NCBI RefSeq assembly: GCF_026151205.1
Contig: NC_087073.1
Location: 806,001-870,000, forward strand
Length of the DNA stretch: 64,000 nt
Direction: 5' to 3'
DNA from: Bolinopsis microptera
Taxonomy: Eukaryota; Ctenophora; Tentaculata; Lobata; Bolinopsidae
Shown: positions 1 to 64,000 of the stretch, one piece after another
How positions within the stretch are numbered: position 1 is the first letter of the stretch
Layout of the letters: each line of letters opens with the position of its first letter
The notes under the pieces: generated by a model
Told to the model about the DNA's origin: nothing
Seen by the model: only the letters and a program-made list of their open reading frames with translations
Database searches by the model: none
Translations under genes and position numbers: made by a program

Positions 1-105
1 CTTAAATCAAATACATTCGAGCACTGGTTAGTGATCGACTAAGTTAACAGTCATCGATATTCGATACTCATCGAATTTAAAAAAGTAAAAGCAACTGCTG
101 TCTTT

Positions 106-276
106 GGGGTCGTTCGCATATCACGTGATCAGCCGAGGGGGGAGGGGGGGTTTCCAAATGATTACGCTAGTATATTTTGATACAATATTTATGTGTAAAC
201 TGATTACGGAGTCGAGGGGGGCCGGGGGGGGGTAAAAATTGACCAAAAAGTGATTACGTAATATGTGAACGACCCC
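106..276. mobile_element. MITE-like element with imperfect terminal inverted repeats (unit 1)
   Basis: The left end (GGGGTCGTTCGCATATCACG) matches the reverse complement of the right end (GGGGTCGTTCACATATTACG) with few mismatches over about 26 bp. The interior holds G runs and no ORF. No clear target-site duplication was seen, so class assignment is open. The element is present in every unit, so it was inserted before amplification. Confidence 0.55.
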
Positions 277-618
277 TTATGAGTTATGACACTATCAGTG
301 CCTGATATTCATTCTTATGGCCGGAAAAATGGGTTGTATAATGTATACATACAATGTAATTGTATAATGTATAAATACAATGTAGTTGGCAGGCTCACCG
401 AATAGTCGTTTAGTGTGTTTGTGGCTTGCTGAGTCGGCCTTGTCAGAACTCTACTGAGCTCTCGTTTCAAGTAACCTCTGATGTTGTGGTATACTGATCT
501 CTCTCAGTGTCTCCCTCCCTTTACTGATCACCTCTCATACTGATCTATCTCCACATTCTCGGTGTCTCATGATGATCCACTCTCTCAGTGTCTTCCTCCT
601 TTACTGACCACCTCTTAC

Positions 619-809
619 TCACTTCTTCCTGCTGACCCTCATGATGATCCACAGAATGACCCAGGAGAGGAACATGCCCAGAGTAACGGCCCCTAAGAAC
701 ATGATGAACAGGATCACATCAACACTCAGACAATCCGAGTCCGGACCCGAACAGTCCGTGTTGTTATCTCCAGCCGCTACCCCCGGTATTAGCAGAACAC
801 ACCACCATA
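619..809 (-). CDS. Second small membrane protein exon (protein B, unit 1), 3' boundary firm, 5' boundary uncertain
   Basis: Open frame ending at a TGA at 619-621. It contains a hydrophobic stretch resembling a signal-peptide core (VWWCVLLIPGVAAG), a short acidic segment with two cysteines (NNTDCSGPDSDC), a second hydrophobic helix (VILFIMFLGAVTLGMFLSWV) and a basic end, SRKK, which resembles a dilysine ER-retrieval tail. The order cysteines, helix, basic tail parallels protein A. Silent-only changes in unit 5 support the helix frame. The acceptor could be the AG of the protein A stop codon (exon from 809) or the AG of ggggtag near 780. In both cases two bases precede the first full codon, matching the phase of the protein A exon. 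An alternative last exon of the same gene is therefore possible. Confidence 0.5.
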
Positions 810-1162
810 CTAAGCGTTCGTAGCGACCCCTCCATTCGCCCCTGTACTTGATGTGGCCTCCTCCTTCGTCTTCTCTTTCTTCTCTTCTTTTGGCTTCTTC
901 TCCTCCTTCTTCTTGTCCGCACCCTTTTTCTTGGCAGCGGGGGCGCCTATCTGAGAGCATTTGATAATGAACTGAAGGACGACGTATGAAACTACCAGCC
1001 CCCCAATAAACGCAGCTGCAACTACTAGGAAGTAGGCCTGGTTGTCCGGACAGTCTATAAGGTTCTCGTCTTTTTGTCTGTTTGGGTCTGTGTAGCTGAT
1101 GTTATTACACTCTTTCCCCTTCTCTTTTTCTTCTTCTGATCTTACAGCAGTGAGGCACCAAC
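810..1162 (-). CDS. Small lysine-rich single-pass membrane protein, main exon (protein A, unit 1)
   Basis: Terminal exon read from the acceptor ttctag at 1163-1168 to a TAG at 810-812; 117 codons including stop. From the N-terminus: a short segment after the acceptor, an acidic/lysine stretch, a cysteine-containing stretch (ECNNISYTD, then LIDCPDNQ), a transmembrane helix (YFLVVAAAFIGGLVVSYVVL), and a lysine/glutamate-rich tail (KKKGADKKKEEKKPKEEKK) ending GGVATNA. This is not the longest ORF here. It is chosen because at least ten substitutions among the five tandem copies are all silent in this frame (for example TCG/TCA, CTT/CTG, ACA/ACT, CCA/CCG), whereas they change residues in the overlapping longer frame. 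I do not recognise the family. A single-pass membrane protein with an extracellular cysteine pair and a basic cytosolic tail is inferred. Confidence 0.65.
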
Positions 1163-1360
1163 CTAGAATAGTATTCGTTAAACTTAATGTTTGGAGTATC
1201 TACTTCCTTCTACAGTGGTGTTACAGTGTGTGTAATAGTGTACTGTTAAAGTGTTAAAGTGTTTTAGTGCGTGGTTAGTGGTTACATGCAGTTCTTTAGC
1301 TAGGCCACACCACACTGCAGTGCACTCCATCACCTGAGGTATCAGGGAGTACTTAGTGAC

Positions 1361-1427
1361 CGGGACAATGTAGCATAAGGAGTGATTTAACACGCTCACA
1401 CAGGCTGACTTTCAGCTCCACCGCCAT
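1361..1427 (-). CDS. Candidate first coding exon for the small membrane proteins (unit 1)
   Basis: An ATG at 1425-1427 opens a frame beginning MAVELKVSLCERVKSLLML. A possible donor after 1361 leaves one extra base, which fits the two-base start of both the protein A and protein B exons. The donor (gtcact) is weak and all copies are identical, so there is no conservation test. Equivalent sequence lies at 6679-6745, 12135-12201 and 19556-19622 and is absent from unit 5. Confidence 0.3.
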
Positions 1428-1479
1428 CTGCTTAGGCGATGGTAGAAGTTATTTTCAGCTGCAGAATAAGCGGTGTCCC

Positions 1480-1900
1480 GCCTAGTTATTGCTTAAACTA
1501 GCTCTTTCCTAGTTTCCACCGGAAGCGCCATATAGAGAATTTCCTTTGATAGCTGTCACGTGACAGTCACGAGATATCGATTGAGCGCGTTTACTGGTTG
1601 GATATATAGCGCGTGATATTGAGCTATTATGCAGAGCCGATTACGCACCATATAGGGCGTAATTACTAGCTGCATCTAGCACGTGATATTTGCACAGCTA
1701 ATTACACAGCCATATAAGGCGTAATTAGGAGCTCGGAGTTGCAGGGGAGTTGTAATAGCGTGAAATTGGGTGGTAAATCGTTGATTAGGGGTACATACAA
1801 GTAAATGTTTCGTGAAATATGTTGGTATAAAGCCAACTTTGGTTTTAGAATAGTGTGTGAGGGCGCGTACAGATGGAAGTGCACTGATTTGTTGTTCAAA
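1480..1900. promoter_or_regulatory. Putative bidirectional promoter region between the divergent genes (unit 1)
   Basis: The stretch between the minus-strand first-exon candidate and the plus-strand gene contains a perfect 14-bp palindrome with a CACGTG E-box (CTGTCACGTGACAG, 1553-1566), a second CACGTG near 1680, a TATA-like ggatatatagcgcg near 1600, and two copies of an attac...gtaatta element flanking CArG-like cores. One core is an exact CC(A/T)6GG box (CCATATAAGG, 1710-1719). Near-identical copies are at about 6798-7218, 12255-12674 and 19676-20096. Function is inferred from motif content and position only. Confidence 0.4.
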
Positions 1901-2435
1901 TGGTTAGAATAAAGATTTGTCCGAACCGGCTGAAATCGTTGTTACGTTGAAAACTGTTTCGATTACCTTGTTACCTAGCTAGTAACTTGGTATGAAGAGA
2001 GAGTGCAAACCAGACGAAAGTAAGACGAAGTCTCGGGGATCGGGGATGCAGCCTACAATGGGCATGAATATATAGAGGGCCCTAGGTTGCTCCCCAGATC
2101 GGCAGTCCAATAACACATTTTCTGAAAATTTCTAATTTTCAAACTTTTCATCAGTCCTACGCCACTGGGGAATGATAGAAAGATGCGAGCAAAATTACGA
2201 ATGCTGAAATGCACAGCTTTAATATCACTTCCTTTCAGTATAGTCTCACAACGACAGAGATAGCACAGTTCATGATACAACCAAACAGTCAGGTACCCAT
2301 ATTAATTTATAATTTTATCTCTAATAATGTTTCGCTCTTTCAAGACTGACAAGGAATCACAATAAATACTTGGAATTTTACCTCAAGAACGTCCCAGTCG
2401 CAGAAACTTCCCCTTCGTAAAACTCCACTCTTCAG

Positions 2436-4152
2436 GGTAGTTTCCAAGTGCTATCCACCTTGACAAGTGAGTACGTTAAAGCAAGGCCTGACCTTCAAGT
2501 CAGAGAAAGGGACTACAGGCACGGTGGCTTGAGAATATGTGAAATGTGCAGTATTATAAAGCCAGACAGGTTTCATCACTGTGGCATCTGTAAACGGTAT
2601 GTTTATACAATTATAAACCAATGTAGTAGTTGTACAGCAATACTAAGGTAATTTTACCTTTACACAGACATCGAACGCTGTAAGAAGATGACGATCAGAC
2701 CTCGTTATTTATAAACCAATGATTGAATCCATTCATTGAAGACTATCAACACAAATACCAGATTCCACTTGATAAGAGATATTAATTGCAGATGTGTAAT
2801 GAGGATATTAATTACAGATGTGTAATGAGGAAATGATTCCACATGATAAGAGATATTAATTGCAGATGTGTAATGAGGATGGACCACCATTGTCACTGGG
2901 TTAACAACTGTATCCACGAGGGTAACCACAAGTACTTCATACAGTGCATTGCACTCGGTGTAATGATATCTCTTGTTACCATTATACACTACTCAATAAA
3001 CATGAGCTGCTCGAGTTGTAAGGTAGGTTATTATTTATTGTGTAATTATTTGGGGCTGTTGGCGGGTATACGACAGCGGGGGTTCTCAAACTCTTGCTGA
3101 CGTAATGTTTGAATTTAGATGGCGATTCAAAAATTGTAAATTGTTAAAATTAACTCATCACGTTAACAATTGACCGATTGATTTGATTGAAACGAATGTA
3201 AGACTTCAAACATTTGCAGATAATACCAGACCTCTCCAATAAAGACTACACAGTCTGTCTGTTACTGTACATGTCTACGGGACTGTCAACCTTAATAGCT
3301 TTGTTGGTTACATTTTTAACTCTGGATCATTGCACCAACATGTTCCGAGGACAGACTAGTTATGGTAAGTGTAAAGGGGCCGACATGTCATCCCCCGTTG
3401 TACCGGGCATGATACTTGATATAACATTAATAGAAGTGTAAAGGTCACATCAAGATTTGTCTTCACTAGAACACCCTACATCACTTGTCTAGATATACTA
3501 GCACCCTAAATAAACTTTCAACCAGCTGATAAACACCCACCCCCTTCAGAACGAGTATACGAGCGGGACCATTACAACAGGGGCTGGAAGAAGAACTTCA
3601 TGGAGATAATGGGACAGGGTGCGTGTGAGTGGTTCTGTCCTGTTGCTCCGACTAAACTCTCTCCTGAGCAGGAGCCTCTCATCATCACTGTTGTTGAGCC
3701 CTCCTCCGCAGCCTGGTTTGTCTATTCCTGTGTTAATTTGCTCATGTTTCCACTGGAAAATGTAAACTGTTGCTTTGAAATGTAAGCATCATCCACGGAC
3801 TAGATATTCTATTTTGATAGTCATGATAAAACTTGTATAGTCCCGCAAAATGTTCCATTACTCCTTCCCCTTCAGGTTAGAAACAACAAACAACAGAGCG
3901 TACACCCAGTACGAGATAGAGGACGAGACTACGTCCTCCCGCCATAGTCGACAAAGTACCAGTAGTCAGGGGAGAAGCAATGAGCGGTCACGTGACGTCA
4001 GTCTGGACGAGTTCGCGGACGACACTCTGAGTCTCCAGCAGGGACAGGTGGGGCAGAGTAACAGTGTAGTTACCATGGTAACAGAGGGGCACAGGGACTC
4101 TTCAATGGTCACCAGAGTGCGGACCCCTAGTACCATTGAGAGTACAAAGTGA
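2436..4152 (+). CDS. DHHC-type palmitoyltransferase, five C-terminal exons (unit 1)
   Basis: S-acyltransferase that moves palmitate to cysteines on membrane proteins. Exons, each with GT-AG ends and matching phases: A 2436-2596, B 2866-3022, C 3220-3364, D 3550-3715, E 3876-4152, giving about 301 residues. The DHHC cysteine-rich domain spans A and B: CEMC, then HHCGICKRC, then the catalytic MDHHCHWVNNC, then N and F at the expected spacing. The usual proline after DHHC is histidine. Exon B ends and exon C holds membrane helices (IALGVMISLVTIIHYSI; LSTLIALLVTFLTL), and the C/D junction gives TSYE, a TTxE-like motif. Exon D begins ERDHYNRGWKKNFMEIMG; exon E is a Ser/Thr-rich cytosolic tail. The usual first two membrane helices upstream of the domain were not found, so the copy may be 5'-truncated or have distant 5' exons. 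Poly(A)-like AATAAA at 5283-5288. Confidence 0.8.
2765..2880 (+). repeat. Three tandem copies of the DHHC exon B splice acceptor (unit 1)
   Basis: The sequence gatattaattgcag plus the first 13 bases of exon B occurs three times (acceptor AGs near 2780, 2807 and 2865; the middle copy has tacag). Only the last copy continues into the DHHC codons. Units 2 and 3 carry three copies with a regular 54-bp period. Confidence 0.85.
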
Positions 4153-5315
4153 GGGTGAAGTTATTTAGAAAGTTAATTATTGGCTTGTGATCGAAACTGC
4201 TCATACGTGAAAGCTAGGTTATTATCAGACTTTAAAGTCAGTTTCTTTCCTCGAAGGTGAAACTGTTCACGTGAAACAACAAAACCACGTTTCAAATGAT
4301 CTGGAATAATTTTTATTTGTGTTTGCTGAATAGTATAGCACTGCTGATAGTCTGTTTTGTATACAACAAGCATTCCCAAACTTTCTTCGAAAGTGAACTC
4401 CTAGCAGCCGTCCAACTGATTTTGTTGACACAGAGAAGCTTGACGATGTCTCTCTTTTCGTTTGATAGGGCAAATTTGAAATTTTTCGAAGAAAATTTCA
4501 AAATATTGCAAAATTGTGAAAAATTGAAAATGGGTTTTGACACATTTTTGCAAGAAATAACTAACATATAAGACCTAACAAGCATTCCCAAACCGATTTC
4601 ATTTGATTTGCTCCTTCATAAAATAGAAAAATTATAATTTCAAATTTGCACACGAGACTTGAAGTTGAAACACCCTGTAGAGCGCGCTGATTTGAGCGGG
4701 GTTTGATTTGGTTTGACACACAAGAACGTTTGTCTTATATTGAAAGACAGTGACATTTTCTACTGGTATGTTTGATATATCGAGTTTTATTTGGTTTTAA
4801 ATGATGTGTTTTTAATAGTGTTATTTTATTAAAGATTAAAGAAATGTGTCAAGAATTATCAGATTGTAAGTTTTAATCAGCTCCTTTAAACTACCTAATA
4901 TAGATGATATGAGTAATTAATCTGTTATCTATCATCTTGTAAGAAATGATTAACATCATTTCTGTAAAAATATAGTGTACTGATATATTAAACTTTGTTT
5001 GACGAGTTTAGTAATTTTTTGACTTCTGTTTGTGAAAGATTGGTCGATATCTCAGGACTTTTCTTGAACTTTTGTTGACTTTCAGGAAGAATTCAGTCTT
5101 TCGTTGCTGGGAAAATTTGATTTTTTTACTGTAGAATTATATTTTTGATTGTCTTGTATGATTTTTATTGCAATATTTTCAGAATATACTCGGGTGTTTT
5201 ATTTCAATATGTGAGTGTTGGAACCACAGCAATGCACATCTGCTACACAAATTAAAGCAAAATATATAACAACGAATATTTAAATAAAAGACGATCATTC
5301 AATAATTTTGGATAA
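4153..5315. other. AT-rich 3' flank of the DHHC gene, no gene seen
   Basis: About 1.16 kb present in all units (9575-10779, 16947-18151, and 21212-26723 around the retrotransposon). Both strands hold ORFs of 68-92 codons, but they overlap one another and show no family features. A conserved AATAAA lies about 30 bases before the unit end. Confidence 0.6.
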
Positions 5316-5420
5316 CTTAAATCAAATACATTCGAGCACTGGTTAGTGATCGACTAAGTTAACAGTCATCGATATTCGATACTCATCGAATTTAAAAAAG
5401 TAAAAGCAACTGCTGTCTTT

Positions 5421-5588
5421 GGGGTCGTTCACATATCACGTGATCAGCCGAGGGGGGAGGGGGGTTTCCAAATGATTACGCTAGTATATTTTGATACAAT
5501 ATTTATGTGTAAAACTGATTACGGAGTCGAGGGGGCCGGGAGGGTAAAAATTGACCAAAAAGTGATTACGTAATATGTGAACGACCCC
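5421..5588. mobile_element. MITE-like element, unit 2 copy
   Basis: Same inverted-repeat ends as 106-276; shorter G runs. Confidence 0.55.
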
Positions 5589-5927
5589 TTATCAGTTATG
5601 ACACTATCAGTGTCTGATATTCATTCTTATGGCCGGAAAAATGGGTTGTATAATGTATACATACAATGTAATTGTATAATGTATAAATACAATGTAGTTG
5701 GCAGGCTCACCGAATAGTCGTTTAGTGTGTTTGTGGCTTGCTGAGTCGGCCTTGTCAGAACTCTACTGAGCTCTCGTTTCAAGTCACCTCTGATGTTGTG
5801 GTATACTGATCTCTCTCAGTGTCTTCCTTTACTGATCACCTCTCATACTGAGCTCTCTCCACATTCTCGGTGTCTCATGATGATCCACTCTCTCAATGTC
5901 TTCCTCCCTTTACTGATCACCTCTTAC

Positions 5928-6118
5928 TCACTTCTTCCTGCTGACCCTCATGATGATCCACAGAATGACCCAGGAGAGGAACATGCCCAGAGTAACGGCC
6001 CCTAAGAACATGATGAACAGGATCACATCAACACTCAGACAATCCGAGTCCGGACCCGAACAGTCCGTGTTGTTATCTCCAGCCGCTACCCCCGGTATTA
6101 GCAGAACACACCACCATA
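5928..6118 (-). CDS. Protein B exon, unit 2
   Basis: Identical layout to 619-809. The helix and cysteine segment are unchanged. Confidence 0.5.
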
Positions 6119-6470
6119 CTAAGCGTTCGTAGCCACCCCTCCATTCGCTCCTGTACTTGATGTGGCCTCCTCCTTCGTCTTCTCCTTCTTCTCTTCTTTT
6201 GGCTTCTTCTCCTCCTTCTTCTTGTCCGCACCCTTTTTCTTGGCAGCGGGGGCGCCTATCTGAGAGCATTTGATAATGAACTGAAGGACGACGTACGAAA
6301 CTACCAGCCCCCCAATAAACGCAGCTGCAACTACTAGGAAGTAGGCCTGGTTGTCCGGACAGTCTATAAGGTTCTCGTCTTTTGTCTGTTTGGGTCTGTG
6401 TAGCTGATGTTATTACACTCTTTCCCCTTTTCTTTTTCTTCTTCTGATCTTACAGCAGTGAGGCACCAAC
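6119..6470 (-). pseudogene. Protein A exon with a one-base frameshift (unit 2)
   Basis: Same exon as 810-1162, but the T run near 6380 is four long instead of five. This shifts the frame upstream of the membrane helix. Other changes relative to unit 1 are silent, so the break looks recent. It could also be a homopolymer sequencing error. Confidence 0.6.
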
Positions 6471-7753
6471 CTAGAATAGTATTCGTTAAACTTAATGTTT
6501 GGAGTATCTACTTCCTTCTACAGTGGTGTTACAGTGTGTGTAATAGTGTACTGTTAAAGTGTTTTAGTGCGACGTGTGTTTAGTGCGTGGTTAGTGGTTA
6601 CATGCAGTTCTTTAGCTAGGCCACACCATCACCTGAGGTATCAGACTTGGTAAGTCAGTACCGGGAGTACTTAGTGACCGGGACAATGTAGCATAAGGAG
6701 TGATTTAACACGCTCACACAGGCTGACTTTCAGCTCCACCGCCATCTGCTTAGGTGATGGTAGAAGTTATTTTCAGCTGCAGAATAAGCGGTGTCCCGCC
6801 TAGTTATTGCTTAAACTAGCTCTTTCCTAGTTTCCACCGGAAGCGCCATATAGAGAATTTCCTTTGATAGCTGTCACGTGACAGTCACGAGATATCGATT
6901 GAGCGCGTTTACTGGTTGGATATATAGCGCGTGATATTGAGCTATTATGCAGAGCCGATTACGCACCATATAGGGCGTAATTACTAGCTGCATCTAGCAC
7001 GTGATATTTGCACAGCTAATTACACAGCCATATAAGGCGTAATTAGGAGCTCGGAGTTGCAGGGGAGTTGTAATAGCGTGAAATTGGGTGGTAAATCGTT
7101 GATTAGGGGTACATACAAGTAAATGTTTCGTGAACTATGTTGGTATAAAGCCAACTTTGGTTTTAGAATAGTGTGTGAGGGCGCGTACAGATGGAAGTGC
7201 ACTGATTTGTTGTTCAAATGGTTAGAATAAAGATTTGTCCGAACCGGCTGAAATCGTTGTTACGTTGAAAACTGTCTCGATTACCTTGTTACCTAGCTAG
7301 TAACTTGGTATGAAGAGAGAGTGCAAACCAGACGAAAGTAAGACGAAGTCTCGGGGATCGGGGATGCAGCCTACAATGGGCATGAATATATAGAGGGCCC
7401 TAGGTTGCTCCCCAGATCGGCAGTCCAATAACACATTTTCTGAAAATTTCTAATTTTCAAACTTTTCATCAGTCCTACGCCACTGGGGAATGATAGAAAG
7501 ATGCGAGCAAAATTACGAATGCTGAAATGCACAGCTTTAATATCACTTCCTTTCAGTATAGTCTCACAACGACAGAGATAGCACAGTTCATGATACAACC
7601 AAACAGTCAGGTACCCATATTAATTTATAATTTTATCTCTAATAATGTTTCGCTCTTTCAAGACTGACAAGGAATCACAATAAATACTTGGAATTTTACC
7701 TCAAGAACGTCCCAGTCGCAGAAACTTCCCCTTCGTAAAACTCCACTCTTCAG

Positions 7754-8780
7754 GGTAGTTTCCAAGTGCTATCCACCTTGACAAGTGAGTACGTTAAAGC
7801 AAGGCCTGACCTTCAAGTCAGAGAAAGGGACTACAGGCACGGTGGCTTGAGAATATGTGAAATGTGCAGTATTATAAAGCCAGACAGGTTTCATCACTGT
7901 GGCATCTGTAAACGGTATGTTTATACAATTATAAACCAATGTAGTAGTTGTACAGCAATACTAAGGTAATTTACCTTCACTCAGACATCGAACGCTGTAA
8001 GAAGATGACGATCAGACCTCGTTATTCATAAACCAATGATTGAATCCATTCATTGAAGACTATCAACACAAATACCATGATTCGACTTGATAAGAGATAT
8101 TAATTGCAGATGTGTAATGAGGAAATGATTTCACTTGATAAGAGATATTAATTACAGATGTGTAATGAGGAAATGATTCCACTTGATAAGAGATATTAAT
8201 TACAGATGTGTAATGAAGATGGACCACCACTGTCACTGGGTGAACAACTGTATCCACGAGGGTAACCACAAGTACTTCATACAGTGCATTGCGCTGGGTG
8301 TAATGATATCTCTTGTTACCATTATACACTACTCAATAAACATGAGCTGCTCGAGTTGTAAGGTAGGTTATTATTTATTAATATTAATTAATTAAGTAAT
8401 TATTTGATTAATTAAATTAATTAATTGGGGCTGTTGGCGGGTATACGGACAGCGGGGGTTCTCGCCAAACTCTTGCTGACGTTATGTTTGAATTTTAATG
8501 GCGTTTCGGGGGCGTTTCAAAAATTGTTAATTGTTAAAATTAACTCATCACGTTAACAATTGAACGATTGATTTGATTGAAACGAATGTAAGACTTCAAA
8601 CATTACCAGATAATACCAGACCTTTCCGATAAAGACTACACAGTCTGTCTGTTACTGTACATGTCTACGGGACTGTCTACCTTAATAGCTTTGTTGGTTA
8701 CATTTTTAACTCTGGATCATTGCACCAACATGTTCCGAGGACAGACTAGTTATGGTAAGTGTAAAGGGGCCGACATGTCA

Positions 8781-8818
<38 letters not shown>

Positions 8819-9574
8819 TTGTACCGGGCATGATACTTGATATAACATTAATAGAAGTGTAAAGGTCACATCAAGATTTGTCTTCACTAGAACACCCTAC
8901 ATCACTTGTCTAGATATACTAGCACCCTAAATAAACTTTCAATCAGCTGATAAAACACCCACCCCCTTCAGAACGAGTATACGAGCGGGACCATTACAAC
9001 AGAGGTTGGAAGAAGAACTTCATGGAGATAATGGGACAGGGTGCGTGTGAGTGGTTCTGTCCTGTTGCTCCGACTAAACTCTCTCCTGAGCAGGAGCCTC
9101 TCATCATCACTGTTGTTGAGCCCTCCTCCGCAGCCTGGTTTGTCTACTCCTGTGTTAATTTCCTCATGTTTCCACTGGAAAATGTAAACTGTTGCTTTGA
9201 AATGTAAGCATCATCCACGGACTAGATATTTTATTTTGATAGTCATGATAAAACTTGTATAGTCCCGCAAATTGTTCCATTACTCCTTCCCCTTCAGGTT
9301 AGAAACAACAAACAACAGAGCGTACACCCAGTACGAGATAGAGGACGAGACTACGTCCTCCCGCCACAGTCGACAAAGTACCAGTAGTCAGGGGAGAAGC
9401 AATGAGCGGTCACGTGACGTCAGTCTGGACGAGTTCGCGGACGACACTCTGAGTCTCCAGCAGGGACAGGTGGGGCAGAGTAACAGTGTAGTTACCATGG
9501 TAACAGAGGGGCACAGGGACTCTTCAATGGTCACCAGAGTGCGGACCCCTAGTACCATTGAGAGTACAAAGTGA
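7754..9574 (+). CDS. DHHC-type palmitoyltransferase, five C-terminal exons (unit 2)
   Basis: Exons A 7754-7914, B 8206-8362, C 8610-8754, D 8972-9137, E 9298-9574, with phases as in unit 1. The catalytic DHHC and zinc ligands are intact. Replacements relative to unit 1 include R to K just before MDHHC and N to D early in exon C. The exon C acceptor reads ccag instead of gcag. A 36-base C run sits 27 bases after the exon C donor. Confidence 0.78.
8084..8221 (+). repeat. Three 54-bp tandem copies of the DHHC exon B acceptor (unit 2)
   Basis: Acceptor copies at about 8109, 8154 and 8205. Using an upstream AG would add exon sequence containing in-frame stops, so these are presumably decoys. Confidence 0.85.
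8782..8817. repeat. 36-base C homopolymer (unit 2)
   Basis: Unit 1 has only five C at the matching place (about 3391-3395), so the run expanded after duplication. It lies 27 bases inside the intron after DHHC exon C. Confidence 0.95.
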
Positions 9575-10884
9575 GGGTGAAGTTATTTAGAAAGTTAATT
9601 ATTGGCTTGTGATCGAAACTGCTCATACGTGAAAGCTAGGTTATTATCAGACTTTAAAGTCAGTTTCTTTCCTCGAAGGTGAAACTGTTCACGTGAAACA
9701 ACAAAACCACGTTTCAAATGATCTGGAATAATTTTTATTTGTGTTTGCTGAATAGTATAGCACTGCTGATAGTCTGTTTTGTATACAACAAGCATTCCCA
9801 AACTTTCTTCGAAAGTGCACTCCTAGCAGCCGTCCAACTGATTTTGTTGACACAGAGAAGCTTGACGATGTCTCTCTTCTCGTTTGATAGGGCAAATTTG
9901 AAATTTTTCGAAGAAAATTTCAAAATATTGCAAAATTGTGAAAAATTGAAAATGGGTTTTGACACATTTTTGCAAGAAATAACTAACATATAAGACCTAA
10001 CAAGCATTCCCAAACCGATTTCATTTGATTTGCTCCTTCATAAAATAGAAAAATTATAATTTCAAATTTGCACACGAGACTTGAAGTTGAAACACCCTGT
10101 AGAGCGCGCTGATTTGAGCGGGGTTTGATTTGGTTTGACACACAAGAACGTTTGTCTTATATTGAAAGACAGTGACATTTTCTACTGGTATGTTTGATAT
10201 ATCGAGTTTTATTTGGTTTTAAATGATGTGTTTTTAATAGTGTTATTTTATTAAAGATTAAAGAAATGTGTCAAGAATTATCAGATTGTAAGTTTTAATC
10301 AGCTCCTTTAAACTACCTAATATAGATGATATGAGTAATTAATCTGTTATCTATCATCTTGTAAGAAATGATTAACATCATTTCTGTAAAAATATAGTGT
10401 ACTGATATATTAAACTTTGTTTGACGAGTTTAGTAATTTTTTGACTTCTGTTTGTGGAGTATGGACAGTAATAACGTGCCCGTGAAAGATTGGTCGATAT
10501 CTCAGGACTTTTGTTGAACTTTTGTTGACTTTCAGGAAGAATTCAGTCTTTCGTTGCTGGGAAAATTTGATTTTTTTACTGTAGAATTATATTTTTGATT
10601 GTCTTGTATGATTTTTATTGCAATATTTTCAGAATATACTCGGGTGTTTTATTTCAATATATAAGTGTTGGAACTTCTTTAAAATCTCCACAGCAATTCA
10701 CATCTGCTACACAAATTAAAGCAAAATATATAACAACGAATATTTAAATAAAAGACGATCATTCATTAATTTTGGATAACTTAAATCAAATACATTCGAG
10801 CACTGGTTAGTGATCGACTAAGTTAACAGTCATCGATATTCGATACTCATCGAATTTAAAAAAGTAAAAGCAACTGCTGTCTTT

Positions 10885-11057
10885 GGGGTCGTTCACATAT
10901 CACGTGATCAGCCGAGGGGGGAGGGGGGTTTCCAAATGATTACGCTAGTATATTTTGATACAATATTTATGTGTAAAACTGATTACGGAGTCGAGGGGGG
11001 CCGGGGGGGGGTAAAAATTGACCAAAAAGTGATTACGTAATATGTGTGAACGACCCC
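10885..11057. mobile_element. MITE-like element, unit 3 copy
   Basis: Same ends as 106-276, with two extra bases near the right end. Confidence 0.55.
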
Positions 11058-11398
11058 TTATCAGTTATGTCACTATTAGTGCCTGATATTCATTCTTATG
11101 GCCGGAAAAATGGGTTGTATAATGTATAAATACAATGTAATTGTATAATGTATAAATACAATGTAGTTGGCAGGCTCACCGAATAGTCGTTTAGTGTGTT
11201 TGTGGCTTGCTGAGTCGGCCTTGTCAGAACTCTACTGAGCTCTAGTTTCAAGTCACTTCTGATGTTGTGGTATACTGAGCTCTCTCAGTGTCTTCCTCCC
11301 TTTACTGATCACCTCTCACACTGAGCTCTCCACATTCTCGGTGCCTCATGATGATCCACTCTCTCAATGTCTTCCTCCCTTTACTGACCACCTCTTAC

Positions 11399-11589
11399 TC
11401 ACTTCTTCCTGCTGACCCTCATGATGATCCACAGAATGACCCAGGAGAGGAACATGCCCAGAGTAACGGCCCCTAAGAACATGATGAACAGGATCACATC
11501 AACACTCAGACAATCCGAGTCCGGACCCGAACAGTCCGTGTTGTTATCTCCAGCCGCTACCCCCGGTATTAGCAGAACACACCACCATA
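11399..11589 (-). CDS. Protein B exon, unit 3
   Basis: Identical layout to 619-809, with no coding change seen in the helix region. Confidence 0.5.
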
Positions 11590-11942
11590 CTAAGCGTTCG
11601 TAGCGACCCCTCCATTCGCCCCTGTACTTGATGTGGCCTCTTCCTTCGTCTTCTCTTTCTTCTCTTCTTTTGGCTTCTTCTCCTCCTTCTTCTTGTCCGC
11701 ACCCTTTTTCTTGGCAGCGGGGGCGCCTATCTGAGAGCATTTGATAATGAACTGAAGGACGACGTATGAAACTACCAGCCCCCCAATAAACGCAGCTGCA
11801 ACTACTAGGAAGTAGGCCTGGTTGTCCGGACAGTCTATAAGGTTCTCGTCTTTCTGTCTGTTTGGGTCTGTGTAGCTGATGTTATTACACTCTTTCCCCT
11901 TTTCTTTTTCTTCTTCTGATCTTACAGCAGTGAGGCACCAAC
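11590..11942 (-). CDS. Small lysine-rich membrane protein exon (protein A, unit 3)
   Basis: Intact copy of 353 bp. Differences from unit 1 are silent (CAA/CAG in the spacer before the helix, GAG/GAA in the lysine-rich tail). Confidence 0.65.
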
Positions 11943-13209
11943 CTAGAATTGTATTCGTTAAACTTAATGTTTGGAGTATCTACCTCCTTCTACAGTGGTG
12001 TTACAGTGTGTGTGATAGTGTACTGTTAAAGTGTTTTAGTGCGTGGTTAGTGGTTACATGCAGTTCTTTAGCTAGGCCACACCACACTGCAGTGCACTCC
12101 ATCACCTGAGGTAGTACAGGGAGTACTTAGTGACCGGGACAATGTAGCATAAGGAGTGATTTAACACGCTCACACAGGCTGACTTTCAGCTCCACCGCCA
12201 TCTGCTTAGGTGATGGTAGAAGTTATTTTCAGCTGCAGAATAAGCGGTGTCCCGCCTAGTTATTGCTTAAACTAGCTCTTTCCTAGTTTCCACCGGAAGC
12301 GCCATATAGAGAATTTCCTTTGATAGCTGTCACGTGACAGTCACGAGATATCGATTGAGCGCGTTTACTGGTTGGATATATAGCGCGTGATATTGAGCTA
12401 TTATGCAGAGCCGATTACGCACCATATAGGGCGTAATTACTAGCTGCATCTAGCACGTGATATTTGCACAGCTAATTACACAGCCATATAAGGCGTAATT
12501 AGGAGCTCGGAGTTGCAGGGGAGTTGTAATAGCGTGAAATTGGGTGGTAAATCGTTGATTAGGGGTACATACAAGTAAATGTTTCGTGAACTATGTTGGT
12601 ATAAAGCCAACTTTGGTTTTAGAATAGTGTGTGAGGGCGCGTACAGATGGAAGTGCACTGATTTGTTGTTCAAATGGTTAGAATAAAGATTTGTCCGAAC
12701 CGGCTGAAATCGTTGTTACGTTGAAAACTGTCTCGATTACCTTGTTACCTAGCTAGTAACTTGGTATGAAGAGAGAGTGCAAACCAGACGAAAGTAAGAC
12801 GAAGTCTCGGGGATCGGGGATGCAGCCTACAATGGGCATGAATATATAGAGGGCCCTAGGTTGCTCCCCAGATCGGCAGTCCAATAACACATTTTCTGAA
12901 AATTTCTAATTTTCAAACTTTTCATCAGTCCTACGCCACTGGGGAATGATAGAAAGATGCGAGCAAAATTACGAATGCTGAAATGCACAGCTTTAATATC
13001 ACTTCCTTTCAGTATAGTCTCACAACGACAGAGATAGCACAGTTCATGATACAACCAAACAGTCAGGTACCCATATTAATTTATAATTTTATCTCTAATA
13101 ATGTTTCGCTCTTTCAAGACTGACAAGGAATCACAATAAATACTTGGAATTTTACCTCAAGAACGTCCCAGTCGCAGAAACTTCCCCTTCGTAAAACTCC
13201 ACTCTTCAG

Positions 13210-16153
13210 GGTAGTTTCCAAGTGCTATCCACCTTGACAAGTGAGTACGTTAAAGCAAGGCCTGACCTTCAAGTCAGAGAAAGGGACTACAGGCACGGTG
13301 GCTTGAGAATATGTGAAATGTGCAGTATTATAAAGCCAGACAGGTTTCATCACTGTGGCATCTGTAAACGGTATGTTTATACAATTATAAACCAATGTAG
13401 TAGTTGTACAGCAATACTAAGGTAATTTTACCTTCACTCAGACATCGAACGCTGTAAGAAGATGACGATCAGACCTCGTTATTCATAAACCAATGATTGA
13501 ATCCATTCATTGAAGACTATCAACACAAATACCATGATTCGACTTGATAAGAGATATTAATTGCAGATGTGTAATGAGGAAATGATTTCACTTGATAAGA
13601 GATATTAATTACAGATGTGTAATGGGACGTGTTCAAACCTGGTTGGTGGTTTTGTTTCATTTTTCCCACTCATTACTTCTGGGCCCCCAGATTGAAATCT
13701 GTAACATTTTAAGAAAAACTGAAACTACTGACAAAAACTAGACCCTTTGACTGAGGGCACCCTTGAATCAGAATTTTTGTAACATATTCAGGTCCTGAGA
13801 TATAGCAGTTTAGTTGGGGGCCCTGGATATTGAATTTTGTAACACATTTCTATGTTACACTTTTTCAATGGGTTTTTAGAGAAGCTTCTTGATAGTTTTT
13901 CAAGTTCAGATCAGTTTTTCTAGGTCACAAAGGGTTCCATCAACCATATTCTTGACCAAATTTTGTACTTGGGCCCAAAACATTGAATTCTGTAACATAT
14001 TTATGTTTTCACTTCCAAGGTCATATCTGGAATATTCAATATTTTTTTGTATTGGTAACATGGTTTTTAGATTCTCATACAAAATTCTGAAGCAATCCTT
14101 ATTCATATAATTTGATAAAATGGCTGCGGAACTTGAATTATGTAACATTAGAAAGTAAGTGTATAGAGTATGTGCCCTAGTGTGAGGGGTGTTAGGTAAG
14201 CTATATTATAGTTTTTGAAGTTCAGACCAGTTTTTCCAGGTCACAAAGGATTCCATCAACCATATTCTTGACCAAATTTTGTACTTGGGCCCAAAACATT
14301 GAATTCTGTAACATATTTATGTTTTGACTACAAAGCTCATATATTTGGAATTTTCAATATATTCTTGTACTGGTAACATGGTTTTTAGATTCTCATACAG
14401 AATTGTAAAGCAATCCTTATTCGTATATTTTGATAAAATGGCTGCGGAACTTGAATAATGTAACATTAGAAAGTAAATGTATAGAGTATTATAGTATATA
14501 GTATGTATCCTAGTGTGAGGGTTGTTAGGCAAGCTATATTATAGTTTTTGTAGTTCAGACCAGTTTGCCTAGGTCATAAGGGTTCCATCAACCATATTAT
14601 TGACCATATTTTGTACTTGGGCCCAAAACATTGAATTTTGTAAGTCCACATATGGACATGGAACTCTGCCATTTCAGGGGATAAACTCGTGACCTGGCAT
14701 TTTATTGTTACAAATTTCAATATATAGGGCCCAATTTCTATTTTCTATACAATTTAATATATAAACTAAAAGTTTTCAAATATCCAACCTTCAATCTCAT
14801 TAGCTATATTCATTTGATTAAATTTACCGCGTTCTGTCGCAGATTGTCAATTTAAATTACATATACAATTACATTTAAATTGTTACAAAATTCAATAATT
14901 TGGTCCCAATTATCATTTTTTAAATTTGTTAAGTTGTTTCACGTCTTAATTTTAATGCATCAACCAACTTAAAACCAATACTAGATCAAACAACTCTGTA
15001 TAACATACTCATTTGTAACCATGTTACGTTATTCAAAGAAATGGGCCTTTTATTGATTATGAACCATATACCAAGATTGTGGTAATGCCTTTATACAAGA
15101 ATTGCTGCACTAATAACCTGGTTTGAGAGTTAAATACATATCCTAAACTAGCTGTGGTTGCAATAAACTATAAAGATAGATTGATGAAAACAAGATGTTA
15201 CAAAATGTCCATTTTGGGCCTTTTTATGAAATCAAAAGTGGGCCTTTTTTCATTCCACAGCTAAGCAAATACCTAAATTACATTTTTGTGGAGCAAGAAT
15301 CTTTAAAATTTAATAATTGGCTGAGCCATTGAAAAGTGTAACCAAATGTTACATTTTTCAACATAACTGGGCCATTTTACAATATTATTCATAGCCGATG
15401 ACCTGAGACTATTTGTTATCACAATTATAATCATCTCTGAAAGTTTCAAGACCATCGAGTAATTATTAATGGAGTTATTGTAAAAATGAGAAAATCGCCC
15501 ATTTCGGCAGTGAAACAAAACCACCAACCAGGTTTGAACATGTCCAATGAGGAAATGATTCCACTTGATAAGAGATATTAATTACAGATGTGTAATGAAG
15601 ATGGACCACCACTGTCACTGGGTGAACAACTGTATCCACGAGGGTAACCACAAGTACTTCATACAGTGCATTGCGCTGGGTGTAATGATATCTCTTGTTA
15701 CCATTATACACTACTCAATAAACATGAGCTGCTCGAGTTGTAAGGTAGGTTATTATTTATTAATATTAATTAATTAAGTAATTATTTAATTAATTAATTG
15801 GGGCTGTTGGCGGGTATACGGACAGCGGGGGTTCTCGCCAAACTCTTGCTGACGTTATGTTTGAATTTTAATGGCGTTTCGGGGGCGTTTCAAAAATTGT
15901 TAATTGTTAAAATTAACTCATCACGTTAACAATTGAACGATTGATTTGATTGAAACGAATGTAAGACTTCAAACATTACCAGATAATACCAGACCTTTCC
16001 GATAAAGACTACACAGTCTGTCTGTTACTGTACATGTCTACGGGACTGTCTACCTTAATAGCTTTGTTGGTTACATTTTTAACTCTGGATCATTGCACCA
16101 ACATGTTCCGAGGACAGACTAGTTATGGTAAGTGTAAAGGGGCCGACATGTCA

Positions 16154-16190
<37 letters not shown>

Positions 16191-16946
16191 TTGTACCGGG
16201 CATGATACTTGATATAACATTAATAGAAGTGTAAAGGTCACATCAAGATTTGTCTTCACTAGAACACCCTACATCACTTGTCTAGATATACTAGCACCCT
16301 AAATAAACTTTCAATCAGCTGATAAAACACCCACCCCCTTCAGAACGAGTATACGAGCGGGACCATTACAACAGAGGTTGGAAGAAGAACTTCATGGAGA
16401 TAATGGGACAGGGTGCGTGTGAGTGGTTCTGTCCTGTTGCTCCGACTAAACTCTCTCCTGAGCAGGAGCCTCTCATCATCACTGTTGTTGAGCCCTCCTC
16501 CGCAGCCTGGTTTGTCTATTCCTGTGTTAATTTGCTCATGTTTCCACTGGAAAATGTAAAGTGTTGCTTTGAAATGTGAGCATTATCCACGGACTAGATA
16601 TTTTATTTTGATAGTCATGATAAAACTTGTATAGTCCCGCAAATTGTTCCATTACTCCTTCCCCTTCAGGTTAGAAACAACAAACAACAGAGCGTACACC
16701 CAGTACGAGATAGAGGACGAGACTACGTCCTCCCGCCACAGTCGACAAAGTACCAGTAGTCAGGGGAGAAGCAATGAGCGGTCACGTGACGTCAGTCTGG
16801 ACGAGTTCGCGGACGACACTCTGAGTCTCCAGCAGGGACAGGTGGGGCAGAGTAACAGTGTAGTTACCATGGTAACAGAGGGGCACAGGGACTCTTCAAT
16901 GGTCACCAGAGTGCGGACACCTAGTACCATTGAGAGTACAAAGTGA
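13210..16946 (+). CDS. DHHC-type palmitoyltransferase with a transposon in intron A-B (unit 3)
   Basis: Exons A 13210-13370, B 15588-15744, C 15983-16127, D 16344-16509, E 16670-16946; all reading frames are intact. The 1.9-kb fold-back element at 13625-15545 lies in the intron, leaving two copies of the exon B acceptor upstream of it and the working copy downstream. It could still be spliced out as a longer intron. Confidence 0.75.
13625..15545. mobile_element. Non-autonomous fold-back DNA transposon, 35-bp TIRs, 4-bp target duplication
   Basis: The ends are inverted repeats of 35 bp with one mismatch (left starts GGACGTGTTCAAACCTGG, right complement starts GGACATGTTCAAACCTGG). AATG flanks both ends (13621-13624 and 15546-15549), and units 1 and 2 show the uninterrupted site. 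No transposase ORF is present. The interior is built from one motif: GGGCC followed closely by ATTGAATTTTGTAAC, direct in the left half (about 13681, 13820, 13969, 14287, 14620) and inverted in the right half (about 14707, 14882, 15198). Three tandem copies of a 315-336 bp block start near 13894, 14209 and 14545. A 4-bp duplication is compatible with several superfamilies, so I leave the class open. Confidence 0.85.
16155..16189. repeat. 35-base C homopolymer (unit 3)
   Basis: Same intronic position as 8782-8817. Exact length may be affected by sequencing. Confidence 0.95.
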
Positions 16947-18256
16947 GGGTGAAGTTATTTAGAAAGTTAATTATTGGCTTGTGATCGAAACTGCTCATAC
17001 GTGAAAGCTAGGTTATTATCAGACTTTAAAGTCAGTTTCTTTCCTCGAAGGTGAAACTGTTCACGTGAAACAACAAAACCACGTTTCAAATGATCTGGAA
17101 TAATTTTTATTTGTGTTTGCTGAATAGTATAGCACTGCTGATAGTCTGTTTTGTATACAACAAGCATTCCCAAACTTTCTTCGAAAGTGCACTCCTAGCA
17201 GCCGTCCAACTGATTTTGTTGACACAGAGAAGCTTGACGATGTCTCTCTTCTCGTTTGATAGGGCAAATTTGAAATTTTTCGAAGAAAATTTCAAAATAT
17301 TGCAAAATTGTGAAAAATTGAAAATGGGTTTTGACACATTTTTGCAAGAAATAACTAACATATAAGACCTAACAAGCATTCCCAAACCGATTTCATTTGA
17401 TTTGCTCCTTCATAAAATAGAAAAATTATAATTTCGAATTTGCACACGAGACTTGAAGTTGAAACACCCTGTAGAGCGCGCTGATTTGAGCGGGGTTTGA
17501 TTTGGTTTGACACACAAGAACGTTTGTCTTATATTGAAAGACAGTGACATTTTCTACTGGTATGTTTGATATATCGAGTTTTATTTGGTTTTAAATGATG
17601 TGTTTTTAATAGTGTTATTTTATTAAAGATTAAAGAAATGTGTAAGAATTATCAGATTGTAAGTTTAAAGTGGTTATCAGCTCCTTTAAACTACCTAATA
17701 TAGATGATATGAGTAATTAATCTGTGATCTATCATCTTGTAAGAAATGATTAACATCATTTCTGTAAAAATATAGTGTACTGATATATTAAACTTTGTTT
17801 GACGAGTTTAGTAATTTGTTGACTTCTGTTTGTGGAGTATGGACAGTAATAACGTGCCCGACTGCCCGTAAAAGATTGGTCGATATCTCAGGACTTTTCT
17901 TGAACTTTAGTTGACTTTCAGGAAGAATTCAGCCTTTCGTTGCTGGGAAAATTTGATTTTTTTACTGTATAATTATATTTTTGATTGTCTTGTATGATTT
18001 TTATTGCAATATTTTCAGAATATACTCGGGTGTTTTATTTCAATATGTGAGTGTTGGAACCACAGCAATGCACATCTGCTACACAAATTAAAGCAAAATA
18101 TATAACAACGAATATTTAAATAAAAGACGATCATTCAATAATTTTGGATAACTTAAATCAAATACATTCGAGCACTGGTTAGTGATCGACTAAGTTAACA
18201 GTCATCGATATTCGATACTCATCGAATTTAAAAAAGTAAAAGCAACTGCTGTCTTA

Positions 18257-18427
18257 GGGGTCGTTCACATATCACGTGATCAGCCGAGGGGGGAGGGGGG
18301 TTTCCAAATGATTACGCTAGTATATTTTGATACAATATTTATGTGTAAAACTGATTACGGAGTCGAGGGGGGCCGGGGGGGGGTAAAAATTGACCAAAAA
18401 GTGATTACGTAATATGTGAACGACCCC
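18257..18427. mobile_element. MITE-like element, unit 4 copy
   Basis: Same ends as 106-276. Confidence 0.55.
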
Positions 18428-18768
18428 TTATGAGTTATGACACTTTCAGTGTCTGATATTCATTCTTATGGCCGGAAAAATGGGTTGTATAATGTATAAA
18501 TACAATGTAGTTGTATAATGTATAAATACAATGTAGTTGGCAGGCTCACCGAATAGTCGTTTAGTGTGTTTGTGGCCTGCTGAGTCGGCCTTGTCAGAAC
18601 TCTACTGAGCTCTAGTTTCAAGTCACTTCTGATGTTGTGGTATACTGAGCTCTCTCAGTGTCTTCCTCCCTTTACTGATCACCTCTCACACTGAGCTCTC
18701 CACATTCTCGGTGCCTCATGATGATCCACTCTCTCAATGTCTTCCTCCCTTTACTGACCACCTCTTAC

Positions 18769-18959
18769 TCACTTCTTCCTGCTGACCCTCATGATGATCC
18801 ACAGAATGACCCAGGAGAGGAACATGCCCAGAGTAACGGCCCCTAAGAACATGATGAACAGGATCACATCAACACTCAGACAATCCGAGTCCGGACCCGA
18901 ACAGTCCGTGTTGTTATCTCCAGCCGCTACCCCATTTATTAGCAGAACACACCACCATA
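18769..18959 (-). CDS. Protein B exon, unit 4
   Basis: Carries a two-base change that turns the proline of LIPGV into asparagine. The rest is unchanged. The change lies upstream of the second possible acceptor, so it may be intronic. Confidence 0.5.
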
Positions 18960-19312
18960 CTAAGCGTTCGTAGCGACCCCTCCATTCGCTCCTGTACTTG
19001 ATGTGGCCTCCTCCTTCGTCTTCTCTTTCTTCTCTTCTTTTGGCTTCTTCTCCTCCTTCTTCTTGTCCGCACCCTTTTTCTTGGCAGCGGGGGCGCCTAT
19101 CTGAGAGCATTTGATAATGAACTGCAGGACGACGTATGAAACTACCAGCCCCCCAATAAACGCAGCTGCAACTACTAGGAAGTAGGCCTGGTTGTCCGGA
19201 CAGTCTATAAGGTTCTCGTCTTTTTGTCTGTTCGGGTCAGTGTAGCTGATGTTATTACACTCTTTCCCCTTCTCTTTTTCTTCTTCTGATCTTACAGCAG
19301 TGAGGCACCAAC
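18960..19312 (-). CDS. Small lysine-rich membrane protein exon (protein A, unit 4)
   Basis: Intact copy of 353 bp with only silent changes found. It remains intact although the DHHC gene in this unit is broken. Confidence 0.65.
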
Positions 19313-20392
19313 CTAGAATAGTATTCGTTAAACTTAATGTTTGGAGTACTTCTACAGTGGTGTTACAGTGTGTGTAATAGTGTACTGTTAAAGTGTTTTA
19401 GTGCGTGACACGTGTGTTTTATTGCGTGACACGTGTGTTTTAGTGCGTGGTTAGTGGTTACTTGCAGTTCTTTAGCTAGGCCACACCCCACTGCAGTGCA
19501 CCCCATCACCTGAGGTATCAGACTTGGTAAGTCAGTACAGGGAGTACTTAGTGACCGGGACAATGTAGCATAAGGAGTGATTTAACACGCTCACACAGGC
19601 TGACTTTCAGCTCCACCGCCATCTGCTTAGATGATGGTAGAAGTTATTTTCAGCTTCAGAATAAGCGGTGTCCCGCCTAGTTATTGCTTAAACTAGCTCT
19701 TTCCTAGTTTCCACCGGAAGCGCCATATAGAGAATTTCCTTTGATAGCTGTCACGTGACAGTCACGAGATATCGAATGAGCGCGTTTACTGGTTGGATAT
19801 ATAGCGCGTGATATTGAGCTATTATGCAGAGCCGATTACGCACCATATAGGGCGTAATTACTAGCTGCATCTAGCACGTGATATTTGCACAGCTAATTAC
19901 ACAGCCATATAAGGCGTAATTAAGAGCTCGGAGTTGCAGGGGAGTTGTAATAGCGTGAAATTGGGTGGTAACTCGTTGATTAGGGGTACATACAAGTAAA
20001 TGTTTCGTGAACTATCTTGGTATAAAGGCAACTTTGGATTTAGAACAGTGTGTGAGGGCGCGTACAGATGGAAGTGCACTGATTTGTTGTTCAAATGGTA
20101 GAATAAAGATTTGTCCGAACCGGCTGAAATCGTTGTTACGTTGAAAACTGTCTCGATTACCTTGTTACCTAGCTAGTAACTTGGTATGAAGAGAGAGTGC
20201 AAACCAGACGAAAGTAAGACGAAGTCTCGGGGATCGGGGATGCAGCCTACAATGGGCATGAATATATAGAGGGCCCTAGGTTGCTCCCCAGATCGGCAGT
20301 CCAATAACACATTTTCTGAAAATTTCTAATTTTCAACTTTTCATCAGTCCTACGCCACTGGGGAATGATAGAAAGATGCGAGCATGCTGAAT

Positions 20393-20801
20393 CATCTATT
20401 TCGACTACATTGAAAATAAAACCCCTACTAAATAGTGGGTATAATTTTTTAGTTCACATAGGCAAATCTTTATAATATACAGATATTTTTATTTAAATTG
20501 GTTTTTAATAGAGTAACATGTGATGAATATTTAAGCGTTTTGTTGTTTTTAAGTTGTCTTTAAAGTGATTTGATTATTATTGCCCCGATGAAATGACTTT
20601 CGTTTTATTTTTGATCAGTTTGCTTTTAAAGTGATTTATATGATTCGCCCTCCACCCTTTTAAGAAAGTACCGCCCTCGTGTCCGGTTCCCATGAGAATA
20701 TATAGAAAGAAATTCTTCCTTGGATTCCACATTGATCAGGTCCTGGAACTGATCATCATTTCTCGCTCATTCTCCAATGAAGACAGCAGGTTCCAATTTA
20801 G
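20393..20801. other. Unit-4-specific replacement sequence (about 409 bp)
   Basis: Not found in other units. It replaces DHHC exons A to D. AT-rich on the left. From an ATG at 20693 a frame stays open into the resumed unit sequence (51 codons), containing FLGFHIDQVLELIIISRSFS; no family recognised. No inverted repeats at the ends, so a deletion with filler or an older insertion-deletion is likely. Confidence 0.6.
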
Positions 20802-21211
20802 GCTCATGTTTCCACTGGAAAATGTAAACTGTTGCTTTGAAATGTAAGCATCATCCGCGGACTAGATATTTTATTTTGATAGTCATGAAACTTGTACAGT
20901 CCCGCAAATTGTTTCATTACTCCTTCCCCTTCAGGTTAGAAACAACAAACAACAGAGCGTACACCCAGTACGAGATAGAGGACGAGACAACGTCCTCCCG
21001 TCACAGTCGACAAAGTACCAGTAGTCAGGAGAGAAGCAATGAGCGGTCACGTGACGTCAGTCTGGACGAGTTCGCGGACGACACTCTGAGTCTTCAACAG
21101 GGACAGGTGGGGCAGAGTAACAGTGTAGTTACCATGGTAACAGAGGGGCACAGGGACTCTTCAATGGTCACCAGAGTGCGGACACCTAGTACCATTGAGA
21201 GTACAAAGTGA
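20802..21211 (+). pseudogene. DHHC gene remnant, exon E only (unit 4)
   Basis: Exons A to D are gone. Homology resumes in the intron between D and E at 20802, and exon E is present at 20935-21211 with its acceptor and one replacement (G to E in SSQGRS). Without the DHHC domain this copy cannot be an acyltransferase. The frame upstream of 20802 happens to stay open from an ATG at 20693 to a TAA at 20846-20848 (ending NVNCCFEM), which I do not interpret. Confidence 0.8.
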
Positions 21212-21411
21212 GGGTGAAGTTATTTAGAAAGTTAATTATTGGCTTGTGATCGAAACTGCTCATACGTGAAAGCTAGGTTATTATCAGACTTTAAAGGTGA
21301 AACTCACTGAAACTGTTCACGTGAAACAACAAAACCACTTTTCAAATGATCTGGAATAATTTTTATTTGTGTTTGCTGAATAGTATAGCACTGCTGATAG
21401 TCTGTTTTGTA

Positions 21412-24400
21412 TGTTTTGTTTTGAAACCCCACGGTGGAGGTTGGCGTGTGCCGCAATTTATTGATCAATGGTTATTACATAAATGAAATTATAGAAGTCA
21501 CACTAAAATATAATAATGTAAAATAAATATATTAAAATAAATGCCCTACTAAAAGTACTATATAACTAACGGTCTGCAAAACTGGTTGAAGTCGCAATTT
21601 GTAAACATGCTAATTACTATTTAATAGTAATAGATAAAAAGTTTTGCGCGGCAGATGTAAATTCGGCATTGCATAATGGCAGTGAAATTAAAATGATATG
21701 TTGTTGATAACAGATCATTTGACGCGAGTGATCTTTCTTTACGCGTTGTCGCTTACTAACTCGGTGCTGTAGTCTATTTGCGAGCGCCCTTCTCTTTGAG
21801 ACTTTCTTAGCCCAGGTATACTATAAAGTAAGAAATTTGGCCAATTTTCATCGTCTCCTGAGCTTTGCAGCTTGAGGAGTTCGCGCTTAGCTGAATTTTT
21901 AAAGATTTCAATTGAAAAGGTAGAACTTGGAATAGTTATATCCTTACTTTGTTTTGTAATAGAGAGCATGGGTCCTTTGAAGAAAAGAGTATTTCTAAAT
22001 GTTGGGCCGTTGTAAGTTGTGAACCAAGAAAGGTTATGTTCGAATGTGGAATTATAGGTGGGAATATCGTGAGGGAAAAGTTCTTTGATGGATTTAGGGA
22101 GAAGGCTTGGCATGTTCCTTACTTTGTGTAGTAGAATAAGAGCGTTTTTTACAATGACGCTATGGACTGTTAGGATATTATGCAATCTAAACGCACTTTT
22201 TGTGTGCTCCGGGGGATTGCCGTCTTTATATCTATAATTTACATATCCTGACATAACAGCTCTAATTCCCTGCTTTTGCTTGGTGAACAGAGATTCAATG
22301 TGACATTTTGAGGCAAATCCCCACACTAAAGAACAGAAGTTTAGATGGGATTGGATAAGGCTTTGGAAAATGTTTAGGCGGGCTTTGATAGGTAGAAGGT
22401 GCTTTAGCTTATACATAACTCCGAGGTAGCGACCCATCTTTATTCTAACGGCCGTAATGTGTTTTTGCCAAGTGAGCTTTTCGTCTAGGATCACTCCTAA
22501 AAATCTTGCTTCAGTCTTACGTTCGATTACAGTGTTGTCAATGGACAAATTAAAGCCGCTGAAGTCGATTCTTTTTCTAGTGAAAATCATGTAACACGTC
22601 TTTTTTACATTTAAAGATAGCCCATTAACACCTACCCAATCTACAAGACGTGAAATTAGCTGATTAGCTTTTAATTGTATTTCTTCTAGGGTGGTTCCAC
22701 TAATTAATATGTTTGCGTCGTCGGCATAAAGGATGAACTTTGCAAAATCACTAATTCCAGGTAGGTCGTTTATATAAATTACAAATAAGAGAGGTCCTAA
22801 AATGCTACCCTGAGGTACGCCGTAAACTATGGGCATGCTAGAAGAGCAAGTTCCGTTTAAAGTTACGTATTGAGATCGATTACAAAGGTAAGATCTAAAC
22901 CATTCGTGCGCGACTCCCCTGATCCCATAATGGTCAAGCTTCTTAAGCAAGGTCTCATGATCAAGCACGTCAAAGGCTTTACTGTAATCGAGCAGGAGCA
23001 GTAGGGAAATTTGTTTCTTATTCAGAGAGTGTAGTATGGAATTTTGGGCATTGAGCAGTGCATGTTCGCACGATCTTCCTGGCCGAAATCCGTATTGATT
23101 TTCGAAAAGAGAATCGTTCTTATCTAAAAATTCTAAAACACGAGCATGCATAAGTTTCTCATAAATTTTCGAGAATGATCCCAAAAGAGAGATCGGCCTA
23201 TAATTAGCTACTTCCAATTTTGAACCACCTTTGTGGATAGGAACGACTTTCGCAGTTTTTAGAGCATTTGGGAAGGTACCACTGGAGAACGAACAGTTAA
23301 TGACATTAGCTAGTGCCCTGGTAAAGTTTTCGCAGCTGTTTGCAATTTTCAATGGCTCAATTTTACAATCGAGTGTGGACTTGTTCTTAAGCCCTGATAT
23401 TATCTTTTGGACTTCACCGTGTGATGTAGGCTTAAGAAACATCGAGTTACTACACGAAGCCTTAAGAAAATGCTTGAAACCACCTGGGTCAAAGGTTCGA
23501 CGGGCAGCGATTTGCCTCTTGATACTGGCTGCAATACCGGAGAAGTAGCCGTTAAATTTCTCAGCGACTGCCAGATCGGAGCTTATAATCGTGCCATCGT
23601 CGTCCTTCAGACGGGTGTGTCCGAACTTTTTTCTGTTACGGTTCAGGAGGCCATTGATAATTTTCCATTGACTTTTAGAGCAGTTTTGGTGTTTGTCAAA
23701 CATTTTTTTATAGTACTTTTCTTTGGCTAGATTCACATGTTTGTGACAAAACTTTTTCATTTTATCATACGCGTCGCAGTTTTTTTGTGATGGATTTATA
23801 GTTTTTTCAAAAAAAAGTAACTTCTTGCGGTTGCATGCCGCCTCAAGCCAGGGTAAGATCCAAGGCTTTGGGTCAGCTCTTTCGAATTTTCTTCTCGAAC
23901 TGTCGCGCTTCAGGGGGTATGCAGTATTGTAGTGTTTCATGTACGTTTGATAGATGGAATTGTATTGTTCATCAGCGCACGTTGAGGAGGTAGCATCATC
24001 CCAGGTCTCACTTACAATAAGCTCTTTGAATTTAGCATGATTAGCTTCGTTAAATACACGGGCCTCTAATTTCAAGCTAGTGTTGTTGTTCTTTACACGT
24101 TGACTACGGAATCGCTCGTTCAAACTAGGTGTGGCTCCTAAACTAATGGTCGTGCTAACCGCGAGATGATCTGACATATCCAACGTCACGACATTACAAC
24201 TAATAACGTTTGTCACGTGATTAGTATACACGTGATCAATAAGCGTTGCACTGTGGTCAGTTACCCTGGTAGGCTTGGAGACAGTCTGGGCAAACCCATA
24301 TTTTTCTAGTAAGCTTATAAGATCCTGGCTGTAAGCGTCGGTATCGTATTTTATAAGATCAATATTTGCATCACCCAGGAAGACTATCTGCTTTCTGGAG

Positions 24401-25722
24401 TGTCTATCAAGACCCCTGAGCACGTTTTCAAACTTTTCAAGGAATTTTTTAGGGCTTGTGGATGGCGAGCGGTAGAAATTTACGATGATTTTTGTCTTAT
24501 TTCCGTTTTTAAAATTGTTGATTTTAAGCAATTGAAATTCTCCGCAAGTAACTTCTTCTGGACTCAGATTGAGTTCGAGTTCCTGTATTTTATCGTAATC
24601 ACAAACGCGTTTGTTAACATAGAGCGCAAGACCACCTCCTTTTCCAGATTTACGTGCAGGTTCTTTGATAAAGGGCTCGTAAAACTGTTCGATTTCAATG
24701 TCGTTCAGACCATTAGGAATATTAGAAATTTTACAGTTGGTTTCATTGAGGCAGATGAGGTCAAATTTGGAGAATGTTTCTATTTCTTCACTAAAATTTG
24801 AGATATTCTTCACGAGTGATCTAACGTTTAATGAAAGTATCTTAAATTCGCGATTGCTAGGGGTCTTGATATTATCAGGGTGTTGGTACTTACAGCTAAC
24901 CAATATCTCCGATATACAATTGTTGAGATCGATTTCGCTGGAATCTATTTCATCAGTAAGTTCGCCTATTTGATTCAGTACGTGAGAACGAATATAGGGG
25001 TTAAAAGTGGGGGTTATTGTATTGTAATTATCATTAAGTTCGTAGGAAGTTACTCTATAGCCAGGTATTAGGTTTAGACAGCATGTAATACAACCAAGAT
25101 AATCTTTGAGGCATTTTTTATGAACTGGTTTGTCACATACAGGACAAATGAAAACATTTCTAGGAGCATAAGACCACCCGAAGCAACTTGAGCATTGTGA
25201 TTTGAAACTAGGTTCAACCATTGTTCAAGATGTGTAAATACCAGATATCTGTGAATAATTAAGTAAGATATTAAATAGATAAGAGTGTATAGTATGGTGT
25301 ATAGAATAGCTTGTACAGTCTAAGAATATGTATAAAAAGCTAATGTGTGTGCGTGTGAATGAATGAGGAATAAACTGTGTGCTGAGAAAGCGTAAAGATG
25401 AAAAAGAAAACTTGTTAGACCTACCTATCAAGAACTATACAGCTCTGTGTGTAGATAGAATCGTAACGTAGTCTACAATATTACAATATTACGATAGCGG
25501 TACTGATTTCAGAACTATTCTAAAGTGTTTAAAAAACTCGGGCTAGAATTCTAGTAACTTACGATAAGCTGATAAGAGCACGGGCATGACTATATATTTT
25601 CATGCGAGGGTTTTCATTATAACCATAAGATGTAAGCTATAATCCCTTAAAGATTTTGTAAAAATTTTGTGAAAATTTTGGCGCGGCAAGTATAAGTAGT
25701 AGGCTGGGGTACGGCTTTGTGA
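21412..25722 (-). mobile_element. Non-LTR retrotransposon, Jockey/CR1-type, about 4.3 kb
   Basis: The element interrupts unit 4 between tctgttttgtat and gtatacaacaagc, which are adjacent in other units. It has about 0.5 kb of 5' leader (25222-25722), one ORF and about 0.33 kb of 3' UTR ending in a short AAAAC-like repeat (21412-21425) rather than a long poly(A), as seen in CR1/L2-related elements. No clean target-site duplication could be fixed. It appears full-length and has no disabling mutation. Confidence 0.85.
21739..25221 (-). CDS. Retrotransposon polyprotein: zinc finger, APE endonuclease, reverse transcriptase (1160 aa)
   Basis: Single ORF for target-primed reverse transcription. Residues 10-48 form a Cys/His zinc-binding module resembling a PHD or RING (CSSC, CPVC, H34, C37, CITCC). 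Residues about 126-360 are an APE-type endonuclease: LNVRSL near 131, catalytic E160 in CLNET, GDANIDL near 283, IDHVYTN near 328 and MSDHLAV near 349. Residues about 650-885 are the reverse transcriptase: NYRPISLL, QYGFRPGRSCEHAL, LDYSKAFDVLDH, GVPQGSILGPLLF and the catalytic YADD at 832-835. The C-terminus is a thumb-like region; no RNase H is evident. Domain order and motifs fit the Jockey/CR1 group with a single ORF. The intact frame suggests recent activity. Confidence 0.93.
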   Translation of the reverse strand: MVEPSFKSQCSSCFGWSYAPRNVFICPVCDKPVHKKCLKDYLGCITCCLNLIPGYRVTSYELNDNYNTITPTFNPYIRSHVLNQIGELTDEIDSSEIDLNNCISEILVSCKYQHPDNIKTPSNREFKILSLNVRSLVKNISNFSEEIETFSKFDLICLNETNCKISNIPNGLNDIEIEQFYEPFIKEPARKSGKGGGLALYVNKRVCDYDKIQELELNLSPEEVTCGEFQLLKINNFKNGNKTKIIVNFYRSPSTSPKKFLEKFENVLRGLDRHSRKQIVFLGDANIDLIKYDTDAYSQDLISLLEKYGFAQTVSKPTRVTDHSATLIDHVYTNHVTNVISCNVVTLDMSDHLAVSTTISLGATPSLNERFRSQRVKNNNTSLKLEARVFNEANHAKFKELIVSETWDDATSSTCADEQYNSIYQTYMKHYNTAYPLKRDSSRRKFERADPKPWILPWLEAACNRKKLLFFEKTINPSQKNCDAYDKMKKFCHKHVNLAKEKYYKKMFDKHQNCSKSQWKIINGLLNRNRKKFGHTRLKDDDGTIISSDLAVAEKFNGYFSGIAASIKRQIAARRTFDPGGFKHFLKASCSNSMFLKPTSHGEVQKIISGLKNKSTLDCKIEPLKIANSCENFTRALANVINCSFSSGTFPNALKTAKVVPIHKGGSKLEVANYRPISLLGSFSKIYEKLMHARVLEFLDKNDSLFENQYGFRPGRSCEHALLNAQNSILHSLNKKQISLLLLLDYSKAFDVLDHETLLKKLDHYGIRGVAHEWFRSYLCNRSQYVTLNGTCSSSMPIVYGVPQGSILGPLLFVIYINDLPGISDFAKFILYADDANILISGTTLEEIQLKANQLISRLVDWVGVNGLSLNVKKTCYMIFTRKRIDFSGFNLSIDNTVIERKTEARFLGVILDEKLTWQKHITAVRIKMGRYLGVMYKLKHLLPIKARLNIFQSLIQSHLNFCSLVWGFASKCHIESLFTKQKQGIRAVMSGYVNYRYKDGNPPEHTKSAFRLHNILTVHSVIVKNALILLHKVRNMPSLLPKSIKELFPHDIPTYNSTFEHNLSWFTTYNGPTFRNTLFFKGPMLSITKQSKDITIPSSTFSIEIFKNSAKRELLKLQSSGDDENWPNFLLYSIPGLRKSQREGRSQIDYSTELVSDNA

Positions 25723-26828
25723 GTATACAACAAGCATTCCCAAACTTTCTTCGAAAGTGCACTCCTAGCAGCCGTCCAACTGATATTGTTAACACAGAGA
25801 AGCTTGACGATGTCTCTCTTCTCGTTTGATAGGGCAAATTTGAAATTTTTCGAAGAAAATTTCAAAATATTGCAAAATTGTGAAAAATTGAAAATGGGCT
25901 TTGACACATTTTTGCAAGAAATAACTAACATATAAGACCTAACAAGCATTCTCAAAACCGATTTCATTTGATTTGCTCCTTCATAAAATAGAAAAATTAT
26001 AATTTCAAATTTGCACACGAGACTCGAAGTTGAAACACCCTGTAGAGCGCGCTGATTTGAGCGGGGTTTGATTTGGTTTGACACACAAGAACGTTTGTCT
26101 TATATTGAAAGACAGTGACATTTTCTACTGGTATGTTTGATATATCGAGTTTTATTTGGTTTTAAATGATGTGTTTTTAAGAGTGTTATTTTATTAAAGA
26201 TTAAAGAAATGTGTAAGAATTATCAGATTGTAAGTTTTAATCAGCTCCTTTAAACTGTAGATGATATGAGTAATTAATCTGTTATCTTTCATCTTGTAAG
26301 AAATGATTAACATCATTTCTGTAAAAATATAGTGTACTGATATATTAAACTTTGTTTGACGAGTTTAGTAATTTTTTGACTTCTGTTTGTGGAGTATGGA
26401 CAGTAATAACGTGCCCGTAAAAGATTGGTCGATATCTCAGGACTTTTACTTGAACTTTTGTTGACTTTCAGGAAGAATTCAGTCTTTCGTTGCTGGGAAA
26501 ATTTGATTTTTTTACTGTAGAATTATATTTTTGATTGTCTTGTATGATTTTTATTGCAATATTTTCAGAATATACTCGGGTGTTTTATTTCAATATATAA
26601 GTGTTGGAACTTCTTTAAAAAAATTCTATCTCCACAGCAATTCACATCTGCTACACAAATTAAAGCAAAATATATAACAACGAATATTTAAATAAAAGAC
26701 GATCATTCAATAATTTTGGATAACTTAAATCAAATACATTCGAGCACTGGTTAGTGATCGACTAAGTTAACAGTCATCGATATTCGATACTCATGGAATT
26801 TAAAAAAGTAAAAGCAACTGCTGTCTTT

Positions 26829-27001
26829 GGGGTCGTTCGCATATATCACGTGATCAGCCGAGGGGGGAGGGGGGTTTCCAAATGATTACGCTAGTATATT
26901 TTGATACAATATTTATGTGTAAAACTGATTACGGAGTCGAGGGGGGCCGGGGGGGGTAAAAAATTGACCAAAAAGTGATTACGTAATATGTGAACGACCC
27001 C
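26829..27001. mobile_element. MITE-like element, unit 5 copy
   Basis: Same ends as 106-276. Confidence 0.55.
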
Positions 27002-27259
27002 TTATCAGTTATGTCACTATTAGTGCCTGATATTCATTCTTATGGCCGGAAAAATGGGTTGTATAATGTATACATACAATGTAATTGTATAATGTATAAA
27101 TACAATGTAGTTGGCAGGCTCACCGAATAGTCGTTTAGTGTGTTTGTGGCTTGCTGAGTCGGCCTTGTCAGAACTCTACTGAGCTCTCGTTTCAAGTAAC
27201 CTCTGATGTTGTGGTATACTTCACTTTCTCGGTGTCTTCCTCCCTTTACTGACTCTTAC

Positions 27260-27450
27260 TCACTTCTTCCTGCTGACCCTCATGATGATCCACAGAATGA
27301 CCCAGGAGAGGAACATGCCCAGAGTAACTGCCCCTAAGAACATGATGAAGAGGATCACATCAACACTCAGACAATCCGAGTCCGGACCCGAACAGTCCGT
27401 GTTGTTATCTCCAGCCGCTACCCCCGGTATTAGCAGAACACACCACCATA
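27260..27450 (-). CDS. Protein B exon, unit 5
   Basis: Two silent changes in the membrane helix (CTG/CTC and GCC/GCA). Residues just upstream (YERL to YKCL in the long ORF) change, consistent with that upstream part not being translated in this frame. Confidence 0.5.
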
Positions 27451-27803
27451 CTAAGCATTTGTAGCGACCCCTCCATTCGCTCCTGTACTTGAGGTGGCCT
27501 CCTCCTTCGTCTTCTCCTTCTTCTCTTCTTTTGGCTTCTTCTCCTCCTTCTTCTTGTCCGCACCCTTTTTCTTGGCAGCGGGGGCGCCTATCTGAGAGCA
27601 TTTGATAATGAACTGCAGGACGACGTATGAAACTACCAGCCCCCCAATAAACGCAGCTGCAACTACTAGGAAGTAGGCCTGGTTGTCCGGACAGTCTATA
27701 AGGTTCTCGTCTTTTTGTCTGTTCGGGTCAGTGTAACTGATGTTATTACACTCTTTCCCCTTCTCTTTTTCTTCTTCTGATCTTACAGCAGTGAGGCACC
27801 AAC
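27451..27803 (-). CDS. Small lysine-rich membrane protein exon (protein A, unit 5, lacking upstream exon)
   Basis: Intact 353-bp exon with the most divergence from unit 1, including ACG/ACA and AAC/AAT in the last codons, all silent. The upstream first-exon candidate is replaced by the 21-bp satellite, so this copy may be unexpressed or driven by other sequence. Confidence 0.55.
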
Positions 27804-27888
27804 CTAGAATAGTATTTGTTAAACTTAAGGTCTGGAGTATCTACTTCCTTCTACAGTGGTGTTACAGTGTGTGTAATAGTGTACTGTT

Positions 27889-28455
27889 AAAGTGTTTTAG
27901 TGCGTGACACGTGTGTTTTAGTGCGTGACACGTGTGTTTTAGTGCGTGACACGTGTGTTTTAGTGCGTGACACGTGTGTTTTAGTGCGTGACACGTGTGT
28001 TTTAGTGCGTGACACGTGTGTTTTAGTGCGTGACACGTGTGTTTTAGTGCGTGACACGTGTGTTTTAGTGCGTGACACGTGTGTTTTAGTGAGTGACACG
28101 TGTGTTTTAGTGCGTGACACGTGTGTTTTAGTGCGTGACACGTGTGTTTAAGTGCGTGACACGTGTGTTTTAGTGCGTGACACGTGTGTTTTAGTGCGTG
28201 ACACGTGTGTTTTAGTGCGTGACACGTGTGTTTTAGTGCGTGACACGTGTGTTTTAGTGCGTGACACGTGTGTTTTAGTGCGTGACACGTGTGTTTTAGT
28301 GCGTGACACGTGTGTTTTAGTGCGTGACACGTGTGTTTAAGTGCGTGACACGTTTGTTTTAGTGCGTGACACGTGTGTTTAAGTGCGTGACACGTGTGTT
28401 TAAGTGCGTGACACGTGTGTTTTAGTGCGTGACACGTGTGTTTTAGTGCGTGATA
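27889..28455. repeat. 21-bp minisatellite, about 27 copies
   Basis: Unit cgtgacacgtgtgttttagt plus one base, carrying a CACGTG-like core. The same motif occurs as one or two copies at the matching place inside the small-gene intron of units 1 to 4 (for example 6560-6585 and 19405-19450). It therefore expanded from native unit sequence at the edge of the duplicated array. Both strands read as 7-residue repeat ORFs, which are not genes. Confidence 0.95.
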
Positions 28456-29348
28456 AGTTTTATGCTTTTGTATTCACACCCTTTAGTTAGGATACATCGA
28501 TAAAAATGAAAGTACAGAATAACAAGGTACACTGTCACTAACAGTTAAATCGGTCTGTAGACTCTAAATTAAAAACTATACATAGTAAATTCTAAACTGT
28601 AAATTGTAAACTGTAAATTCTACACTGCAATAACTGTAAAATGTACACTTTGAGCTGTACTCTAATCTGTACTGCATATTAACTACATAATATGTAGTTT
28701 ACAAAGTGAACGTAAGTCGTATATCTCTTAGCCGTCCATAAACTATCATGTTGCTTTCTAACACATCCAACATAATACTAACTTATTAAACGAGTGATTT
28801 TCAAAGTAGCCCAATAAAACAAAAGCTACCGAAACTAAACGAAGTGTGAAGCTACAAATGTATAAAGTGAAGGGAAGCAGGGGGTAGTCACGTGATGCCC
28901 ATATAAGGTAATCAATCTGCGTAACTAATTGAAAATCTCATGATCAGCTTGGCTACTAGGAGAGGCAGACCAACAAGCCAGGATTGCAGTTTTGTTAGTT
29001 AGCGGTGGCAGTATTATTAGTAGTATTATTAGTAGTAGTAGTAGTAGCTGGTTTCTATATACTGTAGGGGAAGTGGAGATGAGATTTGTTCAGCTTTTGT
29101 TTGGCCGTTTCCTGATCATCATGAGTACTTATTTGTTAGCCTTTTGAGGTTACATCAACATATTATTTGGAAGGACAGGAATCGTATAATTTAGCTGGTA
29201 CCAGTGGGACTCCTTATACGGTCTAATCTATATATACTCTAATGGCTATGATATAAAAATTCACTAACTTAAGTAAAGGTATTTGAGCACTTAATGGTTT
29301 CTGCTGACAGTATTTTTATTGAACTTTAAAGGAAACAGATTTGCTTAA
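28456..29348. other. Unique AT-rich sequence, no gene seen
   Basis: No coding exon could be supported. Contains small internal repeats of ctgtaaatt-type (28560-28680), a CCATATAAGG CArG-type box near 28900 like the one in the tandem units, and an AGT/ATT triplet run at 29012-29047. Confidence 0.5.
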
Positions 29349-29594
29349 TTCAGGTATTTAAGCTGGTTACTCAAACTAGGCTTTCTTAATTCAGCTATTT
29401 AAGCTGGTTACTCAAACTAGGCTTTCTTAATTCAGCTATTTAAGCTGGTTACTCAAACTAGGCTTTCTTAATTCAGCTATTTAAGCTGGTTACTCAAACT
29501 AGGCTTTCTTAATTCAGCTATTTAAGCTGGTTACTCAAACTAGGCTTTCTTAATTCAGCTATTTAAGCTGGTTACTCAAACTAGGCTTTCTGCA
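29349..29594. repeat. 41-bp minisatellite, 6 copies
   Basis: Unit begins ttcagctatttaagctggtt; starts at 29349, 29390, 29431, 29472, 29513 and 29554. The first copy has one variant base. Confidence 0.95.
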
Positions 29595-30216
29595 AAGAGG
29601 CCAGACATTTTTCAAGCTGGGAATTTATTGCTTTAGCTCCAAGAGTGGACTATAATTATCATAATGAGCAAGATTAATCGCATAAATCGCAAACAAGAGG
29701 GATCGCTATAATGTCAGAAGCAGCAAGTGCACTCAGTGCACATTGTGCAGAGTGCATACACCACATGTGCACGGTGTCCGTGGTGTCTGCACATGCTGCT
29801 GCTTCTGTTCGTATTCTCGGTGATTTATAGATACACACGGACGGGAAAGTAAACAAGTGAGCAGTGGTGTTACGTTGCCTGTTGGCACTGCAAGTGAGGG
29901 GGGTGCTCACAAGGTACAACAAAAGATATGCCGGCCTCAAAAGGGAACCACAAGTAAAAACCTATACTCCTATAAGAACAAATAAAAGGTATACCAACAG
30001 AGCATGTGGATCTAACAAGCAAGTAAGAGTTATTAGAGGTACCCGAGTTGTCCGTGTACCACGACAACCGCTCATTATACCGAACTAGAGGCTGTATGTG
30101 ACTAAGAACTATTGCACAAGTAGGGACCTGCTCGCCACATTACTCTCTCTCTCTCTCTTCATGTCATAACACTATTATATATCTACCTTAGAGGCTGTAA
30201 TCAGGTAAATCAGGGT
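29595..30216. other. Unique sequence, no supported gene
   Basis: Overlapping ORFs of 65-88 codons on both strands have no recognisable domain. A short CT run lies at 30144-30158, just before the 42-bp array. Confidence 0.45.
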
Positions 30217-33200
30217 ACTTGTAGTGGTGTGGTAAGCAGTATAATGAGTACCTCCCCCACTTGTAGCGGTGTGGTAAGCAGTATAATGAGTACCTCCCCC
30301 CACTTGTAGCAGTGTGGTAAGCAGTATAATGAGTACCTCCCCCACTTGTAGCGGTGTGGTAAGCAGTATAATGAGTACCTCCCCCCACTTGTAGCAGTGT
30401 GGTAAGCAGTATAATGAGAACCTCCCCCACTTGTAGCGGTGTGGTAAGCATTATAATGAGTATCTCCCCCACTTGTAGCGGTGTGGTAAGCAGTATAATG
30501 AGTACCTCCCCCACTTGTAGCAGTGTGGTAAGCAGTATAATGAGTACCTCCCCCACTTGTAGCGGTGTGGTAAGCATTATAATGAGTATCTCCCCCACTT
30601 GTAGCGGTGTGGTAAGCAGTATAATGAGTACCTCCCCCACTTGTAGTGGTGTGGTAAGCAGTATAATGAGTACCTCCCCCACTTGTAGCGGTGTGGTAAG
30701 CAGTATAATGAGTACCTCCCCCACTTGTAGCGGTGTGGTAAGCAGTATAATGAGTACCTCCCCCACTTGTAGCGGTGTGGTAAGCAGTATAATGAGTACC
30801 TCCCCCACTTGTAGCGGTGTGGTAAGCAGTATAATGAGTACCTCCCCCACTTGTAGCGGTGTGGTAAGCAGTATAATGAGTACCTCCCCACTTGTAGCGG
30901 TGTGGTAAGCAGTATAATGAGTACCTCCCCCACTTGTAGCGGTGTGGTAAGCAGTATAATGAGTACCTCCCCCACTTGTAGCGGTGTGGTAAGCAGTATA
31001 ATGAGTACCTCCCCCACTTGTAGCGGTGTGGTAAGCAGTATAATGAGTACCTCCCCCACTTGTAGCGGTGTGGTAAGCAGTATAATGAGTACCTCCCCCA
31101 CTTGTAGCGGTGTGGTAAGCAGTATAATGAGTACCTCCCCCACTTGTAGCGGTGTGGTAAGCAGTATAATGAGTACCTCCCCCACTTGTAGCGGTGTGGT
31201 AAGCAGTATAATGAGTACCTCCCCCACTTGTAGCGGTGTGGTAAGCAGTATAATGAGTACCTCCCCCACTTGTAGCGGTGTGGTAAGCAGTATAATGAGT
31301 ACCTCCCCCACTTGTAGCGGTGTGGTAAGCAGTATAATGAGTACCTCCCCCACTTGTAGCGGTGTGGTAAGCAGTATAATGAGTACCTCCCCCACTTGTA
31401 GCGGTGTGGTAAGCAGTATAATGAGTACCTCCCCCACTTGTAGCGGTGTGGTAAGCAGTATAATGAGTACCTCCCCCACTTGTAGCGGTGTGGTAAGCAG
31501 TATAATGAGTACCTCCCCCACTTGTAGCGGTGTGGTAAGCAGTATAATGAGTACCTCCCCCACTTGTAGCGGTGTGGTAAGCAGTATAATGAGTACCTCC
31601 CCCACTTGTAGCGGTGTGGTAAGCAGTATAATGAGTACCTCCCCCACTTGTAGCGGTGTGGTAAGCAGTATAATGAGTACCTCCCCCACTTGTAGCGGTG
31701 TGGTAAGCAGTATAATGAGTACCTCCCCCACTTGTAGCGGTGTGGTAAGCAGTATAATGAGTACCTCCCCCACTTGTAGCGGTGTGGTAAGCAGTATAAT
31801 GAGTACCTCCCCCACTTGTAGCGGTGTGGTAAGCAGTATAATGAGTACCTCCCCCACTTGTAGCGGTGTGGTAAGCAGTATAATGAGTACCTCCCCCACT
31901 TGTAGCGGTGTGGTAAGCAGTATAATGAGTACCTCCCCCACTTGTAGCGGTGTGGTAAGCAGTATAATGAGTACCTCCCCCACTTGTAGCGGTGTGGTAA
32001 GCAGTATAATGAGTACCTCCCCCACTTGTAGCGGTGTGGTAAGCAGTATAATGAGTACCTCCCCCACTTGTAGCGGTGTGGTAAGCAGTATAATGAGTAC
32101 CTCCCCCACTTGTAGCGGTGTGGTAAGCAGTATAATGAGTACCTCCCCCACTTGTAGCGGTGTGGTAAGCAGTATAATGAGTACCTCCCCCACTTGTAGC
32201 GGTGTGGTAAGCAGTATAATGAGTACCTCCCCCACTTGTAGCGGTGTGGTAAGCAGTATAATGAGTACCTCCCCCACTTGTAGCGGTGTGGTAAGCAGTA
32301 TAATGAGTACCTCCCCCACTTGTAGCGGTGTGGTAAGCAGTATAATGAGTACCTCCCCCACTTGTAGCGGTGTGGTAAGCAGTATAATGAGTACCTCCCC
32401 CACTTGTAGCGGTGTGGTAAGCAGTATAATGAGTACCTCCCCCACTTGTAGCGGTGTGGTAAGCAGTATAATGAGTACCTCCCCCACTTGTAGCGGTGTG
32501 GTAAGCAGTATAATGAGTACCTCCCCCACTTGTAGCGGTGTGGTAAGCAGTATAATGAGTACCTCCCCCACTTGTAGCGGTGTGGTAAGCAGTATAATGA
32601 GTACCTCCCCCACTTGTAGCGGTGTGGTAAGCAGTATAATGAGTACCTCCCCCACTTGTAGCGGTGTGGTAAGCAGTATAATGAGTACCTCCCCCACTTG
32701 TAGCGGTGTGGTAAGCAGTATAATGAGTACCTCCCCCACTTGTAGCGGTGTGGTAAGCAGTATAATGAGTACCTCCCCCACTTGTAGCGGTGTGGTAAGC
32801 AGTATAATGAGTACCTCCCCCACTTGTAGCGGTGTGGTAAGCAGTATAATGAGTACCTCCCCCACTTGTAGCGGTGTGGTAAGCAGTATAATGAGTACCT
32901 CCCCCACTTGTAGCGGTGTGGTAAGCAGTATAATGAGTACCTCCCCCACTTGTAGCGGTGTGGTAAGCAGTATAATGAGTACCTCCCCCACTTGTAGCGG
33001 TGTGGTAAGCAGTATAATGAGTACCTCCCCCACTTGTAGCGGTGTGGTAAGCAGTATAATGAGTACCTCCCCCACTTGTAGCGGTGTGGTAAGCAGTATA
33101 ATGAGTACCTCCCCCACTTGTAGCGGTGTGGTAAGCAGTATAATGAGTACCTCCCCCACTTGTAGCGGTGTGGTAAGCAGTATAATGAGTACCTCCCCCA

Positions 33201-33828
33201 CTTGTAGCGGTGTGGTAAGCAGTATAATGAGTACCTCCCCCACTTGTAGCGGTGTGGTAAGAGTATAATGAGTACCTCCCCCACTTGTAGTGGTGTGGTA
33301 AGCAGTATAATGAGTACCTCCCCCACTTGTAGCGGTGTGGTAAGCAGTATAATGAGTACCTCCCCCACTTGTAGCGGTGTGGTAAGGAGTATAATGAGTA
33401 CCTCCCCCACTTGTAGTGGTGTGGTAAGCAGTATAATGAGTACCTCCCCCACTTGTAGCGGTGTGGTAAGGAGTATAATGAGTACCTCCCCCACTTGTAG
33501 CGGTGTGGTAAGCAGTATAATGAGTACCTCCCCCACTTGTAGCGGTGTGGTAAGCAGTATAATGAGAACCTCCCCCACTTGTAGCGGTGTGGTAAGCAGT
33601 ATAATGAGTACCTCCCCCACTTGTAGCGGTGTGGTAAGCAGTATAATGAGTACCTCCCCCACTTGTAGCGGTGTGGTAAGCAGTATAATGAGAACCTCCC
33701 CCACTTGTAGTGGTGTGGTAAGCAGTATAATGAGTACCTCCCCCACTTGTAGCGGTGTGGTAAGCAGTATAATGAGTACCTCCCCCACTTGTAGCGGTGT
33801 GGTAAGCAGTATAATGTGTACCTCCCCT
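30217..33828. repeat. 42-bp minisatellite, about 86 copies (3.6 kb)
   Basis: Unit contains gtagcggtgtggtaagcagt followed by ataatgagtacctcccccac. Because 42 is a multiple of 3 and most frames lack stops, it makes false ORFs up to 1192 codons, including VVSSIMSTSPTCSG repeats on the plus strand. The middle (about 30902-33255) is almost perfectly uniform, while variants (tagtgg, cagtgt, gagaac, single-base indels) cluster at both ends, as expected for repeated homogenisation from the centre. Each unit carries a donor-like GGTAAGC. Confidence 0.97.
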
Positions 33829-34044
33829 ATCGTTACACACAGCTTCTATACTGTATAACTGTATATATATATTATATATTATGTATATATAACTACAACT
33901 GTACCGGTTAATGGTTTAAATTATAGGTCAACCTAGCAATTCTAGTAGTGTAACTATGGTAACTAGCAATGCTTGCGGAGTGCTTGCTTCCTCTTGCCAG
34001 TCTGTAATTCTAAAGGATATGTTTTATTTGTTGATAAGAAAAGA
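33829..34044. other. AT-rich flank of the 42-bp array
   Basis: Contains a TA-rich run at about 33860-33890. No gene seen. Confidence 0.5.
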
Positions 34045-34220
34045 ATCCTAACGACAGAAGAGAAACGCTGGAAGGCTACTCAGGCAGATAATGTAATCTA
34101 ACGTGGTGTGATGACGTCACGTGGTGTAATGACGTCACGTGTTGTGATGACGTCACGTGGTGTGATGAATCCTAACGACAGAAGAGAAACGCTGGGAGGC
34201 TACTCAGGCAGATAATGTAA
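34045..34220. promoter_or_regulatory. Three phased CRE palindromes between two copies of a 53-bp repeat
   Basis: TGACGTCA, the full CREB/ATF palindrome, occurs at 34112-34119, 34130-34137 and 34148-34155, exactly 18 bp apart, each followed by CGTG. The cluster is bracketed by direct copies of a segment starting aatcctaacgacagaagaga (34045 and 34167). The binding-site role is inferred; this may simply be a short satellite. No adjacent gene was identified. Confidence 0.45.
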
Positions 34221-34626
34221 TGCTGGTTCTAATTATCCCTCGTTTGGTCATGTGTCAATGTGGAGGAATCTTTTGAACATTCTAACCGCGAGTACTATCG
34301 TGACGGCGTGACTGTGCTAACTAAAGGAATAAATGATGGACTAAAGAAGCTTAGAATGGTTTTTAGTTTCGTTCACTGAGACTTATATTTTGTCACAAAG
34401 CAGTGAACTCAAGCATATAAATGCAACAAAACTTCTACACTCAAGTAAAAAAGCAACCACACTGCACTGCTAGGAGATTGGTGGTGCGGATAAATTTACC
34501 ATATTCGTGGTAATGAATGCCATATTTACGGTAATTGAAGCCAAATAAAGGAAACAGCGGAACCGATAAATTCAAATTAACGTCGATTACTCCAGTAATG
34601 GAGCAGGAATGTGCGTGATTGACCTC
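34221..34626. other. Unique sequence, no gene seen
   Basis: No exon-like open frame with splice sites found. Confidence 0.4.
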
Positions 34627-35962
34627 GAATAAGTGCTACAAGTATAACGAATCTAACATGAGGCTAGGAGAATAAGTTCCACAAGTATAACGAATCTAAC
34701 ATGAGGCTAGGAGAATAAGTTCCACAAGTATAACGAATCTAACATGAGGCTAGGAGAATAAGTTCCACAAGTATAACGAATCTAACATGAGGCTAGGAGA
34801 ATAAGTGCTACAAGTATAACGAATCTAACATGAGGCTAGGAGAATAAGTGCTACAAGTATAACGAATCTAACATGAGGCTAGGAGAATAAGTGCTACAAG
34901 TATAACGAATCTAACATGAGGCTAGGAGAATAAGTGCTACAAGTATAACGAATCTAACATGAGGCTAGGAGAATAAGTGCTACAAGTATAACGAATCTAA
35001 CATGAGCCTAGGAGAATAAGTGCTACAAGTATAACGAATCTAACATGAGCCTAGGAGAATAAGTGCTACAAGTATAACGAATCTAACATGAGCCTAGGAG
35101 AATAAGTGTTACAAGTATAACGAATCTAACATGAGGCTAGGAGAATAAGTGCTACAAGTATAACGAATCTAACATGAGCCTAGGAGAATAAGTGCTACAA
35201 GTATAACGAATCTAACATGAGCCTAGGAGAATAAGTGTTACAAGTATAACGAATCTAACATGAGGCTAGGAGAATAAGTGCTACAAGTATAACGAATCTA
35301 ACATGAGCCTAGGAGAATAAGTGCTACAAGTATAACGAATCTAACATGAGGCTAGGAGAATAAGTGCTACAAGTATAACGAATCTAACATGAGGCTAGGA
35401 GAATAAGTGCTACAAGTATAACGAATCTAACATGAGGCTAGGAGAATAAGTGCTACAAGTATAACGAATCTAACATGAGGCTAGGAGAATAAGTGCTACA
35501 AGTATAACGAATCTAACATGAGGCTAGGAGAATAAGTGCTACAAGTATAACGAATCTAACATGAGCCTAGGAGAATAAGTGCTACAAGTATAACGAATCT
35601 AACATGAGCCTAGGAGAATAAGTTCCACAAGTATAACGAATCTAACATGAGGCTAGGAGAATAAGTGCTACAAGTATAACGAATCTAACATGAGGCTAGG
35701 AGAATAAGTGCTACAAGTATAACGAATCTAACATGAGGCTAGGAGAATAAGTGCTACAAGTATAACGAATCTAACATGAGGCTAGGAGAATAAGTGCTAC
35801 AAGTATAACGAATCTAACATGAGGCTAGGAGAATAAGTGTTACAAGTATAACGAATCTAACATGAGGCTAGGAGAATAAGTGCTACAAGTATAACGAATC
35901 TAACATGAGCCTAGGAGAATAAGTGCTACAAGTATAACGAATCTAACATGAGCCTAGGAGAA
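34627..35962. repeat. 43-bp minisatellite, about 31 copies
   Basis: Unit gaataagtgctacaagtata followed by acgaatctaacatgaggctagga. Two variable sites define copy types: gtgcta / gttcca / gtgtta, and gaggct / gagcct. Runs of like types alternate, and a block of types repeats at about 35000-35150 and 35150-35280, so blocks of several copies have also been duplicated. Confidence 0.96.
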
Positions 35963-36718
35963 AGCACAGCGTGATCGTTACTACATGTAATTATATAATA
36001 TAAATAATATATATATATAATATAAAGGTAATGAGGGAGAAAGTGCGGCAATTTGACTTGCTAACAATCCAACAATATACAATGAGAATCTAATACATGC
36101 AATTACATTTGCAATTGTGTGTCCGGGTGTATTGTGTATAGCCGATTAAGTAATTATGTCCGGATATTGATAAGAAATGTATCTCCGGATTTGTTTAATT
36201 GGCTCCGTAAAATATGTGAATAAATTACATTAATTAATCCCCTAATTAAACACTACATCAATACAATACAATGTATAACTATATGTTACTTAAATATCAT
36301 GCTAATATGCAAACCAGTTAAACATAATTGTATACAAATTACAGCGATACTTACAGGCGATAATTACAGCGATACTTACAGGCAATGGTGAGAGTCTGGC
36401 AAATCCATCTTACTCCCACTTCCATCTTGTGGTGATGATATCTGGACAGGAGGGGGTAACCAGGTAACCAGGGAACCAGGGGTAACACGAGAAACAAGGT
36501 GTGGTGAGATGATCTCTAGAAGAACTATAACTATATAAGTATACACCAAGGAAATGGGGTTTATCGGGTAGAAAACAAAGTTGTAATATCAGCGGGCACC
36601 AAGAATAGTCTCCAAGTGCTTCCTCATAGCATTTCTTCCTGAACTTTAAAAGTTTTAAAATATTTGATTGAGAATCCACATAATATCATTATCACAAGAC
36701 TTCACACCGAGAATTTGA
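35963..36718. other. AT-rich unique sequence, no gene seen
   Basis: Contains a TA run near 36000-36020, a 24-bp direct duplication (ttacagcgatacttacaggc, 36339 and 36363) and a short ccaggtaa cluster near 36458. An 89-codon minus-strand ORF at 36410-36679 includes that cluster and has no family features. Confidence 0.45.
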
Positions 36719-36720
36719 AT

Positions 36721-37000
36721 TGTTCTAACTTATCATTCTGTTCTAACTTGTCACGTTGTTCTAACTTGTCACTTTGTTCTAACTTGTCACTTTGTTCTAA
36801 CTTGTCATTTTGTTCTAACTTGTCACTTTGTTCTAACTTGTCACTTTGTTCTAACTTGTCACTTTGTTCTAACTTGTCACTTTGTTCTAACTTGTCACTT
36901 TGTTCTAACTTGTCACTTTGTTCTAACTTGTCACTTTGTTCTAACTTGTCACGTTGTTCTAACTTGTCACTTTGTTCTAACTTGTCACTTTGTTCTAACT
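36721..37000. repeat. 18-bp minisatellite, about 15.5 copies
   Basis: Unit tgttctaacttgtcactt, in frame on both strands (CSNLSL plus, KLEQSD minus). The resulting ORFs of 102 and 153 codons are judged artefacts of the repeat. Confidence 0.95.
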
Positions 37001-37405
37001 CATACTGCATTACCTTGACATACTATTTTACCATGTCAAGTTATTCTAATTTTCCACGCGTGCAGTTTTTTAAATTGACCGATAAAATATACAAAGCGTG
37101 TTTGCTAAATGCTTTTACTGCTTAAAACTGGCAACAACAACTCGAAAATACGAAGTATCATTTGACGAACAGAGCAAGAAAACAAACAAATGTACATGGC
37201 TCATCGTAACTTGTGAATACAAATGTATCACTATAAAGGAATGAGCACGTTAAATTGAATCAAGCAATATTTAATGATTTCGCAAGGAACAATTCAGCGC
37301 CCCACTCGCCGGTGGCTGCTGGTGTAAACTGATGATTTAACACTCCGTCCGAAGAATTAGCTCCGTCTGGAGAAGCTTCAGGTTCAGAGCAGTGAGCAGG
37401 TCACA
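37001..37405. other. Unique sequence, no gene seen
   Basis: No supported coding exon. Confidence 0.4.
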
Positions 37406-37502
37406 ACCTGGTTACCTGGTTACCTGGTTACCTGGTTACCTGGTTACCTGGTTACCTGGTTACCTGGTTACCTGGTTACCTGGTTACCTGGTTACCTGGT
37501 TA
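37406..37502. repeat. 8-bp repeat (acctggtt)n, 12 copies
   Basis: Perfect 8-mer tandem. The same 8-mer is the core of the 87-bp composite that follows and, on the other strand, of arrays at 41128-41475 and 42747-42793. Confidence 0.97.
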
Positions 37503-38480
37503 CAGTGAGCAGGTCACAACGAGGCACAAGGAGCAAACCCAGGTAATGTCTGCGGTACCTGGTTACCTGGTTACCTGGTTAGTGGTTACAGTGAGCAGGT
37601 CACAGCGAGGCACAAGGAGCAAACCCAGATAATGTCTGCGGTACCTGGTTACCTGGTTACCTGGTTACCTGGTTACAGTGAGCAGGTCACAACGAGGCAC
37701 AAGGAGCAAACCCAGGTAATGTCTGCGGTAGTGAGCAGGTCACAACGAGGCACAAGGAGCAAACCCAGGTAATGTCTGCGGTACCTGGTTACCTGGTTAC
37801 CTGGTTACCTGGTTACAGTGAGCAGGTCACAGCGAGGCACAAGGAGCAAACCCAGATAATGTCTGCGGTACCTGGTTACCTGGTTACCTGGTTACCTGGT
37901 TACAGTGAGCAGGTCACAGCGAGGCACAAGGAGCAAACCCAGATAATGTCTGCGGTACCTGGTTACCTGGTTACCTGGTTACCTGGTTACAGTGAGCAGG
38001 TCACAGCGAGGCACAAGGAGCAAACCCAGATAATGTCTGCGGTACCTGGTTACCTGGTTACCTGGTTACCTGGTTACAGTGAGCAGGTCACAGCGAGGCA
38101 CAAGGAGCAAACCCAGATAATGTCTGCGGTACCTGGTTACCTGGTTACCTGGTTACCTGGTTACAGTGAGCAGGTCACAGCGAGGCACAAGGAGCAAACC
38201 CAGATAATGTCTGCGGTACCTGGTTACCTGGTTACCTGGTTACCTGGTTACAGTGAGCAGGTCACAGCGAGGCACAAGGAGCAAACCCAGATAATGTCTG
38301 CGGTACCTGGTTACCTGGTTACCTGGTTACCTGGTTACAGTGAGCAGGTCACAGCGAGGCACAAGGAGCAAACCCAGATAATGTCTGCGGTACCTGGTTA
38401 CCTGGTTACCTGGTTACCTGGTTACAGTGAGCAGGTCACAGCGAGGCACAAGGAGCAAACCCAGATAATGTCTGCGGTCT
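37503..38480. repeat. 87-bp composite satellite containing the 8-mer
   Basis: The higher-order unit is four copies of acctggtt followed by a 55-bp segment (starting acagtgagcaggtcac). About eight regular units run from 37770 to 38478, preceded by irregular ones with fewer or no 8-mers. The length, a multiple of 3, gives a false 241-codon ORF. Confidence 0.95.
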
Positions 38481-39739
38481 GTACTTTTATGTTTTGATTT
38501 ATACCCTCTTCACTGACGCAGGGAAAATTTTTAGCTTTCATCAGCTGATGCCGGACCAGTCAATACTACGTTTTTACGTGTGATAATAGTGTAGACTGAC
38601 TGACAATTGTAATTAGATAGGCACATTATTGTACATACCTTGGAATCGACAAGGTTTTATATAGTTTTCGGTACCAGGCCAAAGCATATTTGTACAATCT
38701 CACCGGTAAAAGTTTATTTTAAATAAGATGTGAGCGACTGAGAACCAAGTCGGCACAAAATGGAAGCCTCGCAGTATCTAATTGTGCATGACTGCTATAC
38801 ACGCGTAACCCGGAGGCAATTGGAAACAGTTGATTAGCAGATCTGTACCCCCACTTGTATCGGTGGTAGTTAGATTAGGTTCCTCTCAACGAGTCGGGTC
38901 ATTTGCATGGTCCTACCAGCTATAGGAGTTAGGACACCACACGACAGTCTCACAGTTGCATGGTCCTACCACAGTAGCGCCAATTTCCCACACCTTAACA
39001 GGCCATTATTCATTAACAGGTTCCCAATCAGAATTACACAGGATTACATAGGATTAAAATTAAATCATAAGTTCACTATCGTGAACCGTCAGTGACGTGA
39101 TCTGATTCGACATGTCAGATTCTCAAAACGACAGTTGCGCCAACACGGTAATGTGGTCCAAGGATCACTGGACATTGCAGAGGGTCACATAATCCTTGTG
39201 GAGGGATGTGATATCAAGTGCATATCTGATGCATCAATGCAACCTTCCATGAAGATTACATGCTCTACAAAAGTGTGTAGGTGAGGTGTATTGTGTAACC
39301 AGGTAACCAGGTAACCAGGTATTGTAGGTGAGGTGTATTGTGTGAGGAAGATTGTTAAAGTTGCGACGACAAAGTTGGCTGAGTGGGTGGCCTGGTGAGG
39401 TTCAGGTAAACTAGCTTATTATAAAGTAATCTTATAAAAACGCAAGGAACTGCGTCTATTGAAGCAAGCCGCAATAAGGTGGAGCAATTAGCAAACTTAC
39501 AACTACCATTACCGGTATTTTGCGTAACAGTCGTGGTTAAGTAGAAAACAGAGTTAAAATAATTGGTGTTGAAAGCATATCAGCTTCTTGTTTGTGTTGC
39601 TATAGTAACTAGTAGTGTAACTGTAACTATGGTAACTGTTTAAGTTATGTTATAAACATTAAACATTGATATATGAAGCCTGGAAGGGTGAGTGGGAAGG
39701 TGGCCTACATATTTACATATTATTTGGACTGTAATATCG
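38481..39739. other. Unique sequence, no gene seen
   Basis: Contains a near repeat of ttgcatggtcctacca (38904 and 38956) and a three-copy ccaggtaa patch at about 39297-39322 flanked by a duplicated gtaggtgaggtgtattgtgt. Confidence 0.45.

Positions 39740-39801
<62 letters not shown>
39740..39801. repeat. TAG/GTA triplet microsatellite, about 20 copies
   Basis: Uninterrupted trinucleotide run; it produces a threonine tract in a spurious minus-strand ORF. Confidence 0.97.
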
Positions 39802-39802
<1 letters not shown>

Positions 39803-41127
39803 ATGTTATGGAGACTGGAGAGGTGAACCAAGTGATTTGAAATGTGAACAAAATTATCCAATGAGGTTGCAGGATGGATCACCAGCATTTAACTTGTAAC
39901 TGAAGTCTGGAATTTATCCAGTGATTTATTTTTAACAAGAAAGAATATTTTAGGTGGAGGTGCAAGTAAAAATAGCAGGGTCTGATAAAGTAATTCAACA
40001 CAGTCGCTTGAATGTTGAAGCGCGAAATATCAGAGGTCAAACTAAAATATATACTACTAACGAAAAATTAACACAGTTACATTTTAAGAAATGAACACTA
40101 ATGAGATAATAATGGTATGAGAAGTTGCTGACAGGATTGTCAAGAAGATTGAGATTCTATAGACAATCATCTTATTTATAAAGGAGCATCGAGACACGGC
40201 TTATTTATAAGTTATAAAGGAGTTGTGTCTCAGTAACTATGGTAACTGTCTCAGTTCCGGTGATTGTGACCAGCATATCGCAAGGATCGTCTCCAGATAA
40301 AATTATAAATCAAATGCCCTACAGGAAATTTCCCATTAGGGATAGGCAGTGGTAATGTAACATTTAGATTTTAATTAGCAAATAATTATGAACACATTAT
40401 TTCTCGATCAATTTGTACATATTTAGATATAAAAGGATTTGTTGCGTATAAGTAATATCGACAGCTAATTATTTACATTTACAACTACAAGGAGAGAAGG
40501 AGCAGGATCTGAAAAATATTGGGTTGCCATGCATCTACCTGAGCGATTATTCACATAATAGGAATTATTCACATATTACTTAAGCCAGGAAGGGGTTTGG
40601 AAAACTATATAAGCTAAGTACGCTGTGTGTAATGATAAAAATCAGGCTTACTCGACATAATACGTGAACTATCCCTTGTGGCAGCATCCTTAGGGCGAAG
40701 CTGGCTTTTAGTTTTGGAAATTCTGTCGGACACTGACAAATTAGATAATGCGAGAGTAGTTAGTAGTTAGTAGTAGTTAGTTAGACGTTCTTACCTGGAC
40801 CACATTACCAATTAGTGCTGATCTGAATGAAAGAATGGATCTGTTTATTTTAGAAACGTTACGTTACAAGCTTCCTGCATTTATTATGTGCTTCCGAACT
40901 AATTCCCATTAAAAGTTCTTATTTACCGAGTTCGATTCTGAATAGAAACCTGCAGAGGTTTATGAAGCGTAGACCAACACTGACTGCCTAAAATGGTTAG
41001 CCAGTTTTCAACTAACTCGAGCTCGCCTATTTAACATTTGACAGCCTGAGAAACTTTAGAAGACAGATCAAGATGATGTTTTGACAGTTTTACCTCGCAC
41101 ATAATTATAACCATGACACAGCTGAGT
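39802..41127. other. Unique AT-rich sequence, no gene seen
   Basis: No exon could be supported on either strand. Confidence 0.45.
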
Positions 41128-41475
41128 CCAGGTAACCAGGTAACCAGGTAACCAGGTAACCAGGTAACCAGGTAACCAGGTAACCAGGTAACCAGGTAAC
41201 CAGGTAACCAGGTAACCAGGTAACCAGGTAACCAGGTAACCAGGTAACCAGGTAACCAGGTAACCAGGTAACCAGGTAACCAGGTAACCAGGTAACCAGG
41301 TAACCAGGTAACCAGGTAACCAGGTAACCAGGTAACCAGGTAACCAGGTAACCAGGTAACCAGGTAACCAGGTAACCAGGTAACCAGGTAACCAGGTAAC
41401 CAGGTAACCAGGTAACCAGGTAACCAGGTAACCAGGTAACCAGGTAACCAGGTAACCAGGTAACCAGGTAACCAG
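41128..41475. repeat. 8-bp repeat (ccaggtaa)n, about 43 copies, perfect
   Basis: Reverse complement of the 8-mer at 37406. No interruption in 348 bp, so it is young or strongly homogenised. The 172-codon minus-strand ORF across it is an artefact. Confidence 0.98.
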
Positions 41476-42656
41476 TTTATATTTGTGAGCGAATGTTTAC
41501 CCACAGTTCTACTAACCCAGTGAAAAATATTACCTAACATCATAATCACAACTACTTACTACAAACTAAATTCAATCAAATATTTAGTGATTCCCATGCC
41601 ATTTGTGTAGAACCAAGATTATATGTTAATTGTCAGAGTTAAACTACCAATACCACATTAGCCGCAAGCAATATTATGTGACGGCTGAATCATCACAGCA
41701 AAACGACCACTGTATCTCATATCTGCCGAGAACGGTAGCTTTATCTGCCGAGAAGAGAACGGTAGCTTTAAGCATGAAGATGGAAACACCTGCAAACTTG
41801 AACCCCAGCGAAATTAAGATTCAATTTGCTGGAGAGCGCCTTGTAGGTAACCGTTTTCAAATTATGTTGTTGAGTCATGAAATATAAGGAGGGAGCAGTG
41901 ACTTGTCTGGCAGCTGGAGAATTAATTTAAAGTTACTTTAGCTACTACAACTACTTGAAGCTATACCGTGTTAAGTCGCTTAGGAAGTATGAGATTTTAG
42001 TTCGAGTGAAATGCATACTATTCTAAGAGAGCAGGGTAGCTGTTTCCAGTAAATATGTATGTGTTGTAGTTGCAGCGAGATTTATGCGGGATTATCTGGG
42101 ATTTGATATGCCCTTACTTTTATAAATCATAAAGGAGGGATCATAGACAAACTGGCTTGCTGAAAGTTCAAGCAGGTGTTTTTGACGTACAAGCTGTCTT
42201 GTTGAGTGCTTGTGACGCACTCCTATTAAAGCAAGAGTCTATGACAGCACTTTTGAAGAAAAACTGTCGTGTTAAAGGGTTTGCGACGTGTTATAGCTAC
42301 CAACATAACTATTAACTACTCCTTGTTACAACTACCAACATAACTACTCCTTGGTTAAATTTTTACTGAGGGGCCGGTCGGGGTTTAAGATACGTTACTA
42401 ACGAGTAACGGTCCAAGTATGCGATAGGCTTGAAAGCAACAAATTGAAATTTTGAGGCGGTTACAGTTACTAATTGCGTCGAGTGGATCATATTTCAAAG
42501 TTTAGAAGACTACAGTTGTGGGAAGCACACGCAATTTCAGGACAATTTCACTTTGCCACCTTCCCAAGAGGATAAGCAAATATTAAATTTAAACAACTGT
42601 AAAGTTTACCCTCAAGTTGGAAAGTTTGGGAACAGGAATGAAAACAAAAGCCAATA
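41476..42656. other. Unique sequence, no gene seen
   Basis: Small local duplication (atctgccgagaa, 41728 and 41743). A plus-strand ORF of 85 codons at 41630-41887 lacks recognisable features. Confidence 0.4.
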
Positions 42657-42866
42657 ACTATAAGCTACTCAAATTTTAACGTCAGTGCTATTTGAATTTG
42701 AGTCCCTACAAAGTTTTACACTTTAGCAAGGTCTAGTGTTGGACAACCAGGTAACCAGGTAACCATTTTACCAGGTAACCAGGTAACCAGGTATAACTAT
42801 AAGCTATTTGAATTTGATGAGTTCCTACAAAGCTTTACACTTTAGCAAGGTCTAGCGTTGGACAAC
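42657..42866. repeat. 8-mer patch bracketed by a direct duplication
   Basis: Five ccaggtaa copies (42747-42793, one interruption) lie between two copies of a segment containing acactttagcaaggtctag (42718 and 42837). Confidence 0.85.
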
Positions 42867-43581
42867 AATTCCACATAGAGCTGAAGCGCTGCTCATAAAG
42901 ACGAACTAATTCACAGTGTCAAAACACGGCAACACAAATAAAGTATGGGAACTGACGAGCCAGTTACACACGGACCAGCGTGGCCATGTTTTCCATGTGA
43001 CTGAGTAACAGTGAGTAACGCTATATTATATCACGAGGACAGTATAGTGCTCCGGAGCTAGCTAATGACTGCATATATCGGCACACTAGACTGTGATAAA
43101 ACTGTATAAACTCTTTAACTGTAGTCACGTGACCACTTTTGTATCTGGTGGTCACATGTGACCCTAGCTATGACTAAGGTCCCTGTATCTGGTGGTCACA
43201 TGTGACCCCAGCTTTGACTAAGGTCCCCGTATCTGGTGGTCACATGTGACCTAGCTATGACTAAGGTCCCGTATAATTCTCATGTGAGACGTGGATCAAA
43301 GCACCTCCACATGACTTAACAAAGGTTTATCATTGTTCTAATCTTTTGTCTGAAAGCTCGTGTTCTATTACAAAAAGTGAATTGCTGAAAACAGTGCAGT
43401 AATTGGCCTCGCCCGCCCTCAGAGAATATTTACACAGCTTACTGAGTTACTGTGCAGATTTAATAGCTCGGTGATGCGAGAATTGTGGTGCTAGAAACGA
43501 GAGCTCTTAATGTATAATAGTAATATATATAATAAAGTCTTGGTGATTAGGGGTTTGAAGTGGTTCTGTGGATAGTAAAAT
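42867..43581. other. Unique sequence with three phased palindromes
   Basis: GGTCACATGTGACC, a perfect 14-bp palindrome with a CACATGTG core, occurs at 43150-43163, 43194-43207 and 43238-43251, exactly 44 bp apart, inside a 44-bp tandem unit. No gene seen. Confidence 0.7.
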
Positions 43582-43990
43582 CATTTACTGGTTACTAAGT
43601 AACTGTGATCCATTTACTGGTTACTAAGTAACTGTAAATCATTTACTGGTTACTAAGTAACTGTAAAATATCATTTACTGGTTACCAAGTAACTGTAACT
43701 CATTTACTGGTTACTAAGTAACTGTAATTCATTTACTGGTTACTAATTAACTGTACTTCATTTACTGGTTACTAAGTAACTGTAATTCATTTACTGGTTA
43801 TTAAGTAACTGTAATTCATTTACTGGTTACTAAGTAACTGTAAATCATTTACTGGTTACTAAGTAACTGTAATTCATTTACTGGTTACTAAGTAACTGTA
43901 ATTTATTTACTGGTTACTAAGTAACTGTAAATCATTTACTGGTTACTAAGTAACTGTAATTCATTTACTGGGTACTTAGCAACTGTAATT
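43582..43990. repeat. 29-bp minisatellite, about 14 copies
   Basis: Unit catttactggttactaagta followed by actgtaatt. Each unit carries the near-palindrome GTTACTAAGTAAC. Variants include gttaccaag and gttattaag. Confidence 0.94.
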
Positions 43991-45108
43991 CGTGGACGAT
44001 GTATTTACAGGTTTCTATCTACTATTTGACATATTAAGTATTGAATATTTAAAGATTATTTACAACCACTTTACTTAGTTTATAATCGTGCAGGCTGCTA
44101 CATTTATTAACAGCAGTTAACTTATGAATAACTGAAATATAGATCGCTAATCGCTAATCGCTATAATAATTCAATATATCATCAATCCACCAGGCACCAT
44201 GCAAAATAGTAAATAATTGTATCGTTATCGTAAAGCGATTTCAATATACTGTTAAATATAATTATAACTTAAGTTTAACAACACAGAACGCAATAAAGAC
44301 TGAAGAATTCTCAGTCTCGAGCGTTCACAATGATCATATTACACGACATTGATATTCAGCTTCAACAATACAGCTGTCTGTAATCAACAAAACTATTTCT
44401 AGTCCGTTATCTTGACTAAAGAGTCTTTAGTTAGGGTAAAGACCGGACTAAAGACCGGACATCATTTATCAGAGGCTTAAATAATGCTGGTAAAACCTCC
44501 GCGAAAGGTTTTAACCTCCATGCTCAATAAAGAGACCATGTGCGCCACTACAGCTGTACAATATCGCTCGAATTAGCTGCAATTACCTAACGGACACTCG
44601 GCTAACGACTGGGCCCAGCTAAATGTTCTCTCTCAGTCTCAGAAAATAATTGTAAAATGGCCATTAAGTGGTAGACAGTTACAGCTTTGACGTGCTCCTT
44701 TTTTACTGCAGATAAGTGTCTCGTAAAACTGCATTCTCGCTTTATCAAGGTAGCTAAATCTTTTAAAGAACGGATATGGGTTCAGAAAAGACGGTTAGAT
44801 TTCAATGGCTATTGAAACAGATTGAGAAGCATCAGACGTGATTTGTCAAAAGAAACCAAATAGCTGGAAAGTGTCCGACTAAAAAAGCGGCGGAAAAATA
44901 AAACAGGGCTGGTGACTAATGGTGGATAATGTGTTCAACTTTTATGTTTATTTAATCAACTTACACATGATACACATGATACACAGGCAAATGAACACAG
45001 CCTGTTGAACTGCCAGTGCAACTGTACAATCGGTAAAGTTTCATTATTGCATATTTGTAAGGCGTTAAGTTGCTGATACCACGCGGGAAAAGTGTCAGAA
45101 AATTAACA
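43991..45108. other. AT-rich unique sequence, no gene seen
   Basis: Short repeats only (ctaatcg at 44148-44162; taaagaccggac twice at 44438-44460). Confidence 0.45.
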
Positions 45109-45835
45109 AATTTGGACCAGAACACTATAACAGGTCACTCTGTGACTCGAATTAGCGTGTAGAAATTGCAGCAGCACACTATGTACACTGCAGGAGCAAC
45201 AGCAACTGCAGACACCGCTTACATGTTGCAGTATGAGCCAAAAATCGAGCAATTATCATCCATTGAAGGCTGAGAATTACCACATAAAAATTGTACTAAG
45301 GATCTTCAGATGGCCTGAAACTTGATATGCACCGATAATTGGGGTAAATGAAAACTTGTCAAGTAGAAATTAGTGCTTCCATAAGTACTTCTACTGTAAA
45401 GGAACTGTCGAAGAGATTAATCATCAAGCTATTTTATATCTTTATCTCAAACTAGGATATAATATTTAGTAGATAAACAACCAATAAAAAGCCGAATTCT
45501 TTATCCTGCAGACTTCTAACACCTGTTCTCAATATTCCTGTATCGTCTTCTAATTTAGAGGATGTCACTGTAGCAACTCATTGATCATCCTTCACCCTAA
45601 CTCATGTTTTCCAGCTGCAGCCTGAACAAAAGTGTACCTGCAGAACGACAATCTTCTGTCTTGGTTCGTGTTTGGAGTTATCACTACCAGAGCAGTAAGC
45701 ACCAATGATCAGGTCGACAGTGGACTATGGAGTTAAACGCCAATATGATGGTTAAAAGACGTATAGTGGTATGGATTAAGGGAGCTTTTCATTGAAGTAG
45801 GTGAGTGGACTGTAGTACTACTGTGACGTACCTTA

Positions 45836-45953
45836 TCGGACCTTATTTGGACGGACATTACTTGAACGCTGGAGGCGTTCATCTTAATGTCCGTTCAAAT
45901 GAAGTCCGTTCAATTAATGTCCGTTCAAGTTAAAGTCCGTTGAATTGTTTCCA
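45836..45953. repeat. Fold-back motif cluster (copy 1)
   Basis: Four direct copies of a 14-17 bp motif, aatgtccgttcaa or aagtccgttcaa (45893-45949), preceded by an inverted copy (ggacggacattacttgaacg, 45851-45870). The strands can pair into a hairpin. Second copy at 49632-49746. It may be the end of an inverted-repeat element. Confidence 0.6.
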
Positions 45954-46388
45954 AAAAGTTTTTCATTTCGAACTTTTTGTCCAGAATATGACAACTTTTC
46001 ATTGAAGTAGGTGAGTGGACTGTAGTACTACTGTGACGTAGTACTTTTCTGCATAACCGCATTTATGTTTTAAGACACAAGCAAAAATGAATATCTTCTA
46101 GAGGTTCTGTAGTGCTACTTGAGGTAACTTAATCTGGGCCGGTGGATAATATCGTGAATATGAAAGATAAGGTTTGTTACCATAGCAACACTAAAGAGTT
46201 CACCTTTAATTAGGCAATATGATGCAAGGAAAACAGCGAATTGCAATGTAACAACATCAGAACTTCAATACAATTAAACATGAAACTTTCCCAGTTAAAC
46301 GAAATATTGGAAACCGAAATCATAAAGGAATAAGACAAAATACTAGGATTTCTCAGGATATATTCCCGTACAATCACGCCTACTCAAA

Positions 46389-46771
46389 CAAGGTTGTTAA
46401 ATACGTCAAATTTTCGTGAAAGAATACGACGTATTCGGTTCTAATAAAGAATACGTCGTAATACGCCGTAATACGGTAATTTCTATGGATTGTTAAATAC
46501 GTCCACGAATACGCCATAATACGCCGTAATACGCTGATTTGACAAAATTAAACATTACAGCTGCGCGCCACCCTCATCATTGATCATGCATTGAAGGAGT
46601 GCAGTTATACATGATAACTTAAATTTGTAATCAAATTTCATGGATAATCCGATAAGCAAACAATTTTTTTGTTCGCACGACACACCTTTTTGTAATACGT
46701 CAATTTTCGAGGATTAATACGTATTCGTATTCCAATACGTATTCCCTCCTAATACGTATTTAACAACCTTG
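46389..46771. mobile_element. hAT-like MITE, 383 bp, with 8-bp target duplication
   Basis: Ends are inverted repeats starting CAAGGTTGTTAAATACGT. TACTCAAA flanks both sides (46381-46388 and 46772-46779). The duplicated segment at 50196-50203 shows the unoccupied site (tacttaaa), which proves the insertion. The 8-bp duplication and CA..TG ends fit hAT. The interior is a series of aatacg...cgtatt motifs and has no ORF. Confidence 0.9.
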
Positions 46772-46796
46772 TACTCAAATAGCTGTGAACTCAACC

Positions 46797-46994
46797 TCAC
46801 TTTGACTTTGAGTAGCAAATCACCACACGGGTGAGTGGGTGACATCTTTCAATATCCAGCATTCTGTTACAGAATTTCTGTATCCTGAAACTCCGATCAC
46901 TTCCATTCAATATGTCAACACCTTGGCAATATTGTGAAGCTCTTAACACAAATTCCCCTTTTATGTTTTTGATATAAGTTGCTTTATCGTTCAA
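46797..46994 (-). CDS. Duplicated small ORF of unknown status (copy 1)
   Basis: About 65 codons, including EFVLRASQYCQGVDILNG. Its counterpart is at 50221-50412 and is identical apart from the last residues. There is no ATG at the start and no convincing splice acceptor. The two copies are too similar to test for constraint. It looks protein-like but could be chance. Confidence 0.2.
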   Translation of the reverse strand: MNDKATYIKNIKGEFVLRASQYCQGVDILNGSDRSFRIQKFCNRMLDIERCHPLTRVVICYSKSK

Positions 46995-47140
46995 AATTCA
47001 ACTGGCATACGAGTGTTTGTATTAGAATCACAGTGGAGTCCCCACTCCTAACTCACCTCCCCACATAACTGTTGCAATTTGCATGCTGAGCTTTTGGTCG
47101 GCAGAATATAGAAATATTTACAGGGAAAGATGCATATTCA

Positions 47141-47970
47141 GGGATATTCAGGGATATTCAGGGATATTCAGGGCTATTCAGGGATATTCAGGGCTATTCA
47201 GGGCTATTCAGGGCTATTCAGGGCTATTCAGGGCTATTCAGGGCTATTCAGGGCTATTCAGGGATATTCAGGGCTATTCAGGGCTATTCAGGGATATTCA
47301 GAGATATTCAGGGATATTCAGGGCTATTCAGGGCTATTCAGGGCTATTCAGGGATATTCAGGCATATTCAGGGATATTCAGGGATATTCAGGGATATTCA
47401 GGGATATTCAGGGCTATTCAGGGCTATTCAGGGCTATTCAGGGCTATTCAGGGATATTCAGGGCTATTCAGGGCTATTCAGGGCTATTCAGGGCTATTCA
47501 GGGCTATTCAGGGCTATTCAGGGATATTCAGGGCTATTCAGGGCTATTCAGGGATATTCAGAGATATTCAGGGATATTCAGGGCTATTCAGGGCTATTCA
47601 GGGCTATTCAGGGCTATTCAGGGCTATTCAGGGATATTCAGGGCTATTCAGGGCTATTCAGGGCTATTCAGGGCTATTCAGGGCTATTCAGGGCTATTCA
47701 GGGCTATTCAGGGATATTCAGGGCTATTCAGGGATATTCAGGGATATTCAGGGATATTCAGGGCTATTCAGGGCTATTCAGGGCTATTCAGGGCTATTCA
47801 GGGATATTCAGGGCTATTCAGGGCTATTCAGGGCTATTCAGGGCTATTCAGGGCTATTCAGGGCTATTCAGGGCTATTCAGGGCTATTCAGGGATATTCA
47901 GGGCTATTCAGGGCTATTCAGGGATATTCAGGGCTATTCAGGGCTATTCAGGGATATTCAGGGCTATTCA
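47141..47970. repeat. 10-bp satellite with two letter states, 83 copies
   Basis: Unit gggatattca or gggctattca. Rare variants gagatattca at 47301 and 47561 and ggcatattca at 47361 reveal a duplicated block about 260 bp long. ORFs of about 300 codons in two plus frames (FRAIQGYSGL repeats) are artefacts. Confidence 0.97.
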
Positions 47971-48143
47971 GGGATACCATAACTAGTCTAGATACCAAAA
48001 CTTGTAATCACAATGTTATTACCAGCAAAATATCAAATTAACCAAAGCTCGCTCTATCGTTTGGACGAATATTTCAATCCCATGACTAAAACCATCATAA
48101 CCAACTCTTAAACAATCTGAGCTTATAAACTAACGTTATTTCA

Positions 48144-48457
48144 TCATAAATCAGTCATAATGTCCGAGATATCGTCCAGATCAAGAGTGTATTTAAGAAG
48201 GAGGAAGTAAGAAAAGCCGGGGATGTCAGTAATGAGTTCCTTCTGTCGCTGACTTATTAGCTCCTTAACCAACGCCCTGTAAAGAACTTGACTGTTCTTC
48301 TGGACCATACTCTCAAACCTTATCTTGTTTTGGGCGCGTCTCGCTGCTCTCATCCAATTCCTTTGCAGTCTCTTCCTTCTCCCAACCTCTGAATCTGTGG
48401 GCTCTTCTTTCTCCTCTTCAACTGACGATCCTGTTTCTACCATCTGCTCTTCCGATT
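48144..48457 (-). CDS. Coiled-coil gene, duplicated last exon (downstream copy)
   Basis: Second copy of 50751-51064 with the same acceptor and stop. It is preceded by a nine-copy 23-bp donor array but no copy of the penultimate exon. It could serve as an alternative last exon or be a surplus copy. Confidence 0.65.
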
Positions 48458-51400
48458 CTGATGAGATGATTCGTTAAAATAAAAATATTTATCTTGTGTA
48501 GATCCGATCGAAAATAAATACTTTGTTAGTAGAGATATTGGACAACCGATGTGAGCACATATTACTGACTCTCACCTCCCCACTCCCTGCTAACTCACCT
48601 CCCCACTCCCTGCTAACTCACCTCCCCACTCCCTGCTAACTCACCTCCCCACTCCCTGCTAACTCACCTCCCCACTCCCTGCTAACTCACCTCCCCACTC
48701 CCTGCTAACTCACCTCCCCACTCCCTGCTAACTCACCTCCCCACTCCCTGCTAACTCACCTCCCCACTCCAGAATTTGGACCAGAACACTATAACAGGTC
48801 ACTCTATGACTCGAATTAGCGTGTAGAAATTGCAGCAGCACGCTATGTACACTGCAGGAGCAACTGCAGACACCATTTACATGTTGCAGTATGAGCCAAA
48901 AATCGAGCAATTATCATCCATTGAAGGCTGAGAATTACCACATAAAAAGTGTACTAAGGATCTTGAGATGGCCTGAAACTTGATATGCACCGATAATTGG
49001 GGTAAATGAAAACTTCTACTGTAAAAAGAGATTAATCATCAAGCTATTTCATATCACTGTAGCAACTCATTGATCATCCTTCACCCTAATTCATGTTTTC
49101 CAGCTGCAGACTGAACAAAAGTGTACCTACAGAACGACAATCTTCTGTCTTGGTTCGTGTTTGGAGTTATCACTATCAGAGCAGTAAGCACCAATGATCT
49201 TCTGTCTTGGTTGGTGTTTGGAGTTATCACTATCAGAGCAGTAAGCTAACTCACCTCCCCACTCCCTGCTAATGATCAGCTCGGCAGTGGACTATGGAGT
49301 TAAACGCCAATATGATGGTTAAAAGACGTATAATGGTATGGATTAAGGGAGCTTTTCATTGAAGTAGGTGAGTGGACTGTAGTACTACTGTGACTAGTAG
49401 GTGAGTGGACTGTAGTACTACTGTGACTAGTAGGTGAGTGGACTGTAGTACTACTGTGACTAGTAGGTGAGTGGACTGTAGTACTACTATGACTAGTAGG
49501 TGAGTGGACTGTAGTACTACTGTGACTAGTGAGTGAGTGGACTGTAGTACTACTGTGACTAGTAGGTGAGTGGACTGTAGTACTACTGTGATTAGTAGGT
49601 GAGTGGACTGTAGTACTACTGTGACGTACCTTATCGGACCTTATTTGGACGGACATTACTTGAACGCTGGAGGCCCTAGCGTTCATCTTAATGTCCGTTC
49701 AAATAAAGTCCGTTCAATTAATGTCCGTCCAAGTTAAAGTCCGTTGAATTTTTTTCAAAAAGTTTTTCATTTCGAACTTTTTGTCCAGAATATGACAACT
49801 TTTTATTGAAGTAGGTGAGTAGACTGTAGTACTACTAATACTATGACGTAGTACTTTTTCGCATAACCGCATTTAGGTTTTAGGACACAAGCAAAAATGA
49901 ATCTCATCTTGATGTACTGTAGTGCTACTTGAGGTAACTTAATCTGGGCCGGTGGATAATATCGTGAATATGAAAGATAAGGTTTTTACCATAGCAACAC
50001 TAAAGAGTCCACCTTAAATTAGGCAATATGATGCAAGGAAAACAGCGAATTTTAATTGCAATGTAACAACATCAGAACTTCAGTACAATTAAACATGAAA
50101 CTTTCCCAGTTAAACGAAATATTGGAAACCGAAATCATAAAGGAATAAGACAAAATACTAGGATTTCTCAGGATATATTCCAGTACAATCACGCCTACTT
50201 AAATAGCTGTGAACTCAACCTCACTTTGAGTAGCAAATCACCACACGGGTGAGTGGGTGACATCTTTCAATATCCAGCATTCTGTTACAGAATTTCTGTA
50301 TCCTGAAACTCCGATCACTTCCATTCAATATGTCAACACCTTGGCAATATTGTGAAGCTCTTAACACAAATTCCCCTTTTATGTTTTTGATATAAGTTGC
50401 TTTATCGTTCAAAATTCATCTGGTATACAAGTGTTTGTATTAGAATCACAGTGAAGTCCACATAACTGTTGCAATTTGCATGCTGAGCTTGTGGTCGGCA
50501 GAATATAGAAATATTTACAGGGAAATTTGCATATTCAGGGATATTCAGGGCTATTCAGGGATATTCAGGGCTATTCAGGGATACCATAACTACTCTAGAG
50601 ACCATAACTTATAATCACAATGTTATTACCAGCAAAATATCAAATTAACCAAAGCTCACTCTATCGTTTGGACGAATATTTCAATCCTATGACTAAAACC
50701 ATCATAACCAACTCTTAAACAATCTGAGCTTATAAACTAACGTTATTTCATCATAAATCAGTCATAATGTCCGAGATATCGTCCAGATCAAGAGTGTATT
50801 TAAGAAGGAGGAAGTAAGAAAAGCCGGGGATGTCAGTGATAAGCTCCTTCTGTCGCTGACTTATTAGCTCCTTAACCAACGCCCTGTAAAGAACTTGACT
50901 GTTCTTCTGGACCATACTCTCAAACCTTATCTTGTTTTGGGCGTGTCTCGCTGCTCTCATCCAATTCCTTTGCAGTCTCTTCCTTCTCCCAACCTCAGAG
51001 TCTGTGGGCTCTTCTTTCTCCTCTTCAACTGACGATCCTGTTTCTACCATCTGCTCTTCCGATTCTGATGAGATGATTCGTTAAAATAAAAATATTTATC
51101 TTGTATAGATCCGATCGAAAATAGATAATTTGTTAGTAGAAATATTGAACAACCGATGTGAGCATATATTACTGTCTCTCACCTCCCCACCCCCTGCTAA
51201 CTCACCTCCCCACTCCCTGCTAACTCACCTCCCCACTCCCTGCTAACTCACCTCCCCACTCCCTGCTAACTCACCCCCCCACTCCCTGCTAACTCACCCC
51301 TTCACTCCCTGCTAACTCACCTCCCCACTCCCTGCTAACTCACCTCCCCACTCCCTGCTAACTAACCTCCCCACTCCCTGCTAACTCACCTCCCCACTCC

Positions 51401-54400
51401 CTGCTAACTCACCTCCCCACTCCCTGCTAACTCAACTCCCCACTCCCTGCTAACTCACCTCCCCACTCCCTGCTAACTCACCTCCCCACTCCCTGCTAAC
51501 TAACCTCCCCACTCCCTGCTAACTCACCTCCCCACTCCCTGCTAACTCACCTCCCCACTCCCTGCTAACTCAACTCCCCACTCCCTGCTAACTCACCTCC
51601 CCACTCCCTGCTAACTCACCTCCCCACTCCCTGCTAACTCACCTCCCCACTCCCTGCTAACTCACCTCCCCACTCCCTGCTAACTCACCTCCCCACTCCC
51701 TGCTAACTCACCTCCCCACTCCCTGCTAACTCACCTCCCCACTCCCTGCTAACTCACCTCCCCACTCCCTGCTAACTCACCTCCCCACTCCCTGCTGACT
51801 CACCTCCCCACTCCCTGCTAACTCACCTCCCCACTCCCTGCTAACTCACCTCCCCACTCCCTGCTAACTCACCTCCCCACTCCCTGCTAACTCACCTCCC
51901 CACTCCCTGCTAACTCACCCCCCCCCCTCACTCCCTGCTAACTCACCTCCCCACTCTCTGCTAACTCACCTCCCCACTCCCTGCTAACTCCCCACCCCCT
52001 GCTAACTCACCTCCCCACTCCCTGCTAACTCACCTCCCCACTCCCTGCTAACTCACCTCCCCACTCCCTGCTAACTCACCCCTTCACTCCCTGCTAACTC
52101 ACCTCCCCACTCCCTGCTAACTCACCTCCCCACTCCCTGCTAACTAACCTCCCCACTCCCTGCTAACTCACCTCCCCACTCCCTGCTAACTCACCTCCCC
52201 ACTCCCTGCTAACTCAACTCCCCACTCCCTGCTAACTCACCTCCCCACTCCCTGCTAACTCACCTCCCCACTCCCTGCTAACTCACCTCCCCACTCCCTG
52301 CTAACTCACCTCCCCACTCCCTGCTAACTCACCTCCCCACTCCCTGCTAACTCACCTCCCCACTCCCTGCTAACTCACCTCCCCACTCCCTGCTAACTCA
52401 CCTCCCCACTCCCTGCTAACTCACCTCCCCACTCCCTGCTAACTCACCTCCCCACTCCCTGCTAACTCACCTCCCCACTCCCTGCTGACTCAACTCCCCA
52501 CTCCCTGCTAACTCACCTCCCCACTCCCTGCTAACTAACCTCCCCACTCCCTGCTAACTCACCTCCCCACTCCCTGCTAACTCATCTCCCACTCCCTGCT
52601 AACTCACCTCCCCACTCCCTGCTGACTCACCTCCCCACTCCCTGCTAACTCACCCCCCCCCCCCCCCCCACTCCCTGCTAACTCACCTCCCCACTCCCTG
52701 CTAACTCACCTCCCCACTCCCTGCTAACTCACCTCCCCACTCCCTGCTAACTCACCTCCCCACTCCCTGCTAACTCACCTCCCCACTCCCTGCTAACTCA
52801 CCTCCCCACTCCCTGCTAACTCACCTCCCCACTCCCTGCTAACTCACCTCCCCACTCCCTGCTAACTCACCTCCCCACTCCCTGCTAACTCACCCCCCAC
52901 TCCCTGCTAACTCACCTCCCCACTCCCTGCTAACTCACCTCCCCACTCCCTGCTAACTCACCTCCCCACTCCCTGCTAACTCACCTCCCCACTCCCTGCT
53001 AACTCACCTCCCCACTCCCTGCTAACTCACCTCCCCACTCCCTGCTAACTCACCTCCCCACTCCCTGCTAACTCACCTCCCCACTCCCTGCTAACTCACC
53101 TCCCCACTCCCTGCTAACTCACCTCCCCACTCCCTGCTAACTCATCTCCCCACTCCCTGCTAACTCACCTCCCCACTCCCTGCTAACTCACCTCCACACT
53201 CCCTGCTAACTCACCTCCCCACTCCCTGCTAACTCACCTCCCCACTCCCTGCTAACTCACCTCCCCACTCCCTGCTAACTCACCTCCCCACTCCCTGCTA
53301 ACTCACCTCCCCTCTCCCTGCTAACTCACCTCCCCACTCCCTGCTAACTCACCTCCCCACTCCCTACTAACTCACCTCCCCTCTCCCTGCTAACTCACCT
53401 CCCCACTCCCTGCTAACTCACCTCCCCACTCCCTGCTAACTCACCTCCTCACTCCCTGCTAACTCACCCCCCACTCCCTGCTAACTCACCCCCCACTCCC
53501 TGCTAACTCACCTCCCCACTCCCTGCTAACTCACCTCCCCACTCCCTGCTAACTCACCTCCACACTCCCTGCTAACTCACCTCCCCACTCCCTGCTAACT
53601 AACCTCCCCACTCCCTGCTAACTCACCTCCCCACTCCCTGCTAACTCACCTCCCCACTCCCTGCTAACTCACCTCCCCACTCCCTGCTAACTCACCTCCA
53701 CACTCCCTGCTAACTCACCTCCCCACTCCCTGCTAACTAACCTCCCCACTCCCTGCTAACTCACCTCCCCACTCCCTGCTAACTCACCTCCCCACTCCCT
53801 GCTAACTCACCTCCCCACTCCCTGCTAACTCACCTCCCCACTCCCTGCTAACTCACCTCCCCACTCCCTGCTAACTCACCTCCCCACTCCCTGCTAACTC
53901 ACCTCCCCACTCCCTGCTAACTCACCTCCCCACTCCCTGCTAACTCACCTCCCCACTCCCTGCTAACTCACCTCCCCACTCCCTGCTAACTCACCTCCCC
54001 ACTCCCTGCTAACTCACCTCCCCACTCCCTGCTAACTCACCTCCCCACTCCCTGCTAACTCACCTCCCCACTCCCTGCTAACTCACCTCCCCACTCCCTG
54101 CTAACTCACCTCCCCACTCCCTGCTAACTCACCTCCCCACTCCCTGCTAACTCACCTCCCCACTCCCTGCTAACTCACCTCCCCACTCCCTGCTAACTCA
54201 CCTCCCCACTCCCTGCTAACTCACCTCCCCACTCCCTGCTAACTCACCTCCCCACTCCCTGCTAACTCACCTCCCCACTCCCTGCTAAGTTTGGCAAGTC
54301 TCTCCTCCTCAGCTTGTCTTTCCCGGGATCTCTCCAGCAGCTGATGCAACTCCTCTTTCACTCTCAGCTCCTTCATACGTTTCATCTCATCTTCTTCTAG

Positions 54401-57400
54401 CAGTCTTAGATCCTCCTCCTGAACAATGAGGGGTTTAGTAAACCATTATAAATTAAACCACATGGTTACTATAGTTACTAGTAACTATAGTAACTAGAAG
54501 CTGGTTACTATAGTAACTAGTAACTGCAGTCTTAGATCCTCCTCCTGAACAATGAGGGGTTCAGTAAACCATTATAAATTAAACCAGAACTCTAATTATT
54601 CTCCTGTTGGGGACCTACTATTCTGTAAGTGTATCAGCATATTAGTAGTCAAAACATTCAGTAACAGAACAGGTTTTCATAAAGCACAAATTATTCTAAC
54701 CTGTTTGAACTGTTCGAGTCTGGCTTGACGTTCCTTCTCATTAAGATGAGCCATCTCGAACAGCCTTATTCTCTGCATATGAACATTATCTCTCTCGCTA
54801 GCCTCGTCAATAATCTTCATCCTCACCCTCATCAGAGCTCTCTGTACAATTTATCATTTTGAAAATACAGCTAAATACAGAGGGTATCGGATTAAAAACA
54901 CGATACAACAAAAGTCTTAGAGTTAGACCTAAGTTACTGAAACTAACCTGTCTCCTCAGCCTGAGCTCTGCCATGGTAACCTTCCTGTATCTGATAATGC
55001 CCTCCTGTTTCTCCCTCACTACCAGTATTCTGAGTCTTCTTTTTTCAGCTGCTTGTAACCTTTTCATCTGCACAGTCGTCAGCGCCTTGCCTGTCAGTGC
55101 ATCTGCCTGGTGGGTACTCATTATTGGCAAATACCATAATTATATCAGATCATATTGAGATTCTTTAAAAGGTTTGAGCACTGTGGCTTCTCAAGACAAC
55201 AAACCTCAAGCCACCAAACTAACTAATAACAACCCCCCCCTAGATAACCAATATAGTTACTAGTAAACTAGTTAGATTCTTGAGAGTTTAAACTCCGCCT
55301 TGAACTTCAAGTTTTATACTTCAATTTGAAGTAGTCCGTGAGTACAAATTAAAACCTAACTTGAATGTCTTACTTTGGTTTGAGAGTCGGGAGACGGAGT
55401 TTCACTATACATCTTGCTTGGAGAAGGGGTCGTTCCACAAGAGTCATTGGCGAGGTAGTCATTTGCTCTGGAGGAGAATCCGGACGAAAGATCATCAACA
55501 ATATCAAAATTCTGGGAGTCAAGCTGAAAAAACGTTAAATATATTCAACTGAGATAGACTAACAGAAATAATGATCGTATCAGTACAGTTTTATTTTATT
55601 TACTTTCACAGTTTTTTGTTAAACTTTCAAGCGGTAAACTAGTTTATTTTCTATATTCTTTCAGACTTTTATTTAAGTCTAGTTAATAGTTATACATTAT
55701 TCTATCATATTTTATTGATCTAAGGTGTAGTATTGCCAGATCCTAGTTAATTTTGTAACGGAGTTTTATACTAACAGGAAACGATGTAACAGAGTCGATA
55801 TATTTTAATGTTGCCATGGGGTGGCAAGTCCCCATACATCGCAGTCCGGTAGTTTCATTGCGTCCTAATATATAAACTACTTACTTACAGAGCCTATTCA
55901 AAAGTTCACAATTAAAACTCACGTCATCCGTATCCAAGTATTCGGACAGGTTTTTGATGGTGTCGAGGAAAACATCAAATGCCTCCTCCGTCAACTCCTC
56001 GTCCGGCAGAGTGTTGACACTGGTGAAGATATCCTTTATCTTCTTCTGAACCTGAACAAGGATAATTTCATCTAGCCTGCACGTGGGCACGCGCGCGCCT
56101 GCTAACAATGTCACCTAGCCTACTGTTGACGACTAACAAGGTATTAATAATGTCACCTAGCCTGCTGGTGACGACTAACAAGGTATTAAAAATGTCACCT
56201 AGCCTGCTGGTGACGACTAACAAAATTAAGGTATTAATAATGTCACCTAGCCTGCTGGTGACGACTAACAAGGTATTAAAAATGTCACCTAGCCTGCTGG
56301 TGACGACTAACAACTAACAAGGTATTAATAATGTCACCTAGCCTGCTGGTGACGACTAACAAGGTATTAAAAATGTCACCTAGCCTGCTGGTGACGACTA
56401 ACAAAATTAAGGTATTAATAATGTCACCTAGCCTGCTGGTGACGACTAACAAGGTATTAAAAATGTCACCTAGCCTGCTGGTGACGACTAACAACTAACA
56501 AGGTATTAATAATGTCACCTAGCCTGCTGGTGACGACTAACAAGGTATTAAAAATGGAATATATACTCAATTTATTCTGCCCCATGTTGTTCAGATCAAT
56601 GTTACAAACCTCTTTTTTATTTTTGGGATCCACTTTAACTTCCATCTCCGTGCTGGTTTCAGGACTTTTTGATTTTGCTTGTTTTGGTGACGATTTCTTT
56701 TTTCCTTTCTTCTTGATCTTGGGCTTCTTTGGTGCTTTGACAACTTTTGGAGGCTGCTGGTCCGACGGAGCAGTTGCCATTTTCGTGATGGATATTTCTG
56801 GTAGAACCGGCTGCAAGAAATGATATTCAATATACATATTATCAGGTAACTTGCTTAATATCATACAGCTAATTAAATAAACTGTTATGAGCTGCTGTTG
56901 GCAACCGTCCAGCAATTACCGGCTCTGGAGTAGGGGGTTGAGCAATGATAGGTATAATGGGTGTTTCGTGTGGGAGTCTGGAACACAAACTAACTGGCTC
57001 TGGAGTAGGGGGTTGAGCAATGATGGGTATAATGGGTGTTTCGTGTGGAGGGATGGGAGTCTGGAACACAAACTAACCGGCTCTGGAGTAGGGGGTTGAG
57101 CAATGATGGGTATAATGGGTGTTTCGTGTGGAGGGATGGGAGTCTGGAACACAAACTAACCGGCTCTGGAGTAGGGGGTTGAGCAATGATGGGTATAACG
57201 GGTGTTTCGTGTGGAGGGATGGGAGTCTGGAACACAAACTAACCGGCTCTGGAGTAGGGGGTTGAGCAATGATGGGTATAATGGGTGTTTCGTGTGGAGG
57301 GATGGGAGTCTGGAACACAAACTAACCGGCTCTGGAGTAGGGGGTTGAGCAATGATGGGTATAATGGGTGTTCGTGTGGGAGTCTGGAACACAAACTAAC

Positions 57401-60400
57401 CGGCTCTGGAGTAGGGGGTTGAGCAATGATGGGTATAATGGGTGTTTCGTGTGGAGGGATGGGAGTCTGGAACACAAACTAACCGGCTCTGGAGTAGGGG
57501 GTTGAGCAATGATGGGTATAATGGGTGTTTCGTGTGGAGGGATGGGAGTCTGGAACAGGATGGTTCCTGAATCTGAGGGTGTAGAAGGGAGAGTGGGCGG
57601 AGGGGACAGAATGGCGCTGTAGGCGTGGTTAGATATGTTGCTTCTTGGGTACGACATCTCGTTTGATCTGTCATCTAGCTCCTCTAAACCTCTTGCTAGA
57701 TCTGTTTTGCCTGATGAATTGAGGTTGTTATGAGAGAGAAGAAGACGATCTACATTCCACAGATTTAGCTACTCAAACTCATTAGTCAGTCAGCATGCTC
57801 ACTTTCCTCCAACATTCCACACATTTAGCTACTCAAACTCATTAGTCAGTCAGCATGCTCACTTTCCTCCAACAAGTCCTGGTGTTACTAACTGACGGGT
57901 GATGAATAAAAAATGGGACTACATGTTTTTTAGCCCTCAGATTCCACCTGAACAAAATTTTGATATTTTACCACAACCACCAGTTACTCTGAACGATACT
58001 CGAACAGTTTCCGCCCCCATTTGATCAAATTGGTTGATCTTTGTCCCCGATAATGGTCTCGAACTAGGGGAGGGGTCCTATAAAAGTTTTACAGTAAAGC
58101 ACTGTTCGCAGAAGTCGCCTCACAGGTAGTTAAAGCTTCCATACCAAAAAATATTTAGCAGAGAGTATGCCGAATTTTATGCTTAAGACGAGGGTTCAAC
58201 ACCCATCAGCGTAGCTAAAACCAGTAAGAAGATATTTGAGCTCAAAACCACCTGAGGGGTAAAATTTTACCGTGCGAAAGATCGAGGCTAGGTCAACTAT
58301 CGGCTTTAGCATGGTCTATAATGGTACCTCGTAAAAATCAAAGTGCTTGAAGCCTTGCCAGGTGTTGTTCCTACAAGAAAATATCCAAAGGGTGGAAGGT
58401 GGTTCGTTAGGATGGGGCTAGATCGTATTTTTCTGGGAAAACCACATCTTTATTTGCCATAAGGGCCAATTTCGTCCCAAAAGTTATCGACCAAAGTAAA
58501 TTTTGACAATCTCAACCCATAGAAGACTTCTTTAGTATCCTGGCAACACATGTACATGCCCGGAATATGGCTAACAAGCATACATGGGCCCTAGATCGTA
58601 TTTTTCTATGAAAACCACATCTTTATTTGCCATAGGGTTAATTTCGTCCCAAAAGTGATCGACCAAAGTAAATTTTGACAATCTCAACCCATAGAAGACT
58701 TCTTTAGTATCCTGGCAACACATGTACATGCCCGGAATATGGCTAACAAGCATACATGGGCCCTAGGGCACAAAAGAAGAGACTGCGCCAACACGATTTT
58801 AGGCCCAACTGTACAGACGAATTTTTTAGCTTGAAGAAAGAAGCCCTCCTGAACCGATCAAAATGGGCTCATGGGCGCTTGTCATTGACCATACTTGTTC
58901 AAAATTGCCCGCTTCACAACGCTGTTTCATTGGTTTGAACCAAAAATAGTTTTATCGACACTAAAAAGACCTTTGAAAAAAGTCCCATTTTTTAGTCATC
59001 ACCCGTTATACAGCAATGATTTACAGAATTGACATGTGAAATCTACCCTATATCTAGCACATTTATGAGTCAATTAAATTCTACAAGGTTTACAAGGTTT
59101 ACAAAAAGTTTACAAAAAATAGATCTAAATTACAGTGAGATAATGTCAGATCAGCATAGCTAAAGGTCAAAGTCCGAAATCCAAATAGAAAATCCGTTAC
59201 CATTAAGGTGTTTGATGAGTGTAAAGAAAAAGTGAAAATGAAGGGGCTGTGGAGGAAATGTGATATCCCGTACTGAGACACTAATGTTCGTGTTTCTTCT
59301 TTATAGGGAATCGTGTTCTGCACAGCTGAGCGACGAACTTGGTGAATTCCACTATGTGCTCCGGTAGAAAGAGGCTCTTCTGATGGATCACATCACTACT
59401 GATGGATCACATCACTAATTATACGTCACTAATTAGTGATATGATCTGACCCCTGATAATTTGGGGCCCCCCTATGTATAACTATACCACCACTAGGTGT
59501 CACTGCACAGTTAATACCTGTCGAGTCAGGAGAAGAGTTGGCACTCCGCCAACCAGGCCGGCACCAGTCCTGTTCATTCTCGTCCGTCTCAGTTACCTGG
59601 GATGGAGACCACTACAGATTTTCATCTTAAAGTTAAAATTGCATCACTATTATTATAATTAATATTTGACTGTAATCATGTAAAAATCGTTGACACATAG
59701 CAGTAACATTAGTTATTTACTTTTTTAGTTAAAAACGTGATGATTACTCATCATGTCTATGATCAGGCGAGTCCTTGTGAATTCATTAATCATTTAATTT
59801 TCTAAAGAACTAGTAAATAATTAAGTAAGCAAGCAAAATCGTGCGGTTGCTAGCCGTCGGGCCAACAACATTACTGCTTCAGCCAGCGTTAATGCTTCAA
59901 ATAATTGCATTTTGACACAGCACATGCTAAAACACAAACCTTAGAAATAAAAGGAAGACTATTTAGTCTAATTCTATAAAAGGAAAGAATCCTAACCTTA
60001 TTAAGAGGTTGATCTACCGCTAGAGAAGTTGTAGATGCTGAAGAAGTGTAACCAAGGTAACGAGGATGTGCTGTAGATTTATTGGGTTGCAGGGATGTAG
60101 AGGTAGGGTGGGATAGCCTAGAGCAGATACTAGTGCTTGTACTGATCGAATCCTGGGGGCTGAGACATGTACACAGAACATGCTACATGCAGGACATGCT
60201 CAATGCTTGTAATGCTTATTAAACAATGCTTATTTTAGAGAACTGTGAGCGGTCTGTAGTCAGGTAGTCTTGTAATGAGGCTGACATCTAAAAGACTGAC
60301 CGGTGAGTGACTAACTGATTAAAAGCTCAATTATCAAAATAAAAGTTTGATTGTGAATATGATTCATGCTGATGTAGTGTAATATGATTCATGCTGATGT

Positions 60401-62314
60401 AGTGTAATATGATTCATGCTGATGTAGTGTAATATGATTCATGCTGATGTAGTGTAATATGGTATGAATACTGATGAATGTTTATATTTGCGGCAAGAAG
60501 GTCAGCTATCAGCGTGGTTTGAGGCTGATGTACTTGAAGGTGGTTACTATAGTAACTAGTAACTATAGTAACCACGTGGTTTGAGGCTGGTGTACTTGAA
60601 GGTGGTTACTATAGTAACTAGTAACTATAGTAACCACGTGGTTTGAGGCTGGTGTACTTGAAGGTGGTTACTATAGTAACTAGTAACTATAGTAACCACG
60701 TGGTTTGAGGCTGGTGTACTTGAAGGTGGTTACTATAGTAACTAGTAACTATAGTAACCACGTGGTTTGAGGCTGGTGAACTAGAAGGTGGTTACTATAG
60801 TAACTAGTAACTATAGTAACCACGTGGTTTGAGGCTGGTGAACTTGTTCAACTCACCGTGCCGCTTGGGGGAGGAGAGAGACCAGGGGTTATCCTAAATG
60901 ATCTAGATGTTGCTCCTGAAGAGTAAGATCTGTTCTCTGCCGTTGTCTGAAACACGAGGGATGTCACGTGACCATGGTAACCTGATCACGTGACCATAGT
61001 AACAGAAACACGAGGGATGTCAATGTCATGAACTGCGAAAAAGTTCAATTTTAATCCATTTTGGGCATTTTATTCTTCGACACGTTGTGTAACACACCGT
61101 GTTGTGTTATTTTACATTTTTTGAACCACTGCGAACCAGTGAGAATCAATAAAAAAGTCACCACAGATAAGAATAACGGCACACGGATTATAATGGCTTA
61201 TCAGTGGTACCACACCTCTACCAAGTGAACTTGCTCCAGGTTGATTCCCCCTCCACTGCAGATTGAGGAGCCTGCCATCGTGTTTGGCGGAACTGAGGCT
61301 CTGTTCGGGGGTCTCCTCCGCCTCTTCGGTGCTTGAGCACATTTCTTCAAATAGTTCTCGAACTGCAACATCTGTCTCGCGGTTAATATCGAACCTAAAA
61401 CTTGCTGACAACAACGAAAATGTGCTGTCTTGCACCCCTGGTCCCCTGAGCATTACCTGTCGCTGGTGCTCCTCCCATCTGGCAGTCTTGGCCCGGTCCG
61501 CCCTCTCCTGTCTCTTCTCCTCCTCCTGGTTCCTCTTTTTCAACCTGTTCCGCAGCTGCTTCATCCTCTGAGGGTAGTTACTATGGTTACTATGGTTACC
61601 AGCTGCTTCATCCTCTGAGGGTAGTTACTATGGTTACTATGGTTACTAGTTACTATAGTTACCAGCTGCTTCATCCTCTGAGGGTAGTTACTATGGTTAC
61701 TATGGTTACTATAGTTACCAGCTGCTTCATCCTCTGAGGGTAGAGCTCATTAGTTGAGTGAGGAACAGAGCTTCGCACAATGAGTTAAAATGTGATTCAA
61801 AAGTAAATCAAACCTTTTCCAGCGAGAAAATTATTGTTTTCTTAAGGGGGGAGAGGGGGTACCTGGTAGATGGTGTTGGGGGTACCTGGTAGATGGTGTT
61901 GGGGGGGGGGGGTACCTGGTAGATGGTGTTGGGGGTACCTGGTAGATGGTGTTGGAGGAACCTGGTAGATGGTGTTGGGGGGGTACCTGGTAGATGGTGT
62001 TGGGGGGTACCTGGTAGATGGTGTTGGGGGTACCTGGTAGATGGTGTTGGGGGGTACCTGGTAGATGGTGTTGGGGGGTACCTGGTAGATGGTGTTGGGG
62101 GGTACCTGGTAGATGGTGTTGGGGGGGACCTGGTAGATGATGTTGGGGGTACCTGGTAGATGGTGTTGGGGGGGTACCTGGTAGATGGTGTTGGGGGGTA
62201 CCTGGTAGATGGTGTTGGACAGCAGATCTCGTCTCCCCATGCTGGCCGGCACATTTACCAAGACGACTTGGCAGCTGATAACAGGCTCAAAAGAGCTCGC
62301 TTCTATATCTCCCC
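48144..62314 (-). CDS. Multi-exon coiled-coil, Lys/Glu-rich protein gene (overall span, 5' end not found)
   Basis: Minus-strand gene reconstructed from splice sites and phase. Exons in transcript order: 62314-62202 (tentative), 61567-61457, 61404-61222, 60946-60857, 60152-59997, 59379-59281 (in-frame stop, possible end), 57768-57484, 66-nt exon copies 57466-56920, 56810-56610, 56051-55923, 55523-55374, 55106-54948, 54841-54701, 54418-54271, and the last exon 51064-50751 or its duplicate 48457-48144. Junctions are phase 0 except the last (phase 1), and all match. The N-terminal half is Ser/Pro-rich; the C-terminal half is a predicted coiled coil (Arg/Glu/Leu-rich). I do not recognise an ortholog. 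A cytoskeletal, centrosomal or ciliary role is only a guess from composition. The stop at 59281 means this could be two genes. Introns are filled with satellites made from the exon borders. Confidence 0.65.
48570..48770. repeat. 23-bp splice-donor minisatellite, about nine copies
   Basis: Same unit as 51177-54286, upstream of the duplicated last exon. Confidence 0.95.
49364..49627. repeat. 33-bp minisatellite, eight copies
   Basis: Unit gtaggtgagtggactgtagt followed by actactgtgacta. The matching place in copy 1 (about 45799) has a single unit. Each unit includes GGTGAGT, a donor-like string on the plus strand. Confidence 0.95.
49632..49746. repeat. Fold-back motif cluster (copy 2)
   Basis: Duplicate of 45836-45953 with a five-base insertion beside the hairpin loop. 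Confidence 0.6.
50221..50412 (-). CDS. Duplicated small ORF of unknown status (copy 2)
   Basis: Counterpart of 46797-46994; same frame and same uncertainty. Confidence 0.2.
   Translation of the reverse strand: MNDKATYIKNIKGEFVLRASQYCQGVDILNGSDRSFRIQKFCNRMLDIERCHPLTRVVICYSK
50538..50577. repeat. 10-bp satellite, four copies
   Basis: Alternating a and c types. Probably the unexpanded state of 47141-47970. Confidence 0.95.
50751..51064 (-). CDS. Coiled-coil gene, last exon (copy nearest the upstream exons)
   Basis: Acceptor catcag, 104 codons to a TGA at 50751-50753. Begins ESEEQMVETGSSVEEE across the junction and ends in a hydrophobic-acidic helix (YFLLLKYTLDLDDISDIM). Compared with the downstream duplicate there are five silent changes and one replacement (H here, R there), which implies selection on the frame. 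Confidence 0.8.
51177..54286. repeat. 23-bp splice-donor minisatellite, about 135 copies (3.1 kb)
   Basis: Minus-strand unit AGCAGGGAGTGGGGAG|GTGAGTT, where the bar is the exon-intron border of the penultimate exon. Nearly every copy keeps GTGAGT. Variants include gaggtgagt to gttgagt or gttagt and C-run expansions at about 51918 and 52652. Blocks of variant order recur (for example 51250-51600 and 52080-52260), showing higher-order duplication. Confidence 0.97.
54271..54418 (-). CDS. Coiled-coil gene, penultimate exon, donor amplified into a satellite
   Basis: 49 codons plus one base. Acceptor gttcag, donor GGGGAG|GTGAGT, phase 1, which matches the two-base start of the last exon. Coiled coil (EEDLRLLEEDEMKRMKELRV). 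Its last 16 nt together with the first 7 nt of the intron are the unit of the 23-bp array that fills the intron. Confidence 0.82.
54399..54597. repeat. Duplicated acceptor of the penultimate exon with a palindromic spacer
   Basis: About 70 bp including the acceptor and the first 19 nt of the exon occurs at 54399-54470 and again at 54527-54597. Between them lie three versions of GTTACTATAGTAAC-type palindromes. Confidence 0.9.
54701..54841 (-). CDS. Coiled-coil gene, 47-codon exon
   Basis: Acceptor gtacag, donor CAG|GTTAGA, phase 0. Continuous charged helix (MKIIDEASERDNVHMQRIRL). Confidence 0.8.
54948..55106 (-). CDS. Coiled-coil gene, 53-codon exon
   Basis: Acceptor caccag, donor CAG|GTTAGT, phase 0. 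Helical, basic: VQMKRLQAAEKRRLRILVVR. Confidence 0.78.
55374..55523 (-). CDS. Coiled-coil gene, 50-codon acidic/Ser exon
   Basis: Acceptor ttttcag, donor AAA|GTAAGA, phase 0. Includes LDSQNFDIVDDLSSGF and TTPSPSKMYSETPSPDS. Confidence 0.75.
55923..56051 (-). CDS. Coiled-coil gene, 43-codon exon
   Basis: Acceptor gttcag followed by GTTCAG (a second AG six bases on), donor GAC|GTGAGT, phase 0. Acidic helical segment (LPDEELTEEAFDVFLDTIKN). Confidence 0.78.
56105..56551. repeat. Minisatellite of about 41-46 bp with hairpin core, about 11 copies
   Basis: Unit aatgtcacctagcctgctgg followed by tgacgactaacaaggtatta. GTCACC and GGTGAC in each unit form a short stem. Two unit types alternate in a block of about 89 bp, with an aaattaa insertion at two places 178 bp apart. 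Lies in the intron between the 67- and 43-codon exons. Confidence 0.93.
56610..56810 (-). CDS. Coiled-coil gene, lysine-rich 67-codon exon
   Basis: Acceptor cttgcag, donor GAG|GTTTGT, phase 0. Starts PVLPEISITKMATAPS and has a long basic segment (KKPKIKKKGKKKSSPKQAK). Confidence 0.72.
56920..57466 (-). repeat. 83-bp exon satellite: seven further copies of a 66-nt exon separated by 17-nt GT...AG spacers
   Basis: Copies on the minus strand: 57466-57401, 57383-57327 (nine bases shorter, still in frame), 57309-57244, 57226-57161, 57143-57078, 57060-56995, 56977-56920 (eight bases shorter). Each full copy encodes 22 residues (TPIPPHETPIIPIIAQ then PPTPEP), starts after ttccag and ends before GTTAGT. 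The spacer is gttagtttgtgttccag. The unit of 83 is not a multiple of 3, so unspliced reading shifts frame, whereas removing 17 bases keeps it. The last copy ends at a different donor, GTAATT. Only one copy may be used; a 17-nt intron would be far below the usual animal minimum. Confidence 0.85.
57484..57768 (-). CDS. Coiled-coil gene, 95-codon exon ending in the first copy of the 22-aa repeat
   Basis: From acceptor gagtag to donor CCG|GTTAGT, phase 0. Begins LNLWNVDRLLLSHNN, continues with DLARGLEELDDRSNEMSYP and a proline-rich end that includes TPIPPHETPIIPIIAQ. The region before the acceptor is duplicated at a 60-bp period. Confidence 0.7.
57752..57871. repeat. 60-bp tandem duplication covering a splice acceptor
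   Basis: Two copies (57752 and 57812) of acattccacagatttagcta onward. Each includes the ctactcaaac tract that forms the acceptor of the 95-codon exon on the minus strand. Confidence 0.93.
57895..59006. mobile_element. Non-autonomous DNA transposon, 1112 bp, 26-bp TIRs
   Basis: Left end ACGGGTGATGAATAAAAAAT at 57895 matches the complement of the right end (ACGGGTGATGACTAAAAAAT, 58981-59006) over 26 bp with one mismatch. The target-site duplication is not clear. No transposase. Contains two tandem copies of a 168-170 bp block (from about 58421 and 58590). Lies in an intron of the coiled-coil gene. Confidence 0.82.
59007..59280. other. Intronic or intergenic AT-rich sequence
   Basis: Lies between the stop-containing exon and the transposon. 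Short tttacaa repeats near 59090. A stop and gene end just upstream would make this the 3' flank of an upstream gene. Confidence 0.4.
59281..59379 (-). CDS. Exon with in-frame stop: end of an upstream gene or alternative terminal exon
   Basis: After a duplicated acceptor (gatccatcag), 32 codons starting KSLFLPEHIVEFTKFV run to a TAG at 59281-59283. Phase 0 fits the preceding exon. If used, the upstream exons (60-62 kb) form a separate protein ending IKKKHEH. If skipped, the reading frame continues into the exon at 57768, also phase 0. Confidence 0.5.
   Translation of the reverse strand, partial: KSLFLPEHIVEFTKFVAQLCRTRFPIKKKHEH
59384..59996. other. Intron sequence, no further exon supported
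   Basis: Starts with a 19-bp duplication of the acceptor (ctgatggatcacatcacta, about 59380-59417). The rest is AT-rich. A 62-codon plus-strand ORF at 59474-59662 lacks support. Confidence 0.5.
59997..60152 (-). CDS. Coiled-coil gene, Ser/Thr-rich 52-codon exon
   Basis: Acceptor cccccag, donor AAG|GTTAGG, phase 0. Sequence such as DSISTSTSICSRLS suggests a disordered, phosphorylatable segment. Confidence 0.68.
60361..60461. repeat. 25-bp minisatellite, four copies
   Basis: Unit gattcatgctgatgtagtgt followed by aatat. Confidence 0.94.
60514..60850. repeat. 62-bp minisatellite with a long near-palindrome, five and a half copies
   Basis: Each unit contains a 32-bp near-palindrome beginning GGTTACTATAGTAAC and ending GTAACTATAGTAACC (two mismatched positions), followed by CACGTGG. 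It begins about 15 bases inside the intron after the 30-codon exon. Cruciform formation is possible. Confidence 0.93.
60857..60946 (-). CDS. Coiled-coil gene, 30-codon exon
   Basis: Acceptor gtttcag, donor ACG|GTGAGT, phase 0. Ser/Pro-rich (YSSGATSRSFRITPGLSPPP). The acceptor tract (cacgagggatgtca on plus) is duplicated at 60953 and 61009. Confidence 0.7.
61222..61404 (-). CDS. Coiled-coil gene, exon starting QVLGSILTARQM
   Basis: 61 codons between acceptor gttgtcag and donor TTG|GTAGAG, phase 0 to 0. This frame was preferred to the overlapping frame that reads on from the previous exon without splicing (150 codons) because it is the one that joins the flanking exons. Basic patch AQAPKRRRRPPN. 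Confidence 0.68.
61457..61567 (-). CDS. Coiled-coil gene, exon starting RMKQLRNRLKK
   Basis: 37 codons, phase 0 on both sides, acceptor ccctcag, donor CAG|GTAATG. Strongly charged helix (KKRNQEEEKRQERADRAK). The intron to the next exon is only 52 bp. Confidence 0.75.
61554..61743. repeat. Microexon-like repeat: four copies of acceptor plus 15 nt plus donor
   Basis: On the minus strand, CCCTCAG|AGGATGAAGCAGCTG recurs with starts at 61567, 61614, 61677 and 61733. In the three upstream copies it is followed at once by GTAACT, a usable donor. Fifteen nt are five codons in frame (RMKQL). Spacers of 32-48 bp consist of GTAACTATAGTAACCAT-type repeats. Confidence 0.88.
61857..62217. repeat. Donor-derived minisatellite of about 24 bp, 15 copies
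   Basis: Minus-strand unit CCAACACCATCTACCAG|GTACC plus a variable run of C. It reproduces the end of the tentative upstream exon and its donor. G-run length varies from 4 to 12. ORFs of 139-148 codons across it are artefacts. Confidence 0.93.
62202..62314 (-). CDS. Coiled-coil gene, tentative upstream exon
   Basis: Open frame containing GDIEASSFEPVISC and PASMGRRDLLSNTIYQ, ending at a GT donor (CCAG|GTACC) in phase 0, which fits the next exon. The acceptor gaacag is reasonable and leaves two leading bases. The donor is followed by about 15 copies of the same junction. Confidence 0.45.
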
Positions 62315-62621
62315 CTGTTCTTCAGATCAGTTTAATTCTGTTTGTTGGTTTCGGTAGCTGCAACCTCTTAAAGGCTCATTTCAAGTTAGACAGGATCATT
62401 TTACTCTCTGGACCGGTATGTTGAAGTTAAAAATTATAGGCACAGTTAAATTTGTAGGGCAAACGTTTCAAGTTTACCCTAGTCTCAAATAACTATTAAA
62501 TCTGCAAGAAGATTGACTAGATAATATTGATTGATAATCTAATGATTGACACACATCACGACTATAAACAAAACACAGCTGACACGCGTAACAAATCCAA
62601 TAATGTCAGCATGGCAATAAA

Positions 62622-62654
62622 GACCAGGAGGTACTTACTAAGTACCTCCTGGTC
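62622..62654. other. Perfect 16-bp inverted repeat with one-base loop
   Basis: GACCAGGAGGTACTTA, one C, then its exact complement. With so small a loop it would form a cruciform rather than a normal RNA hairpin. No neighbouring gene explains it. Confidence 0.85.
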
Positions 62655-62904
62655 TAAGTAACTTAGGCCACAAACCAAAGGAGCATTTTCACATTATCTG
62701 AGTGATAGTAACACTATACCCTGCTGAGAGTGGCTGAAAACAAACAACTCGTCGGAAATTTATTGGAATCGAGCGCTAATCAAGACCACGTGAGTGATGT
62801 TCGGAAGCACTTAATCAGTTAACAATCCAATGAGCTGTCAAACTTGACATACAAATGTGAAAATGCTATTTATTCTCTTGGTACTGACAGGCATTGCTAG
62901 AAAC

Positions 62905-63296
62905 ATCTCTAATTCATTTCTAATTTCTATTTCTATTTCTATCTCTATCTCTATTTCTATCTCTATTTCTATCTCTATTTCTATATCTATTTCTATATCT
63001 ATTTCTATTTCTATTTCTATTTCTATCTCTATTTCTATCTCTATTTCTATCTCTATTTCTATCTCTATTTCTATTTCTATTTCTATTTCTATTTCTATTT
63101 CTATCTCTATTTCTATCTCTATTTCTATCTCTATTTCTATCTCTATTTCTATCTCTATTTCTATCTCTATTTCTATCTCTATTTTTATCTCTATCTCTAT
63201 CTCTATTTCTATCTCTATTTCTATCTCTATTTCTATCTCTATTTCTATCTCTATTTCTATCTCTATTTCTATCTCATCTCCAATTCATTTCTATCT
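62905..63296. repeat. Hexamer microsatellite (atttct/atctct)n
   Basis: Mixed hexamers, often alternating as a 12-mer. The array is bracketed by near-identical flanks (catctct or catctcc followed by aattcatttct). The Ser-Ile repeat ORF of 164 codons is an artefact. Confidence 0.96.
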
Positions 63297-64000
63297 ATAT
63301 CGGTTTGTGATTCTGTTGAAAAAGATATGCACAGGCATAATTTGGTATTAAATAAGCGGTATTAAATTCATAGGCAAACAATGATGAGCAGTTCCCCGAT
63401 TATAGTCAAAGTTTAGCTCCTGCTACTCCTGCACCTTATACTACATGAACTTGTATCTTAACTTTGTCTCAAAGTATAATAAAAGTTTGTACACGCGAAA
63501 TAGACGAACAATACAATGTCAAGTGGAAATTACAGTTAAAGTTAGAAAATAATGATGCATCAGATTCTTCGTCACGCTCATTAGTTTTATATTTCTTAAT
63601 ACAAACAATGACCATCTGCACAACATTTCCCTCTGAAAAGATAACCACATTCTTTTGTAGTGGTCCACTGTGTGGCCTGCCGAGTTGATGCTTACGAAAA
63701 GTGAAAGATTCTGGAATTTACGGGCTTTGCCATTGCCAAATGCTGATTAAAGGTGGACTGTTCATGCGGAGAGCTTGCGTTTAAAGTTCATGATGACTAT
63801 TGACTAGTAGCCATTGCATTAAAGATATGAAACTGTAAAATAAGATGCAAACTCCACAGAACGGTAAAATTATCACTCACTAGTCACTACTCAGTAACAG
63901 CTTGTCGTAATGTGAGCAGTTTGCTACAGCATAATCCAATTCAAATGATTGGTGTGCCTCGACGCTGTGCCTGCCAATAGCTCGAGACAATCTATGGACT
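63297..64000. other. Unique AT-rich sequence, no gene supported
   Basis: A 74-codon plus-strand ORF (63464-63688) has no recognisable features. Confidence 0.4.

Follow-up and report, generated by a model that had tools for sequence, protein, structure and literature searches.

For human genes located in segmental duplications, De Grassi and Ciccarelli (2009, PMC2812944) have described internal tandem repeats at exon-intron boundaries. According to the available portion of that paper, the repeats are on average 30 bp long, occur in 4 copies and alter intron structure. The preliminary description of the locus studied here stated that no named class of repeat is defined by the junctions it copies; in view of the human boundary repeats, as they appear in the accessible part of the same source, this was too strong. 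Tandem duplication across splice signals (AGGT) is also a documented route of intron gain (PMC3443670, PMC2891723), and intron gain by tandem genomic duplication is treated in a further paper (PMC4974935), as far as the available text of these three sources goes. Our literature search, which had little reach into subscription papers, found no description of splice-junction minisatellites at the copy numbers reported below. Intron gain by tandem genomic duplication was reportedly the subject of Gao and Lynch in 2009, and Zhuo et al. are said to have dealt in 2007 with human introns from tandem arrays, where, to go by the title, the arrays supply alternatively spliced introns.

In the ctenophore Bolinopsis microptera (264.65 Mb and 232 contigs were analysed), exon-intron borders are sometimes taken into short tandem repeats and copied from 2 to about 135 times, and this is found in several unrelated genes.

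Repeated splice junctions in one gene

The window, that is, the whole stretch of 64,000 nucleotides that was analysed, contains 86 TRF rows. Its minus-strand gene was rebuilt by hand as 14 exons, and the exon structure is our own model. The frame of this model is unbroken through exon 6, but exons 6 and 7 join out of frame, and the border between them is therefore uncertain. The attempt to name the gene failed: three pieces of its protein matched no family in Pfam, and one piece searched against PDB gave nothing convincing (best E 0.26), so the gene is left without a name. Over 20 first-order shuffles of positions 48570-62218, TRF returned 0 rows, and the arrays of this gene are therefore not due to chance. 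Minisatellites are tandem units of roughly 10-100 bp, and the junction-containing tandem units of this gene measure 23-83 nt. A junction-spanning array is present at 5 of the 26 junctions of the model.

The junctions were checked base by base in 32-nt windows centred on each of them, together with the common stretches on their flanks. Nine junctions had been listed in the preliminary description as copied with their splice sites. Six of the nine are indeed copied with both splice site and exon sequence, at 59379 the copy includes the AG only, and at 60946 and 57768 it is without the AG. All features described in the following are on the minus strand.

The putative first coding exon (62202..62240, MGRRDLLSNTIYQ, from reading and the model) has its donor copied in an array at 61848..62219, where TRF finds 15 copies of a 24-nt unit, in agreement with the earlier count of about 15; the unit consists of 17 nt of exon and 7-8 nt of intron. 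The coding exon at 61457..61567 (RMKQLRNRLKK... in the hand-built model) has its acceptor in the four copies expected, each with 15 exon nt, in an array at 61553..61743 in which TACCCTCAG/AGGATGAAGCAGCTG, with the slash at the junction, alternates with GTAAC-rich inserts. The donor at 54271 belongs to an array of about 135 copies of a 23-nt unit at 51178..54288, again as first estimated. The exact motif GAG/GTGAGT is found in 113 of the copies, and the GT is kept in 121 of 126 near-full copies. The acceptor at 54418 is present twice (54400..54586), as had been noted, with a 61-nt match on the two sides of a GTTACTATAGTAAC-type palindromic insert; this insert parts the copies, and the pair is an exception to strict head-to-tail order. 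The last coding exon (50751..51064, hand-built model) also exists in two copies, here as part of a larger duplication in which 47924-48770, comprising the end of the 23-nt array and the last exon, is a duplicate of 50531-51377 at 96.9%.

A different picture emerged for what had been taken as a whole 66-nt exon repeated 8 times with both of its splice sites. The donor at 57484 is copied about 8 times in 83-nt units (56918..57557), including six further near-full copies and a last one that, by reading, has a different donor. What looks like an acceptor, TTCCAG, is coding sequence of the longer exon to which the donor belongs, and the 17 nt that separate the copies are too few to form an intron of their own. 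The copies are therefore donor-junction copies, not independent exons, and we interpret the "66-nt exon" as the 3′ part, with the donor, of a longer exon.

At three acceptors the repeat stops at or before the splice site. The tract at 60946 is doubled around a palindromic insert (60947..61020, by reading and junction comparison), and the first copy is without the AG. It has TTTCTG in place of the TTTCAG of the acceptor; the upstream tract alone is repeated. Likewise, the 60-nt duplication upstream of exon 7 (57752..57874) repeats only the tract upstream of 57768, with no AG in its first copy. Copying of the acceptor is thus refuted by these comparisons at both places. At 59379, a 19-nt acceptor tract including the AG does occur in 2 copies (59380..59417), as reported, but not a single exon base is repeated with it. 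A 62-nt array at 60513..60846 lies within the intron that follows the donor at 60857 and excludes the junction.

Genome-wide, the palindrome GTTACTATAGTAAC is present at 210 places, compared with 5 for the reversed word, and in the window it is found at 54504-54517 and 60543-60804, inside two duplicated segments. Inserts of this type were considered as drivers of the duplications and rejected: a direct repeat extends across 2 of 6 clusters, all of them in the window, compared with 119 of 1020 random placements.

The remainder of the window is also rich in repeats. Positions 1-28000 hold several tandem copies of a gene block, which match each other with 90-98% identity over about 0.5-5 kb; the predicted protein of this block is presumably DHHC palmitoyltransferase-like, judging from its translation. 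Arrays of the octamers CCAGGTAA and ACCTGGTT, which are donor-like too, are present at 41128-41475 and 37406-38478. Finally, all three minus-strand frames of a 42-nt array of 86 copies at 30217-33827 have long open stretches, and a synonymous bias is absent from all frames of this array.

Junction-containing arrays in other genes

A random sample of 28 10-kb loci (280 kb) was taken as the first 28 of 160 places drawn by script on six contigs. A gene finder with fixed splice matrices, which over-predicts, served as a guide only; 13 gene models were picked by hand from the 28 loci and the remainder was dropped. Names such as GATA, PDE, CHD4 and PKD2, which we take to apply to some of these genes, come from recognition of their translations. 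Junction duplications are present in 3 of the 13 hand-picked genes, and internal tandem repeats span the exon-intron border at 4 of their 132 junctions. Junction-containing tandem arrays recur in unrelated genes: a BTAF1/Mot1-like gene, a G-protein-beta gene, an unnamed gene (L014) and a Sushi-type gene.

The G-protein-beta gene (L016) has four copies of an acceptor together with 44 exon bases, and the sequence between the copies is of the CATCATCACGT type. Its spliced model matches Pfam PF25391 at 4.3e-164 over residues 4-320, and the junction lies inside the matched span. In L014, an acceptor junction is present in two copies; a "PX" label for this gene was discarded, as no Pfam family matched. 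Another of the 10-kb loci, L011, has 25 TRF rows and consists in large part of degenerate GCTAGTAGCACAC-type repeat.

The Sushi-type locus is on contig C1. Four clusters of the donor 9-mer MAGGTRAGT are found at the start of this contig among the matches listed, and one of the four is a donor-junction array with a 54-nt unit, in which the motif CACCAAGAAAG is repeated exactly 44 times without change. A Sushi exon lies downstream of it; in the query (L032), the Sushi match is to this exon after the array and not to the array's own exon. A second cluster is a donor junction in 2 copies at a nearby Sushi exon. The other two, the donor-motif arrays L034 and L035 (the latter at 1998053), have no recognisable exon at their place by reading. 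In all, pairs or arrays of the 5′ splice-site 9-mer occur at at least 11 places among 100 matches listed, all of them on C1.

In the BTAF1/Mot1-like gene (L021), the unit is 69 nt long, 64 exon and 5 intron bases, and is present in 40 copies. The junction is supported by homology: the spliced model, with the array left out, matches Mot1-type structures at 6.6e-38 and shows no gap at the join. A second junction of the gene, at 5165, has a short donor duplication. The 40 copies at L021:6120-8880 are in frame and encode the same 23 residues, with the exception of Gly for Val in copy 1. The array has zero indels and zero stops over its 40 copies, and in the 39 copies after the first, all five distinct changes are synonymous in the exon frame (P=0.002, on few events), and all five spare GTTAG. 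No synonymous-biased frame was found in 10 other arrays, one of which is without any change. Such a pattern may stem from translation of the array, with purifying selection on its peptide, or from repeated copying of the constrained exon.

Placement of duplications relative to junctions

Duplications were sought by an ungapped scan (at least 20 nt, 85% identity, lag of 10 to 420, simple repeats excluded) and compared with a null model in which each founder is placed uniformly over introns and their borders; duplications wholly internal to exons were excluded. For the random loci, the test covers the 13 hand-picked genes with 66 introns and 132 junctions, and a junction call allows 3 nt. Four of the 18 near-tandem duplications in these genes include a junction, against 2.25 expected (P=0.16), an observed/expected ratio of 1.78 (95% CI 0.48-4.55). 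In the window gene, which was chosen as striking, the corresponding figures are 5 of 10 against 3.12 expected (P=0.15; ratio 1.60, CI 0.52-3.74). Exons missing from the models lower the expected number, and the true excess is therefore smaller if anything. The frequency of junction copies is compatible with uniform placement. The preliminary description had suggested that the repeat-forming process favours splice junctions and had proposed a genome-wide comparison; its own test, performed here in small form, does not support this. A junction-seeking process is not supported at present, with a confidence interval that reaches an excess of about 4.5-fold.

Two other comparisons were replaced or set aside. 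A placement test limited to TRF arrays gave 2 of 27 arrays against 3.1 expected for the random loci and 3 of 11 against 3.7 for the window gene; it was replaced because its periods were inflated and the G-beta acceptor was missed. Neither this test nor its replacement shows a significant junction excess. The first control, in 9 genes, found copies at 721 of 4694 intron windows, at 3 of 98 junctions and, inside exons, at 13 of 1162 windows, and was set aside because each copy of an array was counted.

The donor motif was also examined directly. Genome-wide, pairs of MAGGTRAGT 15-45 nt apart number 1601, versus 77 for the reversed motif, a comparison that counts copies, not founders, and uses a single control motif; single sites number 10382 versus 8307. 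Of the 64 AGGTRAG founders in the 280 kb of random loci, 1 is clustered, which is less than the mean of 4.2% for 200 shuffled motifs, and no donor-motif excess is seen in this sample.

Breakpoints of the donor arrays show more structure. In seven arrays (three in the window gene, two in the BTAF1-like locus and two in the Sushi-type locus), the intron part of the unit is 5, 5, 6, 8, 10, about 11 and 12 nt; for 57484 the figure comes from reading, against an exact common prefix of 2, and for 5165 from a 20-nt match. The mean relative position of the breakpoints is 0.22, which differs from uniform at P=0.0045, or 0.012 without 57484, in a test that is post hoc. The mean GC of the units (0.373 in 30 non-exonic TRF rows) is close to that of introns (0.377), and a simple GC preference therefore fails to explain the short intron parts.

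Origin and maintenance of the arrays

Probably, these arrays arise by ordinary tandem duplication and are tolerated when splicing takes out the extra copies; we regard this as the best explanation. The genome would readily make short tandem duplications, some of which grow into minisatellites. Where such a duplication runs across an exon-intron border it would be nearly harmless, given that one outer copy still links the true exon to the intron and splicing can discard the others as intron; the copy retained would be the first for a donor and the last for an acceptor. Because they are nearly harmless, border-spanning duplications would survive and grow as freely as those internal to introns, and exon-internal ones would survive mainly with a unit that is a multiple of three. 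The TRF arrays internal to exons in the 13 genes occur at three places. Their units, 15, 30 and 21 nt long, are each divisible by three, as such a selective filter predicts; at junctions and in introns the unit lengths are diverse. If extra copies stayed in the message, those of 23, 83 and 65 nt would shift the frame, and the 54-nt Sushi-gene unit has an in-frame TGA. Given the 23- and 83-nt units and this TGA, read-through of the extra copies would therefore be damaging in those genes. We infer both the neutrality of the extra copies and which of them is spliced. Some observations do not sit easily with neutrality: the point estimates of 1.78 and 1.60 are both above 1, the tandem 9-mer pairs outnumber those of the reversed motif, the short intron parts of the donor units are unpredicted by uniform placement, the donor bases are constant in the Sushi-gene and BTAF1-like arrays, and the BTAF1-like array, on the evidence of its codons, behaves as if it were translated.

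Duplication might instead be drawn to junctions, chiefly to 5′ splice sites, for example by transcription-coupled damage or by pausing at U1-bound nascent RNA, which would make them hotspots. The donor breakpoints fall close to the U1-pairing region, the tandem 9-mer pairs far outnumber those of the reversed motif, and two junctions were hit in the BTAF1-like gene and two neighbouring ones at the Sushi-type locus. On balance we think hotspots of this kind unlikely, since the random-locus test is without significant excess, the clustered founders in the 280 kb fall below the shuffled-motif mean, and the seven arrays of the post hoc breakpoint test come from three loci. It is doubtful, furthermore, that the 5′ splice site itself sets the breakpoints of donor duplications through a transcription- or splicing-coupled process that makes splice-site minisatellites genome-wide. 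The unit would then be an exon tail with little beyond the U1-pairing stretch, and stop-free arrays with units that are multiples of three could become coding and turn intron bases into protein, as might be the case in the BTAF1-like gene. Alternatively, the copies may be kept for a function, with the extra 5′ splice sites acting as decoys or U1 traps, or with splice variants that differ in unit number. The many exact donors in a single intron of the window gene, the open and synonymously changing BTAF1-like array and the fact that GTAAGT is intact in all 36 full-length Sushi-gene copies would fit such a role. However, the 135-copy array shows, if anything, greater variation in its donor columns than elsewhere (12 of 673 bases at +1 to +5 are non-consensus, versus 21 of 2417 exon-derived bases, P=0.054), and decoy donors are therefore not specially preserved there; the earlier suggestion that decoys are tolerated agrees with this. 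The constancy of the donor in the Sushi-gene and BTAF1-like arrays says little because there are 5 distinct changes in each (1 of 5 is synonymous in the former), and the 23- and 83-nt units would bring a frame shift and the Sushi-gene unit a stop. A functional role thus seems improbable to us. Finally, it is very improbable that the phenomenon is an artefact of mis-called exons or of arrays inflated by the assembler. The window gene, with no homologue detected from the pieces searched against Pfam and PDB and one model junction out of frame, could raise this concern, but the G-beta and BTAF1-like junctions are fixed by homology, the arrays of the several genes differ in their units, and the copies within them differ from each other.

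If the inner copies are silent, the arrays are natural experiments in splice-site choice, with 40 to 135 near-identical donors in a row. In some genes the sole frame-preserving donor is the first one. The arrays allow a direct test of whether the spliceosome, faced with equal sites, takes the first or the last, and of the way in which duplications at exon edges contribute to the growth of introns and to changes in exons.

Comparison with known systems

The arrays resemble the human internal tandem repeats in having minisatellite-scale units at exon-intron boundaries, but, as far as the available portion of that paper goes (PMC2812944), they are unlike them in that the units keep an existing splice site and reach 40-135 copies. 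The human repeats, in the same portion, are found in recent paralogues, whereas here 3 of 13 hand-picked random-locus genes are concerned. As in intron gain by tandem duplication, to judge from the accessible text of PMC3443670, a short duplication spans splice signals and splicing would remove the extra copy. The examined copies each carry one true site with its flank, and the partner site lies elsewhere; a donor and an acceptor are not supplied by one duplication. Unlike intron gain as presented there, no new intron is evident: the border that is copied is that of an intron already present in the model and made longer by the copies, and not an exonic proto-splice site.
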